Below are positions 1 through 64,000 of a stretch of DNA of 64,000 nt, one piece after another. Location: the IMG/VR virus record IMGVR_UViG_3300009183_000002, positions 1-64,000 of that record; one strand, given 5' to 3'. Position 1 is the first letter of the stretch. Each line of letters opens with the position of its first letter. The notes under the pieces are model-generated. The model was not told the DNA's origin. It saw only the letters and a list, made by a program, of their open reading frames with translations, and searched no databases. Origin of the DNA: a virus. A program made the translations under genes and the position numbers.

Positions 1-1
1 T

Positions 2-139
2 AAAGAAGCCGTGTTTCAATCTCAATTGGAACGAGATGGTTTAACAAGCACTCCTTATGAAATCAGTGTTACTGTTGCGGCTAGCTCAAATAACCAAGGT
101 GTTTATGCATCGATGGACTGGGAGGAAATATCCAGGTAA
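2..139 (+). CDS. C-terminal end of an unknown protein (partial)
   Basis: The frame is open from base 2 to a TAA at 137-139 (45 residues visible), ending in a Trp/Glu-rich tail. The start lies outside the window. No family is recognised from the fragment. It lies about 35 nt upstream of the Dps-like gene on the same strand, so the two may be cotranscribed. Confidence 0.5.
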   Translation, partial: KEAVFQSQLERDGLTSTPYEISVTVAASSNNQGVYASMDWEEISR

Positions 140-174
140 GCTTTGGTAAACTAGATAAATAAAGGTATTTGATT

Positions 175-729
175 ATGTATACCCCCGGCCCTCAACAGTA
201 TCAACCTGTTGAAACTCCCCAGGCTCAGCCGGTTCCTCAACCTCAGGAAAAACCCAAGGCTCCAGCTAAATCAAAAGCTGGTGGTGATGTTGGTGCTTTC
301 ATTCAGCAGTTAATTGCACTGTCTGCTTATGTCAAAGAACTTGAGACGCAATCACATTTAATTCACCTCAACTACGAGGGGTCAAACTTCTTGGGTGTCC
401 ACGCATTTCTGAAAGATCAATATGAAGCACACGTAGAACAGTTCGATACTCTTGGTGAGTTTGTCCGCAGCATGGACTACCTCATGCCAATGTGTGGTTG
501 TGGTCTAAAAGATATGGCACCTCCTATGCAAGCAGTTACCTCTTATAAAGGTACCGACATGCTTGGTGTGTATTACAAAAACCTTGAAGAACTTGGCATG
601 AAAGCCAAGAAGCTTGAGCCTATTGCACAAAAAGTTGGTGCTATTGACATCCAGAATTACATGGCTGACCTTGTGGGTCAAGCATTTAAAACCGCATGGT
701 TTGTTAAGGCTACGTTAAGGAATAGCTGA
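175..729 (+). CDS. Dps/ferritin-like protein
   Basis: Probable DNA-binding or iron-storage protein of the Dps (ferritin-like four-helix) family. After a Pro/Gln/Lys-rich tail of about 35 residues comes the family core with motifs IHLNYEG, SNFLGVH and DTLGE. The Dps ferroxidase ligands are all present at the canonical spacing: H64, H76 (+12), D91 (+15), E95 (+4), the same intervals as E. coli Dps H51/H63/D78/E82. Dps proteins oxidise Fe(II) with H2O2, form dodecamers and protect DNA; the Lys-containing N-terminal tail could contact DNA. I chose ATG 175 over a TTG at 169 because AAAGG lies about 9 nt upstream. Its stop overlaps the next start (TGATG). A CGCG cluster near residues 106-111 is unusual. 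The family call is firm; a role in the phage cycle is inference. Confidence 0.85.
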   Translation: MYTPGPQQYQPVETPQAQPVPQPQEKPKAPAKSKAGGDVGAFIQQLIALSAYVKELETQSHLIHLNYEGSNFLGVHAFLKDQYEAHVEQFDTLGEFVRSMDYLMPMCGCGLKDMAPPMQAVTSYKGTDMLGVYYKNLEELGMKAKKLEPIAQKVGAIDIQNYMADLVGQAFKTAWFVKATLRNS

Positions 730-1607
730 TGGACGGTTCTTTATTTCAAACGTTTTTAAACAAAGCCAAACGTGGTTACGGGCAAGTAGATAAAAATGTT
801 TTTAGTGGGTTGTTGCCAGGAGGATCCGCTTCTCCTTTAGGTCCGCTTAAACAAGCTGTTGGAACTACTATTAAAGAAACTGCTTTGTCCACTGCTGGTT
901 CAGCAATGAATGCATTACCTGATCGAGCAAATCTTTTTGCACGTTATATGACTGGCGTTGGAAATCGCAACTTACAATTAGATCCATCAACATTAACTGA
1001 TCTAAGGAAAGCAACAGAACAAAGCCCAACAGTTATGCGGACATTTACACCAAAACCTTTTTCTGCTGCTCAAATTGAACAAATTAAAAACTCTTCTGAT
1101 AATCCCGGAACTATTGGCAAGAGCCTTGAATTTTTAAAATTTATAGAAGAAGCTAAAAACCCAAAACCAATTACCGTGTCTATACCTTCTTATGGACCAG
1201 GTCTTCCACAAAGTGGTCCTGTCTACCCATATGCTACTGCTCCAAAATCTGTAACAAATACTTTAGGTAGATTTAATGCAACAGTCAATCCTTCTGCAAA
1301 TACAATTCAAATGAATGATGTTTATGACATGGTTAATTCAGCTGAAGATCCTAATCTTATTATTGGAAAAATCCAACCGCAACGCGCATGGAATGCTCTT
1401 AAAGGTATTTGGAGTTCAGATTTTCCCGGACCAAAATCTTCTGGCTATACTCCAACAGCTGCAATTGCAACGGCCAAAGCAAGTGCAGACAGCTCAACAT
1501 TTAGTCCATTAACTCGAGTAGCAAGAGCTGCAATGTACATGACGCCTTGGAAACCAACTCCATATGAAGTTAATGTGACAGTTCCTTATCGAGGTCCAAT
1601 AGAATAA
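729..1607 (+). CDS. Unknown protein, possibly virion-associated
   Basis: 292-aa protein, translationally coupled to the Dps-like gene by a TGATG overlap. It has no recognised catalytic motif. The first third is Gly/Ala/Ser-rich and mildly hydrophobic, resembling the Gly/Ala-rich ejection-like proteins of the late region; the remainder is Pro/Thr/Asn-rich, ending in a YEVNVTVPYRGP-type tail. A structural or injected role is only a guess. Confidence 0.75.
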   Translation: MDGSLFQTFLNKAKRGYGQVDKNVFSGLLPGGSASPLGPLKQAVGTTIKETALSTAGSAMNALPDRANLFARYMTGVGNRNLQLDPSTLTDLRKATEQSPTVMRTFTPKPFSAAQIEQIKNSSDNPGTIGKSLEFLKFIEEAKNPKPITVSIPSYGPGLPQSGPVYPYATAPKSVTNTLGRFNATVNPSANTIQMNDVYDMVNSAEDPNLIIGKIQPQRAWNALKGIWSSDFPGPKSSGYTPTAAIATAKASADSSTFSPLTRVARAAMYMTPWKPTPYEVNVTVPYRGPIE

Positions 1608-1613
1608 AAATAG

Positions 1614-1679
1614 TGAAGGGCGACCCCAGACTTTCGGGGCGAGGTACATTTAATGCAGTTAACCTAGCTGCACCCTTCA
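1614..1679 (+). ncRNA. Three-way-junction RNA element after the 292-aa gene
   Basis: The 66-nt segment can fold as an outer 7-bp stem (1614-1620 with 1673-1679), an inner CCCC/GGGG hairpin (1624-1639) and a 5-bp TGCAG/CTGCA stem with a 9-nt loop (1654-1672) that abuts the 3' strand of the outer stem. This is the layout of a tRNA lacking its anticodon arm. ATTTTT follows, so it may double as a terminator. The architecture resembles the elements at 54.7-55.9 kb. It is not a canonical tRNA. Confidence 0.4.
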
Positions 1680-1727
1680 TATTTTTGGGACCTCCTTTTA
1701 GGCTATGGGCCTAACGAGTATCCCGTA

Positions 1728-1795
1728 TTGCGGGTCCCATCCCCGCTGGGTTCTTTAGCAAGATCAAAGAACGCACCCTTCCGTTTAGCCGGAAG
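1728..1795 (+). other. Tandem hairpins in a non-coding stretch (1680-1953)
   Basis: Successive perfect hairpins: CCCG/CGGG near 1732-1744, a 7-bp GTTCTTT/AAAGAAC stem (1750-1772) and a 6-bp CTTCCG/CGGAAG stem (1778-1795). No credible gene is seen in 1680-1953: a 66-codon minus-strand frame there contains a terminator inside it. Function unknown; a structured 3' UTR or ncRNA is possible. Confidence 0.35.
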
Positions 1796-1843
1796 TACAC
1801 TGAACCCGATACAAATGCAGAGCAGGTACACAATAAGTATAAC

Positions 1844-1867
1844 AAAAAACCCCGGTTCAGGCCAGGG
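1844..1867 (-). terminator. Rho-independent terminator of the 1.95-3.8 kb minus-strand genes
   Basis: Read on the minus strand, a 6-bp stem (CCCTGG/CCGGGG with one T-G pair) and a 6-nt loop are followed by TTTTTT. It lies about 90 nt downstream of the last minus-strand gene of this block. Confidence 0.75.
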
Positions 1868-1953
1868 TAAATAAACAATCCACACCCGCCCCTTTCGGAA
1901 CACTCTTCTATGTAAGGTGGAACGGACTCGACTGTCCGCGTAGAAAGTTTAAC

Positions 1954-2121
1954 TTATTTTTTCTTGGGAGGCATAGCCTTCTTGGCTGGCACTGCTCCTT
2001 TCTTAGGAGGCACCGCACCTTTCTTGGGTGGTACTGCTTCTTTCTTGCCGCCCTTTTCAGGGACTGCTTTACCGGCGGGGACCATGCCTTTACCGGGAAC
2101 AAACTTTTTACCTTCAGCCAT
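1954..2121 (-). CDS. Small Lys/Pro/Ala-rich basic protein
   Basis: 55-aa ORF starting at ATG 2121 with AGAG upstream and TATAAT at 2149-2144. The C-terminal half is a repeat of the form (K)KGAVPPKK, four imperfect copies, closely resembling the tails of histone H1-like proteins. Such tails bind nucleic acid non-specifically; here that is inference from composition. It is the last gene of a run of small basic proteins. Confidence 0.65.
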   Translation of the reverse strand: MAEGKKFVPGKGMVPAGKAVPEKGGKKEAVPPKKGAVPPKKGAVPAKKAMPPKKK

Positions 2122-2143
2122 GATTAAAAGTATCTCTTCAGTA

Positions 2144-2149
2144 ATTATA
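2144..2149 (-). promoter_or_regulatory. Possible -10 box (TATAAT, minus strand)
   Basis: A perfect TATAAT on the minus strand lies 23 nt upstream of ATG 2121. A weak TTACAA is 17 nt further upstream. Candidate promoter for the small basic protein only. Confidence 0.3.
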
Positions 2150-2156
2150 GATTAAA

Positions 2157-2366
2157 TTACTTATCTTTGTAACGTTTGGCGGCACGTGCTGCCTTACCTG
2201 CTTTCTTTGCTGCATCCGTGTTAGACACAAATTGTTTGCCTTCTTTACTGCCAGTGCGTTTCTTGCGATCAGTCTCTTCACGTTCTTCTTTTGACAATGA
2301 AGCCCACGCTTTTTCAGGTAGGTAACGCTTGGTATATCCGTCTTGTATAGCCTTATCACTTGCCAT
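2157..2366 (-). CDS. Small basic protein, DUF5872-related
   Basis: 69-aa protein starting at the ATG that overlaps the stop of the upstream gene (ATGGCAAGTGA). It carries motifs RYLPEKAW, DRKKRTGSKEGKQFV and a Lys/Ala-rich end (AKRYKDK). These resemble the second half of DUF5872-type sequences known from phages and giant viruses. No enzymatic residues are evident. The tail AAKRYKD is almost identical to the tail of the upstream protein, so the two may bind a common partner or be related by duplication. Confidence 0.7.
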   Translation of the reverse strand: MASDKAIQDGYTKRYLPEKAWASLSKEEREETDRKKRTGSKEGKQFVSNTDAAKKAGKAARAAKRYKDK

Positions 2367-2637
2367 CTTTATACCTCTTGGCTGCAGCTTTAGCTTTACC
2401 GCGTTTCTCGTACTCGTCTTTGGTTTGCCATTTTTCCTCACCCCACTTCTCTAAAGATTTTTGTTTTTCTCCTTTACTTCCCTTATATCCTCCACCTGCT
2501 TTTTCATATTCTTGAACTAAAAGTTGGGATCTACGCGCACTCCATTGGCCTGGTTTACCAGCTTTGGAGCTTTCCATGATGCGATCTTTGATTCGCTCAC
2601 GTAACTCAGGTTTTGTATACTTATTGTCCTGAGACAT
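2356..2637 (-). CDS. DUF5872-like basic protein
   Basis: 93-aa Lys-rich protein with the DUF5872 signature: YTKPELRERIK, then GKPGQWSARRSQLLVQEYEK, GGGYKG and QKSLEKWGEEKWQ. DUF5872 is a family of unknown function found in phages, algae and giant viruses. It ends in AAAKRYKDGK and is coupled to the next gene by an 11-nt overlap. DNA or RNA binding is plausible from charge; the family is not biochemically defined as far as I know. Confidence 0.75.
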   Translation of the reverse strand: MSQDNKYTKPELRERIKDRIMESSKAGKPGQWSARRSQLLVQEYEKAGGGYKGSKGEKQKSLEKWGEEKWQTKDEYEKRGKAKAAAKRYKDGK

Positions 2638-2818
2638 CAGTATTATTTTTTCTTTCTTCTAGTATTTTAGCCCACCTACACGGTTTGGCAGTCTTCTCCC
2701 AATCTCTTGGTGGGTTGGGAATCAACTCCTCTAGCTTTTGAAAGTAATCTTGTAGCCTCTGGGCTACAGTTGGCAATTCAATGGCCAAGATTAGTGGGCA
2801 ACTCTTTGTGGCTGCCAA
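2621..2818 (-). CDS. Small hypothetical protein
   Basis: Up to 65 aa from a TTG at 2818; internal TTG starts at 2788 or 2776 would reduce the 41-nt overlap with the gene upstream. The core (RLQDYFQKLEELIPNPPRDWEK, then PCRWAKILEER) looks like a compact helical protein. It overlaps the following DUF5872-like start by 17 nt. Start uncertain; no family recognised. Confidence 0.5.
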   Translation of the reverse strand: MAATKSCPLILAIELPTVAQRLQDYFQKLEELIPNPPRDWEKTAKPCRWAKILEERKNNTDVSGQ

Positions 2819-2987
2819 ACTTTTCCATGATTTCGTCTACATGTTCCAAAGATTCCAGCCGCATTAGAACATCCGTCAAACTACTGATGACAACAGGGTG
2901 TTCGGTGCGTGCAGCAAAAGCTAATGCTTCGCGCAGATTACCGGCTGCTTCGTTGACAGATTCTTTGACTTGGCTGGAGAGAGACAT
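2778..2987 (-). CDS. Small helical hypothetical protein
   Basis: 69 aa from ATG 2987; a longer in-frame start at 3050 would overlap the methyltransferase. Nearly all predicted helix (VKESVNEAAGNLREALAFAA, then VVISSLTDVLMRLESLEHVDEI). Lies in a minus-strand run of overlapping small genes. Function unknown. Confidence 0.6.
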   Translation of the reverse strand: MSLSSQVKESVNEAAGNLREALAFAARTEHPVVISSLTDVLMRLESLEHVDEIMEKFGSHKELPTNLGH

Positions 2988-3028
2988 CTGAAATCTTTTG
3001 GTATGTTTAATACTACTGCATGGACAGT

Positions 3029-3628
3029 TTAATTTTCTGTCCAAAGCCAACCGACTTGATAACCATCAAAACAAGGTTCAATATCAAGGGATTCCATTAG
3101 TTCATAAATGAGTCGTCCTTTGCCTAAGCGTTGTCCACTCGGTGCTATAAGATTGTCATCCACCACAATCATGGTTCCTTCCTTAATGCAGTTCTTTGCA
3201 GCAAACAATTCCTTCAGATGGTGGGCAGCGGGTGCCCAGTCGTTATTCCAATCTGTAATGTTGTAGGAGTCCAGGTACAGCAGATCAACTTTGCCTTCTA
3301 GCGTGCCAAGGAATTCAACCGAGTCTGACTCGATAACCTCAGTAAAATACGTATTTTCTTTGGCTAATTCGCACGCTTCAGGGTCGACATCCACCGAAAG
3401 GACCACGCCACCGTGGTAATCCACAAAAGTATCAAAGAGAAGGGTGGAGCAACCGTCGCCTTCGTAGTTGTTTTCCTCGCGGTAGGTCCCAGTTTCAACG
3501 ATGACCGGACTATTGAGACCGGATAGGAAATCAAAAATTTGTTGAAACCCCTCGCTGCGTTTATTTAAACGGGGCTTGATGCTGCTGAAATACTCATTCC
3601 ACGAGGCAGGAAAGCTATCGGCGCCCAT
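3029..3628 (-). CDS. Class I SAM-dependent methyltransferase-like protein
   Basis: 199 aa. The SAM-binding motif I region is seen as VIVETGTYR followed by GDGCSTLLFDTFV; motif II as VVLSVDVDPEACELAKENT; a later LLYLDS and MIVVDDN fit motifs IV-V of the Methyltransf_24/TylF-like O-methyltransferase group. The substrate cannot be read from sequence. In phages such enzymes often sit with glycosyltransferases; a glycosyltransferase occurs at 9.5 kb but not in the same transcription unit. It could modify a surface glycan or small molecule; that is inference. Confidence 0.75.
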   Translation of the reverse strand: MGADSFPASWNEYFSSIKPRLNKRSEGFQQIFDFLSGLNSPVIVETGTYREENNYEGDGCSTLLFDTFVDYHGGVVLSVDVDPEACELAKENTYFTEVIESDSVEFLGTLEGKVDLLYLDSYNITDWNNDWAPAAHHLKELFAAKNCIKEGTMIVVDDNLIAPSGQRLGKGRLIYELMESLDIEPCFDGYQVGWLWTEN

Positions 3629-3634
3629 AACAAA

Positions 3635-3796
3635 TTACAAATCTATTCGAGTATAGTCGATTTCTTTTTGTTGAAGCGATTGCTCGTGGCTATTCGCTTC
3701 ATCGGTATCAATGTCTTCAAAAGATACGTTATTGGTACACCCGCTTGGATTGTCACAGCGTGTGTTGTAATAAAAACGTGTTATAGAACAGGACAT
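3635..3796 (-). CDS. Small Cys-containing hypothetical protein
   Basis: 53 aa from ATG 3796, chosen because AGGAG lies 8 nt upstream (a 113-codon frame is open further). Cysteines at 3, 14 and 19 in an N-terminal CDNPSGCTN context, then an acidic, Gln-rich tail. A metal site is possible but not shown. Confidence 0.6.
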   Translation of the reverse strand: MSCSITRFYYNTRCDNPSGCTNNVSFEDIDTDEANSHEQSLQQKEIDYTRIDL

Positions 3797-3828
3797 GACC
3801 AGGCTCCTGAATTTAAAAACGTATTGGT

Positions 3829-3933
3829 TTAACGGTGGGCCACCATGGTTTGGATGAAGATTGCGACATCTATTGCTGCCAGGATAAAGATGGCGCCAAA
3901 CACAACGGAGATACGAGTAGTTAAGTTGTGCAT
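3829..3933 (-). CDS. Tiny single-pass membrane protein
   Basis: 34-codon ORF from ATG 3933 to TAA 3829. The core VVFGAIFILAAIDVAIFI is a clear transmembrane helix with basic residues at both ends (TTR; AHR). It resembles small membrane peptides of cyanobacteria and their phages only in design; no named family is assigned. No Shine-Dalgarno is evident, so the call is moderate. Confidence 0.45.
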   Translation of the reverse strand: MHNLTTRISVVFGAIFILAAIDVAIFIQTMVAHR

Positions 3934-3984
3934 TTACGAAAGGTAAGTTATGCGTTAAGCTAAGACTAATATACAAAACCGTCC

Positions 3985-4842
3985 GTGGTTGCTAAACTGA
4001 ATAAGAACGATCCTTGGATTAAAGCTGAGGACGAGCAACCTGAAGTTATGCGGTCAATTAATCGGGCCGCTGCCAGGATTACACTCAACGGTAGGCGGCA
4101 CTATACCACTCCGTTGGAATGCGGTCCTGTTCCGTCCGTAACTACGATTATCTCAGAGACTGCTTCCGAAGCAAACAAACGGAAGCTGGAGATGTGGTCA
4201 AAAAATAATCCAGGTGTTAAAGAGCAGGCAGCCGAAAGGGGTACGGCTATCCACTATGGTATGGAGCAGTACCTCAAAGGTAATAAAACGCCGGACATCA
4301 AAGATGAGTACATGGATTTTTGGTCGGGCATGCCGCCAATCTTGGATCAATTTCAAGAAATACTTTGGGCCGAATCACCAATCCTTGAAAAGTTTGATTT
4401 TACTATCGGCGCTGATGACGTGGCTCGTGTGTGGGGTTGCGATGACCAAGGGCGCGGCTGGGCTGGTGCTCCTGACATCATTGCTGTGGCTAATGGTAAG
4501 CTTACTCTCGCTGATTTAAAAACCAGCGTCAAACCTTATAGTCGTAAATGGCCTAAAAATTTAGAGAAGGGAACGCCAGAATGGCGAGACTTACTTGGAG
4601 GACATCTTAAATTTAAAAAGTGCATTTTACAGATGTGCGCTTACGATCTAGCTATTACCCAGACCTTGGGAATGACTGTGCAGCAAGCTGCAATTTTAGT
4701 TTCAACACCAGTTCGCACACAAATTTTTAAAATCTCTCGGAATTATTTAAATATAATGCATGAAAAATGGTATAAACTTGTAGCGGAATACTACGCGCAA
4801 GTTGAAGAAGGCGGTGTCCATGACCCAGATTTGATTGGTTAA
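3985..4842 (+). CDS. PD-(D/E)XK exonuclease (Cas4/RecB-like)
   Basis: 285 aa from a GTG start. Motif order fits the PD-(D/E)XK nuclease fold as in phage exonucleases: AAERGTAIHYG with H90, E130, GAPD with D164, then LADLKTS with D177 and K179 as the DxK, and a downstream QMCAYDLA (QxxxY) motif typical of RecB/Cas4-like enzymes. Likely degrades or processes DNA for replication, recombination or host DNA recycling. Directly upstream of the primase-helicase module, which supports a DNA-metabolism role. Confidence 0.8.
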   Translation: MVAKLNKNDPWIKAEDEQPEVMRSINRAAARITLNGRRHYTTPLECGPVPSVTTIISETASEANKRKLEMWSKNNPGVKEQAAERGTAIHYGMEQYLKGNKTPDIKDEYMDFWSGMPPILDQFQEILWAESPILEKFDFTIGADDVARVWGCDDQGRGWAGAPDIIAVANGKLTLADLKTSVKPYSRKWPKNLEKGTPEWRDLLGGHLKFKKCILQMCAYDLAITQTLGMTVQQAAILVSTPVRTQIFKISRNYLNIMHEKWYKLVAEYYAQVEEGGVHDPDLIG

Positions 4843-4845
4843 GTT

Positions 4846-5019
4846 ATGCGTTGGGATCCAAGTGAAAAAGAAACCAGGCAGAAGATGATCGCATGGTCTG
4901 TCGCAACTGAGACTTGTGTGCAGACCAAAAAGGATCCTGTATTGATTTATAACAGAATCTTAGAACGTAACAAAGGAAAAGATAAGGATTGTAATGAGTC
5001 TATTGCTGAGACTAATTAG
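4846..5019 (+). CDS. Small hypothetical protein
   Basis: 57-aa ORF, ATG 4846, 3 nt after the nuclease stop. Charged, helical, Lys/Glu/Thr-rich (SEKETRQKMIAWS). Tight spacing suggests the nuclease operon. No family recognised. Confidence 0.55.
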   Translation: MRWDPSEKETRQKMIAWSVATETCVQTKKDPVLIYNRILERNKGKDKDCNESIAETN

Positions 5020-5099
5020 ACTTTCTGATTCCAGGGGATGTCCCTAGACTTGCTGGATTGGTCGCCCTAGGATAAGAAAACACTCAACTACCGCCCCCA

Positions 5100-5273
5100 A
5101 TGGAAATTCGTATTTCCGTTGGTGAGTGGATGAACGCGCTCCAAAATCGCATGTCTAATGCGGTTGACGGAGATTGTTTTTGTCTGCCCACCGACATGCA
5201 CCTGCATGCTTACATGCTTGTAAAAGAGGGCTCATTCCCAGACCGAGACTTTAAAGTGGAGGTAACCAAATAA
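5100..5273 (+). CDS. Small hypothetical protein
   Basis: 57-aa ORF from ATG 5100, ending 4 nt before the primase-helicase start. Contains IRISVGEWMNALQN and a His/Met stretch (DMHLHAYMLVKEG). An 80-nt spacer upstream holds a CCTAG/CTAGG-closed stem and a GGG-ATGT-CCC hairpin, perhaps regulatory. No family recognised. Confidence 0.5.
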   Translation: MEIRISVGEWMNALQNRMSNAVDGDCFCLPTDMHLHAYMLVKEGSFPDRDFKVEVTK

Positions 5274-5277
5274 AAAA

Positions 5278-7926
5278 ATGACAAGCAAAAACAAGCAAGC
5301 TCTACGCCCAGGAGAAATCCGTCTTGACTACCTACCCCTCGACTGGCCGCTCACACCGCTGGGAGAAAATAAAGATCCCTACGTTACGGGCTGGCAAAAT
5401 AAACCGTTCAGCGTTCGCGAGATTGAGGAGGAAACACTCACTAACCGTTGTAAAGCCATCGGTCTTTTGGGAGGTCCTGTCTATAACCATCCTTATGGTT
5501 TGGTGTGGGTTGATGTTGATGGACCGAGCGTTTACGCGGTTATCAAAGAACTCGCCGATGAAAGTGATGTTGATAAAGCACTACCCCCAACGCTGACTAT
5601 TTGTAGCGGTAAAGAAGGGCGCGAACGTAAACTTTATCGTCTGGATCGGGAAAAACATAAGCATTTTGTTCGCAACAAATACACCTGGCACGGCGAGGGA
5701 GACAAGGAGAAACTTGAAATCTTGTGGAAGCGGCACCAAGGTGTGTTGATGGGTCTGCACCCAGAGACTGCTGGGTACTACACCGCAGAAGGGCAAGGGT
5801 TTGAGTGGGTTGAAAAGCTGCCTGAATTCCCGGCTTGGTTGTTGAATGCCATCATCAACAAGAATGTCAAGCAGGGAGTTCCCGCCAAAGAAACTACTCG
5901 TATCATTGGTCCTACCTTTGCGATACACGCAGAGATGAATTTGGATCGTGATATGCAATTGGCGCAGGAAGCAATGTGGGCATTGCCCCCAGAAGCCTGT
6001 GATGATTACGACATTTGGATCACGATTGGCCAGACGCTTCACTCAACAGATGAATCGTTGCTTGAGGCGTGGGATGAATGGTCAAAACAATCAGATAAAT
6101 ATCGGGATGGTGAGTGCCAGCGGCGGTGGCTTTCCTTTAGCAAAGGTGGCGGTCGTGGCTTGGGTTCACTTATTCATATTGCCCAAGAGCATGGCTGGAA
6201 ACCATCTCAAGATCATCGGGCAATGAGCGTAGACGACTCCACTTTGGAGCATTCGGCCAAACTTTTAGAACAATACGGGGATGATTTAATGCCAGAAATT
6301 GAGACTCAAGTTGAGACGGTTGATCGTCCAGCAAAAACAAAGAGTGGTTGGGCTAAAAAACCAAAGACCACCTCAAGAAAGAAAAGAGATGAAGAAGATG
6401 AAGAAGGTGGTACTCGCAACCCTTCTTTCGATGCAATAACAACTGTTCTCCTACAAACATACGCGGGTAACTTGTTGTATAGCCAGACACAAGCCTGCTT
6501 CTATCTTTACCAATACGCCGGATCAAAAGGTGTGTGGCGTAGTTTGACCGAAGCTGAAATTAAGGGTGACATTAAAAACAACCTTGAAGAGTTAAAGGAG
6601 AAACTGCTGCCCGGCGGGTACAACATTAGGTTGCTCAATGATGTAATGGAGCAGCTTCGTATCACCGTTCTTTTTGATGACTGGTATGAAGGCAATGAAT
6701 ACCTGCTATTTACCAATGGAATTCTCAACGTCGAAACCCGTGAACTGCTTCCCTTCGATAGGGAAATGTATATCACGCAGCAATTGCCCTATGACTATGA
6801 TCCAGGAGCAACTTGTGAAACAATCGTTAAGTGGCTTAAAGAAGTCCAAGACGGAAGCTGGCAACGAGTCCAAGTCTTGAGGGCTTGGCTGCGGGCTGTC
6901 CTACTTAGTAACTCGGACATCCAGAAGTTTGTTGAGATTGTGGGCCCTGGTAAGTCTGGTAAGTCAACCTACTCAAACCTGGCTCATGCCTTGGTGGGTG
7001 ATGAGAACGCAATGATCTCATCGCTTGAGCACCTAGAAAAGAATAGGTTTGAGACTGCGAACCTTTATAAGAAAAAGCTGTTGCTCTTTAATGATGTTGA
7101 GCGTTACGGTGGTTCGGTCTCGGTTCTTAAGGCACTCACTGGCCGTGACTTAATTCGTAACGAACGTAAGTTTCAAGCTGGCTCCCAGAAACCATTTAAG
7201 TTCAATGGTCTGGTCATGATTACCGCCAACGAACCTATCCAAACCACGGATCCAACTTCAGGTTTGGCACGGCGGCGTCTGACAATTCCATTCGATAAAC
7301 CCTTTACTGGTAACTCGTCTGAGCAACGGACACTCATTGATATGGATGATAAAGGTCGTCCATTCGGTGAGTTTGCTCCGCTACTACCTGGTTTGGTGAA
7401 CTGGGTACTTGATTTGTCGGAAGCTGAGATGCGTGAATACTTGATGGAGACGACCCAGAAGGTACACTTCTTTGCAAAGCACCATCGTGAACAAATCCTG
7501 AAGTCCAACCAGATCATGGATTGGATGGAGCACTGCTTGGTCTTTGATCCAGGTATTTCAACTGCTATTGGACTTGCTAAACAATCTGCAGGTGGTGCTT
7601 CCAATATTTACGTCTCCTGGGATACGTGGTTGTACGCTAGTTATTGTGAGTTCTCACGTGGATCAAACAGCAACATCCTTGGACGTAGCCGTTTTGAAAC
7701 TCTGCTAATGGACGTTTGTGTTCACCAGCTGGGTTTAAATGTTTACAAGTTTAAGAGTCGTAAAGGTATGCGTGTTGTAAACATTGCTTGCCGCTCGTCT
7801 GATCAAAAGTATGAGAAGTTTCCCTCCATTGTGGAAGTTGGCTTGAACAAAGAAGAGTGGCGTGTCCACTATGGCGATGTTCTTGACAAGAAAAATGATT
7901 CGCAACCAAACTTGCAAGATGAGTGA
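5278..7926 (+). CDS. Primase-polymerase / SF3 (D5-like) replicative helicase
   Basis: 882 aa. Residues about 15-205 form a PrimPol domain: VWVDVDG with D79/D81 as metal ligands and KRHQGVLMGLH as the sRxH-type motif. A PriCT-like domain follows (about 225-320, ALPPEACDDYDIWI). After a Lys-rich linker comes a D5_N region and the SF3 helicase with Walker A GPGKSGKST (residues 556-564), LLLFNDVE as Walker B, and GLVMITANEP as the sensor (motif C). This is the arrangement of phage and plasmid P4-family replication proteins: origin melting, unwinding and primer synthesis. GGAGG is present but about 15 nt from the ATG. The stop overlaps the speD start. Confidence 0.92.
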   Translation: MTSKNKQALRPGEIRLDYLPLDWPLTPLGENKDPYVTGWQNKPFSVREIEEETLTNRCKAIGLLGGPVYNHPYGLVWVDVDGPSVYAVIKELADESDVDKALPPTLTICSGKEGRERKLYRLDREKHKHFVRNKYTWHGEGDKEKLEILWKRHQGVLMGLHPETAGYYTAEGQGFEWVEKLPEFPAWLLNAIINKNVKQGVPAKETTRIIGPTFAIHAEMNLDRDMQLAQEAMWALPPEACDDYDIWITIGQTLHSTDESLLEAWDEWSKQSDKYRDGECQRRWLSFSKGGGRGLGSLIHIAQEHGWKPSQDHRAMSVDDSTLEHSAKLLEQYGDDLMPEIETQVETVDRPAKTKSGWAKKPKTTSRKKRDEEDEEGGTRNPSFDAITTVLLQTYAGNLLYSQTQACFYLYQYAGSKGVWRSLTEAEIKGDIKNNLEELKEKLLPGGYNIRLLNDVMEQLRITVLFDDWYEGNEYLLFTNGILNVETRELLPFDREMYITQQLPYDYDPGATCETIVKWLKEVQDGSWQRVQVLRAWLRAVLLSNSDIQKFVEIVGPGKSGKSTYSNLAHALVGDENAMISSLEHLEKNRFETANLYKKKLLLFNDVERYGGSVSVLKALTGRDLIRNERKFQAGSQKPFKFNGLVMITANEPIQTTDPTSGLARRRLTIPFDKPFTGNSSEQRTLIDMDDKGRPFGEFAPLLPGLVNWVLDLSEAEMREYLMETTQKVHFFAKHHREQILKSNQIMDWMEHCLVFDPGISTAIGLAKQSAGGASNIYVSWDTWLYASYCEFSRGSNSNILGRSRFETLLMDVCVHQLGLNVYKFKSRKGMRVVNIACRSSDQKYEKFPSIVEVGLNKEEWRVHYGDVLDKKNDSQPNLQDE

Positions 7927-8279
7927 TGAGTGACGGCAGGCATCTGATTTTGGATCTTTACGATTGTGATCGGGAAATCCTGAATAATTATGAAGGTCTA
8001 GAAACGCTGTTGCAGACGGCGCTTCAGATGGCTGACGCTACTATCCTCCGAATTTTTGGACACAAATTTGAACCGCAAGGAGTCACACTGCTAGCACTGC
8101 TAGCGGAATCACACGCAAGTATCCACACTTGGCCTCAAGTTGGCTACGCAGCAATTGATTTATATACTTGTGGCAACACCACACAAACTCACAAGGCTGC
8201 TGAGTTTTTAAAACACAAACTTAAAGCGGAAACATGTGAGCAAAAAGAAATTCAAAGAAAAGTATTTAAAGATCTTTAG
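7926..8279 (+). CDS. speD: S-adenosylmethionine decarboxylase proenzyme
   Basis: 117 aa, the normal length of the short prokaryotic class. The maturation site is LLAESHASIHTWP: cleavage between E61 and S62 would generate the pyruvoyl cofactor on the alpha chain, with H63/H67 in the expected positions and the downstream Cys in LYTCGN. The enzyme makes decarboxylated SAM for spermidine synthesis. speD is a known auxiliary gene of cyanophages. ATG 7926 overlaps the helicase stop (TGATG). The last 14 nt overlap convergently with the HNH gene. Confidence 0.92.
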   Translation: MSDGRHLILDLYDCDREILNNYEGLETLLQTALQMADATILRIFGHKFEPQGVTLLALLAESHASIHTWPQVGYAAIDLYTCGNTTQTHKAAEFLKHKLKAETCEQKEIQRKVFKDL

Positions 8280-8808
8280 GCCAAAAAGTCTCTAGACGAT
8301 GAGCTAATGCTTCGGCATATGCTTTTTCTTTTGTTGGAAAACAACCAACGTAAAATCTTTGCGTTCCATTTTTATACTCGGCTTGCCAAGAAGATGATCC
8401 TGTGACAGGATAAACATATCGATACCCCGTTATATTTTTAATTTTTTGATTTTTCTTTTGTAAGGAAGCATCAGCCCATCTCAGATTACCTGGTGCATAA
8501 TTTTCAGTACCTTTGATACGATCTAAAGAAAAGCCTTGTTGTTTTGGGCCAAGGTGCATTTCAACGTATTCTAAAAACAAACAAAAACCATTACTCCACC
8601 GTTTATGTACAGGGTGCCTACTTTTATCACGCCAAGGATGGTACACACCTACTCCAAGTGCGCCATATCTGGTATAAGATTTAGCACTAGGAGAACAGCA
8701 ACGTTCATTCATGCCACGCCAAGTATTGTATAAAACGTGCTCAGACATTAAACCAGTACGCGTTTTAATTTCTTCCAAAGAGATTGCAAATAAATTAGGT
8801 TTTGGCAT
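8266..8808 (-). CDS. HNH homing-endonuclease-like protein with AP2-like C-terminus
   Basis: 180 aa from ATG 8808 (a TTG at 8844 is an alternative). The N-terminal half has the signature of phage HNH-like proteins: YNTWRGMNERC, GALGVGVYHPWRD and FSLDRIKGTENYAPGNLRW. The C-terminal section GYRYVYPVTGSSSWQAEY followed by GCFPTKEKAYAEA resembles an AP2 DNA-binding domain. Such genes are selfish mobile elements. It is inserted convergently against speD, overlapping it by 14 nt. Confidence 0.8.
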   Translation of the reverse strand: MPKPNLFAISLEEIKTRTGLMSEHVLYNTWRGMNERCCSPSAKSYTRYGALGVGVYHPWRDKSRHPVHKRWSNGFCLFLEYVEMHLGPKQQGFSLDRIKGTENYAPGNLRWADASLQKKNQKIKNITGYRYVYPVTGSSSWQAEYKNGTQRFYVGCFPTKEKAYAEALAHRLETFWPKDL

Positions 8809-8885
8809 TTGCTTGTCGTGTTCTTCTCTTAGTTTACTGCACAATGGCCTGAATACAAGGAGCAGAAATAATCTAATTATCTGTG

Positions 8886-8891
8886 TATAAT
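8886..8891 (+). promoter_or_regulatory. Possible -10 box (TATAAT)
   Basis: Perfect TATAAT about 33 nt upstream of ATG 8924; the -35 region (CAGAAA, 17 nt upstream) is weak. It lies in the gap after the divergent HNH gene. Confidence 0.3.
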
Positions 8892-8923
8892 TTTAAGGTT
8901 TAGCAATCAAGGATACTGCCTGC

Positions 8924-9505
8924 ATGAGTACTTCACCTGAACTGAAGACTTGTCGCAAGGGTTTGCACCAGTATCCTGTTGATAAAAAACGGTGTCCAGA
9001 ATGTAGGCACAAATCAGCACGGCGATGGGATAATGCAAATCGTGAAAAAAAACGTGCAAATAGTCTTAAATGGCAAATTAAAAATCCTGAACGCAGTCGC
9101 AAAAACAAACGTAAACACTATCTCAATAATCTTGAACGTATGCGTGAGCTAAGACGTAAATGGAGAACAACACATGTTAATGAAACAAGTATGCACAACG
9201 CCAAACGTCGTGCCGCCAAAAAACAAGCAATAGCAGCCTGGGGAAACGAAAATGCTATTAAAAAGTTTTATGTAAAACGTACAGAGCTTACCAAACTTAC
9301 TGGAGTTCAGCACCATGGAGATCATATTTATCCATTAACATCCGACTGGGTTTGTGGTCTTCACGTAGAAAATAATCTTCAAATTTTGACTGAAGCAGAA
9401 AATATAGCAAAGGGAAATAGAATCTGGCCCGGTCAACTCGACTGTCAAAAAGGCTCAGTCTACGCTATATTTCCTAAAGAATTAACTGATCTTTTAAATG
9501 ACTGA
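8924..9505 (+). CDS. HNH endonuclease with N-terminal zinc finger
   Basis: 193 aa. N-terminal CRKGLHQYP followed by CPECRHKSARRW forms a Cys-rich zinc-finger-like region, then a very basic helix, then the HNH core HHGDHIYPLTSDWVCGLHVENNLQ (D-H ... H ... N order). Typical free-standing phage homing endonuclease. Overlaps the glycosyltransferase start by 8 nt. Confidence 0.8.
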   Translation: MSTSPELKTCRKGLHQYPVDKKRCPECRHKSARRWDNANREKKRANSLKWQIKNPERSRKNKRKHYLNNLERMRELRRKWRTTHVNETSMHNAKRRAAKKQAIAAWGNENAIKKFYVKRTELTKLTGVQHHGDHIYPLTSDWVCGLHVENNLQILTEAENIAKGNRIWPGQLDCQKGSVYAIFPKELTDLLND

Positions 9506-10769
9506 TAAAAAGCCTAAGCTCCTATGGGTAGCTGATTTTGCTGCAATGACTGGCTTTGGTCGGGTAAGTGGCGCTATTCTTCCGCGCTTAAAAAATAATT
9601 TTGAAATTGTTGTACTTGCTTGTAACTGGCATGGTGATCCAGTAAAAGAGCAAGAAGATTTTAAAATGTATCCAGCATCTAATCGGCATCAACCAGCGCC
9701 TTTTGGTGAAGATAGGATTCGAGAAATTGTTGAGCGCGAAAAACCAGACGTTGTATTTAGCTTGAATGATCCCTGGATTGTCTCGGAACAGTATCGACGT
9801 ATTGAAGATCTACACAAGAAAAAAAACTTTAAATTTATTGGCTACCTAACAATGGATAGCTACAACTGGATTGGAGGTATTGAAAAACATATCAACGATT
9901 GGGATGCTTTGATTGCTTTTACAGAATTTGGAGCGCACGAATTCTTAAAAGCAGGTATCAACCGGCCAGTTGCAGTTATTCCCCATGGTCTAGATACAAG
10001 TCTTTTCTATCCCATGGACAAAGCAGAAGCACGTAAACGTCTGAATTTAAAAGACGATATCTTTATTGTGTTCAACGGAAATCGCAATCAGTTTAGAAAA
10101 CGTATTGACATTACTATTTCAGCGTTTGCAAAGTTTGCTGTTGATAAACCAGATACACAACTGTATTTGCATATGGGTCTTAAAGATCAAGGGTGGCATA
10201 TCCTTGATGTTTTCGGGAGGGAAATGCGCAAAAATAATCTTGATCCAAATGGACGTATTATTCTTACCTCGCAATCGGAAGGGCCGCCAAACGTTGAGGT
10301 GGATATGTTAAATGCAATTTATAATGCAGTTGATATTGGCGTCAATACCACCAAGGGGGGCGGCTGGGAGCTTGTCAACTTTGAACACGCTGCCTGTCGC
10401 GTAGCCCAGGTAGTGCCTGCTCATACTTCCTGCAAGGAGATCTTTGAGGGGTACGGACGCCTGATTCGTTGTGATCACATCGACGTGGATGTCAACTACG
10501 CACGAGAAATGCCCTGCCCTTCCAGCGATCACCTTGCAGAGATCCTTACGGACTTGTATGAGAATCGTGAGAAGCTTGATGCGACAGCTGAGCTTTGTTA
10601 CACGCGTGTCACGGATAAGCAATTTGACTGGGACACGGTTGCGTTGCAGTTTGGCGGCGTATTTGAAGATGTGTTAAAAGGTGTTGACCACTCGATTGAA
10701 ACAGAGCCTACACCCAAGAAAAAGAAGAAGGTGAAGAAGGAGAAGCGCCTGGTAGGTGCCGTAAGCTAA
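9498..10769 (+). CDS. GT-B glycosyltransferase, family 4-like
   Basis: 423 aa. GT-B pattern: N-terminal Rossmann half with GFGRVSGAILPRL and DVVFSLNDPW; linker VIPHGLDTSLFYP; C-terminal donor-binding half with IVFNGNRNQFRKRID and the acidic signature GGGWELVNFEHAA corresponding to the EX7E region of GT4 enzymes. A Lys-rich tail (about 15 Lys in 20 residues) ends the protein. Donor and acceptor are unknown; glycosylation of DNA, virion or host surface are all possible. A strong terminator follows 18 nt later. Confidence 0.8.
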   Translation: MTDKKPKLLWVADFAAMTGFGRVSGAILPRLKNNFEIVVLACNWHGDPVKEQEDFKMYPASNRHQPAPFGEDRIREIVEREKPDVVFSLNDPWIVSEQYRRIEDLHKKKNFKFIGYLTMDSYNWIGGIEKHINDWDALIAFTEFGAHEFLKAGINRPVAVIPHGLDTSLFYPMDKAEARKRLNLKDDIFIVFNGNRNQFRKRIDITISAFAKFAVDKPDTQLYLHMGLKDQGWHILDVFGREMRKNNLDPNGRIILTSQSEGPPNVEVDMLNAIYNAVDIGVNTTKGGGWELVNFEHAACRVAQVVPAHTSCKEIFEGYGRLIRCDHIDVDVNYAREMPCPSSDHLAEILTDLYENREKLDATAELCYTRVTDKQFDWDTVALQFGGVFEDVLKGVDHSIETEPTPKKKKKVKKEKRLVGAVS

Positions 10770-10786
10770 TCCTGTTGAGAAGCCTT

Positions 10787-10818
10787 GCCCCTCGTCGTAC
10801 CCACGGCGGGGGGCTTTT
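10787..10818 (+). terminator. Rho-independent terminator after the glycosyltransferase
   Basis: An 11-bp GC-rich stem (with G-T pairs) from 10787 to 10814 with a 6-nt loop, followed by TTTT. Confidence 0.75.
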
Positions 10819-10937
10819 GCTTGCGTATTGTGTCTCACGGTAAGACCCAGGTGCAAAAGCTGGACAGCACTGAGCGAGTGTAAATCGTTGTAAACAATGA
10901 GATTGAGTGACAGACAGGGATTTGGAGGAAGAAAAAA

Positions 10938-11144
10938 ATCTCATTCGCGGTCGTGCACAGAAATGGCGAATGAGATCGTTTTACCCTAAAGATCAACAAA
11001 CTTTACATTTTTGCCTTCATTCGCGATTCTCATGAGAGTCATGAGTCTTATCGTGAGACATTAAGAGAATATAAAATGGCGAATGAAGGGAGAAATGTAA
11101 AGTTTGCTACTATAAGAAGAAAACTTATCTCATTCGCCATTTCT
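10938..11144. repeat. Nested inverted-repeat block with five copies of TCATTCGC
   Basis: Contains three inverted-repeat pairs. First, an 11-bp perfect pair ATCTCATTCGC/GCGAATGAGAT (10938-10948, 10966-10976). Second, a 27-nt pair with 24 matches (10998-11024, 11079-11105). Third, an 18-bp perfect pair (10959-10976, 11127-11144) that encloses the second. Inside the 27-nt stem sits CTCATGA-GAG-TCATGAG (11029-11045). The arm 10966-10976 can pair with either of two partners, so exclusive folds are possible. The 10819-10937 and 11145-11192 flanks hold no gene. Candidate origin, operator array, mobile-element end or RNA switch. Confidence 0.75.
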
Positions 11145-11192
11145 CTGCTCTTTTCGCAAATAAGGTAGAGTGTCCAAATCGCAAACCAAGTC

Positions 11193-12230
11193 ATGTCAAG
11201 GGATTACAAGGAACTGCCTCCGCTCTGGTATTTACAACAGCAATTTCAGCTGTCAGAAAAATACCCGAGTGGTCTGGAGTGGCGCGTCAAACGGGCTGGT
11301 TACCAAATCGGGGATGCCGTGGGATGCAAGCACCGCACCAACAACTTGTACACGGTCTACGTCTGGGGCGAGAAGTACCTGGCCCACCGCATTGTCTGGT
11401 ATCTACGCACTGGTCAATGCCCTGACGGCCACGCAGTGGAGCACGACGACTCAAACCCAGGTAAGGACAACCGCCTGGGCCTACGGGTCAGCTACGTAGC
11501 AAACAAGAAGCGCACCCTGCTGGTGAGGGAGACTAAATCATCAAGTCCCACTGAGATAAAAACTGAGACAGCACCGACAACCAGCACACGGATTTTTAAA
11601 TACGTTCACGGCATTGACGAACTCGACGAGTCTCAACTTGAGTCTCATGGGTATTACACTGGATATCCCTGCGTTCATGGTCATCGGATCCGCCACCATC
11701 AGGAACATTGGTGTTTTCACTGCATCATGAAGATTCAAACCAATATTTGCGGATTTGATCTCAACTACCTACACATCAACTACAAGGAACGCTACCGAAA
11801 GCTATGGAACACTATCGATGTTGGCGACCCAGAAGACTGCTGGAACATTCGTTTACCTGGCAAGGTGGGCCCCAAGCGTCAGTGCTTCCCCTCCTACCGC
11901 TCCTTTAACACCACTCAGCGTGTTGCCAACGTAAACGTCCACAAGTTGATCTATCAGTGTGCCTGGGGGGATGTGGGGTCCACAACGGTGACCAGGACGT
12001 GTGGCAACGTCTGGTGTGGCAACCCACTTCACATGGCCTCCTCCTGGAACCGTGGCTTACCACCTGAGCAAGTGCAACCATTTGAGCGCGAATACCAAGC
12101 AGAAAAATTAATGCTTATTGCGCGGGCCAAGCTCGAGCACAGAGAGCAGGAGGTTATACGGCGTGACTACAAAGCAACAATCACACACCCCTTGGAGGCT
12201 AAAGAACCGCCATATTATGATGAAGGATAG
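11193..12230 (+). CDS. Two-domain His-Me-finger (HNH) nuclease-like protein
   Basis: 345 aa. The first domain has YLAHRIVWYLRTGQCPDG followed by AVEHDDSNPGKDNRLGLR, an HNH_3-type core. A middle Cys/His cluster (YPCVHGHRIRHHQEHWCFHC) looks like a zinc site. The third part, with CWNIRLPG, VHKLIYQCAWGDVG and CGNVWCGNPLHM, matches the zinc-binding His-Me endonuclease pattern of I-PpoI-like enzymes. So two nuclease-like cores may be fused. Preceded by the nested inverted-repeat block, which could be its target or its regulator. Confidence 0.7.
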   Translation: MSRDYKELPPLWYLQQQFQLSEKYPSGLEWRVKRAGYQIGDAVGCKHRTNNLYTVYVWGEKYLAHRIVWYLRTGQCPDGHAVEHDDSNPGKDNRLGLRVSYVANKKRTLLVRETKSSSPTEIKTETAPTTSTRIFKYVHGIDELDESQLESHGYYTGYPCVHGHRIRHHQEHWCFHCIMKIQTNICGFDLNYLHINYKERYRKLWNTIDVGDPEDCWNIRLPGKVGPKRQCFPSYRSFNTTQRVANVNVHKLIYQCAWGDVGSTTVTRTCGNVWCGNPLHMASSWNRGLPPEQVQPFEREYQAEKLMLIARAKLEHREQEVIRRDYKATITHPLEAKEPPYYDEG

Positions 12231-12250
12231 GCATAAGATTACAATTTATA

Positions 12251-13171
12251 ATGGCACGTAATCAAACATCGCAACGTCAACGTACACAAGATAATCCTTT
12301 AAACCTTGGCTCATTTAGCCAAACTTCTTTGCGCTATTTAAAAGGAACGCTTGGTCCTGTTTCAAAAGTTATTGGGCGTTCGGATACTTGGGATACGTCT
12401 AACGGTGGATTTGGCGGCGGCACATACAATCATTGGTTCAAAGTTACTCTATTGAGTAATGCTTGGATTATTACTGCAAAAGGACCACCACGTCCCAAAT
12501 ACATTCAAGTGTCAGCTTATGATTTGAATCAAAATCCTATCCAAGAACGTGCAATTTTTGATGCGGATAGTGTTTCAGAAACAGTTGAAGGAGAAGTTTA
12601 CTATCCGTACGTTGGGCACACTATGGGTGCTCAATCAGATTTGTACAATACATTTAATCCTAACCGGCTTGACAGAGGTGATGACCGTTATTTTGTATTG
12701 CCTCCAGGGAGCTATTTACTGTGTGTATCGACGACACGCAATGAACCTCTTGATTATGCACTAGGTTTAGTCGTTGAGATTCAAGATATTGAATTTGAAC
12801 TACTTTTAGAAAACGGTGGCACTAACAAATTTATCTATGAGAATGAACTAAGTCTTGGTAATACGTCTGTTATTGGTCCTACCTTTCTTATTAATTACAC
12901 ACTTCCTATTGGTGAAAACGGATATACCGGTATCCTTGCAACGATTAATTCTGGAGCAACCGTTACCATATCAGATGGTTCCGAGTGGTTTATTAGTGAT
13001 GCCGTTCTTACCAATCCCCAAGATTTTATTTTGTGTGATACAACCGAAAATTATACAGGCGAAGACACACACATCCATTCACTTGATGAATGGCAAACAG
13101 CTTGGGAAAGGGAACATCAACAAGATAATCGATTCCCGGATGTATTCTTACCTTTGGTAACTTCTTTGTGA
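12251..13171 (+). CDS. Unknown protein, probably virion-associated
   Basis: 306 aa, beta-strand-rich, no transmembrane segment or catalytic motif seen. Segments such as WFKVTLLSNAWIITAKGP and YFVLPPGSYLLCVS resemble a jelly-roll or carbohydrate-binding style domain. Different strand from the virion block, so function remains open. Confidence 0.65.
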   Translation: MARNQTSQRQRTQDNPLNLGSFSQTSLRYLKGTLGPVSKVIGRSDTWDTSNGGFGGGTYNHWFKVTLLSNAWIITAKGPPRPKYIQVSAYDLNQNPIQERAIFDADSVSETVEGEVYYPYVGHTMGAQSDLYNTFNPNRLDRGDDRYFVLPPGSYLLCVSTTRNEPLDYALGLVVEIQDIEFELLLENGGTNKFIYENELSLGNTSVIGPTFLINYTLPIGENGYTGILATINSGATVTISDGSEWFISDAVLTNPQDFILCDTTENYTGEDTHIHSLDEWQTAWEREHQQDNRFPDVFLPLVTSL

Positions 13172-13207
13172 TAAGGTTTTATAACTGGTTAACGTGTAGC
13201 TTGCACT

Positions 13208-13432
13208 ATGACTGAACATGTTGAGATTACAACGTCGCAAAAAGACTGGGACGATTTTTTTGCCCCAGGGAATGATCCTGAAACTGCGTTTGATTCCGTG
13301 GATCAAGACTGGATCGGGATGTATATGGTTGGCGAGCATGGCAGTGAGCAAAAGTATGAAGCAACTCAACCAATGGATGCAACGCCGTTCGACTACCAGG
13401 GTCCGCCGTCTGGATATGTCTTTGACCGGTAA
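13208..13432 (+). CDS. Small acidic hypothetical protein
   Basis: 74 aa, rich in Asp/Glu (WDDFFAPGNDPETAFDSVDQDW). Overlaps the next gene start by 17 nt. No family recognised; acidic small phage proteins can be DNA mimics or inhibitors, not shown here. Confidence 0.6.
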   Translation: MTEHVEITTSQKDWDDFFAPGNDPETAFDSVDQDWIGMYMVGEHGSEQKYEATQPMDATPFDYQGPPSGYVFDR

Positions 13433-13646
13433 GTTTGGTCCTAAGACTCAAGCTATTGCAATACGTCAGGTACGCCAGTGGGTAGATAAAATTCCTGCTG
13501 GTGACTCAATTTGCTTACGTTGTGAATCAACAGTACCTGATAAACAGTTTCGGGTATGGAAAAAATGGTTTGAAAGACATGAGGATTTCAATTGGGAAAT
13601 ATCTGAGGAGCATAAATCTTTTTTCTTTTACAAAAAACGCTGGTAA
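13416..13646 (+). CDS. Small basic hypothetical protein
   Basis: 76 aa from ATG 13416, chosen because the longer frame would fully overlap the previous gene. Trp/Lys-rich (VRQWVDKIPAGDSICLRCES, then FRVWKKWFERHEDFNW). CLRC is a single CxxC. Unknown function. Confidence 0.6.
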   Translation: MSLTGKFGPKTQAIAIRQVRQWVDKIPAGDSICLRCESTVPDKQFRVWKKWFERHEDFNWEISEEHKSFFFYKKRW

Positions 13647-13672
13647 AATAAAGAAAACTACCAGGTTTAATC

Positions 13673-13834
13673 ATGAACATTTCTAAGTATGTTGAAACGG
13701 CGCTTGCAATTCATGCAGCAGCTAGTGCTATTACTGCACTGACACCTACCCCTAAAGATGATAGTGCTGTTCGAAGGGCGTATCGTGTAATCGAATTACT
13801 TGCTCTGGTTACTAGCCGTACCAAGCAACGCTGA
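13673..13834 (+). CDS. Small helical phage protein
   Basis: 53 aa, ATG 13673 to TGA 13834, in the pattern YVETALAIHAAASAITALTPTPKDD followed by YRVIELLALVT. Similar short proteins are recurrent in phages, function unknown. Convergent with the endolysin gene, 4 nt apart. Confidence 0.6.
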   Translation: MNISKYVETALAIHAAASAITALTPTPKDDSAVRRAYRVIELLALVTSRTKQR

Positions 13835-13838
13835 TTAC

Positions 13839-14933
13839 TTAGGCAATAATGCACCAGCCAGATTTTGGGCCTTCGACTAACCATCGGGGCTCAAAATTTT
13901 TGTAGCTGTAGTGTAGTTTTTTACCGTTGGTGGAATCATAGGTTCCAGATGTTAGGTTGCAATCACCCCAAGGATCATGCACCCAGTAACCTTCGGAATT
14001 GTATCCGATGATACAAAGCCAGTGGCCTCCACCCTGCGGATTTTGTGCGCTGCCATGGTGAAGGAATCCTGCGGGTACAGGTTTGCCCGAATCAATTTGT
14101 TTCTTAATTAAAGCTCGACTGCCTTGTGTAGTAAATCTAGCAGTAACGGCATAGTGTTTTAACGCGGCCAGTTGAGCGTTACTATCAGTACTATCACCAA
14201 AAGTAAAAACGGTTCTAATGTAATCATCATCATTTTTTATAGAGGACGGTTTTAAAAATTTCAACATCATGGCACAGCTTGAACTAAAGCATGTACGTGA
14301 TGCATCACGGTAATTATCCCGTTGACTCATGTAAATCACGGGGAGTGGATTTTGTTTTGGAGTTGGGCTACCACCAGGAGTTTGCAACCGCTGGTCCATG
14401 ATCTGAATTAGTTTTGTTGCGTAGTCTGGATCAGTTGCATACCCTTCTTTCACCAATAAATTGGCGCATGCGTTCCTATTGTCAGCTCGATTTACACCTT
14501 TATATGCTCCAAAGTCTTTGTACCAGCGGTTGACTAGGTACTCAACACAGGTTTGCAAACTTGGAAAATCAATGAAGCCATCATTGATTGTGATCCATTT
14601 ACCGTCAATAAATTCTTTGGTGTCAACACTAGTACCACTACCTTTAAGGCCAAAGTAATTATGCTTGCCTGACGTTGCAGTACCACCGGCACTTTCTAGT
14701 TGCCACTGTGCGGCTACAACTTCTGGGAATTTAGCACCAGACTGTTTTGCTGCTTGCAGGACACCGGCCCAGGTATTGGATATTTCAACAGAAGGCTTTG
14801 GTTTGTTGCGATATTTAACAGCAAAAGACTCCAGGACCTCAGGGGTGAGCTGAGTCTGGAGCCAGTTCCATGCGGTTATTTGATGCGGGAGTTGTTCGTC
14901 AAATTTTGCCGCATCGCTTAATTTAATTGTCAT
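13839..14933 (-). CDS. Bifunctional endolysin: glucosaminidase + C39-like peptidase
   Basis: 364 aa. Residues about 50-185 match the FlgJ-type glucosaminidase domain (VVAAQWQLESAGG with catalytic E80, then HNYFGLKG). Residues about 198-330 match a C39-like cysteine peptidase: YMSQRDNYRDAS, candidate nucleophile C215 or C220, GGGHWLCIIGY with H304, and YWVHDPWGD with D320. Together they would cleave both the glycan and the peptide of host peptidoglycan. No signal peptide is seen, so a holin or other membrane protein would be needed. Position next to the tail fibre block fits a late lysis gene. Confidence 0.85.
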   Translation of the reverse strand: MTIKLSDAAKFDEQLPHQITAWNWLQTQLTPEVLESFAVKYRNKPKPSVEISNTWAGVLQAAKQSGAKFPEVVAAQWQLESAGGTATSGKHNYFGLKGSGTSVDTKEFIDGKWITINDGFIDFPSLQTCVEYLVNRWYKDFGAYKGVNRADNRNACANLLVKEGYATDPDYATKLIQIMDQRLQTPGGSPTPKQNPLPVIYMSQRDNYRDASRTCFSSSCAMMLKFLKPSSIKNDDDYIRTVFTFGDSTDSNAQLAALKHYAVTARFTTQGSRALIKKQIDSGKPVPAGFLHHGSAQNPQGGGHWLCIIGYNSEGYWVHDPWGDCNLTSGTYDSTNGKKLHYSYKNFEPRWLVEGPKSGWCIIA

Positions 14934-14973
14934 GGGCCTAATGGTTTAATTAAGTTTAGGCCCAATCAATTTA

Positions 14974-15162
14974 TCAAAGAACTTCGGGAGTAACTTCAGT
15001 TACTTCTTCAGTTTTTTCTGTTTCTTCTGGTGCAAACTCAAGGGTGTCAATAAGTTCACCAATCAAGTTGGCAGCAAAAGCAATTAGGGTGCCATCGCCA
15101 GAAGCACGGGCGGAACCAAAGGAATTAATTGCCGAGACCAGTTGACTTTTTTTAGCAGCCAT
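14974..15162 (-). CDS. Small hypothetical protein with acidic tail
   Basis: 62 aa. N-terminal AAKKSQLVSAINSFGSARA, central hydrophobic LIAFAANLIGELIDTL, then a Glu/Thr-rich tail. The hydrophobic part is too short and polar to be a clear transmembrane helix. Between the fibre and endolysin genes. Confidence 0.6.
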   Translation of the reverse strand: MAAKKSQLVSAINSFGSARASGDGTLIAFAANLIGELIDTLEFAPEETEKTEEVTEVTPEVL

Positions 15163-15196
15163 GATGTTTAAAGCTTTTCAAAAAGTATAGCAATAA

Positions 15197-15520
15197 TCAC
15201 CAGGGAATGCCAGAAGCATCAACGGGATTTTGTTTGGTATCAAGCTGAGCAGATAGACCATTACAGATAGCTTCAACTTGCTCATCACCAAGAGCAGCCA
15301 AGACCCAGCCTACAACTTCACCTTCGATTAAGTCTGCGTAAGGTGTAAAATTATCGGGGTCTGGATCACCAAAGCCAATAGAGCCATAGCTGCCAGCGGT
15401 AAGATCATCACCACCAGTTACTTCGCGAGTAGCGGTAACGGTCCAGTGGGCAGTGTAGACGGCACCATCAGAAAGTTTACGCTCAAGCTGTGCAATGTGC
15501 CAGGTATAAGTATCAGCCAT
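15197..15520 (-). CDS. DUF7936-like phage protein
   Basis: 107 aa with the family pattern TYTWHIAQLERKL, YTAHWTVTATRE, YGSIGF and, near the end, ADLIEGEVVGWVLAALG and a closing ASGIPW. Similar proteins sit beside tail fibre genes in many cyanophages; their function is not established. Encoded directly downstream of the fibre gene. Confidence 0.7.
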   Translation of the reverse strand: MADTYTWHIAQLERKLSDGAVYTAHWTVTATREVTGGDDLTAGSYGSIGFGDPDPDNFTPYADLIEGEVVGWVLAALGDEQVEAICNGLSAQLDTKQNPVDASGIPW

Positions 15521-15593
15521 TTTAATGTGGTAGCTATGGTTTTATTATAAGGTAAAAAATTGTGAGATCAGTTAGTGAAGGTGACTAATAGGT

Positions 15594-17963
15594 CTAACAA
15601 GCCATCAGGACACAAGGCACGCAGTAGCTGCCGTCCTCATAGGTGCAGGTGATGTGGGTACTGGTGACCTTGGCGACGGTCTTGCTGCGGATGATGTCGT
15701 CGTCTTGGGGTTTGGCGGTTCCATCACCAGCAGACATCAGCAGATCGCCGCGCTGAACTGTAACGCCTTCGGCAATACGGATGATGAAGTCACCCGTCAT
15801 TGCGCAATAGAAGTCATCGGTATAAGTGTCGTCATCATCGTCCCAAGATTGGAACACGCCAGACACGTTCTTGTCACCTTCAACGTCACTCACCTTCATC
15901 CGGTTGAGTTGTTCGTTGTCTTCTTCGCCCCAGCCGCACATCTCGTCGATGTTGCTCAGCACCGTGCCACGCAGGATCTCGGTGCGCTTGGTGCCGCCGG
16001 GAAGTTGAGACCAGCGACTTAGGTGGGCACCGTTATAGCTGACGGTTGTGCCAGAGACGGAGATAGTGCCCTCTTCTGTTCCAGCTTGCCTAATTGAAAC
16101 AATTACTCCGTCATCGACATTTCTGTTCAACGAAAGGCTAGGCAACGAAGACGTAGATATAAATGTTTTCCCATTTGCACCTTCTGCCATCCACCCATTC
16201 GATGTATTGCCTTCTCCTGGATAAGTTGTTGTCCCAGCTTGTGCAGCTAAAAAGATATCCCCACCACTCGAAATCCTCATCCGCTCCGTAGGAGTAGCCG
16301 CGCCGTCTGCAGTAGTGGAGAACACTAGGCGGCCTGGGTAATCATTTGTTCCAGCGGCGCTATCAGCCAGCGTCGTAATTGTGGCAAAGTCATTTCCTGC
16401 GTTGTCAGAAAATGCAATTTTGCCAATTTCTTCCCCTGTAGTGATAGCAGTGGCGCCTTCGCCACGCATCAAATGCAACACACCACCTTCTGTTGCAGAG
16501 AAAGAGTTTCCTTGGACGAATAATTTGCCCGCGACAGGCGCACTAGACGTACCAACTAAGAGCCTGCCGCTGGAGTCGATGCGGGCGCGTTCAATGTTTA
16601 CAGTACCAAACGTTACGTTATAACTGTCATAGGCAAATAAACCTAAATTGCTATTTTGACTTTCAACTTTAGATGTTGTATCAGTGTAAAAATGTAAGCG
16701 GGCGGCGCTGCCTCCATTTACAAAACGAGCAACTTCGCCTACAACACCAGGAAGTTGAACAGTTAGGGGTGCGACAGGGCTAGTAGTGCCAATCCCTACT
16801 TGGCCTGATGCATCTATACGCAACTTTTCTGCAAGCGTTCCATTAAGTGTTGTATAAAAACGAAGACCAGCATCTTGGTTTGCGGCCGTTGTATCCCAAG
16901 GAGCTTCACCGTCAGCAGTGATCTTTGCCATTCCGAGCAAAGTGCCGCCATCGGTGGTTCTAGAGGAAAATTGAAGGCCAGCACCATAACCAGCAAATCT
17001 TCCTTCTAGTTCAAGTTGATAAGCGCCAACAACAAATTCCGTGCCCGCAACATGGAGTAACTTATTGGGGCTACTAGTTCCTATGCCTACGTTGCCAGAG
17101 GAGTTAACAGTCAGTCGTGCTGCCGAAGCGGTTGCGTCGTAGATAATAAAATTATTTGCGGATCCATATCCACTTCCAGTTGAACCCAAAAGGTAAGATC
17201 TGCCACTACTGGCTTGAAGTCGGATGGCGGCGGTATCGGCACCTGCTGCCGAAATGTGCAATAAATCGCTAGGGGATGAAGTCCCCAGACCTAAACGCCC
17301 ACTGGAGTCCAGGCGCATGTACTCAGTCGAAAGTGAAGCACCTGTAAAAATATGAACAGGACTTCTATACGAAAGTGTCGCGCTGGCACCAGCAGCTTGG
17401 ATGTAATTGGCAGCATTCCTCGTGAAGTTCAGTGTTGCACCATCAGAGGCAAACTCAACCGATCCAGCAGACCCGACAACAGTAAATCTTGCAGTAGGTG
17501 TTCCGGCAACACCGACATTCCCACTCGCATCAACGTAGAGACGCCCCGACCCATTAGTTGAGATGGCTACTTGGTCTGCGCCAGGTGAATAAATACCTGT
17601 GTTGGGATCGCTTGTAAAAGAAATCGAAGGTGCGGCAGCAGAACCTGCACCAAAAATACCAGAAGTAACTGTAGTAGTTGTACCGCTTAATGCAGTAAAT
17701 ACGCCACTGGTAAAACTAGCGGTAGTACCTGTGACTGTTACGCCTGAAAGCTGAGTAGTAAATACACCAGAAACAAAGTTAGCCGTAGTGCCGGTAACTG
17801 TAGTACCTGAGACGGTTGCACCTTGAATTGTGACGCCTGAAATCGTACCGGTAACAGTTACACCGGATGTAATGGCACGGTAAATACCAGAAACCGTAGT
17901 GGGTTGATCAGCACCATCATTGGTAAATGTAATATTATCAACTTTAATTGCACCGTAAGGCAT
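15594..17963 (-). CDS. Large repetitive tail fibre / appendage protein
   Basis: 789 aa. N-terminal 130 residues carry the TG/SG beta-repeats (SGVTVTGTTA, VSGVFTTQLSG) shared with the neighbouring fibre gene. The middle consists of recurring IDSSGRLGLGTSSP / VGIGTSSPNKLLHV units, typical of phage fibre shafts. The C-terminus has an Asp-rich stretch (SWDDDDDTYTDDFYCAMTGD) and RGDLLMSAGDGTAKPQ, resembling chaperone or autoproteolytic fibre ends (Peptidase_G2-like), with Cys at the extreme end (CVPCVLMAC). Probably binds the host surface. Confidence 0.8.
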   Translation of the reverse strand: MPYGAIKVDNITFTNDGADQPTTVSGIYRAITSGVTVTGTISGVTIQGATVSGTTVTGTTANFVSGVFTTQLSGVTVTGTTASFTSGVFTALSGTTTTVTSGIFGAGSAAAPSISFTSDPNTGIYSPGADQVAISTNGSGRLYVDASGNVGVAGTPTARFTVVGSAGSVEFASDGATLNFTRNAANYIQAAGASATLSYRSPVHIFTGASLSTEYMRLDSSGRLGLGTSSPSDLLHISAAGADTAAIRLQASSGRSYLLGSTGSGYGSANNFIIYDATASAARLTVNSSGNVGIGTSSPNKLLHVAGTEFVVGAYQLELEGRFAGYGAGLQFSSRTTDGGTLLGMAKITADGEAPWDTTAANQDAGLRFYTTLNGTLAEKLRIDASGQVGIGTTSPVAPLTVQLPGVVGEVARFVNGGSAARLHFYTDTTSKVESQNSNLGLFAYDSYNVTFGTVNIERARIDSSGRLLVGTSSAPVAGKLFVQGNSFSATEGGVLHLMRGEGATAITTGEEIGKIAFSDNAGNDFATITTLADSAAGTNDYPGRLVFSTTADGAATPTERMRISSGGDIFLAAQAGTTTYPGEGNTSNGWMAEGANGKTFISTSSLPSLSLNRNVDDGVIVSIRQAGTEEGTISVSGTTVSYNGAHLSRWSQLPGGTKRTEILRGTVLSNIDEMCGWGEEDNEQLNRMKVSDVEGDKNVSGVFQSWDDDDDTYTDDFYCAMTGDFIIRIAEGVTVQRGDLLMSAGDGTAKPQDDDIIRSKTVAKVTSTHITCTYEDGSYCVPCVLMAC

Positions 17964-18010
17964 GGTAATACTCGTTCTTTATACCAATAATAACAGGAAA
18001 ATAATTAGTC

Positions 18011-19834
18011 TTAAGGAAGGATGGTAATTGTCCCACGAATAATCAACCCCGCGTCACCTGAGATTACACCAGATGAAATTAACGCAGGTGTTGCACCAGA
18101 AGGAGCTGTAAATACACCAGATACACCCGTGACATTACTAAACCTTCCTGCATCCCCAGTGATTACAGCACCTGAGACTTGAGTTGTGTAAACACCTGAG
18201 ACAAAATTAGCGGTAGTACCAGTGACCGTAATACCTGTGATTGTGGTAAAGGCACCGGAGACTCCAGTTACTGTTGTAAATTGCGCCGTTGTGCCGGTGA
18301 CGGTTTGACCGCTGATGGTACCAGTGACTGAAACACCAGAACCAAAGAAACCAGAACCACTAACCGTTAAGTTTCCCGAGATTGTGGTGTTGCTGAAAAC
18401 AATGTTGGTGAAATTACCACTCGTTGCATTAACCGTAGTCACGTTCAACGTGGTGCCACTGATTGTTGTACCAGTGACTGAAGTAAACCCTGCGGCTCCA
18501 CCTGTAAGAGTTGTGAATTGAGCCGTATTACCGGTAATGGTTGCACCACTGATACTGGTAACAAAGACCGCTGCGATACCGGTTAAGTTACTAAATAATC
18601 CCGTATTACCTGTAACAGTTAAACCTGAGACAACAGTTGTGAAAGTACCAGTACCACCAGTAACTGTTGTAGCAAGAACCGTATTACCGGTAACGGTCGC
18701 ACCACTGACACTAGTTGTAAAAACACCAGTTTCTCCCGTTACGGTGGTAAACCTACCTGTATTTCCTGTGACTACAACACCAGAAACAACATCAGTAAAG
18801 ACGCCGGAAACACCAGTAACAGATGCAAGTTTTACAATGTTTCCAGTGATTGTGGTACCAGACAGGGCTGTGTAAACACCAGAAACACCTGTGATATTAC
18901 TAAATAATCCAATGTTTCCCGTAATGGTTGCACCAGAGATAAGCTGTGTGTAGATACCAGAGAGTGCAGTTACTCCTCCAAAAGAACCCGAATCACCGGT
19001 AATTGTTGCACCAGATACCCTTGTGGTGAATGTACCGGAAACACCTGTGACGTTAGAAGCCCTTATGGTGTCACCACTGATAATTGCACCACTTAAAGAT
19101 GTAGTAAATATGCCGCTAACACCTGTAACACTAGTTGCGCGAACCGTTGTTCCAGTAATTGTGGTACCTGAGAACGTACCCGTGGCAGTAACAGTGGATG
19201 CAAACTGAGCAGCACCAGAAACAACCAGTCCGCTTTCAACGGTTAGGTTGCCGCTAACAACAAGAACAGGAGTGGCGAGTGTTGCAAAAACACCTGAGGT
19301 TGCACTAACGGTTGTGCCGGTGATTGTTACACCACTTAACGTATTAAAAACACCTGATGTACCAGAGATATTGTTTCCAGTAATTGTTGCACCGCTTAGG
19401 CGGGTAGAAAAATTACCGGTGATTGCATTGACGGTTGTACCTGTAAAAGTCGTAGCCGTAACCGTTACACCATTGATGGCGTTACCTTGTATGGTATTGC
19501 CCGTAATTACGAGACCACTAAGGGTTCCGCTGACAGTTGCATTGTTCTGAACAATTAAACCACTGACAGATGCCTGGTTGCTTACGGTTAAACCGGAGGT
19601 TGTTGTTAAGCCTGAAACACTAAGATTTCCACTGATTGATGTATTACCACTGATGGTTCCCCCCGTGCGGGGAAGGTAGTAAATATTAAGATATTCTTTA
19701 GTTCCTGAAATGGTAATCTTTTTATTTTTTAACGCCGGGTCAACCTCAAAAACATGCACAATAGTAAAAAGATCCTGCTCGGCAACGTCAATGCCAGCAA
19801 GTTCTTGTAAATCGCTAATGCGCCGGTTGGCCAT
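18011..19834 (-). CDS. Tail fibre / baseplate-anchored beta-repeat protein
   Basis: 607 aa. Residues 1-55 (RRISDLQELAGIDVAEQDLF) look like the particle-attachment module found at the start of cyanophage fibres. The rest is nearly pure Gly/Ser/Thr/Val beta-repeat with a 26-residue period (VSGVFTTxxSGATITGNTxxFxxVTG, at least eight copies), probably a triple-stranded beta-helix shaft. Directly upstream of the second fibre gene with the same repeat type. Confidence 0.8.
   Translation of the reverse strand: MANRRISDLQELAGIDVAEQDLFTIVHVFEVDPALKNKKITISGTKEYLNIYYLPRTGGTISGNTSISGNLSVSGLTTTSGLTVSNQASVSGLIVQNNATVSGTLSGLVITGNTIQGNAINGVTVTATTFTGTTVNAITGNFSTRLSGATITGNNISGTSGVFNTLSGVTITGTTVSATSGVFATLATPVLVVSGNLTVESGLVVSGAAQFASTVTATGTFSGTTITGTTVRATSVTGVSGIFTTSLSGAIISGDTIRASNVTGVSGTFTTRVSGATITGDSGSFGGVTALSGIYTQLISGATITGNIGLFSNITGVSGVYTALSGTTITGNIVKLASVTGVSGVFTDVVSGVVVTGNTGRFTTVTGETGVFTTSVSGATVTGNTVLATTVTGGTGTFTTVVSGLTVTGNTGLFSNLTGIAAVFVTSISGATITGNTAQFTTLTGGAAGFTSVTGTTISGTTLNVTTVNATSGNFTNIVFSNTTISGNLTVSGSGFFGSGVSVTGTISGQTVTGTTAQFTTVTGVSGAFTTITGITVTGTTANFVSGVYTTQVSGAVITGDAGRFSNVTGVSGVFTAPSGATPALISSGVISGDAGLIIRGTITILP
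18570..19210 (-). repeat. About eight tandem 78-bp coding repeats
   Basis: The 26-residue fibre unit is visible at DNA level as imperfect 78-bp direct repeats containing variants of ACCAGTAACAGTTGTTGC. Related units extend to both ends of the gene and into the next fibre gene, so they are substrates for recombination and length variation. Confidence 0.75.
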
Positions 19835-19890
19835 TTATTTGTTTACGCGCAGGTACCCTTACTCAAATTATAATGCGCCCGTATCCAGGT

Positions 19891-20226
19891 CTACTTGATT
19901 TTAACTTCAATACGGGGTAAAGTCGTGGAGGCTAAATCCCAAGCAACTTGACCTGCTGTAACAAGACCACAAGCCATCACAAGAACAAGAATAAGTTCAG
20001 CAACTGTCAAATTGCGACGAACGTAAACGACTTGTGGTTTTGTAGCCGTCACTGGAAACCCTTGGCTTTGTGGAGGTTGCTGCTGAGCAAAGGCTTGTTG
20101 AATCGCCATCTCCCTAGCACGTGCCTTCATCTCTGCCAACTGCTCTGGCGTGATCTGTACAGGGGTAGGTGCAGCTGGTTGGCTGGGGGGTACTTGGTCT
20201 TCCATGTAAGCAACTTGTTTTCCCAT
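19891..20226 (-). CDS. Small membrane-anchored protein
   Basis: 111 aa. Pro/Gln-rich N-terminal half with a helical charged stretch (PEQLAEMKARAREMAIQQAF), then one transmembrane helix near residues 74-96 (AELILVLVMACGLVTAGQVAW) and a short C-terminal tail. Could be a spanin- or holin-like lysis protein given its position, but that is inference. Confidence 0.65.
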   Translation of the reverse strand: MGKQVAYMEDQVPPSQPAAPTPVQITPEQLAEMKARAREMAIQQAFAQQQPPQSQGFPVTATKPQVVYVRRNLTVAELILVLVMACGLVTAGQVAWDLASTTLPRIEVKIK

Positions 20227-20255
20227 ACATTAGCATCTAACAAACAGGTGTTGTT

Positions 20256-20672
20256 ATGAATTACGGATTAAGGAAAGGACTGGAAGATATCGCATGGGAG
20301 CTAAAAGGTATTAGGAATATCTTGGGTTCCATGTGGCACAGCCGTTACCAAGATGGTGAGACAGACGTTTTAAATCCGGAGGCTTTTGCCGATGAGTACA
20401 TCTCGACAGAAGAATGTGCACGTCGCCTAAGTGTCTCTGATCAAACACTGCGTAATTGGATGGCTATGGGTCGAAAGAATCCAGAAAAAGGCTGGGTTGA
20501 AGGCATTCACTATGTCAATGCATCCCCAGATCCCAACCGTAAAGCAATCATCCGGGTGCCTTGGAATCACTTGATACGTTCTTTTGCTAAAAATCGTGAT
20601 CTTGATGCGCAAGACTACCGGAAAAAAACATCGCCCATGTATGTGTCCACAGGTTTTGACAGGTTGGAGTGA
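20256..20672 (+). CDS. HTH (MerR/excisionase-like) DNA-binding protein
   Basis: 138 aa. Residues 46-110 carry a winged-helix signature: ISTEECARRLSVSDQTLRNW followed by GWVEGIHYV and RVPWNHLIRSF. This is the excisionase/MerR-like fold used by phage regulators. The N-terminal 45 residues are of unknown role. First gene of a plus-strand cluster that includes a Dam-like protein and dCTP deaminase; divergent from the membrane protein gene. Confidence 0.75.
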   Translation: MNYGLRKGLEDIAWELKGIRNILGSMWHSRYQDGETDVLNPEAFADEYISTEECARRLSVSDQTLRNWMAMGRKNPEKGWVEGIHYVNASPDPNRKAIIRVPWNHLIRSFAKNRDLDAQDYRKKTSPMYVSTGFDRLE

Positions 20673-21130
20673 TGGCACATCGTTTTAAAAATGTAACAAT
20701 CGATCTTGTTACCATTGAAAATCATGAAGACCTACTTCCTGAATCATTGATTCGACAAGTAGCAGACTTCTTACCTCCGGGGGGTTCATTTGATGATGTG
20801 TGCTTGCGTCGATACTTAGAAAACCTGCTTAACTACGAAGAGGAAGATGCCAACTCAGGCATGACCTTGGCAAATAGGTTACGCATTGCTTTTAAAGATA
20901 TGACCCCAGACACAATCTGTGGTAAATTTCCGCAAGCTGAATTACCACTAAAACGACGTCTTCGTTGCGTAGCCGAATACCTGATCCGGTCTGGAGAATT
21001 TGATAAGGTAAGAGATGAAAACGGCAAGCTCGTTAAAAAACGCGGCATCTTGGGCAAGATGGTTGTCTTGTACCAGCCGATGCCTAAACTTCTAGATTCA
21101 CTTACACGCCAAGGGCTCTTAACACCATGA
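20672..21130 (+). CDS. Hypothetical protein
   Basis: 152 aa from ATG 20672, overlapping the previous stop (TGATG). Mixed alpha/beta, with FLPPGGSFDDVCLRRYLENL and KRRLRCVAEYLIRSGEF in a winged-helix-like pattern. No domain named. Ends overlapping the next gene by ATGA. Confidence 0.65.
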   Translation: MAHRFKNVTIDLVTIENHEDLLPESLIRQVADFLPPGGSFDDVCLRRYLENLLNYEEEDANSGMTLANRLRIAFKDMTPDTICGKFPQAELPLKRRLRCVAEYLIRSGEFDKVRDENGKLVKKRGILGKMVVLYQPMPKLLDSLTRQGLLTP

Positions 21131-21513
21131 ACCGTAGAGAACAATTAATTGCTTCTGTGATTGGTCCAGAGATGGACGAAAAAAAAGCACGGATGCTTGA
21201 TGTCACTATCAAGTTAATTCTTGGTGATATGGGAGAGCAGTACTGCCAAATGTGGGAACACGAAGGGCCTGGCGTCATGGTATTTCAACCTGACAGTAGT
21301 GAACGCTCCATGTTTTTCTTGACACTTAAAGAAATACACGCTGCACAAGAAGAGTGTGAGCGATCAAATGACGGTGATATGGCCGAGACGTTCCGGCGTA
21401 TCCTTGGTGCAGCACAGAAGATTGATCCCTTAGAAAAAGCTGGGTACATCATCAATGATGGCCAGGGTATTCGCTATCTGGAAATAGACTATAACAATAT
21501 ATCTGAAAAGTAG
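21127..21513 (+). CDS. Hypothetical protein
   Basis: 128 aa, ATGA overlap with the upstream gene. Helical and acidic; GDMGEQYCQMWEHEGPGVM and FFLTLKEIHAAQEECE are notable. No family recognised. Part of the 20.3-22.1 kb overlapping gene string. Confidence 0.65.
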   Translation: MNRREQLIASVIGPEMDEKKARMLDVTIKLILGDMGEQYCQMWEHEGPGVMVFQPDSSERSMFFLTLKEIHAAQEECERSNDGDMAETFRRILGAAQKIDPLEKAGYIINDGQGIRYLEIDYNNISEK

Positions 21514-22100
21514 TGGGCTTACAAGATATTCACAAACGCTCTGAAGATCTTGAGCTAATTACCAATTATGATCTGGTAGCTTCAGCTCATGCTCTTCTAG
21601 AAGGAATCGACTTAGATGTTGCTAGTTCCAAGACGGCAAATCAGTTTGTCGAAGCAAAGAATTATTTCACACCTTCGGATGATGGATTGAACTGTCAACA
21701 GTGGTTTGGTAGTGCATATTTGTTTCCACCCAGGGGTGCTTACTTCTGGGATAAAAAAAACGACAAGTGGAAGATGACACGGGCTTCGTCACCCACCTTG
21801 ACATCTTCACATGCCGTATGGTTCCGCAAGATGTATCGTACGTGGCTATCCAGGGAAATTGATCAAGGTCTTTATTTTACCAATTGTCCGGACATGATTC
21901 GGTACGAGCAAAAAATCTTTGATTTTCCTGTCTGCATCTTAAAAACTCCACCCTTATTAAGAAAAAACACAAGCGAAGGCATTGGACAACATAAGACGTG
22001 TACTTCATTTTTGGTTTATTTGCCACCAATGGATGATCCAACTACTGCCACTGAACGGTTTGTGGATATTTACAGCGAAAAGGGTCGAATTCTCTGCTAA
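21513..22100 (+). CDS. Dam-like (phage N6-adenine MTase family) protein with altered motif IV
   Basis: 195 aa from GTG 21513, overlapping the previous stop. IDLDVASSKTANQFVEAKNY followed by TPSDDGLNCQQWFGSAY matches the phage Dam-like pattern, but the expected catalytic NPPY/DPPY is replaced by FPPR. The end KTPPLLRKNTSEG resembles the rest of that family. Whether it methylates DNA is doubtful; it may be a divergent or inactive homologue. Confidence 0.6.
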   Translation: MGLQDIHKRSEDLELITNYDLVASAHALLEGIDLDVASSKTANQFVEAKNYFTPSDDGLNCQQWFGSAYLFPPRGAYFWDKKNDKWKMTRASSPTLTSSHAVWFRKMYRTWLSREIDQGLYFTNCPDMIRYEQKIFDFPVCILKTPPLLRKNTSEGIGQHKTCTSFLVYLPPMDDPTTATERFVDIYSEKGRILC

Positions 22101-22133
22101 GTTTTGTAGACTAAAAGACGTTTCAACGCAGCC

Positions 22134-22721
22134 ATGAGCATCCTGGCAGATTGGGAAATCAAGTACTTGGCCCAAAACAAGGAGATGATTGCTCCGTTCA
22201 AGGACCATCTTGTCAGTCAACGAGGTGAGCAACGTATCTTAAGTTATGGGCTCAGTTCCTATGGCTATGATATTCGCTTATCCCCTAAACAATGTTTAAT
22301 CTTTGGTCGCATCCAGGCTGGAGAATGTGATCCAAAAGAATTCAATCCTGAAATTCTTTGTGAATCAGAATTATTAAAAGATGAGAAAGGCCAATATTTT
22401 ATGCTGCCTCCTTATGGTTATTGTTTAGGTGTTGCTCAGGAACGTCTTAAACTTCCACGGGATGTAACCGTTGTTGCAGTTGGTAAATCTACATATGCCC
22501 GGTCGGGGATCCTGGTTAACATTACCCCTGCAGAATCTGGGTGGGAAGGTTATCTAACTTTGGAAATCAGTAACTGCACCGGTTTATTTAATCGGATTTA
22601 CGCTGATGAAGGTATTACGCAATTGTTGTTCTATCGAGGCAATCCTTGTGAGGTTACTTACCAAGACCGTAAAGGTAAGTATCAAGATCAGCCAAATAAC
22701 ATAGTATTTTCGCAGGTATAA
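22134..22721 (+). CDS. dcd: dCTP deaminase
   Basis: 195 aa. Converts dCTP to dUTP for dTMP synthesis. Family motifs: LSSYGYDIRLSP, then VAVGKSTYARSGILVNITPA and GWEGYLTLEISN, with the conserved RSG and the catalytic Glu region. Normal length for the family, so likely functional. No thymidylate synthase is in the window. Follows the Dam-like gene by 33 nt. Confidence 0.92.
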   Translation: MSILADWEIKYLAQNKEMIAPFKDHLVSQRGEQRILSYGLSSYGYDIRLSPKQCLIFGRIQAGECDPKEFNPEILCESELLKDEKGQYFMLPPYGYCLGVAQERLKLPRDVTVVAVGKSTYARSGILVNITPAESGWEGYLTLEISNCTGLFNRIYADEGITQLLFYRGNPCEVTYQDRKGKYQDQPNNIVFSQV

Positions 22722-22727
22722 ACTGAA

Positions 22728-23102
22728 TCAAACAAACGCTTTGCCAAATTGGGCGTCTGGTTTATCAGCATAGTTTGTACTACCAGCTCGCCCAATTTTG
22801 TCACCCATACTAGGCAACGCACTACCAGCAATTGAAAGTTCAGTTCTTGGTGTTTTACCGTTGACAGTCGGCTCTGCAATTAAAGAACGCTTTTTGTATT
22901 CACCTGCACTCTTGGCAGCACGCATGAATTTTCCAATGCGATCTTGATTGTTATTTATTGCTTCAACTGCGCCCCGTTCTTCTGGAGCTACGCGCCGCAT
23001 ATCTGTGTCATACGCTTGTTCCGGATGTAAGTCCGAACTTTCAGCCGCAGATGTACCTGAGTCGTTACGCGGATCGTAAAGAGCGTCAAAGAATTTTGCC
23101 AT
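22728..23102 (-). CDS. Hypothetical protein
   Basis: 124 aa from ATG 23102 (an in-frame start 27 nt upstream is less likely). Charged and low in hydrophobics: DMRRVAPEERGAVEAINNNQ and GEYKKRSLIAEPT. Convergent with dcd, 7 nt apart. Function unknown. Confidence 0.6.
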   Translation of the reverse strand: MAKFFDALYDPRNDSGTSAAESSDLHPEQAYDTDMRRVAPEERGAVEAINNNQDRIGKFMRAAKSAGEYKKRSLIAEPTVNGKTPRTELSIAGSALPSMGDKIGRAGSTNYADKPDAQFGKAFV

Positions 23103-23140
23103 AGTATTATTGTAAAAGGAATAAATCAAGCTAGAGAAAA

Positions 23141-23515
23141 ATGATGCACGGCGCTGCTGGCTTCTTAGATAGCTTCGTTCAAGACGAAGTTAAATGCCGT
23201 TGTCTTGATGAAGAAGATTTTGGTCAACCCATCGATAACGAAGAAAATGATGTACCCTTGTATGACATGTACAACAGGGGTTTAGCAGCATGCGAACAGG
23301 GAATGGAACGGACGAATCTGGGGCTGGAAGGGAATCCAGCGTTGCAGGGCCAAAGGCCGGGAATGACTGGGTATATTCCTTCGATGGAGGAAGCACTGGA
23401 ACAGTATCCGGGATCTTCACCCAAACCCAAGGCGTTAATGATTGCACTACCTTCGGCGGACAAGATGGAGCAGGAACAACTGCTGTCACAAAAACGCCGT
23501 GGTTTGAGCCGGTAG
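23141..23515 (+). CDS. Hypothetical protein overlapping the DUF3310 gene
   Basis: 124 aa. N-terminal half is acidic with CRCLDEEDFG; the C-terminal half (residues 51-124) lies within the 226-nt overlap with the next ORF in another frame. Either a genuine overlapping gene or the 5' part of one protein joined by a frameshift to the next ORF. Confidence 0.5.
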   Translation: MMHGAAGFLDSFVQDEVKCRCLDEEDFGQPIDNEENDVPLYDMYNRGLAACEQGMERTNLGLEGNPALQGQRPGMTGYIPSMEEALEQYPGSSPKPKALMIALPSADKMEQEQLLSQKRRGLSR

Positions 23516-23835
23516 AAGACAACGGTTGTAAAGATGGGGTTTGTCCAGTTCCATGGGCAACAACAAAGGCTGAAGTCAAGACCCTTCCATGGATAACAAC
23601 ACCTTCACGTCCCGAGCTACAACCTGATCTAGTTAATCATCCGCCGCATTACACCGACGGATCAATCGAATGCATCGACGCAATTGAAGCGCAGCTGACA
23701 CCAGAAGAGTACCGAGGTTATCTAAAAGGGAGTATCGCCAAGTACGGCTGGCGTGAGCGCCATAAAGGCGGGACAGAATCACTGAGGAAGGCACGTTTTT
23801 ATTTAAACCGTCTGATAGAGTTTGACGAAAATTAA
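23290..23835 (+). CDS. DUF3310 (SaV-like) protein
   Basis: 181 aa as an open frame. Residues about 113-178 match DUF3310: VNHPPHYTDGSIECIDAIEA, then YRGYLKGSIAKYGWRERHKG. DUF3310 proteins are common in phages, sometimes labelled nucleotide-kinase-like without proof. The N-terminal 110 residues are low-complexity and overlap the upstream ORF by 226 nt in a different frame; an internal start nearer the domain is possible. Confidence 0.65.
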   Translation: MRTGNGTDESGAGRESSVAGPKAGNDWVYSFDGGSTGTVSGIFTQTQGVNDCTTFGGQDGAGTTAVTKTPWFEPVEDNGCKDGVCPVPWATTKAEVKTLPWITTPSRPELQPDLVNHPPHYTDGSIECIDAIEAQLTPEEYRGYLKGSIAKYGWRERHKGGTESLRKARFYLNRLIEFDEN

Positions 23836-24137
23836 AAAGGAAGAGCTTCTTCCTCATCATCATCCTCATCTTCATCTCCTATGCAGCTGGCGACCAATTC
23901 AGCCAGCTCTAGGTCAGTGGGGATGTCAAAATCAATCTCGATATTCTCATCGGCCATCAACGATTTAACGGCATACCACTCCATCAATCGCTGGTGGTAC
24001 AGGTTAAGGAGTGCGGAATAGAGCTGGTCCCAGGTCATCTCCTGTGCTTGCAACTCAGCTTTACGCATAGAAAACTGCAGCTCCAAGGGAAGCTCAAACT
24101 CCCGTGGTTCAACCGAACGTTCCATTCCGCTCTGCAT
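23832..24137 (-). CDS. NblA-like phycobilisome degradation protein
   Basis: 101 aa. Residues 15-61 fit the NblA family: LPLELQFSMRKAELQAQEM, then LYSALLNLYHQRLMEW, corresponding to LSLEQQFSLRxFETQVxxM...ELYRQMMVRExMYK in cyanobacterial NblA. NblA is an adaptor that directs Clp protease to phycobilisomes. Canonical NblA is about 60 aa; here an acidic tail of 40 residues is added. Phage nblA genes are known from freshwater and marine cyanophages. If right, the host has phycobilisomes. The last 4 nt overlap the DUF3310 gene end convergently. Confidence 0.6.
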   Translation of the reverse strand: MQSGMERSVEPREFELPLELQFSMRKAELQAQEMTWDQLYSALLNLYHQRLMEWYAVKSLMADENIEIDFDIPTDLELAELVASCIGDEDEDDDEEEALPF

Positions 24138-24161
24138 GTCTTCAGTGCAACTATTCTAATC

Positions 24162-24821
24162 CTAGCTGTTAAAGATGCCTGTCAATTCTTCTTGGGTGTA
24201 ATCATCCCAAGAGGTATCGTCAATCTTAAATTCGTTAGCAAACTCTGACAGTACATAAGGACTAACGCGTTCTTCTAGGTGGCGAATTGCTTTGACTTGA
24301 CGAGCTGAGGCTTCATAATTCCGAAACGCTCGCAATAAAATTTCAGTTGTGCCCCAGGGGATGGCCTCTGTTTCCTGAAGAAACAACGCTGCTTCTTCCT
24401 TGCGTCTTTCCAGAAGACCCCCAATTACCTGATGCTCTTCGTCAAAAACCCAACGACCAATCTCTTCTGTTGCCAAACAAAAATCTTCATTCTCAATAGC
24501 ATCCACAAGATGACTGTAAAGGAATGATTCCCATCCAATAGAATGAATAAAAGAAATCAAGGCCTGGCGCATGGAATCATCCAGTCCCAGATTTAATTTA
24601 TCTAATTGAGTGTCAATGATATTGGTTTCATGAAACAAGTACTCCAGTGCTTTTTCTTTACTGCAACACTGTCCTTGCTTTACGGGGGCACCGTCAGGAT
24701 AAAATTGCGTGCCGTATCCAAACGTGTAAGGTTCTCCGCCAGTTACAGGATCGGCATAGGCTTTTTCATTAAACCCTTCGTATTTACGAATGAGATTAAT
24801 GGCACATGAAAAATCTGCCAT
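24162..24821 (-). CDS. GH24 (T4-type) lysozyme
   Basis: 219 aa from ATG 24821; an upstream in-frame ATG at 24845 would add 8 residues. LIRKYEGFNEKAYADPVTG gives the catalytic E15 and D24 with the 9-residue spacing of T4 lysozyme E11/D20; YTFGYGT supplies the Thr. The remaining length (about 70 residues beyond a simple lysozyme) is helical and of unknown role. Would cleave host murein, either at lysis or as a particle component. Second lytic enzyme beside the 14-kb endolysin. Confidence 0.85.
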   Translation of the reverse strand: MADFSCAINLIRKYEGFNEKAYADPVTGGEPYTFGYGTQFYPDGAPVKQGQCCSKEKALEYLFHETNIIDTQLDKLNLGLDDSMRQALISFIHSIGWESFLYSHLVDAIENEDFCLATEEIGRWVFDEEHQVIGGLLERRKEEAALFLQETEAIPWGTTEILLRAFRNYEASARQVKAIRHLEERVSPYVLSEFANEFKIDDTSWDDYTQEELTGIFNS

Positions 24822-24823
24822 GG

Positions 24824-24841
24824 GAGTAACTACTGTTACTC
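24824..24841. promoter_or_regulatory. Inverted repeat GAGTAAC-TACT-GTTACTC
   Basis: A perfect 7-bp inverted repeat with 4-nt centre, located 2 nt upstream of the preferred lysozyme ATG. It could be a translational hairpin or operator. If the ATG at 24845 is used it is coding. Confidence 0.4.
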
Positions 24842-24856
24842 TCAATCATACACAAT

Positions 24857-24982
24857 TTATTTACCTTGTCCGCGCATTTTTTTGCGACCATGATTAGGTA
24901 ATGAGTTTTGACCTTGTCCTTGCCGTGTTTTTTTCGGCTTGGATTCAATCTTGGTGCTGGAAGTTGTGTTTGCTTTTGCCAT
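24857..24982 (-). CDS. Tiny basic phage protein
   Basis: 41 aa, ATG 24982 to TAA 24857. Pattern SKPKKTRQGQGQNSLPNHGRKKMRGQGK-like (Lys/Arg/Gln/Gly-rich). Comparable short proteins with a KPKKTRQG ... RGQGK pattern recur in cyanophages. Probably a small structural or nucleic-acid-binding protein. Confidence 0.55.
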   Translation of the reverse strand: MAKANTTSSTKIESKPKKTRQGQGQNSLPNHGRKKMRGQGK

Positions 24983-25009
24983 AGATTCACCAGTTGTGTG
25001 TACAAGTTT

Positions 25010-25477
25010 TTACTTGTTCTGACAGTTTACTTGGTGCGTGACCCAACGGCAGTTCTCTGGGCAGTAATTGCCATAGTTATCGGTACGGTCTAGTTCCAGG
25101 GCTTGATCTGCTCTATTTTCTTCCGCCCATTTTTTAAATGCTGGGTAACTCGCCATCCATTCATCACACACCTGAATTCCTTTGGCTAAATACGATGGAT
25201 ACTTTTTGCAACGACGTTTCATTTTCTGCCATCTTCCATATAGCCAATGACCTTTGTTGTATTTATTTTTAGCATCTCCGTGGACTGTGTGTATATGTTT
25301 TGTAATTTCAGAAACATGCGGATTTTTTACATGCATTTCAACTGCTGAGCATGAGCGGCAACGCCAGCTACCCTTAGCTCGATTCCATTGATCAATCCTA
25401 ATTTCTTTTGTTTTTAGCTTGCAAGTCTGGCAGGTTGCTAAGACGTAATTCCAATTATTCCGTTTAATGTAGTCCAA
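25010..25477 (-). CDS. HNH homing-endonuclease-like protein with zinc finger
   Basis: 155 aa. N-terminal CQTCKLKTKE...CRSC zinc-ribbon; C-terminal LELDRTDNYGNYCPENCRWVT typical of phage HNH-like proteins. Its first 40 nt overlap the last codons of the upstream DUF5754-like gene, as expected for an element inserted at that gene's 3' end. Confidence 0.75.
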   Translation of the reverse strand: MDYIKRNNWNYVLATCQTCKLKTKEIRIDQWNRAKGSWRCRSCSAVEMHVKNPHVSEITKHIHTVHGDAKNKYNKGHWLYGRWQKMKRRCKKYPSYLAKGIQVCDEWMASYPAFKKWAEENRADQALELDRTDNYGNYCPENCRWVTHQVNCQNK

Positions 25478-25809
25478 TCAAGGGAAGAAGCAATACTGGA
25501 TAATCCTACCACAAGTAATACACCCCAGTTGAAGTTACAGGCCCACCACCCCGGAGTCAGTTTGTCCTTCTTCTCGGAGCAGTTGTGCCTGGCCTTAAAG
25601 TTAGCACGTCTTCCCTCATCCTTGTGCGATAGGTAGTCGTCGTACCCACGCAGTCCAAACCGTACGATGGCTTCCTTCCCGTCCTGGCACGCTTTGACGA
25701 CGTACTTGTGCTTGTCCCCCTTGGGAGCCCGCTGAGGCTTGTTACACTCCATCTTATCTTTTTGGAAGCGCTTGGCTGCGGCTGCTGCTTTTTTACGTTT
25801 GTCCGCCAT
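25438..25809 (-). CDS. DUF5754-like basic protein, 3' end replaced by insertion
   Basis: 123 aa. Residues 1-95 are typical: KRKKAAAAAKRFQKDK, KYVVKACQDGKEAIVRFG, RRANFKARHNC and a natural-looking end near GWWACNFNW. This resembles DUF5754-type phage proteins. The last 28 residues (GVLLVVGLSSIASS and on) differ in character and lie against the HNH gene, suggesting read-through into inserted DNA. Its last base is the stop of the upstream 902-aa gene boundary. Confidence 0.6.
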   Translation of the reverse strand: MADKRKKAAAAAKRFQKDKMECNKPQRAPKGDKHKYVVKACQDGKEAIVRFGLRGYDDYLSHKDEGRRANFKARHNCSEKKDKLTPGWWACNFNWGVLLVVGLSSIASSLDWTTLNGIIGITS

Positions 25810-28517
25810 CAGAGTCCTTTAAACATAGAGGTAAATTCACCAAGAATTTTCTGTCCTGTATTGGATTTGTAATCGGTGTCATCATCTTCTTCCTCTTCTA
25901 ATCCTAAGTTAAAAAAGCTTGGGGTTGAAGAAGTAGTGGTTTTAGTTTTTTCACTTGTTGAAACTGGTTCTTCAGCAAACAAATCTTCAACACTTCCAAG
26001 AGAAGCAAATGGATCGCTGGTATCCAAGTTAAACGCGCCAAGTGCTGAACCTTTACCTGCTTTTGTTAATAGTGTTTGCTCGGATCGATCTACATCAGGG
26101 AAGAATTTAGTGTAGAACTCATCTTCTGTTCCTTGATATCCAGCGGATTGAAACACACTGAATAATTGAGTTGTAGCTTTTGATGTTTCATCTTTAAAAT
26201 CTTCTGGCCGCTCAATGTATGTAATACCTAGTTTTTCTTGTGTTGGTCGTTGGCGTTTTTCATTTAGGTATTTAATATTTTCTCGTATTGTCTGTGCAGA
26301 TCCTGTTCGTAGCGTTTCTTTAACATATTCTTTTAGTTCGTCAACAGTGCCTTTAAAGTTATCTATACCATAACGTTTTAACACTTCGTCCCAAGTTGAC
26401 TTGTCATTTGGATCTACACCGCGCAGAACCTCATCAGCAAACTCTTCCGGTGTAATAAATTGACCAAAAACTGATCCTTGTTTTAATGCTTCATCTTTAA
26501 GTGTTGGAAGAATATTGTTAAAGATTTGATCCTTTACTTTACTTGCATTAAGAATGTCATCTGCACCGTCATAACCTTTCCCCTGCCCTTTTACTTGAAA
26601 GTGCATGCGTGCAAATGCTTGCTTATCATTTATGTCGACACCAAATCGATAAGCTTGCTGCGCCCAATACTCATCACCTTTCTTAGCGGCTTCCCAATCA
26701 GACCCAACTGTAGAAGCTTGTTCTACATAATTACTTTCTCGCGCTTTGTCTCCGGTTGGATTAAAATAAAAATCAGAATCAAAGTAACGGTCATTAGTTG
26801 TCTTAAGTTGATCCAAATAAGACTGTGCTCTTAAATTTGCAACTCGACTAGTTGCACTCAACATGTCTTCAGTTTGGAATGGGTTTTTCTCTTCTTGTCG
26901 AATGTCAAGATACTCAACAAACTCATCCATGGATTTTGACTGATTAAATCGTGGGTTTAAATAATCGTCTATAAACTGTTTTGCAAAATCAGCATCAATT
27001 TTAATTTGTTCTTTTGCTTCTCCTGCTGTATATCCAAGTTCCAGATCTTTGTCGTATTTGGTTTTTAACGCATTATCAAACCATTGTTGCCAATTGTATG
27101 TTGTATTATTCCTAACGCCTGTAATATTTTGTAGGCTTTTTTCTAAGGATTCTTCGGCTTTGCCTGCAGATGTCATAGAAAGCAAACCGCCCAGTTCAGT
27201 ATCTCCAAGAATTGAATTGGTTAATGTCTTGTTAACATTCATGATTTCACTGAAGCCACCAAGGCCGCTTAACAAACCCAAAGTTGATTCTTTGGCTTTG
27301 GCTTTTTTCATTTCATTGATAGTGTCTTTAAGAACATTTTGAGTTAATGCGCCAAAACGTTTGGTATCTACCAAAGACTTTTCTCCCACCGCCTGGTTAA
27401 GAACATCTTCTAAATCAGTGACACCATAACCAGCATTGACGTTGTAATTCAAACTGACTTGTTTGTCTTCCGGACGTTCTGACAAACGAAATAAAGCAAC
27501 AAACTCATCTTCTTTTGATGGGTCCAAGAATTTTTGTTTGGCTTGCTTAGACCAATAGGGATCTCCATCTTGAGCTTTTTGAAATTCTGCTGCAATTTCT
27601 GGAATGTTTAACAGACGTTGTGTTTGAGTTTCAGTGTTGATACCAAGTTGTAAATCTCTTACCTTTTGTAACTCTTGATCTGTTGGTTTTGTTTCAATGT
27701 ATTTATTTGTTTGCTCAGTTATCTCGGCAGCATTACCACGTAATTGAGGATTGCCTATGCGTTGTGTTGTGTAATTTTGTAGGTAAAATCCATTCTCTCC
27801 GTATCGTTCAGTTACGTCAATGTCATCATTTGCTTTATACTTTTCCCATTCTTCAGCGGCACCAGGGTTTTGAGTCTTGTAATACTCAGGGTCAAAATCA
27901 CCGTAAAGTGGTTTTGCGCCTAAAGCAGGGTCCCATGTTTGTAGTTTTTCTGTGCGGTAAAAAGTTTTATACTGATCGGTTACATTAGAAATTAACCTAT
28001 CAGCATCTATTTCTGAAATCCCTGCTTCAATTAACGAAGGTTTAAGTTTGGCAATAGCATCACGGTTTGCAACATAGTCCCCACCTCGCGTATTTGTTGC
28101 TGTTGCAACAATAGTATTGTAAGCGTTATTTTTTACTTCATTTTGTTTATTAAGTGTTTCCGCTTCTTTGTTGAGAAGATCATTATATTTCCAATCTCCT
28201 GCACCAGGGATCTTAGCTAATAGATCCGGAGAGGAGCTTGCATCTGCTTGAAAGCCGTCAGCAATTTTAATGTAAGGGCTATCTGGTTTGTTATATAATC
28301 TTCCAACAGCTTTATTTTTATCAAAAAAACCCCATTTACCAGCATCTACTTCTGCTTTTGTTGTGTAACCTTGTAGATGCCTTTCGTAAAACGTTTTACC
28401 AATAGAATCTTTGTATATTGGATATACTGTGTCACCTGTTGGACGAGACTTGTTATTGTTAGTGTCTTCTGGTGTATTGACCCAGGTTTTGTCTACTGCG
28501 TTATAGGTTAATGCCAT
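25809..28517 (-). CDS. Large probable internal virion / tail protein
   Basis: 902 aa, helical, charged, without transmembrane segments or enzyme motif. It repeats a local pattern of the type DPEYYKTQNPGAAEEWEKYK, DPYWSKQAKQKF and DEYWAQQAYRFG, i.e. 'YW..QA...F' units at several positions, suggesting internal duplication. Acidic tail (LGLEEEEDDDTDY). Size, composition and location in the late region suggest an internal core or ejection protein; this is inference. Confidence 0.7.
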   Translation of the reverse strand: MALTYNAVDKTWVNTPEDTNNNKSRPTGDTVYPIYKDSIGKTFYERHLQGYTTKAEVDAGKWGFFDKNKAVGRLYNKPDSPYIKIADGFQADASSSPDLLAKIPGAGDWKYNDLLNKEAETLNKQNEVKNNAYNTIVATATNTRGGDYVANRDAIAKLKPSLIEAGISEIDADRLISNVTDQYKTFYRTEKLQTWDPALGAKPLYGDFDPEYYKTQNPGAAEEWEKYKANDDIDVTERYGENGFYLQNYTTQRIGNPQLRGNAAEITEQTNKYIETKPTDQELQKVRDLQLGINTETQTQRLLNIPEIAAEFQKAQDGDPYWSKQAKQKFLDPSKEDEFVALFRLSERPEDKQVSLNYNVNAGYGVTDLEDVLNQAVGEKSLVDTKRFGALTQNVLKDTINEMKKAKAKESTLGLLSGLGGFSEIMNVNKTLTNSILGDTELGGLLSMTSAGKAEESLEKSLQNITGVRNNTTYNWQQWFDNALKTKYDKDLELGYTAGEAKEQIKIDADFAKQFIDDYLNPRFNQSKSMDEFVEYLDIRQEEKNPFQTEDMLSATSRVANLRAQSYLDQLKTTNDRYFDSDFYFNPTGDKARESNYVEQASTVGSDWEAAKKGDEYWAQQAYRFGVDINDKQAFARMHFQVKGQGKGYDGADDILNASKVKDQIFNNILPTLKDEALKQGSVFGQFITPEEFADEVLRGVDPNDKSTWDEVLKRYGIDNFKGTVDELKEYVKETLRTGSAQTIRENIKYLNEKRQRPTQEKLGITYIERPEDFKDETSKATTQLFSVFQSAGYQGTEDEFYTKFFPDVDRSEQTLLTKAGKGSALGAFNLDTSDPFASLGSVEDLFAEEPVSTSEKTKTTTSSTPSFFNLGLEEEEDDDTDYKSNTGQKILGEFTSMFKGL

Positions 28518-28518
28518 T

Positions 28519-28887
28519 TTAAATTGCCAGTTGTAACGTATCTACCTGATACACAAAGAGGTCTATGGCCTCTTGAGACGTCCAGGTTTTAATTCTATCC
28601 ATCTTAGCCTGATTAAAGAATTCTTGTTTTGTGTACCAAGTTTCCATTGGTTCGCTTGCCTTAGACGTATTGCAACGTCGACATGCAGGCAGTAGGTTGT
28701 TTCGATTACTAGAACCAGATTTAAACCGTGGGATGATGTGGTCTAGGCTTGTCGCCTCGTCTCCACAGTAACCACACTTACAGTCCCAGGAGTCGTAGAT
28801 AGCTTGTCTAAATCGTTTCTTTGCAAGTTTGGGAGTCAGTTCAAGGAGCAATGCGAGTGGTTCGTGTTCGCAGCTGAACATACTCAA
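28519..28887 (-). CDS. HNH endonuclease
   Basis: 122 aa classic HNH: CGYCGDEATSLDHIIPRFKSG, then NRNNLLPACRRCNTSK, with paired CxxC zinc ligands and D-H/N/H order. Free-standing phage HNH nucleases act as homing endonucleases or in packaging; position 2 nt upstream of the 902-aa gene in the late region and small size fit an inserted homing endonuclease. Confidence 0.85.
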   Translation of the reverse strand: MSMFSCEHEPLALLLELTPKLAKKRFRQAIYDSWDCKCGYCGDEATSLDHIIPRFKSGSSNRNNLLPACRRCNTSKASEPMETWYTKQEFFNQAKMDRIKTWTSQEAIDLFVYQVDTLQLAI

Positions 28888-28965
28888 TTTGCAGTTATCT
28901 TATTTTAATTTGACCTCACACATTTTCAGCTTAAATGTAAAGATAAAAAAACTGTAAACACCCCC

Positions 28966-28993
28966 TTGACAGGGGTCGGCATGCTGATAGGGT
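28966..28993 (+). promoter_or_regulatory. Sigma70-like promoter of the HTH gene
   Basis: Perfect -35 TTGACA at 28966-28971, 16-nt spacer, weaker -10 TAGGGT at 28988-28993, 28 nt before the ATG. An A-rich stretch (28942-28950) precedes it, like an UP element. Confidence 0.6.
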
Positions 28994-29020
28994 AGATGCG
29001 CACACGATTTTCTTCAAGTC

Positions 29021-29239
29021 ATGACTAAAAACCGCGAGTGGGTGTCCATCCAGCAGGCAGAAACACTGCTTGGAATTGATCGCGCAACTCTCTTCAAGTA
29101 CCGTGATGACGGCACCCTGAAGCTTGGGCCGCACTTTGCTGCCTTCCCTGGCACCTACTCACGGGATAGTTATCGCTGGAACGTAGCTGCCGTACAGAAG
29201 CACTTGCGCAAGCAACAGAAGCTTGCTGCTGCTGTCTGA
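29021..29239 (+). CDS. Small MerR/excisionase-like HTH regulator
   Basis: 72 aa. WVSIQQAETLLGIDRATLFKY is a helix-turn-helix, followed by the wing-like SYRWNVAAVQKHL and a Gln/Lys tail. Encoded on the opposite strand to the late genes, with its own TTGACA promoter and a strong terminator: an autonomous cassette. It may be a transcriptional regulator or an acquired moron; the target is unknown. No integrase is present, so excisionase function is unlikely. Confidence 0.75.
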   Translation: MTKNREWVSIQQAETLLGIDRATLFKYRDDGTLKLGPHFAAFPGTYSRDSYRWNVAAVQKHLRKQQKLAAAV

Positions 29240-29257
29240 GCTACTGCACCACAACTT

Positions 29258-29288
29258 AACGGTCCTGCCTTGTGTAGGGCCGTTTTTT
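29258..29288 (+). terminator. Rho-independent terminator of the HTH cassette
   Basis: 9-bp stem AACGGTCCT/AGGGCCGTT (one G-T pair), 9-nt loop, then six T (29283-29288). It overlaps the stop codon of the convergent tail gene. Confidence 0.85.
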
Positions 29289-31071
29289 ATGGCGTGAAAG
29301 CATTGCCATTTTTGTCAAACATTGTAAAGTCTTTCACTTCGATGTATGCTGTCGGGACGTTGAATAACTTTTGAAGGATTGGGGCAAGTGACGGGGATTG
29401 ACAGTTGTAAGGAGGGACATCCATTGTGGATAATGCTCGCCTGGCAATACTAAAGGCGTATGCTTCTTTCTGTTCGCCTTCAGTGCTATCAACTAAGTTT
29501 TGCTCCCACTCAACCATGCTTCCCATCCCTAGGGGAAAATCAGAAGGTTCTGGGGGAAACACACCATCTTTAAACTTAAGAGCATAAATATGTTTGCAGT
29601 AACGCATCTCATCCAACAAAGGAGTCCAGTTGTCAGTAAGAGAAGTGATCTGATCCTGTGTTGAAGAATAATCATTATATGTAGGCATGCCTTCTGCTGT
29701 AGAACCTTGCGAACTAATTGCGTTTTGACTTCGTAAGTACGTTGCACCAAAATCCCTGTATATGCCGGGATTATCCCTGTTTGAATTAACAAGCGTTACG
29801 TTGTTAATGGACGTTGAGATTGGTGGTGTAAAGCCCTGTGGGGCATACACGGTGGTTGTTTTATTAACCCCGTTAGTTGTCATTGCTGCGTTAGATACTA
29901 CCTCAGTTGCTTGAAAGATTTTGGTAACGCCTGGATTAAGTATGGACCCTGTACCAGCGTTGACTAATACTTCATACCTAAAGCTAACTCCTGGATTGAC
30001 TGCAAGCACTTGAAAAACACCATCAGCTATTCCACCGGTAGTACCTTCAACATAGACAAAGCTATTCAATAAGGGCGGAACACTGGTGCTAACCGTGACT
30101 GACGAAGCACTGGCTGTGATCGCATCAAAAAGAATCGGAGTAGAAAGCACTGCCTGTGTAGTTGTTTCAAAACGACCTGGCTTAACCGATGCAATACTGG
30201 TCCGGGGATAAAACTTTTTGGTTCCAGTGGCAGCAGCAACGTCCAACATGAAGCTGTATTCGCGGTGTGTAAAGTCTTGACAAGAGCACGCAAAACGAGC
30301 GCCCGTAATTAAAAACCTACCTACAGTAAAAGGAACCGGCGAAGGTGTAATGTACTCCTTGTCGGGACTAATGTAGATAGAACCTGCTTTTTTAACTGTT
30401 AGTATCCCAGAAAAAGGATCTGTGTTTACCAAGACAGCTTGTACATAGCCGTAGCGTTTCTGAGTGGCTGGGTCAATGGTATTTGCTGTGATGATATCGC
30501 CGTTTTCTACAATGATGCGATCTTCAAGTATCTCACTATCTAACGGCTTCAAGCCTGTGGCTTGCCCTGGTACAGCACTATAAAAAGGAGGAGGTAAGGG
30601 ATTGGCAGCACTCCAATTACCCGCAAGTTTTACGTACCAATTCTGAGAATCAGATGTGATGTATTGAATGGAAAGTGTGTCACTAGATATTGGATCAGTT
30701 AATTTATCAGTTCTTGTAGAGCCTGCATATCTCCATAAGGCCCAGTGCATACCAAGCTCTCGGTTGGTTGTTGGATAACCAACAAATACTCCTGATACAA
30801 CAGGGTTTGGATTTGTTGTTGAACTAGGTGTGCCCTCTGGTACAGGCAGCTGATAACTAAAACGATAAGAATAATCGTTGTCATAGGTACTGGCTGTTGC
30901 CAGTTCATATCCCCTACGCCATCTAGCCCAAGCTGATTCCCTATTGACTGTACTTATAGAACCAGGTACTGAACCTTTGGAGAACTCTGTTGTGATTGGA
31001 GATATGATGTTTGGCTGGAAGTTTTCAACCTTGCCAAACGATCCAAAAGAGTTCCCGCCATTAGGCGACAT
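29287..31071 (-). CDS. Tail/virion protein with split SWIM-like Cys/His motif
   Basis: 594 aa, beta-rich. ARFACSCQDFTHREY (C262, C264) and EMRYCKHIYALKF (C492, H494) together form CxC...CxH, the SWIM zinc-finger ligand pattern, but with about 228 residues between halves instead of a short spacer. Proteins of this design occur among cyanophage virion genes. Directly follows the 261-aa structural gene by 2 nt. Likely a tail or baseplate component; zinc binding is inference. Confidence 0.7.
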   Translation of the reverse strand: MSPNGGNSFGSFGKVENFQPNIISPITTEFSKGSVPGSISTVNRESAWARWRRGYELATASTYDNDYSYRFSYQLPVPEGTPSSTTNPNPVVSGVFVGYPTTNRELGMHWALWRYAGSTRTDKLTDPISSDTLSIQYITSDSQNWYVKLAGNWSAANPLPPPFYSAVPGQATGLKPLDSEILEDRIIVENGDIITANTIDPATQKRYGYVQAVLVNTDPFSGILTVKKAGSIYISPDKEYITPSPVPFTVGRFLITGARFACSCQDFTHREYSFMLDVAAATGTKKFYPRTSIASVKPGRFETTTQAVLSTPILFDAITASASSVTVSTSVPPLLNSFVYVEGTTGGIADGVFQVLAVNPGVSFRYEVLVNAGTGSILNPGVTKIFQATEVVSNAAMTTNGVNKTTTVYAPQGFTPPISTSINNVTLVNSNRDNPGIYRDFGATYLRSQNAISSQGSTAEGMPTYNDYSSTQDQITSLTDNWTPLLDEMRYCKHIYALKFKDGVFPPEPSDFPLGMGSMVEWEQNLVDSTEGEQKEAYAFSIARRALSTMDVPPYNCQSPSLAPILQKLFNVPTAYIEVKDFTMFDKNGNAFTP

Positions 31072-31073
31072 CG

Positions 31074-31859
31074 TTAGAAGAAGCCGCCTTGAGCGATTAC
31101 GTGGGCTCCAGGAATGTATCCAGAAACGTTGGGACCATCAGGAAACACACCAACGTAAATGCGGTCGCCACGCTCCAGGTAGATACCTTTGTTGCGTAGT
31201 GGTGCAGTTGTCCCTAGACCGTTGGTGTTACCCGCGCTAACACTAGGAACAGCAAGCTGAGGCATCACATCAGAGCAATCGACAATTCCGCTGTTGGCAG
31301 GGATTGTTTTAGCAAATAAAACTTTGTAGTCACCAGAGCCAGGGATAGGAACGGTTGTACCACGTGTCTGGTAAAACACAAAGGTTGCGGCAGGTTGATT
31401 CCCATAGGCAATACCTTGGTACAGAAAACCTGTAGCTGTGCCACCTGAGTAATTCAGTGCACTGTTGATGCCGGTAAGAGTGGTAGCACCTGTGTAGGTA
31501 TAGTAACCGTAACCACTGAAGGGAGCCCCGCCACCAGTCAGCGCTCCAGTAGTGGAGATAAGAACAATCTGCCCGCTGACAAGGGAGATTGGGGTACCTG
31601 ACGTTGCGGTACTAACGGTGTAGTCAGGAGCGCGATAAGAATCATTACGCGTAATGGTAATGGAATCAACTACGCCACCACTATTATTGTCTTCACTTAA
31701 CTCCGCGTCCATGTCAACCAGGATCGAAGGAGCTTGGCCGCCTTGTACGAATAACGTATTGGTAGCAGCACTGCCTACAGTCTGTGTAGTAACACGGACT
31801 GAATCAAATAGGGGACGGTCAACCAATAGCGGTTGCTTGTTGGTAGAGGTTGATGACAT
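31074..31859 (-). CDS. Virion structural protein
   Basis: 261 aa, Gly/Thr/Ser-rich and beta-strand-rich (TTGALTGGGAPFSGYGYY, GDRIYVGVFPDGPNVSG). Upstream partner of the tail gene in the same minus-strand unit. Function by position: tail or adhesion component. Confidence 0.65.
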   Translation of the reverse strand: MSSTSTNKQPLLVDRPLFDSVRVTTQTVGSAATNTLFVQGGQAPSILVDMDAELSEDNNSGGVVDSITITRNDSYRAPDYTVSTATSGTPISLVSGQIVLISTTGALTGGGAPFSGYGYYTYTGATTLTGINSALNYSGGTATGFLYQGIAYGNQPAATFVFYQTRGTTVPIPGSGDYKVLFAKTIPANSGIVDCSDVMPQLAVPSVSAGNTNGLGTTAPLRNKGIYLERGDRIYVGVFPDGPNVSGYIPGAHVIAQGGFF

Positions 31860-31920
31860 TTACTTCTTCCTGTATTCAGCCTTTTATGCTAGGCTGGTTT
31901 TGTTCACTGAGCCCATTCTA

Positions 31921-32511
31921 ATGGACAACATTTTTACTTGCTCAAAATGCGGCCAGCCATTCTCTAGTGCTTGGCCGTCTTCCGTTCGTCATCGTCTAAG
32001 AAAAAACGGAAAAATCTTCTGTTCTAAAAGCTGTGCAGCAATCACACATGGTGCGTGGCTTGTTACTGATGAGTTTAATTCTGAGTATAGAGCTTGGCAA
32101 GCAATGAAATCTCGTTGTAATTGTAAGGGCAATACTTACTACGAGCGTTATGGTGGCCGTGGAATTACCTACGATCCCAGCTGGGATGATTTTAAAACTT
32201 TTTTAAAAGATATGGGGCCGAAAGAAAATGCAAAATTAGAGCTAGAAAGAATTGATAATGATAAAAACTACTGTAAAGAAAACTGTCGTTGGGCTACACA
32301 TAAAGAACAGACTCGCAACAGAGGAGGAAAACGTGCGACAAGACTTTACACATTTGAAGGAAAAACAATGTGTATTGCCGATTGGGCAAAAGAGATTGGC
32401 ATCAGTCCTCAGTCAATGCAAAAACGTCTAAACAATAACTGGCCTTTGGAAAAAGCTTTTTGTAAAGAACGACGCGATGGCAAAGGAAGTAAACAAGTAA
32501 AACCTAGGTAA
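31921..32511 (+). CDS. HNH homing endonuclease with C-terminal HTH
   Basis: 196 aa from ATG 31921. N-terminal zinc finger (CSKCGQPF...CSKSCAA), then YRAWQAMKSRC, YERYGGRGITYDPSWDDF and LELERIDNDKNYCKENCRW, then a NUMOD-like YTFEGKTMCIADWAKEIG and HTH SPQSMQKRL. Inserted on the plus strand between two late minus-strand genes, typical of free-standing homing endonucleases. Confidence 0.85.
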   Translation: MDNIFTCSKCGQPFSSAWPSSVRHRLRKNGKIFCSKSCAAITHGAWLVTDEFNSEYRAWQAMKSRCNCKGNTYYERYGGRGITYDPSWDDFKTFLKDMGPKENAKLELERIDNDKNYCKENCRWATHKEQTRNRGGKRATRLYTFEGKTMCIADWAKEIGISPQSMQKRLNNNWPLEKAFCKERRDGKGSKQVKPR

Positions 32512-32523
32512 AAGTTACGTACT

Positions 32524-32784
32524 TTACCTGCCGAAACCTGACATGGCATCCGTAAATCCTTTGGGCAACTGGATGCCAGCCATCAGTGCTCCTTCAGGAT
32601 TGTTTTGTAATGCAAGGAACTGTTGAAAGTATTCACCCGCATCGCTACCAGGTTTAAACTTAAACCTTTTGTTGCTCATGTAAGTGAGCTTATCCTGGGG
32701 CGATAAATTGCTATCACTAAGACCAGCTGAGTACACCTCCCCAGGTAGGTAAGCGGTGTCTAGATATTCGTTAAATCTAGCCAT
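32524..32784 (-). CDS. Small hypothetical late protein
   Basis: 86 aa, two nt downstream of the tail lysozyme gene. RFNEYLDTAYLPGEVYS and YFQQFLALQNNPEGALMAG suggest a helical virion protein. Unknown family. Confidence 0.6.
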   Translation of the reverse strand: MARFNEYLDTAYLPGEVYSAGLSDSNLSPQDKLTYMSNKRFKFKPGSDAGEYFQQFLALQNNPEGALMAGIQLPKGFTDAMSGFGR

Positions 32785-32786
32785 AG

Positions 32787-33443
32787 TTAAAAACGCATGG
32801 GGTTAATGATGGACGGAACAAGCGATTTTATTAGTGCACTTTTCATGTCACCCAACAAAGACGAGGCTTGTTGATTGACAGCGTCAAGGCCAGGCTTGGA
32901 GGCCAGGCCAAGTGCTGCACCAAGGACTTCTTCCACGGAACGACGATCAGCTGATACAGGTGGCGGTGCCATAGGACCTGCTGCTTGTCCATCCAAGCCA
33001 AGACTGTTAAGTTGCCCAAGTACGTTGCGTGCTGCCTTAAAACGATTTTCGTCTTTAGGATCACCAGCTCTTTCAAAGTCACGCCTGAATACCAACGCAG
33101 ATTGCTCTGGTGATACCGCACCACGCAATGATTCAAGCGAACTTCTTTCCGGACCTTCTAACTCACTAATTAAAAAGTCTGCTTGCAAAGAGGGATCGCC
33201 TGGATCTTTTTTCCTTTGCTTAGCAAAGTTTACAAGATTAGCTTGCCTCCCACCGGTCCATTGCGCAAAACCATAACCGCCTTTGCCAAGGGGATTACCA
33301 ACTGCACCGCCTTCATTTACACGCGGATTAAAACCAGACTCTTGCGAAAAGTTACCAAGCACACCAGCAATCTGGGAATTGGTTAACTTAAGTCTTTCTT
33401 TTAGTTGCCGCGCAACAAGTGCTGCGTTGGGGTTGATGGTCAT
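32787..33443 (-). CDS. Phage tail lysozyme (virion-associated)
   Basis: 218 aa. Residues 10-125 match phage tail lysozyme (Phage_lysozyme2): LTNSQIAGVLGNFSQESGFN with the probable catalytic Glu in QESG, then GYGFAQWTGGRQANL. The C-terminal 90 residues are Ala/Pro/Ser-rich and may anchor it to the tail. Would locally open peptidoglycan during DNA entry. Confidence 0.8.
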   Translation of the reverse strand: MTINPNAALVARQLKERLKLTNSQIAGVLGNFSQESGFNPRVNEGGAVGNPLGKGGYGFAQWTGGRQANLVNFAKQRKKDPGDPSLQADFLISELEGPERSSLESLRGAVSPEQSALVFRRDFERAGDPKDENRFKAARNVLGQLNSLGLDGQAAGPMAPPPVSADRRSVEEVLGAALGLASKPGLDAVNQQASSLLGDMKSALIKSLVPSIINPMRF

Positions 33444-33450
33444 TGGCGCT

Positions 33451-33573
33451 CTATCCTCTTTCTCCTACCCAGTTTGATTCAGCTTTGAGACCAGGGGTAA
33501 AGACTGTTTGGGAAACCAGGAACAGACTTACGGTAGTAGCAAGACGCTTAACAAACTTAGGGCAGAGAATCAT
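33451..33573 (-). CDS. Tiny putative secreted peptide
   Basis: 40 aa, ATG 33573 to TAG 33451, in an otherwise empty 234-nt gap (33444-33677). Basic start (PKFVKR), hydrophobic core (LATTVSLFLVSQTVF) and a possible signal peptidase site near LKAES. No Shine-Dalgarno seen, so moderate confidence. Confidence 0.4.
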   Translation of the reverse strand: MILCPKFVKRLATTVSLFLVSQTVFTPGLKAESNWVGERG

Positions 33574-33677
33574 CGGTTTAATGCAACAACACTGGTCACC
33601 GTGAATCAAAAAGATTCGTCATCCAGTAGGTGGGCTTACGTGCAGAACACTGCCAAGTGATCTTAGTCTATCAAAGG

Positions 33678-34682
33678 TTACTTGATGCGTTGGTTGTACG
33701 CCTGACGCAGGAGACCTCTCGTCGTTTCATCAATATTTGCAAATTTAGCATTTGCTTTCACTGGGTTTGTCCAGTAGTCCGTGATGTTAGCTGGTAATGT
33801 TTCACTAAATGCACCAGGAGCAACCGCAGACCCTACTGTGGCTGGATTAAAGCCTGTAATAGCAACTTGCGGTGCGCTGGCTCCATAGTTCATCTCAATG
33901 CCTGGCATGGCGCTTGCTGCGGGCATTGCAAAGGAACTGGCGGGCATCTTACCAATGATCCCTGTGATAGGGCTTAGGTTTTGGAATGCTGTGGCTACGT
34001 CAGAATAACCGGTCTGCCCAGGCTTCATCTTGGCTGCCAACTGTGGGTTGGTTTGCGCCCAGATTTGCATTCCAATCTTTTCTCTTTCATCACCCGTAGC
34101 AGCGTTGTACTGCTTGGACAGTTCCGCAACCTGGTACTTTTTGAACAGAGGATCCTGCTCAGTTAGTTGCCGGGCACGTTCTTTTTCTGCTGCGTAGGCA
34201 CGATCAGCAATTCCGCTATTATCTGTATTTGTTTTAGGAAAATATTTACCAACAGCTTGAGCGCTTTGTACTAAATCTGAACCAGTCACAGGTTTGCTTG
34301 GATCAAAGCCAGGGGGGTTATATTGCCCCAACCGTACACCACCCGAAGATGATGACAACGGATTTTGCCCACCCGTAAGACTGTTTACCAAACGTGCGGG
34401 GGCAGAGAGTGCTTCTCTAACACGATCAGTAAATAATTGGCCTTGAGGTGTTTTACGAAAGCCGGTCCAAGCGTTTGCACCAGCATTAAGAAGTGATGCA
34501 TAAACACTTGATTGGCCAAGAGTATTTACGAGACCACCAACTCCTCCAGCACCGCTTCCCGATCCACCAGGGGCTGCTCTTCCTGCAGACACAGAAGAAG
34601 GAGCACCGGCCTGTGTTCTTAACCTATCCATACGAATATCGTATGAACTGGGAGAATTTCGACCAACAGTTACATTAGCCAT
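33678..34682 (-). CDS. Virion protein, Gly/Ala/Pro-rich
   Basis: 334 aa from ATG 34682, which overlaps the previous stop (TAATG); a TTG 9 nt upstream is less likely. Gly/Ser-rich N-terminus, then a helical charged middle (AYAAEKERARQLTEQDPLFK) and an Ala/Pro/Met-rich C-terminus. Placed between head-tail and tail-lysozyme genes; likely a tail or ejection protein. Confidence 0.65.
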   Translation of the reverse strand: MANVTVGRNSPSSYDIRMDRLRTQAGAPSSVSAGRAAPGGSGSGAGGVGGLVNTLGQSSVYASLLNAGANAWTGFRKTPQGQLFTDRVREALSAPARLVNSLTGGQNPLSSSSGGVRLGQYNPPGFDPSKPVTGSDLVQSAQAVGKYFPKTNTDNSGIADRAYAAEKERARQLTEQDPLFKKYQVAELSKQYNAATGDEREKIGMQIWAQTNPQLAAKMKPGQTGYSDVATAFQNLSPITGIIGKMPASSFAMPAASAMPGIEMNYGASAPQVAITGFNPATVGSAVAPGAFSETLPANITDYWTNPVKANAKFANIDETTRGLLRQAYNQRIK

Positions 34683-35143
34683 TACCGCCAAACCTCATGA
34701 AGATAGATACGTGAACCCACTGCCGTGTCAGCGGGGCCAGGGAGTGCCTGGATAAATTCAGCGCCAGAGCGCTCATAACGATAACGAGCTTGGTACGGAT
34801 CCTTGTAGTTAGGTACGTAAAGGATACCGGCAAGACGGTTGGTTTCGTAAAGATAAATCTCGTCCCAAACCTTGAGTGCTTCCCTAGCATTACTTGATCG
34901 AATAGTACGATCAACGTCACCAGCAATGTTCTCAATACGAGTAGAAGGCGAAGTCGCTACCTCAGTCTTTTTTTCTGCGGTATCACAGCGTCCGATTTGA
35001 ATAGCAATCTTGTCATAGAAGTATGAATCCGGAATCGTATTCATACCTTCTTCCAGACGGGCGTAGTCGCCCGCTGGAACAGACACAGTGAAGTACCCCA
35101 AATGGTACCTAACTCTGCTCTTGTCGAAATCCGACAGCTGCAC
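34682..35143 (-). CDS. Probable head-tail adaptor/completion protein
   Basis: 153 aa. LSDFDKSRVRYHLGYFTVSV at the start and YETNRLAGILYVPNYKDPYQ near the end; no catalytic motif. Its size and position downstream of the capsid block fit a head-completion or adaptor protein. Coupled to the next gene by TAATG. Family not named. Confidence 0.6.
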   Translation of the reverse strand: MQLSDFDKSRVRYHLGYFTVSVPAGDYARLEEGMNTIPDSYFYDKIAIQIGRCDTAEKKTEVATSPSTRIENIAGDVDRTIRSSNAREALKVWDEIYLYETNRLAGILYVPNYKDPYQARYRYERSGAEFIQALPGPADTAVGSRIYLHEVWR

Positions 35144-35182
35144 TTCTATGTCTCCTTATCTTTCAATTATAAAAGCAAGTAA

Positions 35183-35902
35183 TCAACCAAAGATTCCCTG
35201 AAAGTAATCTCCACTTGCGGCTGAACGACCGCTAAGAAAAGGATCGTTTGTTGCATAAGAAGACAAGAAACTAGACGGATTTAAAGCCTGGGAAATTAAA
35301 CCGCCGACCACCTGCTCTTTTAACTGTTGCTCCAGGGTTTTCTCAGGCTTCTCTTGAGCTTGCCTGCCATATAAGAAAGCTTTTAGAAGGTCTTCGGTAC
35401 GTGTGTCTTGACTACTGGAAGCCGTTTGTGCTGCAACCGGTGAATCTGTGGCACGTGTGGTTGCGGCATCTGGTACTTTGTCGAGATGAAATGTATCTAG
35501 CTGATAAGGACCAGTGCGTAATGAAGAAACGTTACCGGCTGCTCCTGCATTCATGTTGGTTGCAACAGAGCCAGTGCCACGGTAACGTAACTGGGTACCA
35601 GGGGCAAAGGCAATATCCATCCCTTGGTGATCTGTAGATGCACCTGCTTTTGGTGCTTTGCGAGGACCCATCTCGCTTGTGACCGTACCAGCGGGATTCA
35701 ATTTAAAACCTTGCTGCTCCGATCCATACAACGGAGACCAGTTTTTACTCCCAGGGGTTAATACTTCTAGATATTGTCCAACATCTTTGCGTGCAATATC
35801 TAAAGGAATCTGCTTTCCATCTTTTTTCAAACCAAAATGAAAGTGCGGACCGGTAGCTGTACCCGTTGCCCCCTGGGTTCCAAGATTTAAATAACTTGCC
35901 AT
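35183..35902 (-). CDS. M23-like protein with permuted zinc motifs
   Basis: 239 aa. GTATGPHFHFGL (HxH at 20-22) is the C-terminal half of a LytM/M23 peptidase, and DHQGMDIAFAPGT (H92, D96; HxxxD) the N-terminal half, but they occur in reverse order. It is either circularly permuted or made of two partial M23 copies. The C-terminal 80 residues are Gln/Lys/Ser-rich and probably tail-associated. Likely a virion murein peptidase. First gene after a terminator. Confidence 0.65.
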   Translation of the reverse strand: MASYLNLGTQGATGTATGPHFHFGLKKDGKQIPLDIARKDVGQYLEVLTPGSKNWSPLYGSEQQGFKLNPAGTVTSEMGPRKAPKAGASTDHQGMDIAFAPGTQLRYRGTGSVATNMNAGAAGNVSSLRTGPYQLDTFHLDKVPDAATTRATDSPVAAQTASSSQDTRTEDLLKAFLYGRQAQEKPEKTLEQQLKEQVVGGLISQALNPSSFLSSYATNDPFLSGRSAASGDYFQGIFG

Positions 35903-35928
35903 TATCGTTTTATTTTCAATTCTAAAAT

Positions 35929-35952
35929 AAAAAACCCCCGGTTTCCCAGGGG
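35929..35952 (-). terminator. Rho-independent terminator after the capsid operon
   Basis: Minus-strand stem CCCCTGG/CCGGGGG (7 pairs, one G-T) with a GAAA tetraloop, then at least six T. It lies between the HhH gene (35972) and the M23 gene (35902), so the high-level capsid transcript probably ends here. Confidence 0.8.
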
Positions 35953-35971
35953 CTGTTGAAGGAGATGAGTG

Positions 35972-36382
35972 TTACACCCGAATAAGGTCGGCGGCCAAGA
36001 GGGAGTCCCAATCAACACGCTTGATTTGCTTCAGCTGTTCGAGATTATTAAATCTTTCACCCGACAAGGACATCTGTAGATCTTTGATCTCACGGGCTGT
36101 CTTAAGGCCGATACCCTTGACATGATCTGCGATCATCTGGGCAGTAGCTGAATTTACATTCAGCCTGTGATCAGGCGGGAAATTGCGAGGTTCCTCTTTG
36201 GCTGCCTTATCCTTTACTTGAAGAGTCTTCACCTTTTTGGTGGCCTCTTCATCGGGACTTAGTTCGGTCTTGTAAGCGGTAAAAAGGCGACCGTCTTGGT
36301 CTTCAACCATTGACCAATCGCCATTGTCAAACTCACTAATAACCTTGACGCGAGCACCCGTTTTCTTATGTTGATAAAGCAT
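35972..36382 (-). CDS. Helix-hairpin-helix (ComEA-like) protein
   Basis: 136 aa. N-terminal SH3-like part (GARVKVISEFDNGDWSMVED), Lys/Glu linker, then HhH DNA-binding motif LNVNSATAQMIADHVKGIGL followed by KTAREIKDL. Unusual in a capsid operon; may bind DNA near the portal or serve as a minor head protein. Last gene before the terminator. Confidence 0.7.
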   Translation of the reverse strand: MLYQHKKTGARVKVISEFDNGDWSMVEDQDGRLFTAYKTELSPDEEATKKVKTLQVKDKAAKEEPRNFPPDHRLNVNSATAQMIADHVKGIGLKTAREIKDLQMSLSGERFNNLEQLKQIKRVDWDSLLAADLIRV

Positions 36383-36423
36383 TTGAGACCAGGAAGTAAT
36401 TCACTGGTCTCAGTTTAGCTTAA

Positions 36424-37239
36424 TCAGCTGACGGTGCGGTTAGTCAGATAGGCTTCGATATCTTCGTAGCCAGGAGCAACGTCAGGTTGGACGTAGCACA
36501 CTTCAACAACCAGGTAGCCAACACGGCCAGCGGCGGAGTCGCCACTAGAGATGTAGAAACCACCAGCGGTAGAACCTGAAGTGTTTGCGCTTGCCTTGGA
36601 GAACACCTGAACGGTAGTGGAAGCAGCAACGCCATAGTAGGCGGTACCAGGACCAGGGACCGTACCAGCAGCACCAGTAGAGGTGATGAAAGGATCGGTG
36701 CTAAGGGCGGTTGAGCCAGCAGCAAAGAAGATTTCACCAGCTTGCGTACCAGAAGTAGTGGATACCAGGTTTGCCTGGAACACACCTTCGCCAACACCAG
36801 AGGCGGCGGTAGGGAGGCTGCTGACGGAGCGACCCACGGAGATCACGTTACCCGTAGCGTTGTAGATACCAGAAGCAACACGACCATCACCCCAGCCAGA
36901 AGCCACGGAGATAGCGGTGCGGTACACATAACCAGTGCTTGTGGAACTACCTGAGATCACCATGCCGGTGATGTCGGTACGCGTATCGTCTTGACGATAA
37001 GGAGAAGGAACGATAATCGAAGCAACGGCAACGGGACCGCTACCAGAAGTTGCGGTAACGGGGACATAACCACGTTGTTGGAAATAACGATAGCCGGGGA
37101 CGGCCAGCACAGAAGTGGGGCCGCCTATGGTGCTATCGGTGGTTCCGTCGACAGGGTTGGCGTCGGTATTTTTGTACCAACCGTTTAAAGCATTTACCCA
37201 GTTACCGGGATAAATCTTTTTAGCAGACAAGTAAGTCAT
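36424..37239 (-). CDS. Capsid decoration or head structural protein
   Basis: 271 aa, beta-rich, Gly/Ser/Thr/Val-rich (SGSSTSTGYVYRTAISVASG), no transmembrane segment. Lies 28 nt downstream of the major capsid gene in the same operon, typical of decoration or head-fibre proteins. Confidence 0.65.
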   Translation of the reverse strand: MTYLSAKKIYPGNWVNALNGWYKNTDANPVDGTTDSTIGGPTSVLAVPGYRYFQQRGYVPVTATSGSGPVAVASIIVPSPYRQDDTRTDITGMVISGSSTSTGYVYRTAISVASGWGDGRVASGIYNATGNVISVGRSVSSLPTAASGVGEGVFQANLVSTTSGTQAGEIFFAAGSTALSTDPFITSTGAAGTVPGPGTAYYGVAASTTVQVFSKASANTSGSTAGGFYISSGDSAAGRVGYLVVEVCYVQPDVAPGYEDIEAYLTNRTVS

Positions 37240-37267
37240 TTATTTTTCCTAAAGTTATTGTTGATTA

Positions 37268-38428
37268 TCAAACGATGCCGTCGTCAGAAACGAAGCTGAA
37301 TGCAGTGGTGACGAAATCTTTGTTCAGAATTTCAAAACCAGCATACAGTTGCCAAATCAAGATGATAAAGCGGCTGAAGTCATCGTTGTTGTTGATGAGC
37401 ACCTGAGCATTAGGACCGCCAATGCCAACGCCAATTGCCTGAGGACCAAAGAAGTAACCTTGGGCAATTTCTTGTTGGGCAAAGGTGCTGGCGTTAAAGC
37501 TAGCGTTAATGGTGCGGTTGGGGAAGTTAGTCGATTCGAAGAACTTCACACCTTCAAACTGAACACCAGTAGGCATTACAGGTTCGCCAGCCAAGAAGTA
37601 GGCTTGACCAGCCTGAGGGCCTTGGTAGAAGCTAGCGTTGTTAGGCATCATGGGGTTACCCATGTACATGCCTTGGCCAGGGTTACCAGCGTAACGAGCA
37701 ATCTCACGGAAGTCAGGATCACGACGCAGGTGCATCATGAAGGTGGGATCGCAAATACAACGATACAGACCGTCTGCGTAGGTAGGAGTGTTGCGCTTGC
37801 GCAGGTCCTTAACAACAGTCAGAAGGTCGGTACGCACAGAGAACTGCTGAAGATCAGCGGTGTACTCAGTGCTGGTATAAGAAATAGAACCGTTGGCAGC
37901 CTTGGTCTTGCCACCAGGGAAGTAGTAACCACCTTGAGTTGTAGAAGCTTGACCGTTGGCTTCTGCTTTTGACAGTTCGTCAATAAAGACGCGGTCACGC
38001 CACCGACGATAGTCATCAAGCAGCGTGAGGCTACCGATGGACTGGTGGAACATATTCAGGTTGCCGGTGTCGAGCAGCAGACGCTGAGCGGTCACCAGGG
38101 TTTCCCGAGCAATCTTGAAGGTGCTGGGCTGGGTAGGATCACCGGGGTCCGCAGGGCCAGTGTATTCCTTAAGCACCACCAGGACTTTCTCCTTGGTGAT
38201 GTTACGGCTGTTGGCGCTACCAATGGTTTGGTCGGCAATACGCTCGCGGCTGTCCTTAGTACCAGGGGTGCCCCAGAACTTGTAGCGATCCAGCTGAACG
38301 GTTTGACCAGGCTGACGAGTGAAGTCGTGAACGACTACGGGCTCAACAGCCATCTCAGCAATGTAAGCGGGGTGGGGACGATAAAGTTCCGCACCCAGGA
38401 TTTTTGGAAAATCGTTATCAATAAACAC
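37268..38428 (-). CDS. Major capsid protein
   Basis: 386 aa, HK97-fold capsid by order and composition. Family-like segments: QTVQLDRYKFWGTPG, CICDPTFMMHLRRDPDFREI and NDDFSRFIILIWQLYAGFEIL, resembling the N4 gp56/Phage_capsid_4 group. Downstream of the portal and scaffold genes with a 121-nt leader that probably holds its own promoter. No protease gene is evident near it. Confidence 0.85.
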   Translation of the reverse strand: MFIDNDFPKILGAELYRPHPAYIAEMAVEPVVVHDFTRQPGQTVQLDRYKFWGTPGTKDSRERIADQTIGSANSRNITKEKVLVVLKEYTGPADPGDPTQPSTFKIARETLVTAQRLLLDTGNLNMFHQSIGSLTLLDDYRRWRDRVFIDELSKAEANGQASTTQGGYYFPGGKTKAANGSISYTSTEYTADLQQFSVRTDLLTVVKDLRKRNTPTYADGLYRCICDPTFMMHLRRDPDFREIARYAGNPGQGMYMGNPMMPNNASFYQGPQAGQAYFLAGEPVMPTGVQFEGVKFFESTNFPNRTINASFNASTFAQQEIAQGYFFGPQAIGVGIGGPNAQVLINNNDDFSRFIILIWQLYAGFEILNKDFVTTAFSFVSDDGIV

Positions 38429-38549
38429 TTTGTTCTATCCTCCAGTGTCGCAGGAAATGTTTTTAACGGGTGAAAGATTCAGACATTATCATGTCTTATC
38501 TAACATAAATTTTAGCAGTCGGTAATTTACTAGAACTACCGACTAACTA

Positions 38550-39521
38550 TCACTCCATTACAAACAGTTTGTTTGCAACGGTTTGAGGTTGTGCTTGATT
38601 CAGAAGACGCCATGCGTTCTGAGGATCGCGGTTCATTTGCTCATTGAAACCACCCCAGAAATTCTCGGGTGCTTGGGGAGCAGCAGCGGTGGGAGGGGCA
38701 GGGAACTGGCCCATCTGAGGTTGTCCCACAGCCTGAGTCGGATACCCACGAGTCTCCAGTTGAGCTTCGTTTTCGTACACGGGATAAGGACCTTCAGGTC
38801 CAAAGAACTTCAGCGTGTAGTCGCTAAGTACGTCGGGATTGGTCAGAATCTCGTTATAGGCCAGGTTCTCCTGGTGCTCGTTGACCGCAAAATTAGCGTA
38901 ACCAACGATTGTGTCAGTTGCGCGGTTTCCCCACGCGACCGCGCTGTCCAGCATCCCTTCCAGATTTAGGGCGTAGTTGTTCAGAACTGCCGGAGCTTCG
39001 ATCCCGAACGCGTCCATTACTTGGCGGCTTTCCTGGCTCATTCCCACCAGGTCCGCGACGTCCGCTAAGGACGGAGTCGAGGAGGTTTGGGAATAGTTGG
39101 GCGAGGATACCTGGTTGGGAGACCAAGTCAGCGGAGCCGATTGTGGCGTAAACTGGCTGCTGGGTTGTCCGTAATTGGCCGGGGTATACGCTGTCGTCGG
39201 CTGCGACTGTTGACCCTGGAATGGGGATTGGACTGGAGCGCTCAGCAGATTCACCACCTTGTTGAACGCCGACTCCCAAGGATTCCCCGCCGAGTCCGCC
39301 ACCGGTTGGGATTGGGGGGCGTACTGAGTAGGGGCTGATTGGTAGCTGGGGGCTGCCTGAGGTACCGCCTGGGGGTAACTCATACCCACTTGATAAGCCT
39401 GCGGAGCTGCCTGGTAGCTTGCCGGTGCTGCTTGTGGTGCTGCCACCACGTAGCTGCTCGGAGCGACGGCTGCTGGTGCTTGGCTCGTCTGTGGGATCGA
39501 TTGGACGATAGCGTCCTGCAT
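38550..39521 (-). CDS. Scaffold-like protein, overlapping the portal
   Basis: 323 aa. ATG 39521 has AGGAG 8 nt upstream. The first 150 residues are Gln/Ala/Pro/Ser-rich and repetitive (VVAAPQAAPASYQAAPQAYQ); the C-terminal half is helical (SLADVADLVGMSQESRQVMD), as in scaffolding proteins between portal and capsid genes. The first 608 nt lie inside the portal frame. Strong Shine-Dalgarno and position argue it is real. Confidence 0.75.
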   Translation of the reverse strand: MQDAIVQSIPQTSQAPAAVAPSSYVVAAPQAAPASYQAAPQAYQVGMSYPQAVPQAAPSYQSAPTQYAPQSQPVADSAGNPWESAFNKVVNLLSAPVQSPFQGQQSQPTTAYTPANYGQPSSQFTPQSAPLTWSPNQVSSPNYSQTSSTPSLADVADLVGMSQESRQVMDAFGIEAPAVLNNYALNLEGMLDSAVAWGNRATDTIVGYANFAVNEHQENLAYNEILTNPDVLSDYTLKFFGPEGPYPVYENEAQLETRGYPTQAVGQPQMGQFPAPPTAAAPQAPENFWGGFNEQMNRDPQNAWRLLNQAQPQTVANKLFVME

Positions 39522-41271
39522 AACTCATCTCCTTTTGTAGAGCTTCTAAAGTGCGATACAGATATGGAGTTAAATCCAATCTCGGATCCGCAGCCATCGG
39601 TAAATCCGGTGATTGCGGGTGAGGGGTCTGCATCATGCCCCCCACAAGGCGAGCAAACTGAGAATAAGCACTCTGCAGTTCGCCTACCATCCTGAATGGG
39701 AAGCCTGATAGCATCCCGGCCCTTTCTTCATCCGTCTTAGACGGGAAGAGGTATTTCAGTGCTTCAATGCTATCAACACCTAATTCTTGCAGATTTCGCA
39801 CAACAATGGAGTTGTTTAGCGTATCTTGCGTGGAATCTTCGTAGACAGGACCCAACCAACGCCATTGCATTGTCACGTCACCATCTGGAATTAAACCAAG
39901 AACACCTGGCGGAATCTGTTGAGTTTTAAGACAAGCCATCATTAACTGCTTGACTTGGCCCTCAAACATACTCATTGCATCGTCGTAGGCCATGATGTCC
40001 TCCTGTGACGCATTCTCTGGTAGCTCCAGGGGGCGCTCAAGTCCTGCAGCTGCCGCAAGCGTCTCACGGAACATGCGTTCTTCTTGGAAAATAATCAGCT
40101 CCAAACAACGGCAAACACCATAGCTATAAATAGCAGTTGCTTTTTTCTTTGACGTAGCTGAAACGCGACCAAACAACGATTTGTATTCAGTTGCGGTTAC
40201 GCCTGCAGAAATTGATAGCTCGTCTACGCCACCAAGTGCTGTACGAATTTCTTCCCTGTACTGACGTGCAAAAGAATTTTGATCACCTGAAATTGCATCT
40301 GGAACAATGTAACCAACTCGGTCGTTTGGTTCCAGGTTGGCAATCACCCTAGGTACTCGGATCTGACCATCAACACCACGGGAGATTGGATCAGCTTTAA
40401 ACCTTGACTGGCTTAATGCACCGCTACCAGTAAAACCTGAGTTAGCCGCAATAGACGGACGCTGTACCACGGAGTCACCACCAGACTCCATCAGGTCTGT
40501 CTTGGGACGAGAAGACAAGAGTGTCGGGTTACCAAAGAACTGTACGTTCTTCCGCATGTTGCGAACCATGTCGTCATGCGTACAGATGTGATTGGCTAGT
40601 GCGTCAAATTCACCAACGCCTTCTGTAGAGAAACCCTTGGGGTTGTTAAAGATCTCAACGCAAGGAATAAAACCAAGCGTATTTTTAAACGTTTTAGTTT
40701 TTCCGGTCAGTACTTGGTAATTAGTATCAAATGAAAGCTCAGCTTCTGAGTGAGTTTCTTCAATTGTTTTACGTTTAATTGAAAGACGAATATAACGCTT
40801 AGCCCCTCCGCGTCCCATGGATGCTTGACCACCTAAGTTGGTGGTCTCAATATCTTGCTGATAGCCAAAGCCCTGGCGGACTTTGTAGCTATAGATAATT
40901 ACAACTTCGTCCAGTTCACCGTCAACGTTATAGAAGCTGCGATACTCGTGCTTACGGAAATAATAAAGACGATAATTGTTTTCAGTAGGACGGATATAAA
41001 AAAGACCCTGGCCATCACAAAGAAAATAATCCCAGAGCGAATCCAAGCGTGTATCAATTTGATTGTATTTGATTACGCGTTCAATAAAATCTTTGCGTTG
41101 ATTACCAAAATTATCTTGCGCAGGAAAAAATTCAACACCCTGACGGATGCCAAACAATTTCATCTGTGCCAGGTGTGACGCAACAATGCCTGTATCAATT
41201 GCTGCCCCACCATCCTTTTCCAGGTAAGAGTCAACAATTTCTTTAAGTCTGGCTTTCGCGTCTACAGCCAT
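38914..41271 (-). CDS. Portal protein with long overprinted C-terminus
   Basis: 785 aa. The first about 590 residues are a portal: RQYREEIRTALGGVDELSIS, TATEYKSLFGR and the helical stem that follows fit podovirus-like portals. The last about 200 residues are Gly/Ser/Pro-rich with no homology seen and coincide exactly with the overlap by the scaffold-like ORF. Either a genuine dual-coding extension, or a frame left open by composition. Forms the dodecameric DNA channel and contacts terminase. Confidence 0.85.
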   Translation of the reverse strand: MAVDAKARLKEIVDSYLEKDGGAAIDTGIVASHLAQMKLFGIRQGVEFFPAQDNFGNQRKDFIERVIKYNQIDTRLDSLWDYFLCDGQGLFYIRPTENNYRLYYFRKHEYRSFYNVDGELDEVVIIYSYKVRQGFGYQQDIETTNLGGQASMGRGGAKRYIRLSIKRKTIEETHSEAELSFDTNYQVLTGKTKTFKNTLGFIPCVEIFNNPKGFSTEGVGEFDALANHICTHDDMVRNMRKNVQFFGNPTLLSSRPKTDLMESGGDSVVQRPSIAANSGFTGSGALSQSRFKADPISRGVDGQIRVPRVIANLEPNDRVGYIVPDAISGDQNSFARQYREEIRTALGGVDELSISAGVTATEYKSLFGRVSATSKKKATAIYSYGVCRCLELIIFQEERMFRETLAAAAGLERPLELPENASQEDIMAYDDAMSMFEGQVKQLMMACLKTQQIPPGVLGLIPDGDVTMQWRWLGPVYEDSTQDTLNNSIVVRNLQELGVDSIEALKYLFPSKTDEERAGMLSGFPFRMVGELQSAYSQFARLVGGMMQTPHPQSPDLPMAADPRLDLTPYLYRTLEALQKEMSYAGRYRPIDPTDEPSTSSRRSEQLRGGSTTSSTGKLPGSSAGLSSGYELPPGGTSGSPQLPISPYSVRPPIPTGGGLGGESLGVGVQQGGESAERSSPIPIPGSTVAADDSVYPGQLRTTQQPVYATIGSADLVSQPGILAQLFPNLLDSVLSGRRGPGGNEPGKPPSNGRVRDRSSGSSEQLRPKSGRDAGQRGRVGKPRN

Positions 41272-41282
41272 TAACTATTTGC

Positions 41283-41417
41283 CTATTTAGCTTTCTTGAT
41301 CTTAGCAGTCTTGGACTTTTTATGGAGGCAAAGCCAAGTTTTAAAATATGCAAGTTCAGCTGGGCTGTAAAGCTCAGGACTTTTCAATGCTTTTTTAACT
41401 AACTTCTTTGTCTTCAT
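41283..41417 (-). CDS. Tiny basic phage protein
   Basis: 44 aa, ATG 41417 to TAG 41283. KTKKLVKKALKSPELYSPAE followed by LAYFKTWLCLHKK and a Lys-rich end. Similar short basic proteins occur in cyanophages. Overlaps the preceding gene's stop by 4 nt and ends 12 nt before the portal start. Confidence 0.6.
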   Translation of the reverse strand: MKTKKLVKKALKSPELYSPAELAYFKTWLCLHKKSKTAKIKKAK

Positions 41418-41764
41418 GAGTAAACAGTTGATCTGGCAAAGCCTGCGGGAGCCTGACCAATTTGTGGTCCGCCATAAAAACCTGCAAAATTACCAGGGGC
41501 TCCTGGAGTCATGTTTGCAACGGCACTGTTTAAATTACTGGTACCAGCTAAAGGTAACTTGGGGCCACCACCAGGAGTAATACCTCTGCGTTCAAACTCT
41601 TCAAGGAGTTGTTGGTTCTCTGGCAGGTTCTGTTGCAAGCGGCGGATCTGTTCTTCAGAACGACCGCCTAACGCTCCCGGTCCTTGTTGAATTACGTGAT
41701 TAAAACCACCAGCTAAAAGATTGCCGGGTGCCCCTGGAACATTGGTAGTACCTGAGTAATACAT
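41414..41764 (-). CDS. Hypothetical Gly/Pro-rich late protein
   Basis: 116 aa. Gly/Pro-rich ends around a helical middle (EEQIRRLQQNLPENQQLLEE). Between the AbrB-like and portal genes. Function unknown; could be a minor virion protein. Confidence 0.6.
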   Translation of the reverse strand: MYYSGTTNVPGAPGNLLAGGFNHVIQQGPGALGGRSEEQIRRLQQNLPENQQLLEEFERRGITPGGGPKLPLAGTSNLNSAVANMTPGAPGNFAGFYGGPQIGQAPAGFARSTVYS

Positions 41765-41790
41765 TTCTACGCTTCCTGTATTGATGTATT

Positions 41791-41973
41791 CTACTCTTCT
41801 ATAATTTCAAACCCAGCAGGATCGTTTACTTTGGTAAGGATAATTCCATTGCCCTTAACATCCCAGTTAAGAACGTCCCCTTCTTCCCACCCAAGATCTT
41901 CAAGCACTTCTTCCGGGAGCGTAATAAACGGCTCACCGTTTTCGTCTTCTTCAACCTCAAGAATGTAACTCAT
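41791..41973 (-). CDS. AbrB/MazE-like DNA-binding-domain protein
   Basis: 60 aa. FITLPEEVLEDLGWEEGDVL followed by GNGIILTKV is the swapped-hairpin AbrB pattern found in antitoxins and transition regulators. No toxin gene is adjacent. In cyanophages similar small proteins occur in late regions; role unknown. Overlaps the upstream gene by ATGA. Confidence 0.7.
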   Translation of the reverse strand: MSYILEVEEDENGEPFITLPEEVLEDLGWEEGDVLNWDVKGNGIILTKVNDPAGFEIIEE

Positions 41974-42263
41974 TTGGCCAAAAGCTTTTCCATAAGCTTA
42001 TCAAGCTTATTGTTGATTTGCTGAAAATTATCGTGCATGTTTTGAATTTCTCTTAGAAAGTCAACTTTCAAAACATATTCAAGAGGCATCCGATTTATCT
42101 GTTGTTCCAAGGAGTCCACGCGGTTTTCTTGCGAACGTAACGATGCGTTAAGAGTTTGCAGCCGCTCATGCGTTCGGCTTAGGATCTTGTTTGCCACCCA
42201 GGATCCCCCTGTGACAGCTGATACAACTGCTGTAATTGCAATTGTTAAATACTCTGGGCCCAC
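41970..42263 (-). CDS. Membrane-anchored coiled-coil protein (holin- or spanin-like)
   Basis: 97 aa. N-terminal transmembrane helix (YLTIAITAVVSAVTGGSWVA), then a long heptad-patterned coiled coil (LRSQENRVDSLEQQINRM and MHDNFQQINNKLDKLMEKL). The topology matches i-spanins or small holins, but the lysis role is unproven. Confidence 0.65.
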   Translation of the reverse strand: MGPEYLTIAITAVVSAVTGGSWVANKILSRTHERLQTLNASLRSQENRVDSLEQQINRMPLEYVLKVDFLREIQNMHDNFQQINNKLDKLMEKLLAK

Positions 42264-42293
42264 AGGTATGAAAGCTTTCTTCTTATTTTAAGC

Positions 42294-43820
42294 TTAGTAA
42301 TCAAGATGAAGCTGACCCTTTCGTGCTAAACCTGTGACTAACCACACTAACGCGTCGACGCAGTCATCATGACCACTTACGCCGAAATTTGTGAGTTCCT
42401 CGAAGAGATTTGTGAAGTTTCGGAAACGATTAAAAATAATCTTTCTATCTTCAAACATTCCCATGATGCCCCGGAACCGTGCCAGCTTGTCTGCTCGGAA
42501 CCCTTTAACGGGATGCCAAATCAAGTTATAGAGACCTTCGTTATTGAGGCACACCCTCTTGAAGTCAGCCTCCAGTGAAGCTTGGTACTGGACAGCTTCT
42601 GACCAAATGTCACAAGTCGAGTAAGTAGGGAAATAATTATCGTTCTGGTCTTTTGAAATAACCGACCAATCGTTCAGCAATTCTTTTAACGCGTCAAGTT
42701 TTTCAAGGTTTCCCATCACTCGAATTCGGCGGTAATCAATAATATGAATACGATCTCCAATACGGCCTCCAAGGATCATGACGGTGTAGTCATTTTTTTC
42801 TTTGATGCCAGCAGATAGGTCAACACCGATGCCTAACGTGTCAAACTCCGTGGCAATCTCAGCTTTAACAATAAGTTCTGGCGCCAGGGAAAGCTCGTTT
42901 TGTCGTACAATTTGATTCATGTACTGGAACGAAAAAGCAATAGGAGCCTGGCGTTTCTTTTCTTTTAGGTAATCCAGTGACCACATCTCAGGCCAATACG
43001 ATTCCTCTTCACCTGTTTTGGGATCATTGATAATTGCAGAAAGAACAATCTGCATCCAGTTGTTTTGCTCGTTAAATGTGGTGGCATGAATGTCGTCATG
43101 TCTAAACCTTGTTCCAAGGCAGATTGCTCGTGCACCTTCAAACATCGTTGGTGAAATCACAGCATTCCAATTTTCCTGCATTGTTTTACGAATGTCAGGA
43201 TTGGAAATGTCTGCCGCAGATTTAATAGCGTCATCGATCATTACCAGGTGTGAACGCTTGGAGGTTACAGAACCTTTGAGGCCAGCAGCGGAAAGCGTAA
43301 ACTGTTCGTCACCCGTTACCTCAATGCCAGCAAATTTATGATCAATAGACCAGTACTCATTACTGGTCACATTCTTCAAAAGGCGTACCTTGGGAAATAC
43401 TTCTTGATACCGCTTGCTTTCAATGATGCGTTTGATGGTTGCTGACTTGGAACGAGCAATATCAACCGTATATGACAAGTAAAGAATTTGTAGTGGCAGC
43501 TTGGCTTGTGTATGGATGCCAATAGCCCAAGCCGTAAACAAACCTAAGACTGTTGACTTTGCAGAACCACGGGGAGCAAGTAGGTCAATATTGGGGCCAG
43601 CAATTCGCAACAAGCAACTACTATTTTCATTTGTGACAAAATGACGATTCCAGTCTTGGTGATGTTGAGCAGGAGGTTTGTCCGCTACATAATCACAAAA
43701 GAAACCAAAGTCCTCCCGTGCTCTCTCAAGAAGGTCTAAGTTTTTAGGTGCTCTGATTTGTTGATTGCGTGCAGCAGCCTTTGCGTTACGACGGTATGCA
43801 AGGTGCTGGTAAGAAGGCAC
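42294..43820 (-). CDS. Terminase large subunit
   Basis: 508 aa. ATPase: Walker A LAPRGSAKST (81-90) and Walker B HLVMIDDA (D196/D197), with coupling motif near LGTRF. C-terminal RNaseH-fold nuclease: GIGVDLSAG supplies the first Asp, and GHDDCVDAL the last acidic residues. Powers DNA packaging through the portal and cuts concatemers. Followed by the membrane protein gene, preceded by small genes that may include the small subunit. Confidence 0.92.
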   Translation of the reverse strand: MPSYQHLAYRRNAKAAARNQQIRAPKNLDLLERAREDFGFFCDYVADKPPAQHHQDWNRHFVTNENSSCLLRIAGPNIDLLAPRGSAKSTVLGLFTAWAIGIHTQAKLPLQILYLSYTVDIARSKSATIKRIIESKRYQEVFPKVRLLKNVTSNEYWSIDHKFAGIEVTGDEQFTLSAAGLKGSVTSKRSHLVMIDDAIKSAADISNPDIRKTMQENWNAVISPTMFEGARAICLGTRFRHDDIHATTFNEQNNWMQIVLSAIINDPKTGEEESYWPEMWSLDYLKEKKRQAPIAFSFQYMNQIVRQNELSLAPELIVKAEIATEFDTLGIGVDLSAGIKEKNDYTVMILGGRIGDRIHIIDYRRIRVMGNLEKLDALKELLNDWSVISKDQNDNYFPTYSTCDIWSEAVQYQASLEADFKRVCLNNEGLYNLIWHPVKGFRADKLARFRGIMGMFEDRKIIFNRFRNFTNLFEELTNFGVSGHDDCVDALVWLVTGLARKGQLHLDY

Positions 43821-43851
43821 AAGAATTATTCAGATACTACTGAATACTATC

Positions 43852-44013
43852 CTATTTACTTTCCTTTTGTTTTTTCTGTTTTTTGTACTTGGTAGCTTTG
43901 TCAAGAGCTGCTTTACGTTTTTCTTTATCCGACATCTCAGTGCCGTCTTCTTTCTTAGCTTCTTTCTTCTTTAGATACTCAAGAAGCTGAGGGGGCATTT
44001 TACCTTTAGCCAT
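43852..44013 (-). CDS. Small Lys-rich protein
   Basis: 53 aa, ATG 44013 overlapping the previous stop (TAATG). PPQLLEYLKKKEAKKEDG then MSDKEKRKAALDKATKYKKQ; about 35 percent Lys. No family. Immediately upstream of terminase. Confidence 0.6.
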   Translation of the reverse strand: MAKGKMPPQLLEYLKKKEAKKEDGTEMSDKEKRKAALDKATKYKKQKKQKESK

Positions 44014-44210
44014 TAGAAATTATCCTGTTCGCGAGAGTTACGCATGCGGTTAAGAAGTTGCTGGTACTCTGGGCTGCCTTGATCAGGCATACGCGCTGCA
44101 CGACCAGTGCCAAAGTCAACGCCTGAAGTTGGCTGTCGGTCCATCCCCCTGCGCTCACCTTCTTCTTGACGTTGGCGGGGGTATGACATGCCGCCCTGTT
44201 GAGCACCCAT
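44013..44210 (-). CDS. Small Gln/Arg-rich late protein
   Basis: 65 aa, ATG 44210. PRQRQEEGERRGMDRQP and PEYQQLLNRMRNSREQ. Resembles short hydrophilic proteins that occur beside terminase genes of cyanophages. TAATG coupling to the next gene. Confidence 0.55.
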   Translation of the reverse strand: MGAQQGGMSYPRQRQEEGERRGMDRQPTSGVDFGTGRAARMPDQGSPEYQQLLNRMRNSREQDNF

Positions 44211-44248
44211 TTAAATAGATATTTGGCTTGAAACTATTCTAGTAGTAT

Positions 44249-44854
44249 TTATTCCTCAAGCTGCATGCGAGCCCACACGCTCATGGACGCTTCTTCCAGA
44301 GGGCTTTCAATAGGATCATCTTTAAAAATAAACAGGAGTTCACGTATGGCACGGTCAGCCCCAGCCATTAACAAACCCTTGCGATCTTTTGTACCTGTAA
44401 ATTGTTCTACCTGCGCAATAGTTCCACGTAATTCTTTTTGCATAGAAGCAATACGTGCAACACCTGCGTCACGCTTGACGGACATGTTTTCAATATCTTC
44501 ACGCAACTTGCGGATGTCCTCCTGCATCTCATCAATTTCGTACAGGAGTTTTTTTCGGTGATCCGGTTTTTTATAGTTGTCTTTTACCCAGAGATCACAC
44601 GCAGTAATGCTTCCCCTGTATCCAAGGAATCTGGAATATAGGTAAATTTCAACTACTGAGTAATTATCTGCGCAAAAAGCGCAGAATGATTCCTGGGTAG
44701 ACGCATCAAGATTGTCTACCCACCCATCAAATAACTCAATATCGATAAGCTCGTTGGGCCTGACCGTAGTCTCGTTCTTCGTCTTTCCGTTTAAAGAGGT
44801 CTTGCTGTTCAGCGGAAGTGCGGGATTCCGCTGCGCCTTTACCGATTGTTTCAC
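44249..44854 (-). CDS. Helical protein upstream of terminase, possible small subunit
   Basis: 201 aa from GTG 44854, overlapping the previous gene by 119 nt; no good alternative start lies in the overlap. Helix-rich with a coiled coil (LLYEIDEMQEDIRKLREDIE) and a C-terminal ADRAIRELLFIFKDDP segment. Position directly before terminase-associated genes and the coiled coil fit a small terminase subunit, but no HTH is clear. Inference only. Confidence 0.55.
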   Translation of the reverse strand: MKQSVKAQRNPALPLNSKTSLNGKTKNETTVRPNELIDIELFDGWVDNLDASTQESFCAFCADNYSVVEIYLYSRFLGYRGSITACDLWVKDNYKKPDHRKKLLYEIDEMQEDIRKLREDIENMSVKRDAGVARIASMQKELRGTIAQVEQFTGTKDRKGLLMAGADRAIRELLFIFKDDPIESPLEEASMSVWARMQLEE

Positions 44855-45017
44855 GTTCTTGTTCAGCAGCAGCTTTTCCTTTTGCTATGGACGAACCTAC
44901 AGACACGTCCTGAAATATCTTAGTAGCAGCAGCAGCTTTCCTGGCTTTGTCTTCATCAAACAAAAAATCATACGGATCGCTTTGATCGAACGAGTTAGTT
45001 GAAGAAGAATCGGCCAT
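44736..45017 (-). CDS. Hypothetical late protein
   Basis: 93 aa. ATG 45017. Acidic N-terminus (FDQSDPYDFLFDEDKARK), then Ala/Lys/Glu-rich helix. Overlaps the next gene by 119 nt. Unknown. Confidence 0.6.
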   Translation of the reverse strand: MADSSSTNSFDQSDPYDFLFDEDKARKAAAATKIFQDVSVGSSIAKGKAAAEQERETIGKGAAESRTSAEQQDLFKRKDEERDYGQAQRAYRY

Positions 45018-45029
45018 GACAATAACTAA

Positions 45030-45191
45030 CTAGAAACTATTTTTTTGATCAACAGAATCTTCCGACTCTTTTGATTGATCCTTTTCGGCTCTTTGTTTGG
45101 CAAAATTATAAGCAAGTGAAGCCGCTTTTTTGTATTGACCTAAGTCAAAACTCTCGCTTGAAGAGCGAGAATTAGCAGCTTGCTCTTGCAT
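45030..45191 (-). CDS. Small hypothetical late protein
   Basis: 53 aa, ATG 45191 overlapping the previous stop (TGATG). SSSESFDLGQYKKAASLAYN then a Lys/Glu/Ser-rich tail. Unknown family. Confidence 0.55.
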   Translation of the reverse strand: MQEQAANSRSSSESFDLGQYKKAASLAYNFAKQRAEKDQSKESEDSVDQKNSF

Positions 45192-45382
45192 CAGAAGTTG
45201 CTCATCATCGAAGCAAGGCCCTGTTGGAAGATGTCACGACGTCCTTCAACAGACTTCTGACGTTGTTGGCGACCCTTAGAAGCCTCAAGACGATTCAAAA
45301 GATCTTCAAACTCGGCAATATTAAAACGTGAAGCGGTATCGGTGCCGGTATCTGTTAATGCATTTCCTACGGAGGAAGTCAT
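45191..45382 (-). CDS. Small hypothetical late protein
   Basis: 63 aa. FNIAEFEDLLNRLEASKGRQ followed by RRDIFQQGLASMM. Helical. Coupled to the next gene by TGATG. Unknown family. Confidence 0.6.
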   Translation of the reverse strand: MTSSVGNALTDTGTDTASRFNIAEFEDLLNRLEASKGRQQRQKSVEGRRDIFQQGLASMMSNF

Positions 45383-45434
45383 GGGTTAAAAAGTTAACTA
45401 AATAAATTATAGCAATAGTTATTATTTGGTACAG

Positions 45435-46325
45435 TCAGCTCCAGAAACCAGAGACAAGATTTGCAGCTACATTGCCAAACGAAGAGATGTTGGCTATTTC
45501 TTTCTGTCCTTCGTTTTTAATTTTTTGGGTTTCTTTATCAATCTCACCTTGAAGATTGGTTAAACCAGCGCTGTATAAATACTGACGAGTGTCACGTACA
45601 TTCTGAAGTTGTTCTTGGATTTCTCCAGGTGTTCCACTAAATTTATCCTGGAAGTCAGGCGTTGAAACCTTTGCACGGCTTGCAAGCTCTGTGCCTGCAT
45701 AAGTAGGCAACAAGCTTTTATCAAAAGTAAAGGAACGTTTACCCGTTTTCTTACCTTTTTCATCAACACCTTGTTTACCAAACATGGTGTCGTAATAGTT
45801 GTCAAGATAGCTCGTATTGAACTTATCTTGATACTCAGAACCCTTGACAAGAGAATCTTTAAGATCTTGGACGCTACTGTAATACCCCTGGTTAAAACGC
45901 TCTTGAGCCTTGCCGAGTTCTTCTTCTGTAGCTTGGCGTCCAAGGAGTTCTTCATAGGCCGCCTTGGTGCCCGTAGTGCGGCGTCCGGGGAGAAGCTCTT
46001 GGGTGTAGATCTTGGTTAAATCAGATACATCTTGTTCTGGTGGTGCCAGATCATATTTAGATGCATAGTCCCGCAGTTGGGAAGTCGCATCTGAATAACC
46101 AATCAATCCTTGACGAAGCTGGGACTCAAGCCCAGAACGCATTCCGCCAAACCCAGAAGCGGCAGAAGCTTTACGTGCATCTGCAGCAGCTTTAGCTTCG
46201 GCCTTTTCAGTAGCAGCACGTGTCTCAGCAGCAGTTTCCCGATCTTGTTGGTACTTTAAATACTTCTCAAAAGAATCGTCTTTTGGGATTTCAGGAGATT
46301 TGTAAGTAACTTTAGAGCCGCCCAT
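45435..46325 (-). CDS. Virion/ejection protein, helical
   Basis: 296 aa. Starts GGSKVTYKSPEIPKDDSFEK, followed by a long Ala/Lys/Glu helix (AAETRAATEKAEAKAAADAR). The middle has YDTMFGKQ and LLGRQATEEELGKAQERF. Probably internal or tail protein, like other genes in this stretch. Confidence 0.65.
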   Translation of the reverse strand: MGGSKVTYKSPEIPKDDSFEKYLKYQQDRETAAETRAATEKAEAKAAADARKASAASGFGGMRSGLESQLRQGLIGYSDATSQLRDYASKYDLAPPEQDVSDLTKIYTQELLPGRRTTGTKAAYEELLGRQATEEELGKAQERFNQGYYSSVQDLKDSLVKGSEYQDKFNTSYLDNYYDTMFGKQGVDEKGKKTGKRSFTFDKSLLPTYAGTELASRAKVSTPDFQDKFSGTPGEIQEQLQNVRDTRQYLYSAGLTNLQGEIDKETQKIKNEGQKEIANISSFGNVAANLVSGFWS

Positions 46326-46335
46326 GGTTTACCTC

Positions 46336-46914
46336 CTATACAAATAAAGTACCAACGTCAACTGGCGCAATGCGACCAAACGTACCCATCATTTGAGCCT
46401 GACGTTCAGCTAAAGATTGCTTTAATGCGGTACGAGCGTCACGTTGTGAACTTTCTTTCGCTTCTGCTGAGTTAGCTAAACCAAACCCACGGCGCTGACC
46501 TTCTGTTGCTAACGCCAATCTACGTTCAGCCAGTGGGCCCGTATCAAACATCGCGGCTTCTCTTTGCCGCCCAAATTCAACGTCAGGCATCCACGTACCT
46601 TGAGCTACGCGTGCGCCAATATTACCACCTTCTCCAAACTTGGCCATATCCCGGCCTTGGAGGATATTATATTTCAGAGCATCACCCGCAGCAGCCATCT
46701 GCGCTTGAGCAATGCTTGCTTGGGTTTTGTTTGCACCAAAACCAGCAAGGGCTCCAATGCCAGCACTGGCAAAACCTAGGCCTGCTGTTAACGGATCAAA
46801 CATGCCTCCTCCTTTGTTAGCACTACCGGAAAATCCTCCAGCTGTAGAGACTGGCTCAGTAACATTCATCCAACTGTTGTTGGGAAAGCTACTAGCTTTG
46901 ACTCCGAACTGCAT
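46336..46914 (-). CDS. Ejection-type protein with glycine-zipper segment
   Basis: 192 aa. DPLTAGLGFASAGIGALAGFG is a glycine-zipper-type hydrophobic stretch, followed by an Ala/Gln-rich helix and a charged C-terminal half (NSAEAKESSQRDARTALKQ). Such design is typical of podovirus ejection proteins that insert in the host membrane. Inference from pattern. Confidence 0.6.
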   Translation of the reverse strand: MQFGVKASSFPNNSWMNVTEPVSTAGGFSGSANKGGGMFDPLTAGLGFASAGIGALAGFGANKTQASIAQAQMAAAGDALKYNILQGRDMAKFGEGGNIGARVAQGTWMPDVEFGRQREAAMFDTGPLAERRLALATEGQRRGFGLANSAEAKESSQRDARTALKQSLAERQAQMMGTFGRIAPVDVGTLFV

Positions 46915-46940
46915 AATTTATAACTTATTTTAGTGTACGT

Positions 46941-47363
46941 TTACCCACGACCAAAGTAAGATGTTGGCGTGTACTGTGCAGAACGAGCAACAACTTGAGG
47001 CCCAGGAAGTGCACGTACACCTTCCATTACCGTATTGGAAATACGATTGGCACCTTCCATGGCTAGCTGACCAGGGAGTGTGAAAGCTTGTGTAATCTGC
47101 CCAGGGATATCAAACAGTAGCTTGTAAGGAGCTGCTGCTTTCATGCGCTCCCTATCAAATTCATTTTGAACTTTTAACTTTTCACGCATTGCTTCGGGCG
47201 TATTTTGTTCTTGTGAAAAATTCAGTAACCTTTCAAAAAAACTGCCGTCATCGCCACCTACTGGAAAAGCCTGTTGCAAACCATATCGTTGTTGCTCGTC
47301 TGTAAGCCCAGCTTCTTTAAGTTGCTTGGCAGTTGCTGCGTAAGCGTTTGCGTCAAAAGGCAT
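46941..47363 (-). CDS. Hypothetical virion protein
   Basis: 140 aa. AATAKQLKEAGLTDEQQRYG at the start, then REKLKVQNEFDRERMKAA and a Gly/Pro-rich end. Sits between two glycine-zipper genes, 3 nt downstream of the larger. Confidence 0.6.
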   Translation of the reverse strand: MPFDANAYAATAKQLKEAGLTDEQQRYGLQQAFPVGGDDGSFFERLLNFSQEQNTPEAMREKLKVQNEFDRERMKAAAPYKLLFDIPGQITQAFTLPGQLAMEGANRISNTVMEGVRALPGPQVVARSAQYTPTSYFGRG

Positions 47364-47366
47364 GAC

Positions 47367-48254
47367 TTAACCCCGATATTGGAAAGCAGACTGAGCATAA
47401 GGATTAGGAGCTGTCATCATAGTACGCACCGTTTCACCAGCCTGTGACTGAGCACCACCAGCAAGTTGAGCAGTGTACATCTGACGATTCAATGCACCAG
47501 TTAGTTGGGCATTTTGTTGGTTAAGCTGCATCTGACGTTGTGTTTCGTTGTTGCGGAATTGCTCTTGAAGGGGAAGCATTTCCCGTGCAATTTCTACTTG
47601 ACTACGTCCGGTAATACGCGACAGTTCTGCAATATCTTTAAGGTTTTTATCTGTAATCTCAACACCACCACCGGTAAGACCAGACTTACCTTCTTCCCTA
47701 CGTGCGCCGGTAACAGCACCAGTAACAGCACCAGCAGCATTAGCAACAGCGCCGCCAAGAGCATTGGTAACACCCCCGCCAACACCGCCACCGAGCAAGC
47801 CGCCTGCAATACGAATAGCACCGCCAACAATGGGAGCAGCAAGTTTACCCTTGGAACCCATTGCGCCAAGTGCGGTTTCAGCAGATTTAGCAAGTCCTCC
47901 GCTTAGTTTGGCGCCTACGACACCACCACCAATTTCACCCGCACCACGTAGAAGCTCACCCTGCATCAAACTCCCAACACCATAGGCAGTTGGAGCAGCA
48001 ATACCCACGCCAGGAAGTTGCATACCTGCGCCTAAAAGCCCTGCTGCTTGCTTTGCACCACCCCTAAGACTGTTTAAGAATTCTCCAAATCCAGCACCCT
48101 TACCACCACCAGGGACATTGACGTCTACTGGAATTGTTTGTACGCCAGCAGAGGTCATGCTTCCGCCTGGAGAAGGTACTAATGCACCTGCTTGATAATT
48201 AGAGTAACGACCACCTGTCATGTCGTTATAGCCCTGTAAACTATAGCCAGCCAT
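47367..48254 (-). CDS. Ejection-type protein with extended glycine zipper
   Basis: 295 aa. Residues about 60-185 are nearly all Gly/Ala/Val (GGAIRIAGGLLGGGVGGGVT), likely several membrane-active helices; the C-terminus is Gln/Asn-rich (QRQMQLNQQNAQLTGAL). Candidate pore or ejection component. Confidence 0.65.
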   Translation of the reverse strand: MAGYSLQGYNDMTGGRYSNYQAGALVPSPGGSMTSAGVQTIPVDVNVPGGGKGAGFGEFLNSLRGGAKQAAGLLGAGMQLPGVGIAAPTAYGVGSLMQGELLRGAGEIGGGVVGAKLSGGLAKSAETALGAMGSKGKLAAPIVGGAIRIAGGLLGGGVGGGVTNALGGAVANAAGAVTGAVTGARREEGKSGLTGGGVEITDKNLKDIAELSRITGRSQVEIAREMLPLQEQFRNNETQRQMQLNQQNAQLTGALNRQMYTAQLAGGAQSQAGETVRTMMTAPNPYAQSAFQYRG

Positions 48255-48288
48255 AATTAACTTTACTCAATACATTAATTTTACCAGC

Positions 48289-49260
48289 CTACATACTTTG
48301 TGGGTATGCCAAAGTTGAAGGATACGTTGGACGATTGCCTGCAGCAATTGATTCATTAATTGCATTACCAACTGCAACACCACCAAGCGAACCTGCAAGG
48401 CCACCGGCAACAGCACCAACTATGCGCTGGGTAGGCGTCCCACGGCGGGTCAAGTTTGGTATCTTGGGCTCTGGCTTGGAAGCCATTCGCGCACCTTGCG
48501 CAGCACCTAATGTTCCTCCTGCAAATCCAGCAGCCATTGGAATGCTTACAGGAAAGCCCAGTAGACGGGCTTCTGGATTACCTTGTAAATTCTCAGAAGT
48601 TCCTTTAAGAACTCCCAATCCCAACAAACCTTTGTCTTGGTACAGATAATTCATATAGTTACCGTAACGCTCGGGTGTTAAATCGGGAATATCTTGTTTT
48701 GCAGTTTCATATTTAAGTGGATCTCCAGTGCGGTTAAGAAAAAAACGTTCAAATAATTCTTGCACTGGCTGAGCGGTTGTACGGCGATCTTCTGACCCAA
48801 GCTCTGAATACGATTGTGCAAATCCCTTAGGACGAAACTGCTCTTCCGGATTTGTAATATCATATGTACCAGAGGCTGCTACAGCAGGTGCAGCAATTGC
48901 TAATCCCGTAAGCGCTCTACCGGTTGGGGATTTAATTAAATCTTTGTTAACAAGAGTTTCTACACCTGCTTGTGCAATGGCAAGTGGGTGGTTGTATCTC
49001 CACCAATAAGTGCGAGTACCATCGTTGGCAGCATCGACTGCTAAACGAGCAGCATATGCTCCCAAGAACTGAGCGGGTGTCTCGCCAAAAGTAATGCCTT
49101 CCCTTGCAATTGATTTTTTAAAGCGAGGATCAAGAATGCTTTGCCCATAACCTAAACCTTTTACACCACTCTTCTTCATCACCTCATCAGCTTTAACCGC
49201 ACCTTGCTGGAGGCTCTTGCTGATGTTGACTAGCTCGTCTTTTAAATTTTGAATATTCAT
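48289..49260 (-). CDS. Ejection-type virion protein
   Basis: 323 aa. Soluble N-terminal domain, then Ala/Gly hydrophobic stretches at about 118-134 (GRALTGLAIAAPAVAASG) and 240-320 (AGFAGGTLGAAQGARMA, GAVAGGLAGSLGGVAVG). Coupled to the previous gene by a 1-nt ATG overlap. Likely inserted into the host envelope on infection. Confidence 0.65.
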   Translation of the reverse strand: MNIQNLKDELVNISKSLQQGAVKADEVMKKSGVKGLGYGQSILDPRFKKSIAREGITFGETPAQFLGAYAARLAVDAANDGTRTYWWRYNHPLAIAQAGVETLVNKDLIKSPTGRALTGLAIAAPAVAASGTYDITNPEEQFRPKGFAQSYSELGSEDRRTTAQPVQELFERFFLNRTGDPLKYETAKQDIPDLTPERYGNYMNYLYQDKGLLGLGVLKGTSENLQGNPEARLLGFPVSIPMAAGFAGGTLGAAQGARMASKPEPKIPNLTRRGTPTQRIVGAVAGGLAGSLGGVAVGNAINESIAAGNRPTYPSTLAYPQSM

Positions 49261-49853
49261 CAGACTGTGCGATAGGGTAACCCTTGCATTTGATACAGAG
49301 TTCCAGGGGAAGTCATCTGTTGCTGTAGATCGTTTATCTGCTGCATCTGCTGCAACTGCTGTGCTTGAGTAGCTGCTTGCTCTTCAGCATATTGCTGTTG
49401 CATAAACATCGGCTCTATGCCTAAAGTGGCCCCGACGCTACCAGCGTACATAAGACCGTGTTCGGCAGCGCTTGGTGTGTATGTTTTTTGAAGCTGCGCG
49501 ACATTAATAGGATTTCCCTGCTTTGCTGATTCGTATTCTTTAGGGCTAAGTTGATAGCCATATTTACCTGCCATTTTGGGAGCGTACTGTTGCAATGCAC
49601 GTGCTCCCCCATAACTCAAGCCTAGGTCTGCTGCACCAACAGCTAAACCAGCAAGCGGATTGCCTGTTGCAATAGTGCTAACAATACCACCAAGGGCAGC
49701 CCCTGGTAAAGCAGTAGATAGAAGTTCGGAACCACCCTTTGCCGCAATGCTGTTGGCATAGCGCAAAACATCTGAATCCGGATGCATCCGAGCAGCCCTT
49801 GACAACACTTCAGGCTTAGCTAATACTCGTCCCAGCAGTCCAGCTAACTTCAT
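49260..49853 (-). CDS. Ejection-type virion protein
   Basis: 197 aa. Hydrophobic Gly/Ala segment LPGAALGGIVSTIATGNPLA then AVGAADLGLSYGG; the C-terminus is a Gln-rich tract (AQQLQQMQQINDLQQQM). Shares design with neighbours 46.3-49.3 kb, suggesting a paralogous or functionally linked set. Confidence 0.65.
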   Translation of the reverse strand: MKLAGLLGRVLAKPEVLSRAARMHPDSDVLRYANSIAAKGGSELLSTALPGAALGGIVSTIATGNPLAGLAVGAADLGLSYGGARALQQYAPKMAGKYGYQLSPKEYESAKQGNPINVAQLQKTYTPSAAEHGLMYAGSVGATLGIEPMFMQQQYAEEQAATQAQQLQQMQQINDLQQQMTSPGTLYQMQGLPYRTV

Positions 49854-49887
49854 CTATTTAACTCTTATCTTTCTATTTTATGTGTTG

Positions 49888-50544
49888 TTACTCTTGAGTT
49901 TTACCAGGAGATGTATTTGTGTTTATTGCAGTCTCATCAGCAGTTTCCTCGCTTTGCCTATCGTCTGGGTTTCTTTGCTCAGCTTTCATTACTCCCTTGC
50001 GATCCAAAAGCTGTGCAATAGATGGTTTGTCTTCCACTTCATTCTCGACTCGTTTTTCAGCCAGCGCCATCAAGTAGCCGTTAGGGTCGGGGTTCCGAAG
50101 CCTGGGCATTGGATTCTTAGCTGTCTTACTAGGATTTACTGTGGGACTGATCTTGTATGCTTCCATCCACTGCGGATTAAAATCTGGTTGATCTTGCGGA
50201 CGTTGTGTGGTCCTTGCCCGTCCTTCATCAAAGTCATAATCTACAGGCCGATCAAAACGACCCAAGCCTTCAAACAGTTCATACTCTGACGTAACTTCTT
50301 CATTACTATCAAAGAACGGTGAGTTACCAACAAAGTTAAGATCAGGGTTCAGTGTTGTTTTGCGTGTCATTCCACGTTTCAACAAGTCCTCGCTATTAAA
50401 TCTTGATGGGTTCCAGGGATAGGCGCCTGTGTCTGGCTTAGAGCGAAACGAGTCATCAAAGTCGACACGCTTACCAATCTGCCCTTGCCTGTTAAAAGGG
50501 TTTTGAATGTAACGACCTAGATCAAGCCGAGCGTCTTTTGCCAT
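49888..50544 (-). CDS. Hydrophilic hypothetical virion protein
   Basis: 218 aa, Asp/Asn/Arg/Pro-rich, few hydrophobics (GRYIQNPFNRQGQIGKRVDF, FDEGRARTTQRPQDQPDF). Probably disordered. Overlaps the gene upstream by 1 nt. Unknown role. Confidence 0.6.
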   Translation of the reverse strand: MAKDARLDLGRYIQNPFNRQGQIGKRVDFDDSFRSKPDTGAYPWNPSRFNSEDLLKRGMTRKTTLNPDLNFVGNSPFFDSNEEVTSEYELFEGLGRFDRPVDYDFDEGRARTTQRPQDQPDFNPQWMEAYKISPTVNPSKTAKNPMPRLRNPDPNGYLMALAEKRVENEVEDKPSIAQLLDRKGVMKAEQRNPDDRQSEETADETAINTNTSPGKTQE

Positions 50545-50768
50545 TATTCTTTAATTTTTCCTTCTTTCTTTTTCTTGTGTAATCCTACCAAGGTCTTACG
50601 GAGATTGGCTTGCTTCACCGTTTTTTCGTCGTACTTGTCTGGATCAGACAATACGTTCTCCTGCAGCTGCGCAGTGGTAATCTTACGTTTTTTAGCTTTA
50701 GCTGTAAAAGCACCTTCCTTCATCTCGGTGCCTTGAATCCATTTTTTATCTTTCTTTTTTTCAGCCAT
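50544..50768 (-). CDS. Small Lys-rich protein
   Basis: 74 aa. KKWIQGTEMKEGAFTAKAKK resembles the KKWIQ-K-GAL pattern of small phage and algal-virus proteins of unknown function; ends in HKKKKEGKIKE. Two nt downstream of the 951-aa gene. Confidence 0.6.
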   Translation of the reverse strand: MAEKKKDKKWIQGTEMKEGAFTAKAKKRKITTAQLQENVLSDPDKYDEKTVKQANLRKTLVGLHKKKKEGKIKE

Positions 50769-50770
50769 GG

Positions 50771-53626
50771 TTACCTGAGAGTAGAAAAGGTTCCGCCTGC
50801 GACAGAGACTCCTCTTTGTTTCATCATCTTATCAAGAAAAGACTGAGCTTCCCCTGGTTTACCCGTAAGTTGAAGTTGTCTAAGCTGGCGGGCAACATCA
50901 AAAGATTCTTGTTTTTGAGGGGTTGGTGTTTGCGTAACCATATCTGAAGCACGATAAGCGGGTTTACCAAAATCTTGAGTCATCTGTCGAATCATGTTTT
51001 CGGTCCCCGAGCCGCCAGGGAAAGCTACCAGTACGTCACCTTCTTTAGCCATTTGCGTGTTTCGTAATGTTCCAGCGGATAACCCCTGTTCATTCCAATT
51101 AGCAGGAAATACTTGAAGACCAAGGCCACGTTCTTGAGCATATCTTTCGGCTAACGTATCCGCGCCACGAGCACCTCCTGACACAATCTTTACACTCATA
51201 CCTTCTGGAATATTCAGTTGAGAAATAGTCTGATCAAGTTTCTGGCTTAACTCAGGATAGTTCTCATACTTACGACCGCCTGCAACAACAACGTTAACTG
51301 TTTGCTTGCCTTGCTTACGAGAGCCGGCTGGTAAACGCCAAGCAGAAGGCGAATTTGATGGGGAAATAGCTGCTTCGGGAGATGTGGATGACGCACCCAT
51401 AGCTGCACGTTGGACTCCATACATATCTTCAGAACTTAAGATATCAGAATAAGATTCTCCAGAGTTTTCACCACGAATAGATGTACGGCTTGCGGCCTGC
51501 ATTTTGAGAGGCTCTCCAGTTTCGGGGTCAAATGCATTAATGTTTGAAACGGATTTAGCACGACCACCAGAAAGCAAACCACCTGGCACAATTTCTAAAT
51601 CATTAGGCCCAGGTTGAGCCATCCTGGCACCGCGTTCAATATTAGAAAGCTCGCCACCCTCGGCTTCAAAAGACATAGTGTCAGGTGCGGTGCGCTTAGG
51701 GCGAACAACAGTTCCCTCACCGCTCCAATCAACTAAGGTGCTTGGCGTCCATTTAGAAAGTTCTTCAAGTTGCTCGTTGGCTGTATTAGTTGCACCTGCT
51801 AAACGGTTGTTAAGAAAATTAAGTTCTGACTCATTGTTTTGCATTTGATTGGCAACATTTCTAAGCTGTTGCCCAAGTTCGCGATCTGGTTTTTGATTTA
51901 AACTGTACAACAACATATTTTGTTGTTCACCTAAAGCAGCCTGTTGTTTTGCTAAAGCATTGATACGAGGAGTGACTTCAAGTCGAACACCTCCAAGCCA
52001 ATTTTTAACTTCGTTTTGTTTATTGATAAAATCTTGTTCAGAATTAATTGCAGTCTGTTCTGAGATAAATGGCTTACGGAAGGCAAGTTCTGGATCATCT
52101 TGCATCACATCTTTAATATTTACATCAAACTCTGTTCCACTTACCATACGGGTGTTAGGCATTTGCGACAAAGAAGCAGCTTGCAGATAACGAGGATCTT
52201 CTAAGCCAACTTCCATTGCTTGTTTTGTTTTTGTAAACTCACTGCCATACTCGTACGATTTAGGTCCAAGGCGAGATGCTAATTCTTTTTCAACTCTTCC
52301 TGTAGTTGCAGCACCACCTTCTTGTTCTAGTTGCGATGCAATGTTTCCACGTTGCTTAGCAATAAAATCCTTAACAAAACCTGTGGTGCTAACTGGTTGA
52401 CTTGTCATCTCAACACTTTGTCCAGGACCAAGGCCAGTCCGTGTTTGTCGAGGTGTATTTAAAGAAAACCGTTGGCCAGTGCGTAGGTCAATACCTTCAG
52501 CTTGATCAAGCGGGCGGCCATCAGGCATCATGTCTGCCACGGCGTTAACCGAAGCATCTTGGCGATTAGCTAATGCTTCCGTAGGTTGAGTCTGTGTACG
52601 CAGAGGTGCTTCATACGTATCTTGTAAACGGTCTACGGTACCAATGTCGATATCTTCATTACGCTGCAGTGCACTCATGGTGCGCCCCGTCATTTGATCT
52701 TCGCCCGATTCCAAGGCGTTGATTGCCTGGTCGACGTTAAAAGCACGTGTTGTCTGTTGTTGGTTTACGAGCGTTTCATTTTGAATCTCGCTTACCAGGT
52801 TCCAGAGGTTCTTGCGTTCTTGTGATTGGATGCTGGCTGCTTGCCTTGCAATCTCACTCCTGGCGCCTTTGTTGCTGAATGCGCTGACTTCATCAATCAG
52901 ATCACCAGCGGCTTGTTCTGCTGCACGATTTAGAACAGTCTGTTCAATGTAGCCACGACCGCCAAGTTGATTTGCTAAAAAGTCCGTGCCACTAGGACGA
53001 GTGGGCGGAAGAGCTTTAATTTCAGAAACAACGTCGTCAACGCCTTCTTGTAATTGACCATAAGGAGAAAATTGCCCTAACAGACCTTGACCACCCGTTG
53101 CTGCTGGTGGGTTGCCCAAATCTTCTACAGAAACTTTCTGGATTCCTAAAGTTGCACGCGCACGTTCGGGTGAAATGTTACTTAAATCTGTTTGCACAAT
53201 ACCAGGCATTCTTTCTGCCCTGGCAACACGGGCATTTTCCTCCATGGTGCCCAAACGTTCCACCATCCCACCAGGAGTTGGCCGTGCAGTAGGCGGTTGG
53301 CTAGGCGCTGGGGGACGTTGACTTGGAGGAGGTGCAGTTTGTTGACGACCAGCTGCGCGACGCACAGTTTCTTCAGCTTTACGTGCAGTGCTACCCAAAT
53401 CTTCTACTGAAACATTTTGAGTTGCGGTACGAGCTGCACGATTTGCTAATAAACGCTTAGCACCTAAGCCAGCAGCTACACCAGCACCAGCAACTAACGC
53501 CGCTTTACCTAACGCATCAATAAATCCACCGCCTTGGTCTCCACCTTCTTTCTGTCTGTCGGCTTCATACGCAGCTTGCGCCAAGAGAGCAGCTTGTAAA
53601 TTAGGATCGCTGTAATATGAAGCCAT
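50771..53626 (-). CDS. Large virion-like protein with C-terminal SLOG (YAcAr/DprA-like) domain
   Basis: 951 aa. N-terminus has a glycine-zipper stretch (DALGKAALVAGAGVAAGLGA) and two copies of VSVEDLG. The middle (about 150-770) is charged and Gln-rich. Residues about 776-895 form a SLOG domain: TVNVVVAGGRKYENYPELSQ, GGARGAD at 817-823 and FPGGSGTENM around 869-878, the phosphate-binding loops of nucleotide-binding SLOG/LOG/DprA proteins. SLOG proteins bind or cleave nucleotides or their signalling derivatives. First gene of the ejection-protein run; an injected nucleotide sensor is inference. Confidence 0.75.
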   Translation of the reverse strand: MASYYSDPNLQAALLAQAAYEADRQKEGGDQGGGFIDALGKAALVAGAGVAAGLGAKRLLANRAARTATQNVSVEDLGSTARKAEETVRRAAGRQQTAPPPSQRPPAPSQPPTARPTPGGMVERLGTMEENARVARAERMPGIVQTDLSNISPERARATLGIQKVSVEDLGNPPAATGGQGLLGQFSPYGQLQEGVDDVVSEIKALPPTRPSGTDFLANQLGGRGYIEQTVLNRAAEQAAGDLIDEVSAFSNKGARSEIARQAASIQSQERKNLWNLVSEIQNETLVNQQQTTRAFNVDQAINALESGEDQMTGRTMSALQRNEDIDIGTVDRLQDTYEAPLRTQTQPTEALANRQDASVNAVADMMPDGRPLDQAEGIDLRTGQRFSLNTPRQTRTGLGPGQSVEMTSQPVSTTGFVKDFIAKQRGNIASQLEQEGGAATTGRVEKELASRLGPKSYEYGSEFTKTKQAMEVGLEDPRYLQAASLSQMPNTRMVSGTEFDVNIKDVMQDDPELAFRKPFISEQTAINSEQDFINKQNEVKNWLGGVRLEVTPRINALAKQQAALGEQQNMLLYSLNQKPDRELGQQLRNVANQMQNNESELNFLNNRLAGATNTANEQLEELSKWTPSTLVDWSGEGTVVRPKRTAPDTMSFEAEGGELSNIERGARMAQPGPNDLEIVPGGLLSGGRAKSVSNINAFDPETGEPLKMQAASRTSIRGENSGESYSDILSSEDMYGVQRAAMGASSTSPEAAISPSNSPSAWRLPAGSRKQGKQTVNVVVAGGRKYENYPELSQKLDQTISQLNIPEGMSVKIVSGGARGADTLAERYAQERGLGLQVFPANWNEQGLSAGTLRNTQMAKEGDVLVAFPGGSGTENMIRQMTQDFGKPAYRASDMVTQTPTPQKQESFDVARQLRQLQLTGKPGEAQSFLDKMMKQRGVSVAGGTFSTLR

Positions 53627-53728
53627 AATTCTGGTCTATAACCGTTTGATTACCTCTCAACATTCTATTGTTGGCAAATCTTAGAAATAGAGGCGTTATA
53701 TTTAAAGAATAACGCATCAGTACCAGGA

Positions 53729-53941
53729 ATGGACGCAGGAACGCGCCAACAAAGGGTAGAAGCCCTAGAAACTATTAAAAACAAAGCCATGGAGATGGCT
53801 GGTAAGGGGAAAGATTCGCTGGAAGTACGTGATTTTGTAACTTCAGCTAAAAAAGAACTGGCATATGAGCTTCCCGATGAGGATGCTTTTAAAAAAGCCA
53901 TGAATGCAACGCTCGCATACAAGGCTAAGAAAGGAGAATAA
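53729..53941 (+). CDS. Small helical hypothetical protein
   Basis: 70 aa: TRQQRVEALETIKNKAMEMA, then LEVRDFVTSAKKELAYEL and AFKKAMNATLAYKAKK. Divergent from the 951-aa gene, followed by a strong terminator: a single-gene cassette. Unknown family. Confidence 0.65.
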   Translation: MDAGTRQQRVEALETIKNKAMEMAGKGKDSLEVRDFVTSAKKELAYELPDEDAFKKAMNATLAYKAKKGE

Positions 53942-53963
53942 TAAATTTTTTACAATGGTAATC

Positions 53964-53990
53964 GCCGGGGGTATTTACCCCGGCTTTTTT
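53964..53990 (+). terminator. Rho-independent terminator
   Basis: Perfect 7-bp stem GCCGGGG/CCCCGGC, 7-nt loop, then TTTTTT. Confidence 0.9.
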
Positions 53991-54370
53991 GTGTGAATTC
54001 TTGGGCTACTTACCGCAATAACGTACAAAAACCAACTTTTACCCCTAGTTAGGTATTGTAATTTTTAAAAAATAAACCAAATCACCCCCAAAATGAGTCA
54101 ATGTACTTACTAAAGGGGTCGTATACATCTCAAATAGGGTACAGAATTAGCTGACGCTTCTCCCAACCCCTATCCGAGTGCGAATATGGGAGGAAAAAAA
54201 AGAACTGCGTGATGGTATCAGAAAGCGTTCTTGGTTCTGAACCAGAGCATGAGGAGGGAAAGTTGGGAAGTTAACCTCGCTTCGCTCGTAGGAAGAACGA
54301 AGACCGCTCACTTCGTTCGCTAAGAGAGTAAGTAGCACCCCCGAGGGTAACGATACACTAAATCAAGGCT

Positions 54371-54386
54371 GATACGAATTCGTATC
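54371..54386. promoter_or_regulatory. 16-bp palindrome GATACG-AATT-CGTATC
   Basis: Perfect palindrome, extended by AGGC/GCCT on the flanks. The same arms with a different 4-nt centre recur at 57211-57226, suggesting a binding site for a dimeric regulator. Confidence 0.45.
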
Positions 54387-54458
54387 GCGCCTGAAATTGG
54401 GGAAGGATCCTTCGCACGACAGGGTTCAGATAGAACTGTAGTTCGCTTGGCACTGGGG

Positions 54459-54478
54459 TTTTCCACAGGTTTTCCACA
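54459..54478 (+). promoter_or_regulatory. Two tandem DnaA-box-like sites
   Basis: TTTTCCACA at 54459-54467 and again at 54470-54478. This fits TTWTNCACA and matches the box form reported for cyanobacterial DnaA. Confidence 0.55.
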
Positions 54479-54525
54479 GGTAAGCCCAAGCATTCACATC
54501 TAACACTCGCACACATCTCAACACA

Positions 54526-54711
54526 ATGACACGTTCACTCATCGCTTCATACATGTTTGTATTCGGCGTCATCGCAACTGTTGGCACACAGCTCAGCGTA
54601 CAGAAACTTGAGGCTGCAACTGCAACTCAATGTATCCAGCATGACTGGCCAGTGAAAGCTCACCAGGTTCACATGGCTTGGTGTGCAGCCAACAACTATC
54701 GAACTAACTGA
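54526..54711 (+). CDS. Small secreted protein with two cysteines
   Basis: 61 aa. MTRSLIASYMFVFGVIATVG is a signal peptide; after a likely cleavage near EAATAT comes a 28-residue mature part with QCIQHDWPVKAHQ and HMAWCAANNY, two Cys able to form a disulphide. First early gene. Its TGA lies in the 5' strand of structured element 1. Function unknown; periplasmic in inference. Confidence 0.65.
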   Translation: MTRSLIASYMFVFGVIATVGTQLSVQKLEAATATQCIQHDWPVKAHQVHMAWCAANNYRTN

Positions 54712-54751
54712 GTACCAGGCGTGAGCCGAGGGATCGAATCCCTCACTCAGT
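54707..54751 (+). ncRNA. Structured RNA element 1 (T-arm-like three-way junction)
   Basis: Outer stem ACTGAGT/ACTCAGT (7 bp, 54707-54713 with 54745-54751), hairpin GGC-GTGA-GCC (54718-54727), and a T-arm-like GAGGG-ATCGAAT-CCCTC (54728-54744) that directly abuts the 3' outer strand. The upstream gene's stop codon is within the 5' strand. Element 4 has the same structure with compensatory changes. Confidence 0.65.
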
Positions 54752-54753
54752 AT

Positions 54754-54778
54754 TACCCCCAGCGGAGATGGGTACCGC
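54754..54778 (+). promoter_or_regulatory. Interleaved-stem element preceding a start codon (copy 1)
   Basis: TACCC (54754-54758) pairs with GGGTA (54770-54774) around the 11-nt loop CCAGCGGAGAT; loop bases GCGG (54762-54765) match CCGC (54775-54778). This is a pseudoknot or two exclusive hairpins. Copies at 54994 and 55526 vary in compensatory fashion. The next GTG start is 17 nt downstream. Confidence 0.5.
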
Positions 54779-54794
54779 ACACACGAGTAACACC

Positions 54795-54950
54795 GTGGCA
54801 ATTCGTAAGAACCTTGCTCAACAATTCGCTAATGCCGCCAAGGCATTGGAGAAAGATCAGAGCAAGGAGAAGCTTGGCTTAGCAATCATGGCTGCTCGCA
54901 TTGGTCTTGCCAATGCAATCATGCCGAAGATTCCTCCAGTCAAGCGCTGA
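54795..54950 (+). CDS. Small helical basic protein
   Basis: 51 aa from GTG 54795, the first in-frame start after the interleaved-stem element. AIRKNLAQQFANAAKALEKD then EKLGLAIMAARIGLANAIM: amphipathic helices. Weak Shine-Dalgarno (ACGAG). Unknown function. Confidence 0.5.
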   Translation: MAIRKNLAQQFANAAKALEKDQSKEKLGLAIMAARIGLANAIMPKIPPVKR

Positions 54951-54966
54951 TTCGTACAAGCGAGTT

Positions 54967-54985
54967 GGGAGGTGCAAACCCTCCC
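54967..54985 (+). ncRNA. Structured element 2 (TGCAAAC stem-loop)
   Basis: GGGAGG-TGCAAAC-CCTCCC: 6-bp stem with a 7-nt T-loop-like loop. A shorter GCTG/CAGC outer pairing exists (54949-54952 with 54987-54990). Follows the stop of the 51-aa gene. Confidence 0.45.
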
Positions 54986-54993
54986 ACAGCTAT

Positions 54994-55018
54994 TGCCTCC
55001 CGCAGAGATAGGCACTGC
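54994..55018 (+). promoter_or_regulatory. Interleaved-stem element (copy 2)
   Basis: TGCCT (54994-54998)/AGGCA (55010-55014) with 11-nt loop CCCGCAGAGAT; loop GCAG matches CTGC (55015-55018). An AGGAG follows at 55024 and GTG at 55035. Stem bases differ from copy 1 at paired positions on both sides. Confidence 0.5.
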
Positions 55019-55034
55019 ACAACAGGAGATTCCT

Positions 55035-55259
55035 GTGGACCAAGTCTACGTTCTTATGGGTTCTGTAATCTGTGATTACGACCAAGGAGACACTTGGGTA
55101 CAAGGCGTTTATGCAGATGAAGAATCTGCTTATCGCTACAGGGCTATTCTTGAAACAGAACAGCTCCAAAGAGGGATTGACTTAATTAAGTCAGATCCCA
55201 AAGCGAGCATCACCATTGATCGTCAATGGTCTGTTCGTCCTCATAAGCTAATCCGTTAA
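55035..55259 (+). CDS. Small hypothetical protein
   Basis: 74 aa from GTG 55035 with AGGAG 6 nt upstream. VYVLMGSVICDYDQGDTWVQ followed by ADEESAYRYRAILE: a compact alpha/beta protein. TAA stop lies at the edge of element 3. Unknown function. Confidence 0.6.
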   Translation: MDQVYVLMGSVICDYDQGDTWVQGVYADEESAYRYRAILETEQLQRGIDLIKSDPKASITIDRQWSVRPHKLIR

Positions 55260-55266
55260 AGCGGGT

Positions 55267-55314
55267 GACCAGGTGCAAACCCTGGTCTAGCAATTGCCAC
55301 ACACTGAGTGTGGC
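55267..55314 (+). ncRNA. Structured element 3
   Basis: GACCAGG-TGCAAAC-CCTGGTC (7-bp stem, 7-nt loop, 55267-55287), then GCCACAC-ACTGA-GTGTGGC (55296-55314). The second hairpin is repeated exactly in element 5. No outer three-way stem is evident here. Confidence 0.5.
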
Positions 55315-55326
55315 TCACTCAAGACC

Positions 55327-55482
55327 ATGACAACCACATATCAACAACTCCGTCAGTACTTTACTGAACAAGAGTTGGACAACGCAACAGTTATCACACG
55401 TCATGTGCAACACGATTTTCCGCACATGACATACGCAGAGATTTACATCAACCTTCTGGTTCAGATGATTGCTGAACGTTGA
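55327..55482 (+). CDS. Small hypothetical protein
   Basis: 51 aa from ATG 55327. TYQQLRQYFTEQELDNATVI, then a helix with HVQHDFPHMTYAEIYINLL. The TGA is in the 5' strand of element 4. Unknown function. Confidence 0.55.
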   Translation: MTTTYQQLRQYFTEQELDNATVITRHVQHDFPHMTYAEIYINLLVQMIAER

Positions 55483-55522
55483 GTACCAGGCGTGAGCCGG
55501 GGAATCAAATTCCCCACTCAAC
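55478..55522 (+). ncRNA. Structured RNA element 4
   Basis: GTTGAGT/ACTCAAC (55478-55484, 55516-55522), GGC-GTGA-GCC (55489-55498), GGGGA-ATCAAAT-TCCCC (55499-55515). Same 45-nt architecture as element 1 with base-pair-preserving changes in both long stems and an identical ACCAGGCGTGAGCC middle. Confidence 0.65.
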
Positions 55523-55525
55523 TAT

Positions 55526-55550
55526 TGCCTCCCGCAGAGATAGGCACTGC
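55526..55550 (+). promoter_or_regulatory. Interleaved-stem element (copy 3)
   Basis: Same 25-nt sequence as copy 2 (TGCCT/AGGCA, loop CCCGCAGAGAT, CTGC). The ATG at 55567 is 17 nt downstream, with TAGAG between. Confidence 0.5.
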
Positions 55551-55566
55551 ATACATAGAGTTATCC

Positions 55567-55851
55567 ATGGCTATCAACGGTGATCTTGACCTTAGTAAAG
55601 GTTGGATCAAACATGCCAATGTTCCAGGGGGTTACTTCCTGGAATATACGGACGACGTTGTGTATCTCACTATCGTCACAGGCCCTCCAGGTTCTGGACT
55701 GATGGGCATTATTGCCCCAGGAGTAGAGACTACATACGAGGCCTGGCTTCCTGGTTTAGCCAACCCAACAGGTCATCTAACTCTCCAGGAGATACGTGGC
55801 GTCATTCGTTACCTTCATGAGAAGGCAATAGAAGATGCTATGTATGACTGA
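55567..55851 (+). CDS. Hypothetical protein
   Basis: 94 aa from ATG 55567. AINGDLDLSKGWIKHANVPG then LTIVTGPPGSGLMGIIAPGV and a C-terminal helix. GPPGSG resembles but does not satisfy a Walker A motif (no GKS/T). TGA lies in element 5. Unknown. Confidence 0.6.
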   Translation: MAINGDLDLSKGWIKHANVPGGYFLEYTDDVVYLTIVTGPPGSGLMGIIAPGVETTYEAWLPGLANPTGHLTLQEIRGVIRYLHEKAIEDAMYD

Positions 55852-55927
55852 GCTGTAGTACTGCACTACAAGGTGTAGGGCTAGGTGCAACTCCTAGCCT
55901 CAGTAATTGCCACACACTGAGTGTGGC
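55847..55927 (+). ncRNA. Structured RNA element 5
   Basis: Outer ACTGAG/CTCAGT (55847-55852, 55899-55904), hairpin TGTAGT-ACTGC-ACTACA (55854-55870), and GGCTAGG-TGCAACT-CCTAGCC (55879-55899); then GCCACAC-ACTGA-GTGTGGC (55909-55927). A larger variant of elements 1 and 4, again with the stop codon embedded. Confidence 0.55.
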
Positions 55928-55939
55928 TTAACTTAACTC

Positions 55940-56140
55940 ATGTCACTTATCAAGAACGCATACGTATGTGTTGTGAATGGTGAACCAGAACTGTTCCAGA
56001 CGCAACAACAAGCAGAAGATCATGCCATGGAACTTAGCTTCGCATGGTATGACGCACAGCTTGATGTTCCGGCTCCACGACTGGCAGTCATGTCAGTTAC
56101 CAACTGGTTACAGCTTCAATCACAACTAGTTCTTGTCTAA
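55940..56140 (+). CDS. Small hypothetical protein
   Basis: 66 aa from ATG 55940. SLIKNAYVCVVNGEPELFQT, EDHAMELSFAWYDAQ. Follows element 5. Function unknown. Confidence 0.6.
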   Translation: MSLIKNAYVCVVNGEPELFQTQQQAEDHAMELSFAWYDAQLDVPAPRLAVMSVTNWLQLQSQLVLV

Positions 56141-56165
56141 CATTTATTAATTTCAATTCAAACCA

Positions 56166-56390
56166 ATGCAAATCTATCAACCCTGCATCGATTCACATGA
56201 CAGAGTTATCTGGAATGGCGGTGATTCTACTCAACTCCATTTCCAATTTGACGATGGTCACTTTGGTGAAACAGAATGGATCGATGAGTACACACGTACT
56301 TTTATGGAATTCCCTACCAGCATGAGTGCCCTTCACGCAGCAATGGTTGACTTGTACAACTATTGTTCTGCTGGTCTACATAACTTCTAA
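56166..56390 (+). CDS. Small hypothetical protein
   Basis: 74 aa. DSHDRVIWNGGDSTQLHFQF then FGETEWIDEYTRTF; beta-rich with a helical end. Unknown. Confidence 0.6.
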   Translation: MQIYQPCIDSHDRVIWNGGDSTQLHFQFDDGHFGETEWIDEYTRTFMEFPTSMSALHAAMVDLYNYCSAGLHNF

Positions 56391-56404
56391 TTTGATTCAA
56401 ATTT

Positions 56405-56452
56405 GATGTTTGCCCAGAGGGTTTCGGCCCTTTCTGCAGACTTCATGTCTGC
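56405..56452 (+). ncRNA. Double-hairpin element, copy 1
   Basis: Conserved GATGTTTGCCC leader, AGAGGG/CCCTTT hairpin (56416-56433) and GCAGAC-TTCAT-GTCTGC hairpin (56436-56452). Recurs at 56738-56786 with a different first stem. In the spacer before the 85-aa gene. No U tract, so not a standard terminator. Confidence 0.5.
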
Positions 56453-56477
56453 TATCAACTCAACCTAGTTCAATACC

Positions 56478-56735
56478 ATGAACGTTGCACAAGTTGAACA
56501 TCTTCTAATCCACGATGCCCGGCTATTGGCTCGTCGAGACTCCAATGCCCATCTACCTTGTATCGATTGGAACATCGAAGAGAAGCGTCAAGCTGCTCTC
56601 GAATTGTTCTATGAGTTCCAAGATGGCATGGCTAAGTTCGAAGACCTGCTGCCAATCTGTGCCATACTTCAGAAGAAGGTTGACATCAACCGACTAGCAC
56701 TGAAGTGGGAACAGGAGTACGGCATCGAAGACTAA
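56478..56735 (+). CDS. Small helical hypothetical protein
   Basis: 85 aa from ATG 56478. NVAQVEHLLIHDARLLARRD, then AALELFYEFQDGMAKFEDLL. Mostly alpha. Unknown function. Confidence 0.6.
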   Translation: MNVAQVEHLLIHDARLLARRDSNAHLPCIDWNIEEKRQAALELFYEFQDGMAKFEDLLPICAILQKKVDINRLALKWEQEYGIED

Positions 56736-56737
56736 CT

Positions 56738-56786
56738 GATGTTTGCCCAGAGGACTCCGGTCCTCTCTGCAGACTTCATTGTCTGC
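56738..56786 (+). ncRNA. Double-hairpin element, copy 2
   Basis: GATGTTTGCCC leader, AGAGGAC-TCCG-GTCCTCT (7 bp, 56749-56766) and GCAGAC-TTCATT-GTCTGC (56769-56786). The first stem differs from copy 1 on both strands while staying paired. Confidence 0.5.
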
Positions 56787-56832
56787 CGTAGATACATATG
56801 TACTACGCCACTAACTCAACTCAGTGTTAACC

Positions 56833-57186
56833 ATGCTTAAAGTCAACGGCACCGGTAAGATTATCCACACTCGTCTCGCCACCTTTGACGACAAAGAGTG
56901 GCTGGAAGTTACTATCGCCTACGAAGATGCCAAGCAAAACAAGCTGCGGGTGGTAGTCACCAATAGCAATGGCTTGCTCTCTGCTGTAAAAGCAGGTGAA
57001 GACCTAGTCAATACCTGGGTCGTCTTCCATGGCGACTTAGCTATCAACCGCGTCCGCTCCCACTACACAGAAGACGGTGTTCATAAAACACTCAAGTGTC
57101 CAGAAATCCGTCTTAACTACGCTTATTTAGAGCGTATGCCAATGAGCAAAACTGTAACATCAGTTGAACAAACTGCAGTTGCTTGA
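56833..57186 (+). CDS. Possible OB-fold (SSB-like) protein
   Basis: 117 aa from ATG 56833. Strand-rich order LKVNGTGKIIHTRLATFDDK, EWLEVTIAYED, LRVVVTNSNG, TWVVFHGDLAINRVRSH, then CPEIRLNYAYLERM resembles an OB fold as in single-strand DNA-binding proteins. No acidic SSB tail is present. An SSB role near a replication region would make sense but is inference. Confidence 0.55.
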   Translation: MLKVNGTGKIIHTRLATFDDKEWLEVTIAYEDAKQNKLRVVVTNSNGLLSAVKAGEDLVNTWVVFHGDLAINRVRSHYTEDGVHKTLKCPEIRLNYAYLERMPMSKTVTSVEQTAVA

Positions 57187-57210
57187 CGCCTACACTTAAC
57201 CCTTCCCTAT

Positions 57211-57226
57211 GATACGGCATCGTATC
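57211..57226. promoter_or_regulatory. Inverted repeat GATACG-GCAT-CGTATC
   Basis: Same arms and spacing as the palindrome at 54371. Lies in the 103-nt gap upstream of the membrane protein gene; a further near-perfect 10-bp hairpin (GTAGGCCTCA/TGAGGTCTAC, 57242-57265) follows. Confidence 0.45.
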
Positions 57227-57289
57227 GCTCGGTAGGTTTTCTGTAGGCCTCACACCTGAGGTCTACATCAACACTACTAACCTGCCTAC

Positions 57290-57502
57290 GTGAAACACAT
57301 TATCAAACTAGACAAAGGCAAGTACATCCAACTTGATTCTTATGGTGAGCAAACTACTCATCCATTAGAACCATTCATCGTTGGATTCTTTGTCACTGCT
57401 ATCGCCGCAATCACTGTTGGTGCAGTACTTGGTACTGATGTAACCAAGCTTATCCAAATGCCCAACCACTCAACTCAACCAACTCAACCCCTCAAGCCAT
57501 GA
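57290..57502 (+). CDS. Small membrane protein
   Basis: 70 aa from GTG 57290. A transmembrane helix (PFIVGFFVTAIAAITVGAVL, about 28-47) with a soluble Lys-rich N-terminus and a Pro/Gln-rich tail. Overlaps the next ATG. Unknown function. Confidence 0.6.
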   Translation: MKHIIKLDKGKYIQLDSYGEQTTHPLEPFIVGFFVTAIAAITVGAVLGTDVTKLIQMPNHSTQPTQPLKP

Positions 57503-57696
57503 CTAACCTTTCCCCCGCCGCGCAGGCTGTGTTGGATGCCTTCAGTGAACGCTACGAGCTTTGCGGCCCGTTCGATGGCAACTGGCAGGAGCTGTGCCTC
57601 GCCGCCGCCCTTCGCGCTGCTGCGCCAATGATGGAGTGTGTGCAAGATCACCTAAAACTCCTCGCCATCGCCGCCGAACTGGAGGCACAGCCGTGA
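57499..57696 (+). CDS. LSPAAQAVLDA-family small protein, paralogue A
   Basis: 65 aa. Begins TNLSPAAQAVLDAFSERYEL and ends LLAIAAELEAQP. Helical. Ends with GTGA coupling to paralogue B, sharing the start and end motifs. Similar short proteins occur in cyanobacteria and their phages; function unknown. Confidence 0.65.
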   Translation: MTNLSPAAQAVLDAFSERYELCGPFDGNWQELCLAAALRAAAPMMECVQDHLKLLAIAAELEAQP

Positions 57697-57938
57697 CTGA
57701 CCAATTTCCTGACGCCACGAAAATGGTCCTTTCCCCCGCCGCGCAGGCTGTGTTGGATGCCGCAATGACCACTCCCATAGTTCTTGGTTGCTACACAGCA
57801 ACTCGCAGTCATCAAATTGCCGCCGCCCTTCGCGCTGTTGCAGATCAGGTTGAGCCTGAGGGTGGCACACCTGCTGAGGTGCAGCAAGTGCTTGACAAAC
57901 TTCTTACTATTGCCGCCGAACTAGAGGCACAACCATGA
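57693..57938 (+). CDS. LSPAAQAVLDA-family small protein, paralogue B
   Basis: 81 aa from GTG 57693, overlapping the preceding TGA. Shares VLSPAAQAVLDA, AAALRA and LLTIAAELEAQP with paralogue A at both ends, differing in the middle. A tandem duplication. Overlaps the next ATG. Confidence 0.65.
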   Translation: MTDQFPDATKMVLSPAAQAVLDAAMTTPIVLGCYTATRSHQIAAALRAVADQVEPEGGTPAEVQQVLDKLLTIAAELEAQP

Positions 57939-58183
57939 CTCATTACGTAGCACTTGTCACGGACCTAACCGGTCGCTATGCTAACGTCCTGGTCCAGGCC
58001 AACACCTGGGACCAAGCCATTGACCAGCTCGAAGATGCTGGCTGTGAAGTAATCGAAGATCAATCTGAAGATTACGAAGAGTATGGCATTGGGCTACTCC
58101 CACAACTTGAAGAACTCAAGGGTGTGGACGTCATCCCCATCAATGAGCTAACTACTCATTCAGACTTTGTTGTACACAACTAA
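57935..58183 (+). CDS. Small acidic hypothetical protein
   Basis: 82 aa. YVALVTDLTGRYANVLVQAN then WDQAIDQLEDAGCEVIED; beta-alpha-beta with an acidic stretch. Coupled by ATGA to paralogue B. Confidence 0.6.
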   Translation: MTHYVALVTDLTGRYANVLVQANTWDQAIDQLEDAGCEVIEDQSEDYEEYGIGLLPQLEELKGVDVIPINELTTHSDFVVHN

Positions 58184-58187
58184 TCAC

Positions 58188-58361
58188 ATGATGCTTACTG
58201 ATCAACTCGATTTCAACAACCCCGATCATGTCACAGTTTGCTGTAAGAATGATCGACTAACTATCTACATCAGCAACAATAAGTCTTCTGTGCGTTTAAC
58301 TTACGCACTACAAACAGAAGATAGTTGCTCACCCCCACCACCCCCACTGCAGCAGTCGTAA
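58188..58361 (+). CDS. Small hypothetical protein
   Basis: 57 aa from ATG 58188 (an upstream in-frame start overlaps the previous gene). DQLDFNNPDHVTVCCKNDRL and a Pro-rich end. Weak candidate. The following 58362-58499 gap holds a GATAACTG-A-CAGTTATC hairpin flanked by GGATTCC repeats. Confidence 0.35.
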   Translation: MMLTDQLDFNNPDHVTVCCKNDRLTIYISNNKSSVRLTYALQTEDSCSPPPPPLQQS

Positions 58362-58499
58362 CCACATCAATGGTTTAAGAGTGCCAGGGGGGGGATCTAA
58401 AATCTAATAGTTGAATGGACCTGAGTACGTCCTTAAACTACTCGGATTCCTGATAACTGACAGTTATCGGGATTCCAACTATCCCATTGCAACTCAACA

Positions 58500-58646
58500 T
58501 TGACTTACTCACAACCAGAACTTGATCAACTCCAGGACCAAGCCGTTGCTGACTACGTAGACGCAATGGCGGACCTGGCCTACGAAATGGCTAATGCATT
58601 ACGCGAACAATACGAGCCTGACTACTATGAAGACGCAGCAATCTAA
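58500..58646 (+). CDS. Small acidic hypothetical protein
   Basis: 48 aa from TTG 58500. TYSQPELDQLQDQAVADYVD then MADLAYEMANALREQYEPD; helical and acidic. TTG start lowers confidence; overlaps the next ORF. Confidence 0.45.
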   Translation: MTYSQPELDQLQDQAVADYVDAMADLAYEMANALREQYEPDYYEDAAI

Positions 58647-59067
58647 CTATGACACCGTCACATTAATTGTGGCGGGTGTCTACATCCTATTCACCTTACT
58701 CATCCAAGCAATCACATGGCTCTTACAACGGAACAACAACTCATTGCCTACGCAGTTGGCTACGAACCCCTCACTGGTGACGAAGCTGAACTCCAGTTCG
58801 AACCAGAAGTTAACTACGATCCAAACGAAGGAGGTATCCCCAAGCCCGGTAGTATCTACCGAAACAAGCGTGGAACCTATCGCTACTACTGGGTACCAAG
58901 CGGAGGTAACTACAGTCGTGAAGAACGTAAAGACCTCGAAGGTTGGTACGACATCCCGTGCCTCGAAGACCTCGAAGAGTGGACCTTCGACTCAGTCTGC
59001 TTCACGCCAGGTGAAGACGAGGTCGAACCAGACCATCCAGACAGCTGGATTAGGCTTCTCTACCTAA
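58627..59067 (+). CDS. Membrane protein with long overlapping S/T-rich tail
   Basis: 146 aa from ATG 58627. A transmembrane helix (TLIVAGVYILFTLLIQAITW, about 11-30), then 110 residues rich in Ser/Thr/Lys that coincide with the 118-aa gene in another frame. The membrane part lies mostly outside the overlap and looks real; the tail may be an accident of composition. Confidence 0.4.
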   Translation: MKTQQSNYDTVTLIVAGVYILFTLLIQAITWLLQRNNNSLPTQLATNPSLVTKLNSSSNQKLTTIQTKEVSPSPVVSTETSVEPIATTGYQAEVTTVVKNVKTSKVGTTSRASKTSKSGPSTQSASRQVKTRSNQTIQTAGLGFST

Positions 59068-59072
59068 TCTAA
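58716..59072 (+). CDS. Acidic hypothetical protein
   Basis: 118 aa. ALTTEQQLIAYAVGYEPLTG, then PKPGSIYRNKRGTYRYYWVP and a Glu/Asp-rich C-terminus with WIRLLYLI. Codon choice resembles its neighbours, so this is the more likely main frame in the overlap. Confidence 0.6.
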   Translation: MALTTEQQLIAYAVGYEPLTGDEAELQFEPEVNYDPNEGGIPKPGSIYRNKRGTYRYYWVPSGGNYSREERKDLEGWYDIPCLEDLEEWTFDSVCFTPGEDEVEPDHPDSWIRLLYLI

Positions 59073-59527
59073 CGACGCATCATCCGTTGACGCATTGCTG
59101 CAGCAGCAGGATCTAATGTGTCGTAACCACCTCCAGTGGACGCAGGAAATGCCATGTCAGTTCCAAGGCTAGTGACTGCAGCCGCACCTAAGGTAGGCAA
59201 CGAGCCTACTGCACCTGCTGTTGCTAGCCCCGGAGCTGCATAACGCATTCCTTTAGATATCACATTACCTACTGCGTTACCTACTGCATCAATGCCTCTA
59301 CTCCCTGCATAATCAAGTATTAATCCAGCTATTCCACTTTTATTTGCATTAGATGCATTCACTGCTGTGTTCAAAGAATTACCTCGACCAAACATCTTGT
59401 TCAACTGCAAAGCAGATAAACTTTCAAGTGGTTGCCCAGGTAATCTTGATGCATCAAACTCAGCTCCTTCATTAAAAGCTCCAGGATTATTGTTAAATAT
59501 TCCTGCAAACTTACCAGCTAACTCCAT
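59069..59527 (-). CDS. Ejection-type virion protein, isolated on the minus strand
   Basis: 152 aa. Gly/Ala-rich hydrophobic centre (AAPGLATAGAVGSLPTLGAA) and Arg end (MRQRMMRR), the same design as the ejection-like proteins at 46-50 kb. It stands alone amid plus-strand early genes, convergent to the 118-aa gene by 4 nt. Possibly a displaced paralogue of the late set. Confidence 0.6.
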   Translation of the reverse strand: MELAGKFAGIFNNNPGAFNEGAEFDASRLPGQPLESLSALQLNKMFGRGNSLNTAVNASNANKSGIAGLILDYAGSRGIDAVGNAVGNVISKGMRYAAPGLATAGAVGSLPTLGAAAVTSLGTDMAFPASTGGGYDTLDPAAAAMRQRMMRR

Positions 59528-59679
59528 TGATCCTTTACTGTTACACCTAGTTTAACTCAGGGGTATTGACAGATAACTACTGTCCACCCCCTGCACCCCC
59601 GTCAAGAGTACCAGGAATACCTTTAATCTCTTAAGGTACTTCCTTCTAACTATCCCCTATCCCCTCACTAACTAATCTC

Positions 59680-59931
59680 ATGACAGTAGCAGACTATCCT
59701 GATGACATCAATGATTACTACAAAGCTAAAGCTAGAGACTTACCTACACGTAACCGTACTACTGTCGATGATCTAATGGATGCATTGGACTATACAGTAA
59801 TCGATGCACTGCACCATGGTGGTTCCAATGATGCAATCGAGGAAGCATTCGATGCAGTAATCAATCATCCAGACAGTACCTGGTCAAGGGATGTCCTTAG
59901 CTATCGCATACGCCAAGTCCATTACAAGTAA
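59680..59931 (+). CDS. Small hypothetical protein
   Basis: 83 aa. VADYPDDINDYYKAKARDLP, then ALHHGGSNDAIEEAFDAVIN; helical, acidic. Followed by the hairpin-dense gap. Unknown. Confidence 0.6.
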   Translation: MTVADYPDDINDYYKAKARDLPTRNRTTVDDLMDALDYTVIDALHHGGSNDAIEEAFDAVINHPDSTWSRDVLSYRIRQVHYK

Positions 59932-59994
59932 CCGAGCAAGTACCGCGCATGCACCGAGCATGTACTCATACGGCAAGGTTAAGAATAAGTTAAT

Positions 59995-60224
59995 GATGTA
60001 TTGGCTGTTTTGTGTACTCAACTAATACATCAGTCATACCAAGGGGTTAGACCATTTTGTTGACATCAACAAGATGGTTAAGCATGGAGTTGGTTCGCAT
60101 TAGAACCTAAGTTTGGTGCGGCCAGACACTCCATGCATTTCCATTGGCCTGAACAATGGAACCCCTAACGAAACAACCAGTGGCCACTGGGTCTTGCAAG
60201 ACTCAGTCATCGTAACACTTGTTA
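59995..60224 (+). ncRNA. Hairpin-dense non-coding region
   Basis: In 230 nt: GATGTATT/AATACATC (59995-60031); a 12-bp hairpin with one mismatch (60051-60078); a three-way junction with 9-bp outer stem GCATGGAGT/ACTCCATGC (60082-60090, 60127-60135) holding GGTTC/GAACC and GTTTGG/CCAGAC; CCATTG/CAATGG (60141-60159); palindrome CCAGTGGCCACTGG (60177-60190); GTCTTGCAAGAC (60191-60202); CGTAACA-CT-TGTTACG (60211-60226). No ORF. The gap 59932-60251 is otherwise empty. Strong ncRNA or origin candidate. Confidence 0.55.
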
Positions 60225-60251
60225 CGTGCCCATGGCCAAGGGTTGACAGCC

Positions 60252-60503
60252 ATGATAGATTACACACTCACTCAACTGAAACTCATGTCCCTAATCAACG
60301 ACGCACCCAAGCCACGCATCCCTGATGCAGTAGATCGCCAACGCCTTGAAGCTATGCAACTTGTTGCGCGGATGAAAGAATCTGCAGATAAGTTTGGTGT
60401 TGGATTCGTCGGTGGCTTTATTAGTCCCGACGGACAAAAGTTTATGATGACCAACATGGACGAAGCTGATACTCAGGCACTACTGCCAGAGGATCTCAAA
60501 TGA
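60252..60503 (+). CDS. Small hypothetical protein
   Basis: 83 aa from ATG 60252. YTLTQLKLMSLINDAPKPRI, RLEAMQLVARMKESADKFG, then a Gly/Phe-rich GVGFVGGFISPDG. Ends with ATGA coupling. Unknown. Confidence 0.6.
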   Translation: MIDYTLTQLKLMSLINDAPKPRIPDAVDRQRLEAMQLVARMKESADKFGVGFVGGFISPDGQKFMMTNMDEADTQALLPEDLK

Positions 60504-60805
60504 ACGACGAGATTGATTACATTCTCGAGACGTTTAACTTTGAACGTGTCCATGTAGCAATGACTGCTCTCGATTGGTGGTGGACTGATCCACATGAAGT
60601 ACCAACAATTGCACGTCTTAAGAAACGTGCACAAATATTGTTAGAGGTTGCATACAAAGAGCACATTACTATTGCTACCGGTGGACTACAAGCTATGTAC
60701 TATCCACCGATCAAAGACTCAGATCTATTAGTAGACTCTGGTCCAATCCTTTCATTAAGCTTTGTGTTAACTGAAACCAACTCTGAGGATTACAACGATG
60801 ACTAA
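60500..60805 (+). CDS. Conserved phage-type hypothetical protein
   Basis: 101 aa. FNFERVHVAMTALDWWWTDP followed by VPTIARLKKRAQILLEVA and TGGLQAMY. Similar proteins (FERVHKVM-ALDWxW) recur in phages; function unknown. Confidence 0.65.
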   Translation: MNDEIDYILETFNFERVHVAMTALDWWWTDPHEVPTIARLKKRAQILLEVAYKEHITIATGGLQAMYYPPIKDSDLLVDSGPILSLSFVLTETNSEDYNDD

Positions 60806-61139
60806 CCAACACCCAATCACCCCACCGCCTGAGCTGATGCAGCAGTGGCGCCATAGTTGGCTTCCCAGTCATGGTGAGTTTGTTGAATACGTTGCCACCC
60901 AAGCCGCCCGCTGGGGCGCCGACCATGAGCTTGAGGCGTGTTGTGAGTACATGCAGCACGAAGACTTCCACGGCTTTGCCACCGAACTCCGCGCCGCCCG
61001 CCGCCCCAAACCTCCGACGCTGAAGAAGCAGGCGCTGACTGCAATGCTTCACTTGCAAAAGGCTGCAGAAACTAATATGGATACCATTGAAGCTGTGCAC
61101 ATTATCTGCCGCGCACTGGAAGCATTACCAAATGACTGA
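60798..61139 (+). CDS. Early protein, duplicated family, copy A
   Basis: 113 aa. ITPPPELMQQWRHSWLPSHG, ADHELEACCEYMQHE, AARRPKPPTLKKQAL and a C-terminal ICRALEALPND. Copy B immediately downstream shares all four blocks. Overlaps neighbours by 8 nt on each side. Confidence 0.7.
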   Translation: MTNQHPITPPPELMQQWRHSWLPSHGEFVEYVATQAARWGADHELEACCEYMQHEDFHGFATELRAARRPKPPTLKKQALTAMLHLQKAAETNMDTIEAVHIICRALEALPND

Positions 61140-61497
61140 CCTTATCCCGACCCCAAATCAACTCCAGTATTGGATAGATAAAATCTGCTACCCCCACGAA
61201 CAAGGAGTTGGTCCTTCACTCAAGGACAAAGAGTTGGCAGCTTTAGCATTCAAAGCTGGCGCCGACCAGGAGCTGGAGGCGTGTTGCCAATACATAAATG
61301 AAGCTAGGTGGTTTGGTAATCCAACTCATCGCAAAGACCCATTGGTTGAACTTCGCGCCGTTCGCCGCCCCAAGCCGCCGAGTTTGAAGGAGCAGGCGTT
61401 GGCATTGGTGAGCCATGACTTCTCAGATCAACCGTGTCTTAGTGAGGAGGGTTACGCCCTTATCCGCCGCGCACTGGAGGCATTGCCCAATGACTAA
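61132..61497 (+). CDS. Early protein, duplicated family, copy B
   Basis: 121 aa from ATG 61132. LIPTPNQLQYWIDKICYPHE, ADQELEACCQYINEA, AVRRPKPPSLKEQAL, IRRALEALPND: a tandem paralogue of copy A. Related proteins are known from cyanobacteria and cyanophages, without assigned function. Confidence 0.7.
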   Translation: MTDLIPTPNQLQYWIDKICYPHEQGVGPSLKDKELAALAFKAGADQELEACCQYINEARWFGNPTHRKDPLVELRAVRRPKPPSLKEQALALVSHDFSDQPCLSEEGYALIRRALEALPND

Positions 61498-61687
61498 GAA
61501 ATCTGTAATCAATTTTGATCAAACCATTGCCGGAATTAACATTTCTGAGCATGGAATACGATCTTTTAGCAAATCATTTAAACTTGGACCGTTTCAACTC
61601 ACGTTGAACGCCCGTAACTCTGGTGTCCGTGGATCGATCTCGATCCCTGGCACAGGGTTGTCCAAGCGCAACCTGAAACTTCTCTGA
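61490..61687 (+). CDS. DUF4236-like small protein
   Basis: 65 aa from ATG 61490. IRSFSKSFKLGPFQLTLNAR then NSGVRGSISIPGTGLSKR matches DUF4236 (F-KSFKLGP...GxxxSxxxPGTGLS). Beta-rich; function unknown. Confidence 0.7.
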   Translation: MTKKSVINFDQTIAGINISEHGIRSFSKSFKLGPFQLTLNARNSGVRGSISIPGTGLSKRNLKLL

Positions 61688-61697
61688 TCTAACTCAC

Positions 61698-61895
61698 ATG
61701 ACATCAACTCAACTCCACGCCATGATCACACTGATGGATCAATACGGAGGCTCATTTGTATCCGCACTTGCACAAGCATTACGCTATGCAGATCCAACTA
61801 ATCGTCAACGTTTGCTTGATGCATTCCCTGATATCGTTGCCAAGTATGGTCCTGGTACCAGGTTTGCACAAGTCAAACAACCTATCGAGGTCTAA
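61698..61895 (+). CDS. Small conserved phage protein
   Basis: 65 aa. MDQYGGSFVSALAQALRYAD then RQRLLDAFPDIVAKYGPG. A recurrent small phage protein type, helical, unknown function. Confidence 0.65.
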   Translation: MTSTQLHAMITLMDQYGGSFVSALAQALRYADPTNRQRLLDAFPDIVAKYGPGTRFAQVKQPIEV

Positions 61896-61898
61896 CGC

Positions 61899-62159
61899 AT
61901 GTCAGTCCTAGCTATCCACAGATTACAAATTACAGATGACTATTGCACAGTTGAAGCACTGGTTGAAAACAGTATCCTTGTTTATCCACCATCAAACATC
62001 AGCCCTGCTGAGTTTGATCATGGAGTATGTGAAGCAAGGTTTATTGTGGATACAGAGGAATCAATTCCTGTGGATGAAGATGACTTCTGTAGCTATCTTG
62101 ATTCACTCAATCTGGATTGGCGACTGGTCGAAGTTGACAACTCCGATCTAGACGTGTAA
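61899..62159 (+). CDS. Small acidic hypothetical protein
   Basis: 86 aa. VLAIHRLQITDDYCTVEALV, FDHGVCEARFIVDTEES; beta-rich, acidic end. The TAA is the first triplet of the 36-nt repeated element. Confidence 0.6.
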   Translation: MSVLAIHRLQITDDYCTVEALVENSILVYPPSNISPAEFDHGVCEARFIVDTEESIPVDEDDFCSYLDSLNLDWRLVEVDNSDLDV

Positions 62160-62192
62160 CCTACCGTCCTAAGCATGACGTTAAACTGCTTA
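62157..62192 (+). promoter_or_regulatory. 36-nt repeated pseudoknot-like element, copy 1
   Basis: CGTC (62165-62168) with GACG (62177-62180), interleaved with TAAGCA (62170-62175) and TGCTTA (62187-62192): an H-type pseudoknot pattern with loops of 1, 1 and 6 nt. The sequence recurs identically at 62607-62642. ATG 62224 follows by 31 nt. Confidence 0.5.
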
Positions 62193-62223
62193 TCAAATCA
62201 CACATCCCTTAACATTTAATCTA

Positions 62224-62601
62224 ATGACTTTCCCTTCTGGTTCTACTATCAACGAATGGTTTCAAAGCGCACACTCTGATGCTCTTGCAGCAGGAGGTAG
62301 TGTATACAACATAAAGAAACATGCTGAAGAACAGCTTGTTAAAACTGTTCTACGTTGGTCATACGCTAGCTTGATTCAAGATTTAGAACAACTTGGTTAC
62401 CGCGACAGGTCAAGGGTTGTTATTCATATACAAGAACTAGCAAACAGTTTGTACAGTACAAACAATGAAGAGTTTACCGATGATTATGAAGATGAAGACA
62501 GCAATGAGTATACAGAAGATAACAATGATCTTGATCAAGTTTTAATGACAAAGGAAGCACTCATCGATTTGCTAAATGAAACTATTAAAACTCTTAGTTA
62601 A
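62224..62601 (+). CDS. Hypothetical acidic protein
   Basis: 125 aa. TINEWFQSAHSDALAAGGSV, LIQDLEQLGYRDRSRVVIHI, then a very acidic stretch (FTDDYEDEDSNEYTEDNNDL) and a helix. Flanked on both sides by copies of the 36-nt pseudoknot-like repeat. Unknown. Confidence 0.65.
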   Translation: MTFPSGSTINEWFQSAHSDALAAGGSVYNIKKHAEEQLVKTVLRWSYASLIQDLEQLGYRDRSRVVIHIQELANSLYSTNNEEFTDDYEDEDSNEYTEDNNDLDQVLMTKEALIDLLNETIKTLS

Positions 62602-62606
62602 TTAAA

Positions 62607-62642
62607 TAACCTACCGTCCTAAGCATGACGTTAAACTGCTTA
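62607..62642 (+). promoter_or_regulatory. 36-nt repeated pseudoknot-like element, copy 2
   Basis: Identical to 62157-62192. ATG 62670 follows by 27 nt, so both copies lie at similar distances before start codons. Confidence 0.5.
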
Positions 62643-62669
62643 ACATTACTCACTCACTACAAACTCACT

Positions 62670-64000
62670 ATGCAATTCCAACTCCCTGAAAACTTACAAG
62701 TCGAGTTACTTGCGTATGACCCAACGCTCAAGCAACTAGCTCGCACTACTAACTCAAAGACTAAATCAGCTAAGCCTAAGTTTCCACTGGGTCAACCCTA
62801 TACTTTTGTACCAGAAGATGCAATCAAAGCATCATTGGTACAAGATGCAATTGACTTGATCAATCCTGAGCCTGTCGAACGTAGGTGGCATGAATTCAAA
62901 CGTGCTGTAGACACAAGTTTTAAAACCGTAAGTATCTTGTATCACTATGAATCAGTATGGTATGCCGCATGGCTACCGCCTAAAGGTAAAGAACAAGACT
63001 ATGTGTATGGCTTTGCCTTTGCATATAAAGATAACAAGACTTCTAGGAATATGATCCCTTATGAATTAAACAGAATACAAGACACACAATTAATTCCACA
63101 TGGCAAATCTAATTTCATTACCTATTCACGTGTTGTAACCAGACAAAATATTGTTGATGGTTATGACAGGCTCATGTCTCTGATACCACAGCTAGCTTGG
63201 AAGAAAGGTGGACAAATACGTGAATTAGTTAAACGCTTCAACGATTCACTAGCAGAAACAATTCCTACATGGAATGATTCTCGTCATGGGATATTTGGAC
63301 GCATCAAGAATTCAAGCTATGTTAAGTTACTTGAGATGGAACGTTACATACCAGAAGAAGACTGGCATACTTGGAAGCCTTCAGTTAATAATGTTTTTGC
63401 AATTATTGATGGCTTAAAAGGTGCCCCGTATGATTACAACTGGGGTTACCACAAACCCATTCGTCACATCATTGACAAACCATTCTTTCGTAAATGGATT
63501 CAAACCAAGTGTGATGAAGTTATACTGCGTCTAAATGATACAGAAAATCAATCAGAGATGGTTGTTAAACATCCATGGAATCAAATCACTGTGTTGTTTG
63601 AAGCCATTGGTTATGTCAATCGTGTATGGCCTGATTGTCCTGTTGATTACTACCAAACACATATCAATAATCTATTAGCTCTTTATAATCCACGCTGGCA
63701 ATTCGAAGGTAACCGCGTAAGTAACTGGTTGAATGAACACATGCCTGTTGCATCCTACTTTCACATAGTAGATAAACATGTTACTCAAGCTCCGGAGTTG
63801 ACTAATGCTTATCGTATGACTAGTACTATCTCTAGTAGCACTGGGCTTACTCAGTATTACTTTACCGAATGGAAAGATACATTGCAAATGCTGCATAAAG
63901 TATTGTGTCACAGAGAAGAGAAGAATATCGAAACACTAACGCCACCAAAGCGTTGGCGACTTACTGAGTTCCATGATTATGTACAAGCAGAAGCATGGAA
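62670..64000 (+). CDS. Large early protein, partial (possibly PcfJ-like)
   Basis: At least 443 aa from ATG 62670, open to the window end. Begins QFQLPENLQVELLAYDPTLK; a middle rich in Tyr/Trp; the end has RWRLTEFHDYVQAEAWK, which resembles the 'DFHDxVQAEAWK' region of phage PcfJ-like proteins. PcfJ proteins are of poorly known function. The assignment needs the C-terminus, outside this window. Confidence 0.65.
   Translation, partial: MQFQLPENLQVELLAYDPTLKQLARTTNSKTKSAKPKFPLGQPYTFVPEDAIKASLVQDAIDLINPEPVERRWHEFKRAVDTSFKTVSILYHYESVWYAAWLPPKGKEQDYVYGFAFAYKDNKTSRNMIPYELNRIQDTQLIPHGKSNFITYSRVVTRQNIVDGYDRLMSLIPQLAWKKGGQIRELVKRFNDSLAETIPTWNDSRHGIFGRIKNSSYVKLLEMERYIPEEDWHTWKPSVNNVFAIIDGLKGAPYDYNWGYHKPIRHIIDKPFFRKWIQTKCDEVILRLNDTENQSEMVVKHPWNQITVLFEAIGYVNRVWPDCPVDYYQTHINNLLALYNPRWQFEGNRVSNWLNEHMPVASYFHIVDKHVTQAPELTNAYRMTSTISSSTGLTQYYFTEWKDTLQMLHKVLCHREEKNIETLTPPKRWRLTEFHDYVQAEAW

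Follow-up and report, generated by a model that had tools for sequence, protein, structure and literature searches.

In plant RNA viruses, tRNA-like structures mimic a tRNA at the 3' end of a protein-coding RNA; in mitochondria, complete tRNAs punctuate the transcript and are excised by RNase P and RNase Z; and in MALAT1-type processing, RNase P cuts at the 5' side of a tRNA-like fold. The RNase III sites of coliphage T7 are irregular long stem-loops that have no elbow. In tRNA, the acceptor/T stack comprises 7 + 5 positions. The enzyme that processes tRNA 3' ends, RNase Z, cleaves on the 3' side of the discriminator base, which is unpaired. It grips the elbow with a clamp and relies on distance together with local features, and the elbow-to-acceptor distance is measured by RNase P as well (PMC4919913). 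The RNase Z of B. subtilis is stimulated about 200-fold by a U within 2 nt of the discriminator (PMC10100781), while cytidines directly after the discriminator inhibit RNase Z (PMC7479834).

Here, we describe a family of small RNA elements that resembles each of these systems in part. With the CCA-less tRNA genes that are matured by RNase Z in cyanobacteria and B. subtilis, the elements share the 12-position stack, the 18-55/19-56 elbow, and the single unpaired base followed by U, and chromosomal elements also share a terminator straight after; unlike these genes, they have no anticodon arm, measure 40 to 60 nt, often carry the T-loop UGCAAAC, are joined to an mRNA at their 5' side, and often hold a stop codon in the acceptor strand. 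Like the plant-virus structures, they are tRNA mimics at the 3' end of a coding RNA, but they occur in DNA phages and bacterial chromosomes, form internal arrays in polycistronic RNA, and have no anticodon arm, encoded CCA, or acceptor pseudoknot. As with MALAT1, a tRNA-like fold would direct tRNA enzymes to a long RNA, whereas the stop codon in the 5' strand of the elements argues that here the fold stays on the upstream mRNA. Mitochondrial punctuation likewise has tRNA folds bordering genes in polycistronic RNA; the elements differ in being partial folds that overlap the gene, which, rather than ending before the 5' edge as in the mitochondrial type, has a stop codon that overlaps the element in 216 of 257 copies. 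T7 RNase III sites are also structured sites between phage genes, and in T7-like cyanophages the elements are found ahead of the capsid gene and at junctions of early genes; unlike the T7 sites, they have an elbow. The element family is absent from Rfam.

Results

Five elements in an array of small phage genes

The window, that is, the whole stretch of DNA that was analyzed, comprises the first 64 kb of the 82,433-bp virus record IMGVR_UViG_3300009183_000002, from a virus in which a terminase and a major head protein are recognizable. Between 54.5 and 56.1 kb, six small genes on the + strand leave five junctions with one element in each, and we verified all five elements at the coordinates proposed in a first-pass annotation of this DNA. 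Searches of protein libraries gave no name for any small gene of the array.

54526..54711, +, small gene 1: 61 aa, no family; stop in element 1
54707..54751, +, element 1, type A: P1 54707-54713/54745-54751; hairpin 54718-54727; T arm 54728-54744; stop codon TGA 54709-54711 inside; model R2, E 5.8e-24
54752..54779, +, leader of gene 2: discriminator-like A, UU, pseudoknot-like module (ACCC/GGGT, GCGG/CCGC)
54795..54950, +, small gene 2: probable GTG start, from homology with L002; stop in element 2
54945..54991, +, element 2, type B: P1 54945-54949/54987-54991; D hairpin 54952-54963; T arm 54966-54986; D loop TACAAG, T loop TGCAAAC; stop TGA 54948-54950 inside; model R1, E 9.4e-21
54992..55019, +, leader of gene 3: A, UU, pseudoknot-like module (GCCT/AGGC, GCAG/CTGC)
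55035..55259, +, small gene 3: probable GTG start; stop in element 3
55246..55292, +, element 3, type B: P1 55246-55250/55288-55292; D hairpin 55253-55264; T arm 55267-55287; D loop TTAAAG, containing stop TAA 55257-55259; model R1, E 9.4e-23
55293..55314, +, leader of gene 4: A, UU, 7-bp hairpin GCCACAC-ACTGA-GTGTGGC
55327..55482, +, small gene 4: stop in element 4
55478..55522, +, element 4, type A: P1 55478-55484/55516-55522; hairpin 55489-55498; T arm 55499-55515; stop TGA 55480-55482 inside; model R2, E 7.6e-23
55523..55551, +, leader of gene 5: T, A, UU, pseudoknot-like module
55567..55851, +, small gene 5: stop in element 5
55847..55905, +, element 5, enlarged type B: P1 55847-55851/55900-55904; longer D hairpin 55861-55878; T arm 55879-55899; T loop TGCAACT; stop TGA 55849-55851 inside; weak match to model R3, E 0.019; relatives L004, L014, L033, L035
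55905..55927, +, leader of gene 6: A, A, UU, 7-bp hairpin GCCACAC-ACTGA-GTGTGGC

All five elements follow one plan, in which an outer stem (P1) encloses a short D-arm-like hairpin and then a T-arm-like stem-loop (P3), the 3' strand of which continues straight into that of P1. Each forms a three-way junction, with RNA folding z scores of -3.8, -3.4, -3.3, -5.0, and -1.8 for elements 1 to 5. The single architecture that had been recognized in elements 1 and 4 stands, and we refer to it as type A (hairpin GGC-GTGA-GCC); its T-arm loop, taken to have 7 nt, is smaller, since the first and last loop bases pair (A-T, G-C, or C-G among relatives) and leave a 5-nt UCRAA loop. Elements 2 and 3 keep the T-arm-like part, as described, but also have the outer stem and a 3-bp hairpin (TCG-TACAAG-CGA in element 2, CCG-TTAAAG-CGG in element 3). 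Hence, elements 1 and 4 make up type A, and elements 2, 3, and 5 type B (in 2 and 3, hairpin CCG- or TCG-TNMAAG- and T loop TGCAAAC), so that element 5 is not a larger version of 1 and 4. A stop codon of the upstream gene, previously noted inside elements 1, 4, and 5, is present in all five. Downstream of each element come one or two bases, then UU, and then another structure, namely, a pseudoknot-like module after elements 1, 2, and 4 and a 7-bp hairpin after elements 3 and 5. The pseudoknot-like module shows covariation in both helices and has a third loop of 1 nt; its two helices could form simultaneously or in alternation.

Several other features lie around the array. A conserved block before it (window 54380-54490) contains repeats of the DnaA-box-like GGTTTTCCACAGG and is a possible origin or promoter region; the block with GGTTTTCCACAGG is also found at L002 about 12790-12880 and L003 about 860-930 (-). 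At window 54783-54797, 55024-55037, and many other loci, GGAG and the downstream start codon lie within small hairpins (for example, CACGGAGAACACCGTG, CATGGAGATATCCATG, and CAGGAGATTCCTGTG). Past the array, at window 56400-56455, two more hairpins, AGAGGGTTTCGGCCCTTT and GCAGACTTCATGTCTGC, sit between small genes, and GTTTGCCCAGAGG from this hairpin region is found again at the end of L002. On the opposite strand, a gene at window 50771-53626 (-) encodes a 951-aa protein with VVAGGRKY...GGARGADTLAERYA in its C-terminal part, which presumably resembles a SLOG/DprA-type nucleotide-binding domain.

Relatives and helix covariation

DNA patterns located about 200 further loci in viral contigs, and a geometry detector, calling two stems that abut on the 3' side and a 7-nt loop NNCRANN close to TTRCC, yielded 257 non-identical sequences; models R1 to R3 served to locate copies in isolated phages and genomes. 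The elements are thus more numerous than first described. About 290 non-identical relatives, a count that, like the others, is inflated by related sequences, fall into three architectures with strong helix covariation. In type C, there is no D stem, AUGGUGYA alone separates the stems, and the T-loops are true tRNA T-loops (TTCGAYT). The D region ranges among copies from no stem to long stems, with the shape alone being conserved.

Upon scoring covariation in the helices, we obtained 0.627 for type B (shuffled mean, 0.170), 0.346 for type A (0.156), and 0.426 for type C (0.155), with none of 500 shuffles as high in any of the three and far lower scores for slid registers. Since covariation is present in three alignments and copies occur in about 200 other virus contigs, chance is excluded; other genomes with covarying copies, whose absence would have told against the first-pass annotation, do exist. 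The first pair of P1 is the least conserved of the outer stem and is paired in 37 of 48 type B sequences.

ARAGORN made no tRNA call at the elements, and Rfam (release 15) gave no tRNA, riboswitch, or other family match there. The open-access literature yielded no description of these elements, which may be described elsewhere. Glutamine-II riboswitch aptamers occur on the same contigs as elements, away from them, at L138 764-828 and L280 3513-3565 (-).

Likeness to tRNA

The likeness to tRNA that had been proposed from the array alone is strongly supported by the 12-position acceptor/T stack, the T-loops, and a covarying elbow. P1 and P3 together span 12 positions in 145 of 257 sequences and 11 to 13 in 249, the mode of the sum remaining at 12 despite a split into 5 + 7, 6 + 6, or 7 + 5. 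An anticodon arm is absent in all element types.

With the loops numbered as in tRNA, the combinations of D-loop positions 18-19 and T-loop positions 55-56 include AG/GC (186 copies), GG/TC (11), CG/GC (6), and CA/GT, where one scan used the type B pattern and so favors AG/GC copies, the other combinations having come from other scans. A rule that allows A.G, C-G, or G.U at 18-55 and G-C or A-U at 19-56 fits 204 of 211 sequences, whereas 5000 shuffles gave 176.5 on average and never more than 185; the loose detector had picked up several of the seven misfits from bacterial loci. Chromosomal copies found later brought the new combination AA/GT (L342, L349, and L365) as well as GG/TC (L366), and they obey the rule. 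Paired elbow changes are seen in types B and D, whereas in type A, the hairpin loop GTGA and the loop UCRAA are too constant to reveal elbow covariation. At the level of sequence, the elbow is established for type B and the TTC-loop forms, and on this footing, with the 18-19/55-56 covariation as the decisive evidence, the element is a tRNA elbow without the anticodon arm. The covarying elbow provides a natural record of the 18-55/19-56 combinations that are able to build the tRNA corner, and the element shows how small a portion of tRNA suffices for the shape.

Position at gene ends

In 216 of the 257 phage copies, the element overlaps the stop codon of an open reading frame with 55 codons or more, usually at element bases 4 to 6 in type B and 3 to 5 in type A, an overlap that could also come from the packing of compact genomes. 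Where homologous upstream genes were followed by different downstream genes, the element type was shared at 0.76 versus 0.60 expected (permutation p 0.0005), while for homologous downstream genes, sharing was 0.58 and not above expectation. For the hairpin or pseudoknot module, it was homologous downstream genes that went along with sharing (0.72 versus 0.51, p 0.0005). Locus pairs are not independent and these p values are therefore rough; the contrast between upstream and downstream genes was made within one data set. It follows from this contrast that the element belongs to the upstream gene, and the module that comes next to the downstream gene.

Occurrence in phages and picocyanobacteria

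Elements of the type found in the array also lie between small genes of Synechococcus phage S-EIV1, and the carriers comprise S-EIV1-like phages, T7-like cyanophages, contigs with psbA, and a few GC-rich phages. A search with models R1 to R3 placed copies in three isolated phages.

S-SBP1: copies at 929, 1325, and 19298
S-CBP42: four early junctions and before the capsid gene
P-SSP7: copy at 20632

In T7-like cyanophages, a conserved open reading frame of about 17 to 20 codons (YRGVxY) ends within the copy that precedes the major capsid gene; this frame lies at about 20592-20645 in P-SSP7 and, with its homologs, is mostly unannotated. The elements are thus not specific to an early polycistronic transcript, the setting that the first-pass annotation had offered as one reading: they also precede the late capsid gene and, as shown below, follow single genes in cyanobacterial chromosomes. 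Type C occurs before psbA in two contigs, in an array of about eight in a phage of 61% GC, and once in Streptomyces phage Dagobah, the sole match of a type C blastn search in annotated phages; the same search with the GC-rich form gave no match. In the GC-rich phage locus L302 (G003 9000-16000, - strand), a type C array has RC rather than NU after the fold, and TTGACA/TAGACA and TAGGAT-like boxes follow each element, near the next start. Because promoter-like sequence, with the next start close behind, comes after the element in this GC-rich phage, the element there is the 3' end of the preceding gene.

In bacteria, an exact-pattern scan of genomes returned 24 scattered matches, mostly chance; informative, by contrast, was the model search within the right picocyanobacterial family, where R1 matched in 25 of 121 genomes (E up to 1e-6). 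A sample of the whole class had R1 matches in 3 of 194 genomes, all three belonging to the 25. At least 16 chromosomal copies lie 9 to 25 nt past the stop codon of one gene family, which is marked by the sequence MSQLTIKVSAKADALIAQLQKEIFNRRRKK... and a basic lysine/alanine-rich tail, has no name in Pfam or NCBIfam, and includes L337 1907-2455, L338 2085-2621 (-), and homologs in L340-L366. The next gene is convergent at several chromosomal copies. In copies of a second kind (L342, L349, and L365), one base, UU or UUC, and an intrinsic terminator follow directly, a layout that is that of a tRNA gene, with the fold, one base, U, and terminator. For such chromosomal copies, with a convergent gene or a terminator coming next, a role for a downstream gene is impossible.

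The 3' edge

In 283 of 290 copies of types A to C, one of the two bases after the discriminator is a U, although this U could partly belong to the downstream module. CC follows the discriminator in only 2 of 290, and no CCA is encoded after the fold. The U rule does not hold everywhere, since RC takes the place of NU behind the stem in the GC-rich phage copies L279 and L292. As a control, we considered tRNA genes without encoded CCA, which have U at +1 in 40 of 42 cases in two cyanobacterial genomes and U at +1 or +2 in 32 of 36 cases in four smaller ones, these control genomes not being proven hosts of the metagenomic phages. Both genomes that we checked carry an RNase Z gene.

Discussion

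We suggest, at a probability of roughly 0.5, that the upstream mRNA finishes in the element as a tRNA-like 3' end and that RNase Z is the likeliest enzyme, an assignment that we draw from sequence and in which the cut is inferred. The element would be a tRNA mimic reduced to a minimum, in which an acceptor-like stem stacks on a T arm and a D-loop/T-loop elbow closes the fold, and it would form the 3' end of the gene with which it overlaps. The RNase Z cut would fall behind the unpaired base that follows the outer stem, next to the conserved U or UU. After cutting, the upstream mRNA would retain its stop codon and terminate in a compact tRNA-like fold that may resist 3' exonucleases, its cut end might receive CCA, and the downstream mRNA would start with its own pseudoknot or hairpin. 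Termination at a stop codon that is usually part of the acceptor-like 5' strand requires the ribosome to unfold the element, and translation may thus gate folding and cutting. The weak conservation of the first pair of the outer stem and the RC of the GC-rich phage copies speak against the RNase Z reading. Tentatively, and as something we would sooner doubt than assert, picocyanobacteria and their phages may route selected mRNAs through tRNA 3' maturation, with an RNase Z cut, perhaps CCA addition, and gating by the ribosome. If true, this would constitute a previously unknown way of forming and protecting bacterial mRNA 3' ends, linking mRNA 3'-end formation to the enzymes of tRNA maturation, and phages would divide their messages by it; T7-like cyanophages, which are abundant in the ocean, would divide and protect messages in a manner unlike the RNase III sites of T7. 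Isolated phages and laboratory hosts exist, with S-CBP42 and S-SBP1 growing on Synechococcus WH7803 and P-SSP7 on Prochlorococcus.

Other functions would account for parts of these observations. The fold might remain uncut by any tRNA enzyme and act as a 3' stabilizer, either a barrier to 3' exonucleases or a mark of the message end, while other nucleases, such as RNase E at the short AUU linker, would generate ends that are then trimmed to the fold. The position at gene ends in phages and chromosomes alike, the stable folds, and the short AU-rich linker that joins two structures are all consistent with this; a plain hairpin would be enough to block, however, so that the 12-position stack, the covarying elbow, and the single base followed by U go unexplained, and we consider such a stabilizer unlikely. 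The annotation had offered tRNA-like punctuation or processing as one reading, of which the tRNA-likeness holds and processing is plausible, while its classical form, with RNase P cutting at the 5' edge, RNase Z cutting or not at the 3' edge, and the element being excised, appears very unlikely. A 12-position stack does fit the elbow-to-acceptor measuring of RNase P (PMC4919913), but a 5' cut would strip the upstream message of its stop codon in the 216 of 257 copies with an overlap, which disfavors excision; the first pair of the outer stem is poorly conserved; and some chromosomal copies have a terminator straight after, with nothing to split.

Two further readings would tie the element to the next gene. 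A fold that senses or assists termination and aids the next start, like an intergenic ribosome entry site, would make sense of a stop codon within the fold, of a next start often 30 to 50 nt beyond, and of the many downstream starts that lie within a small hairpin with purine-rich GGAG. Such translational coupling is nonetheless quite unlikely, given that several chromosomal copies lack a nearby co-directional gene and three have intrinsic terminators, that the downstream gene does not set the element type, and that over 100 nt separate the copies at capsid genes from the start. We also considered a riboswitch that binds a ligand and serves the next gene, with T-loops in a three-way junction, since cobalamin riboswitches share the loop U-G-N-A-A-A-Y; T-loops are present in known riboswitches, and the start often comes about 40 nt after the element. 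Against it, the D region can lack a stem or have long ones and keeps only its shape, copies go with the upstream gene and occur at chromosomal 3' ends, and Rfam gave no riboswitch match at the elements, which together leave this reading highly improbable. The RNase Z reading places the element with the upstream gene.

Some other candidates were rejected. Stop-codon readthrough or bypassing as a general function, suggested by the constant stop, does not agree with downstream frames that are often soon closed or with several chromosomal copies that have nothing to read into. Cassettes like the attC sites of integrons would need outer repeats in the other orientation, as we reason from the letters. 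The phage fold is not an intrinsic terminator, as it is followed by N-UU and another structure with no U tract directly after a GC-rich stem, and three chromosomal copies have a separate terminator after the fold. Nor are the elements decayed tRNA genes: the common loop UGCAAAC differs from the T-loop sequences of tRNA, and selection is evident from the elbow changes, which come in pairs.
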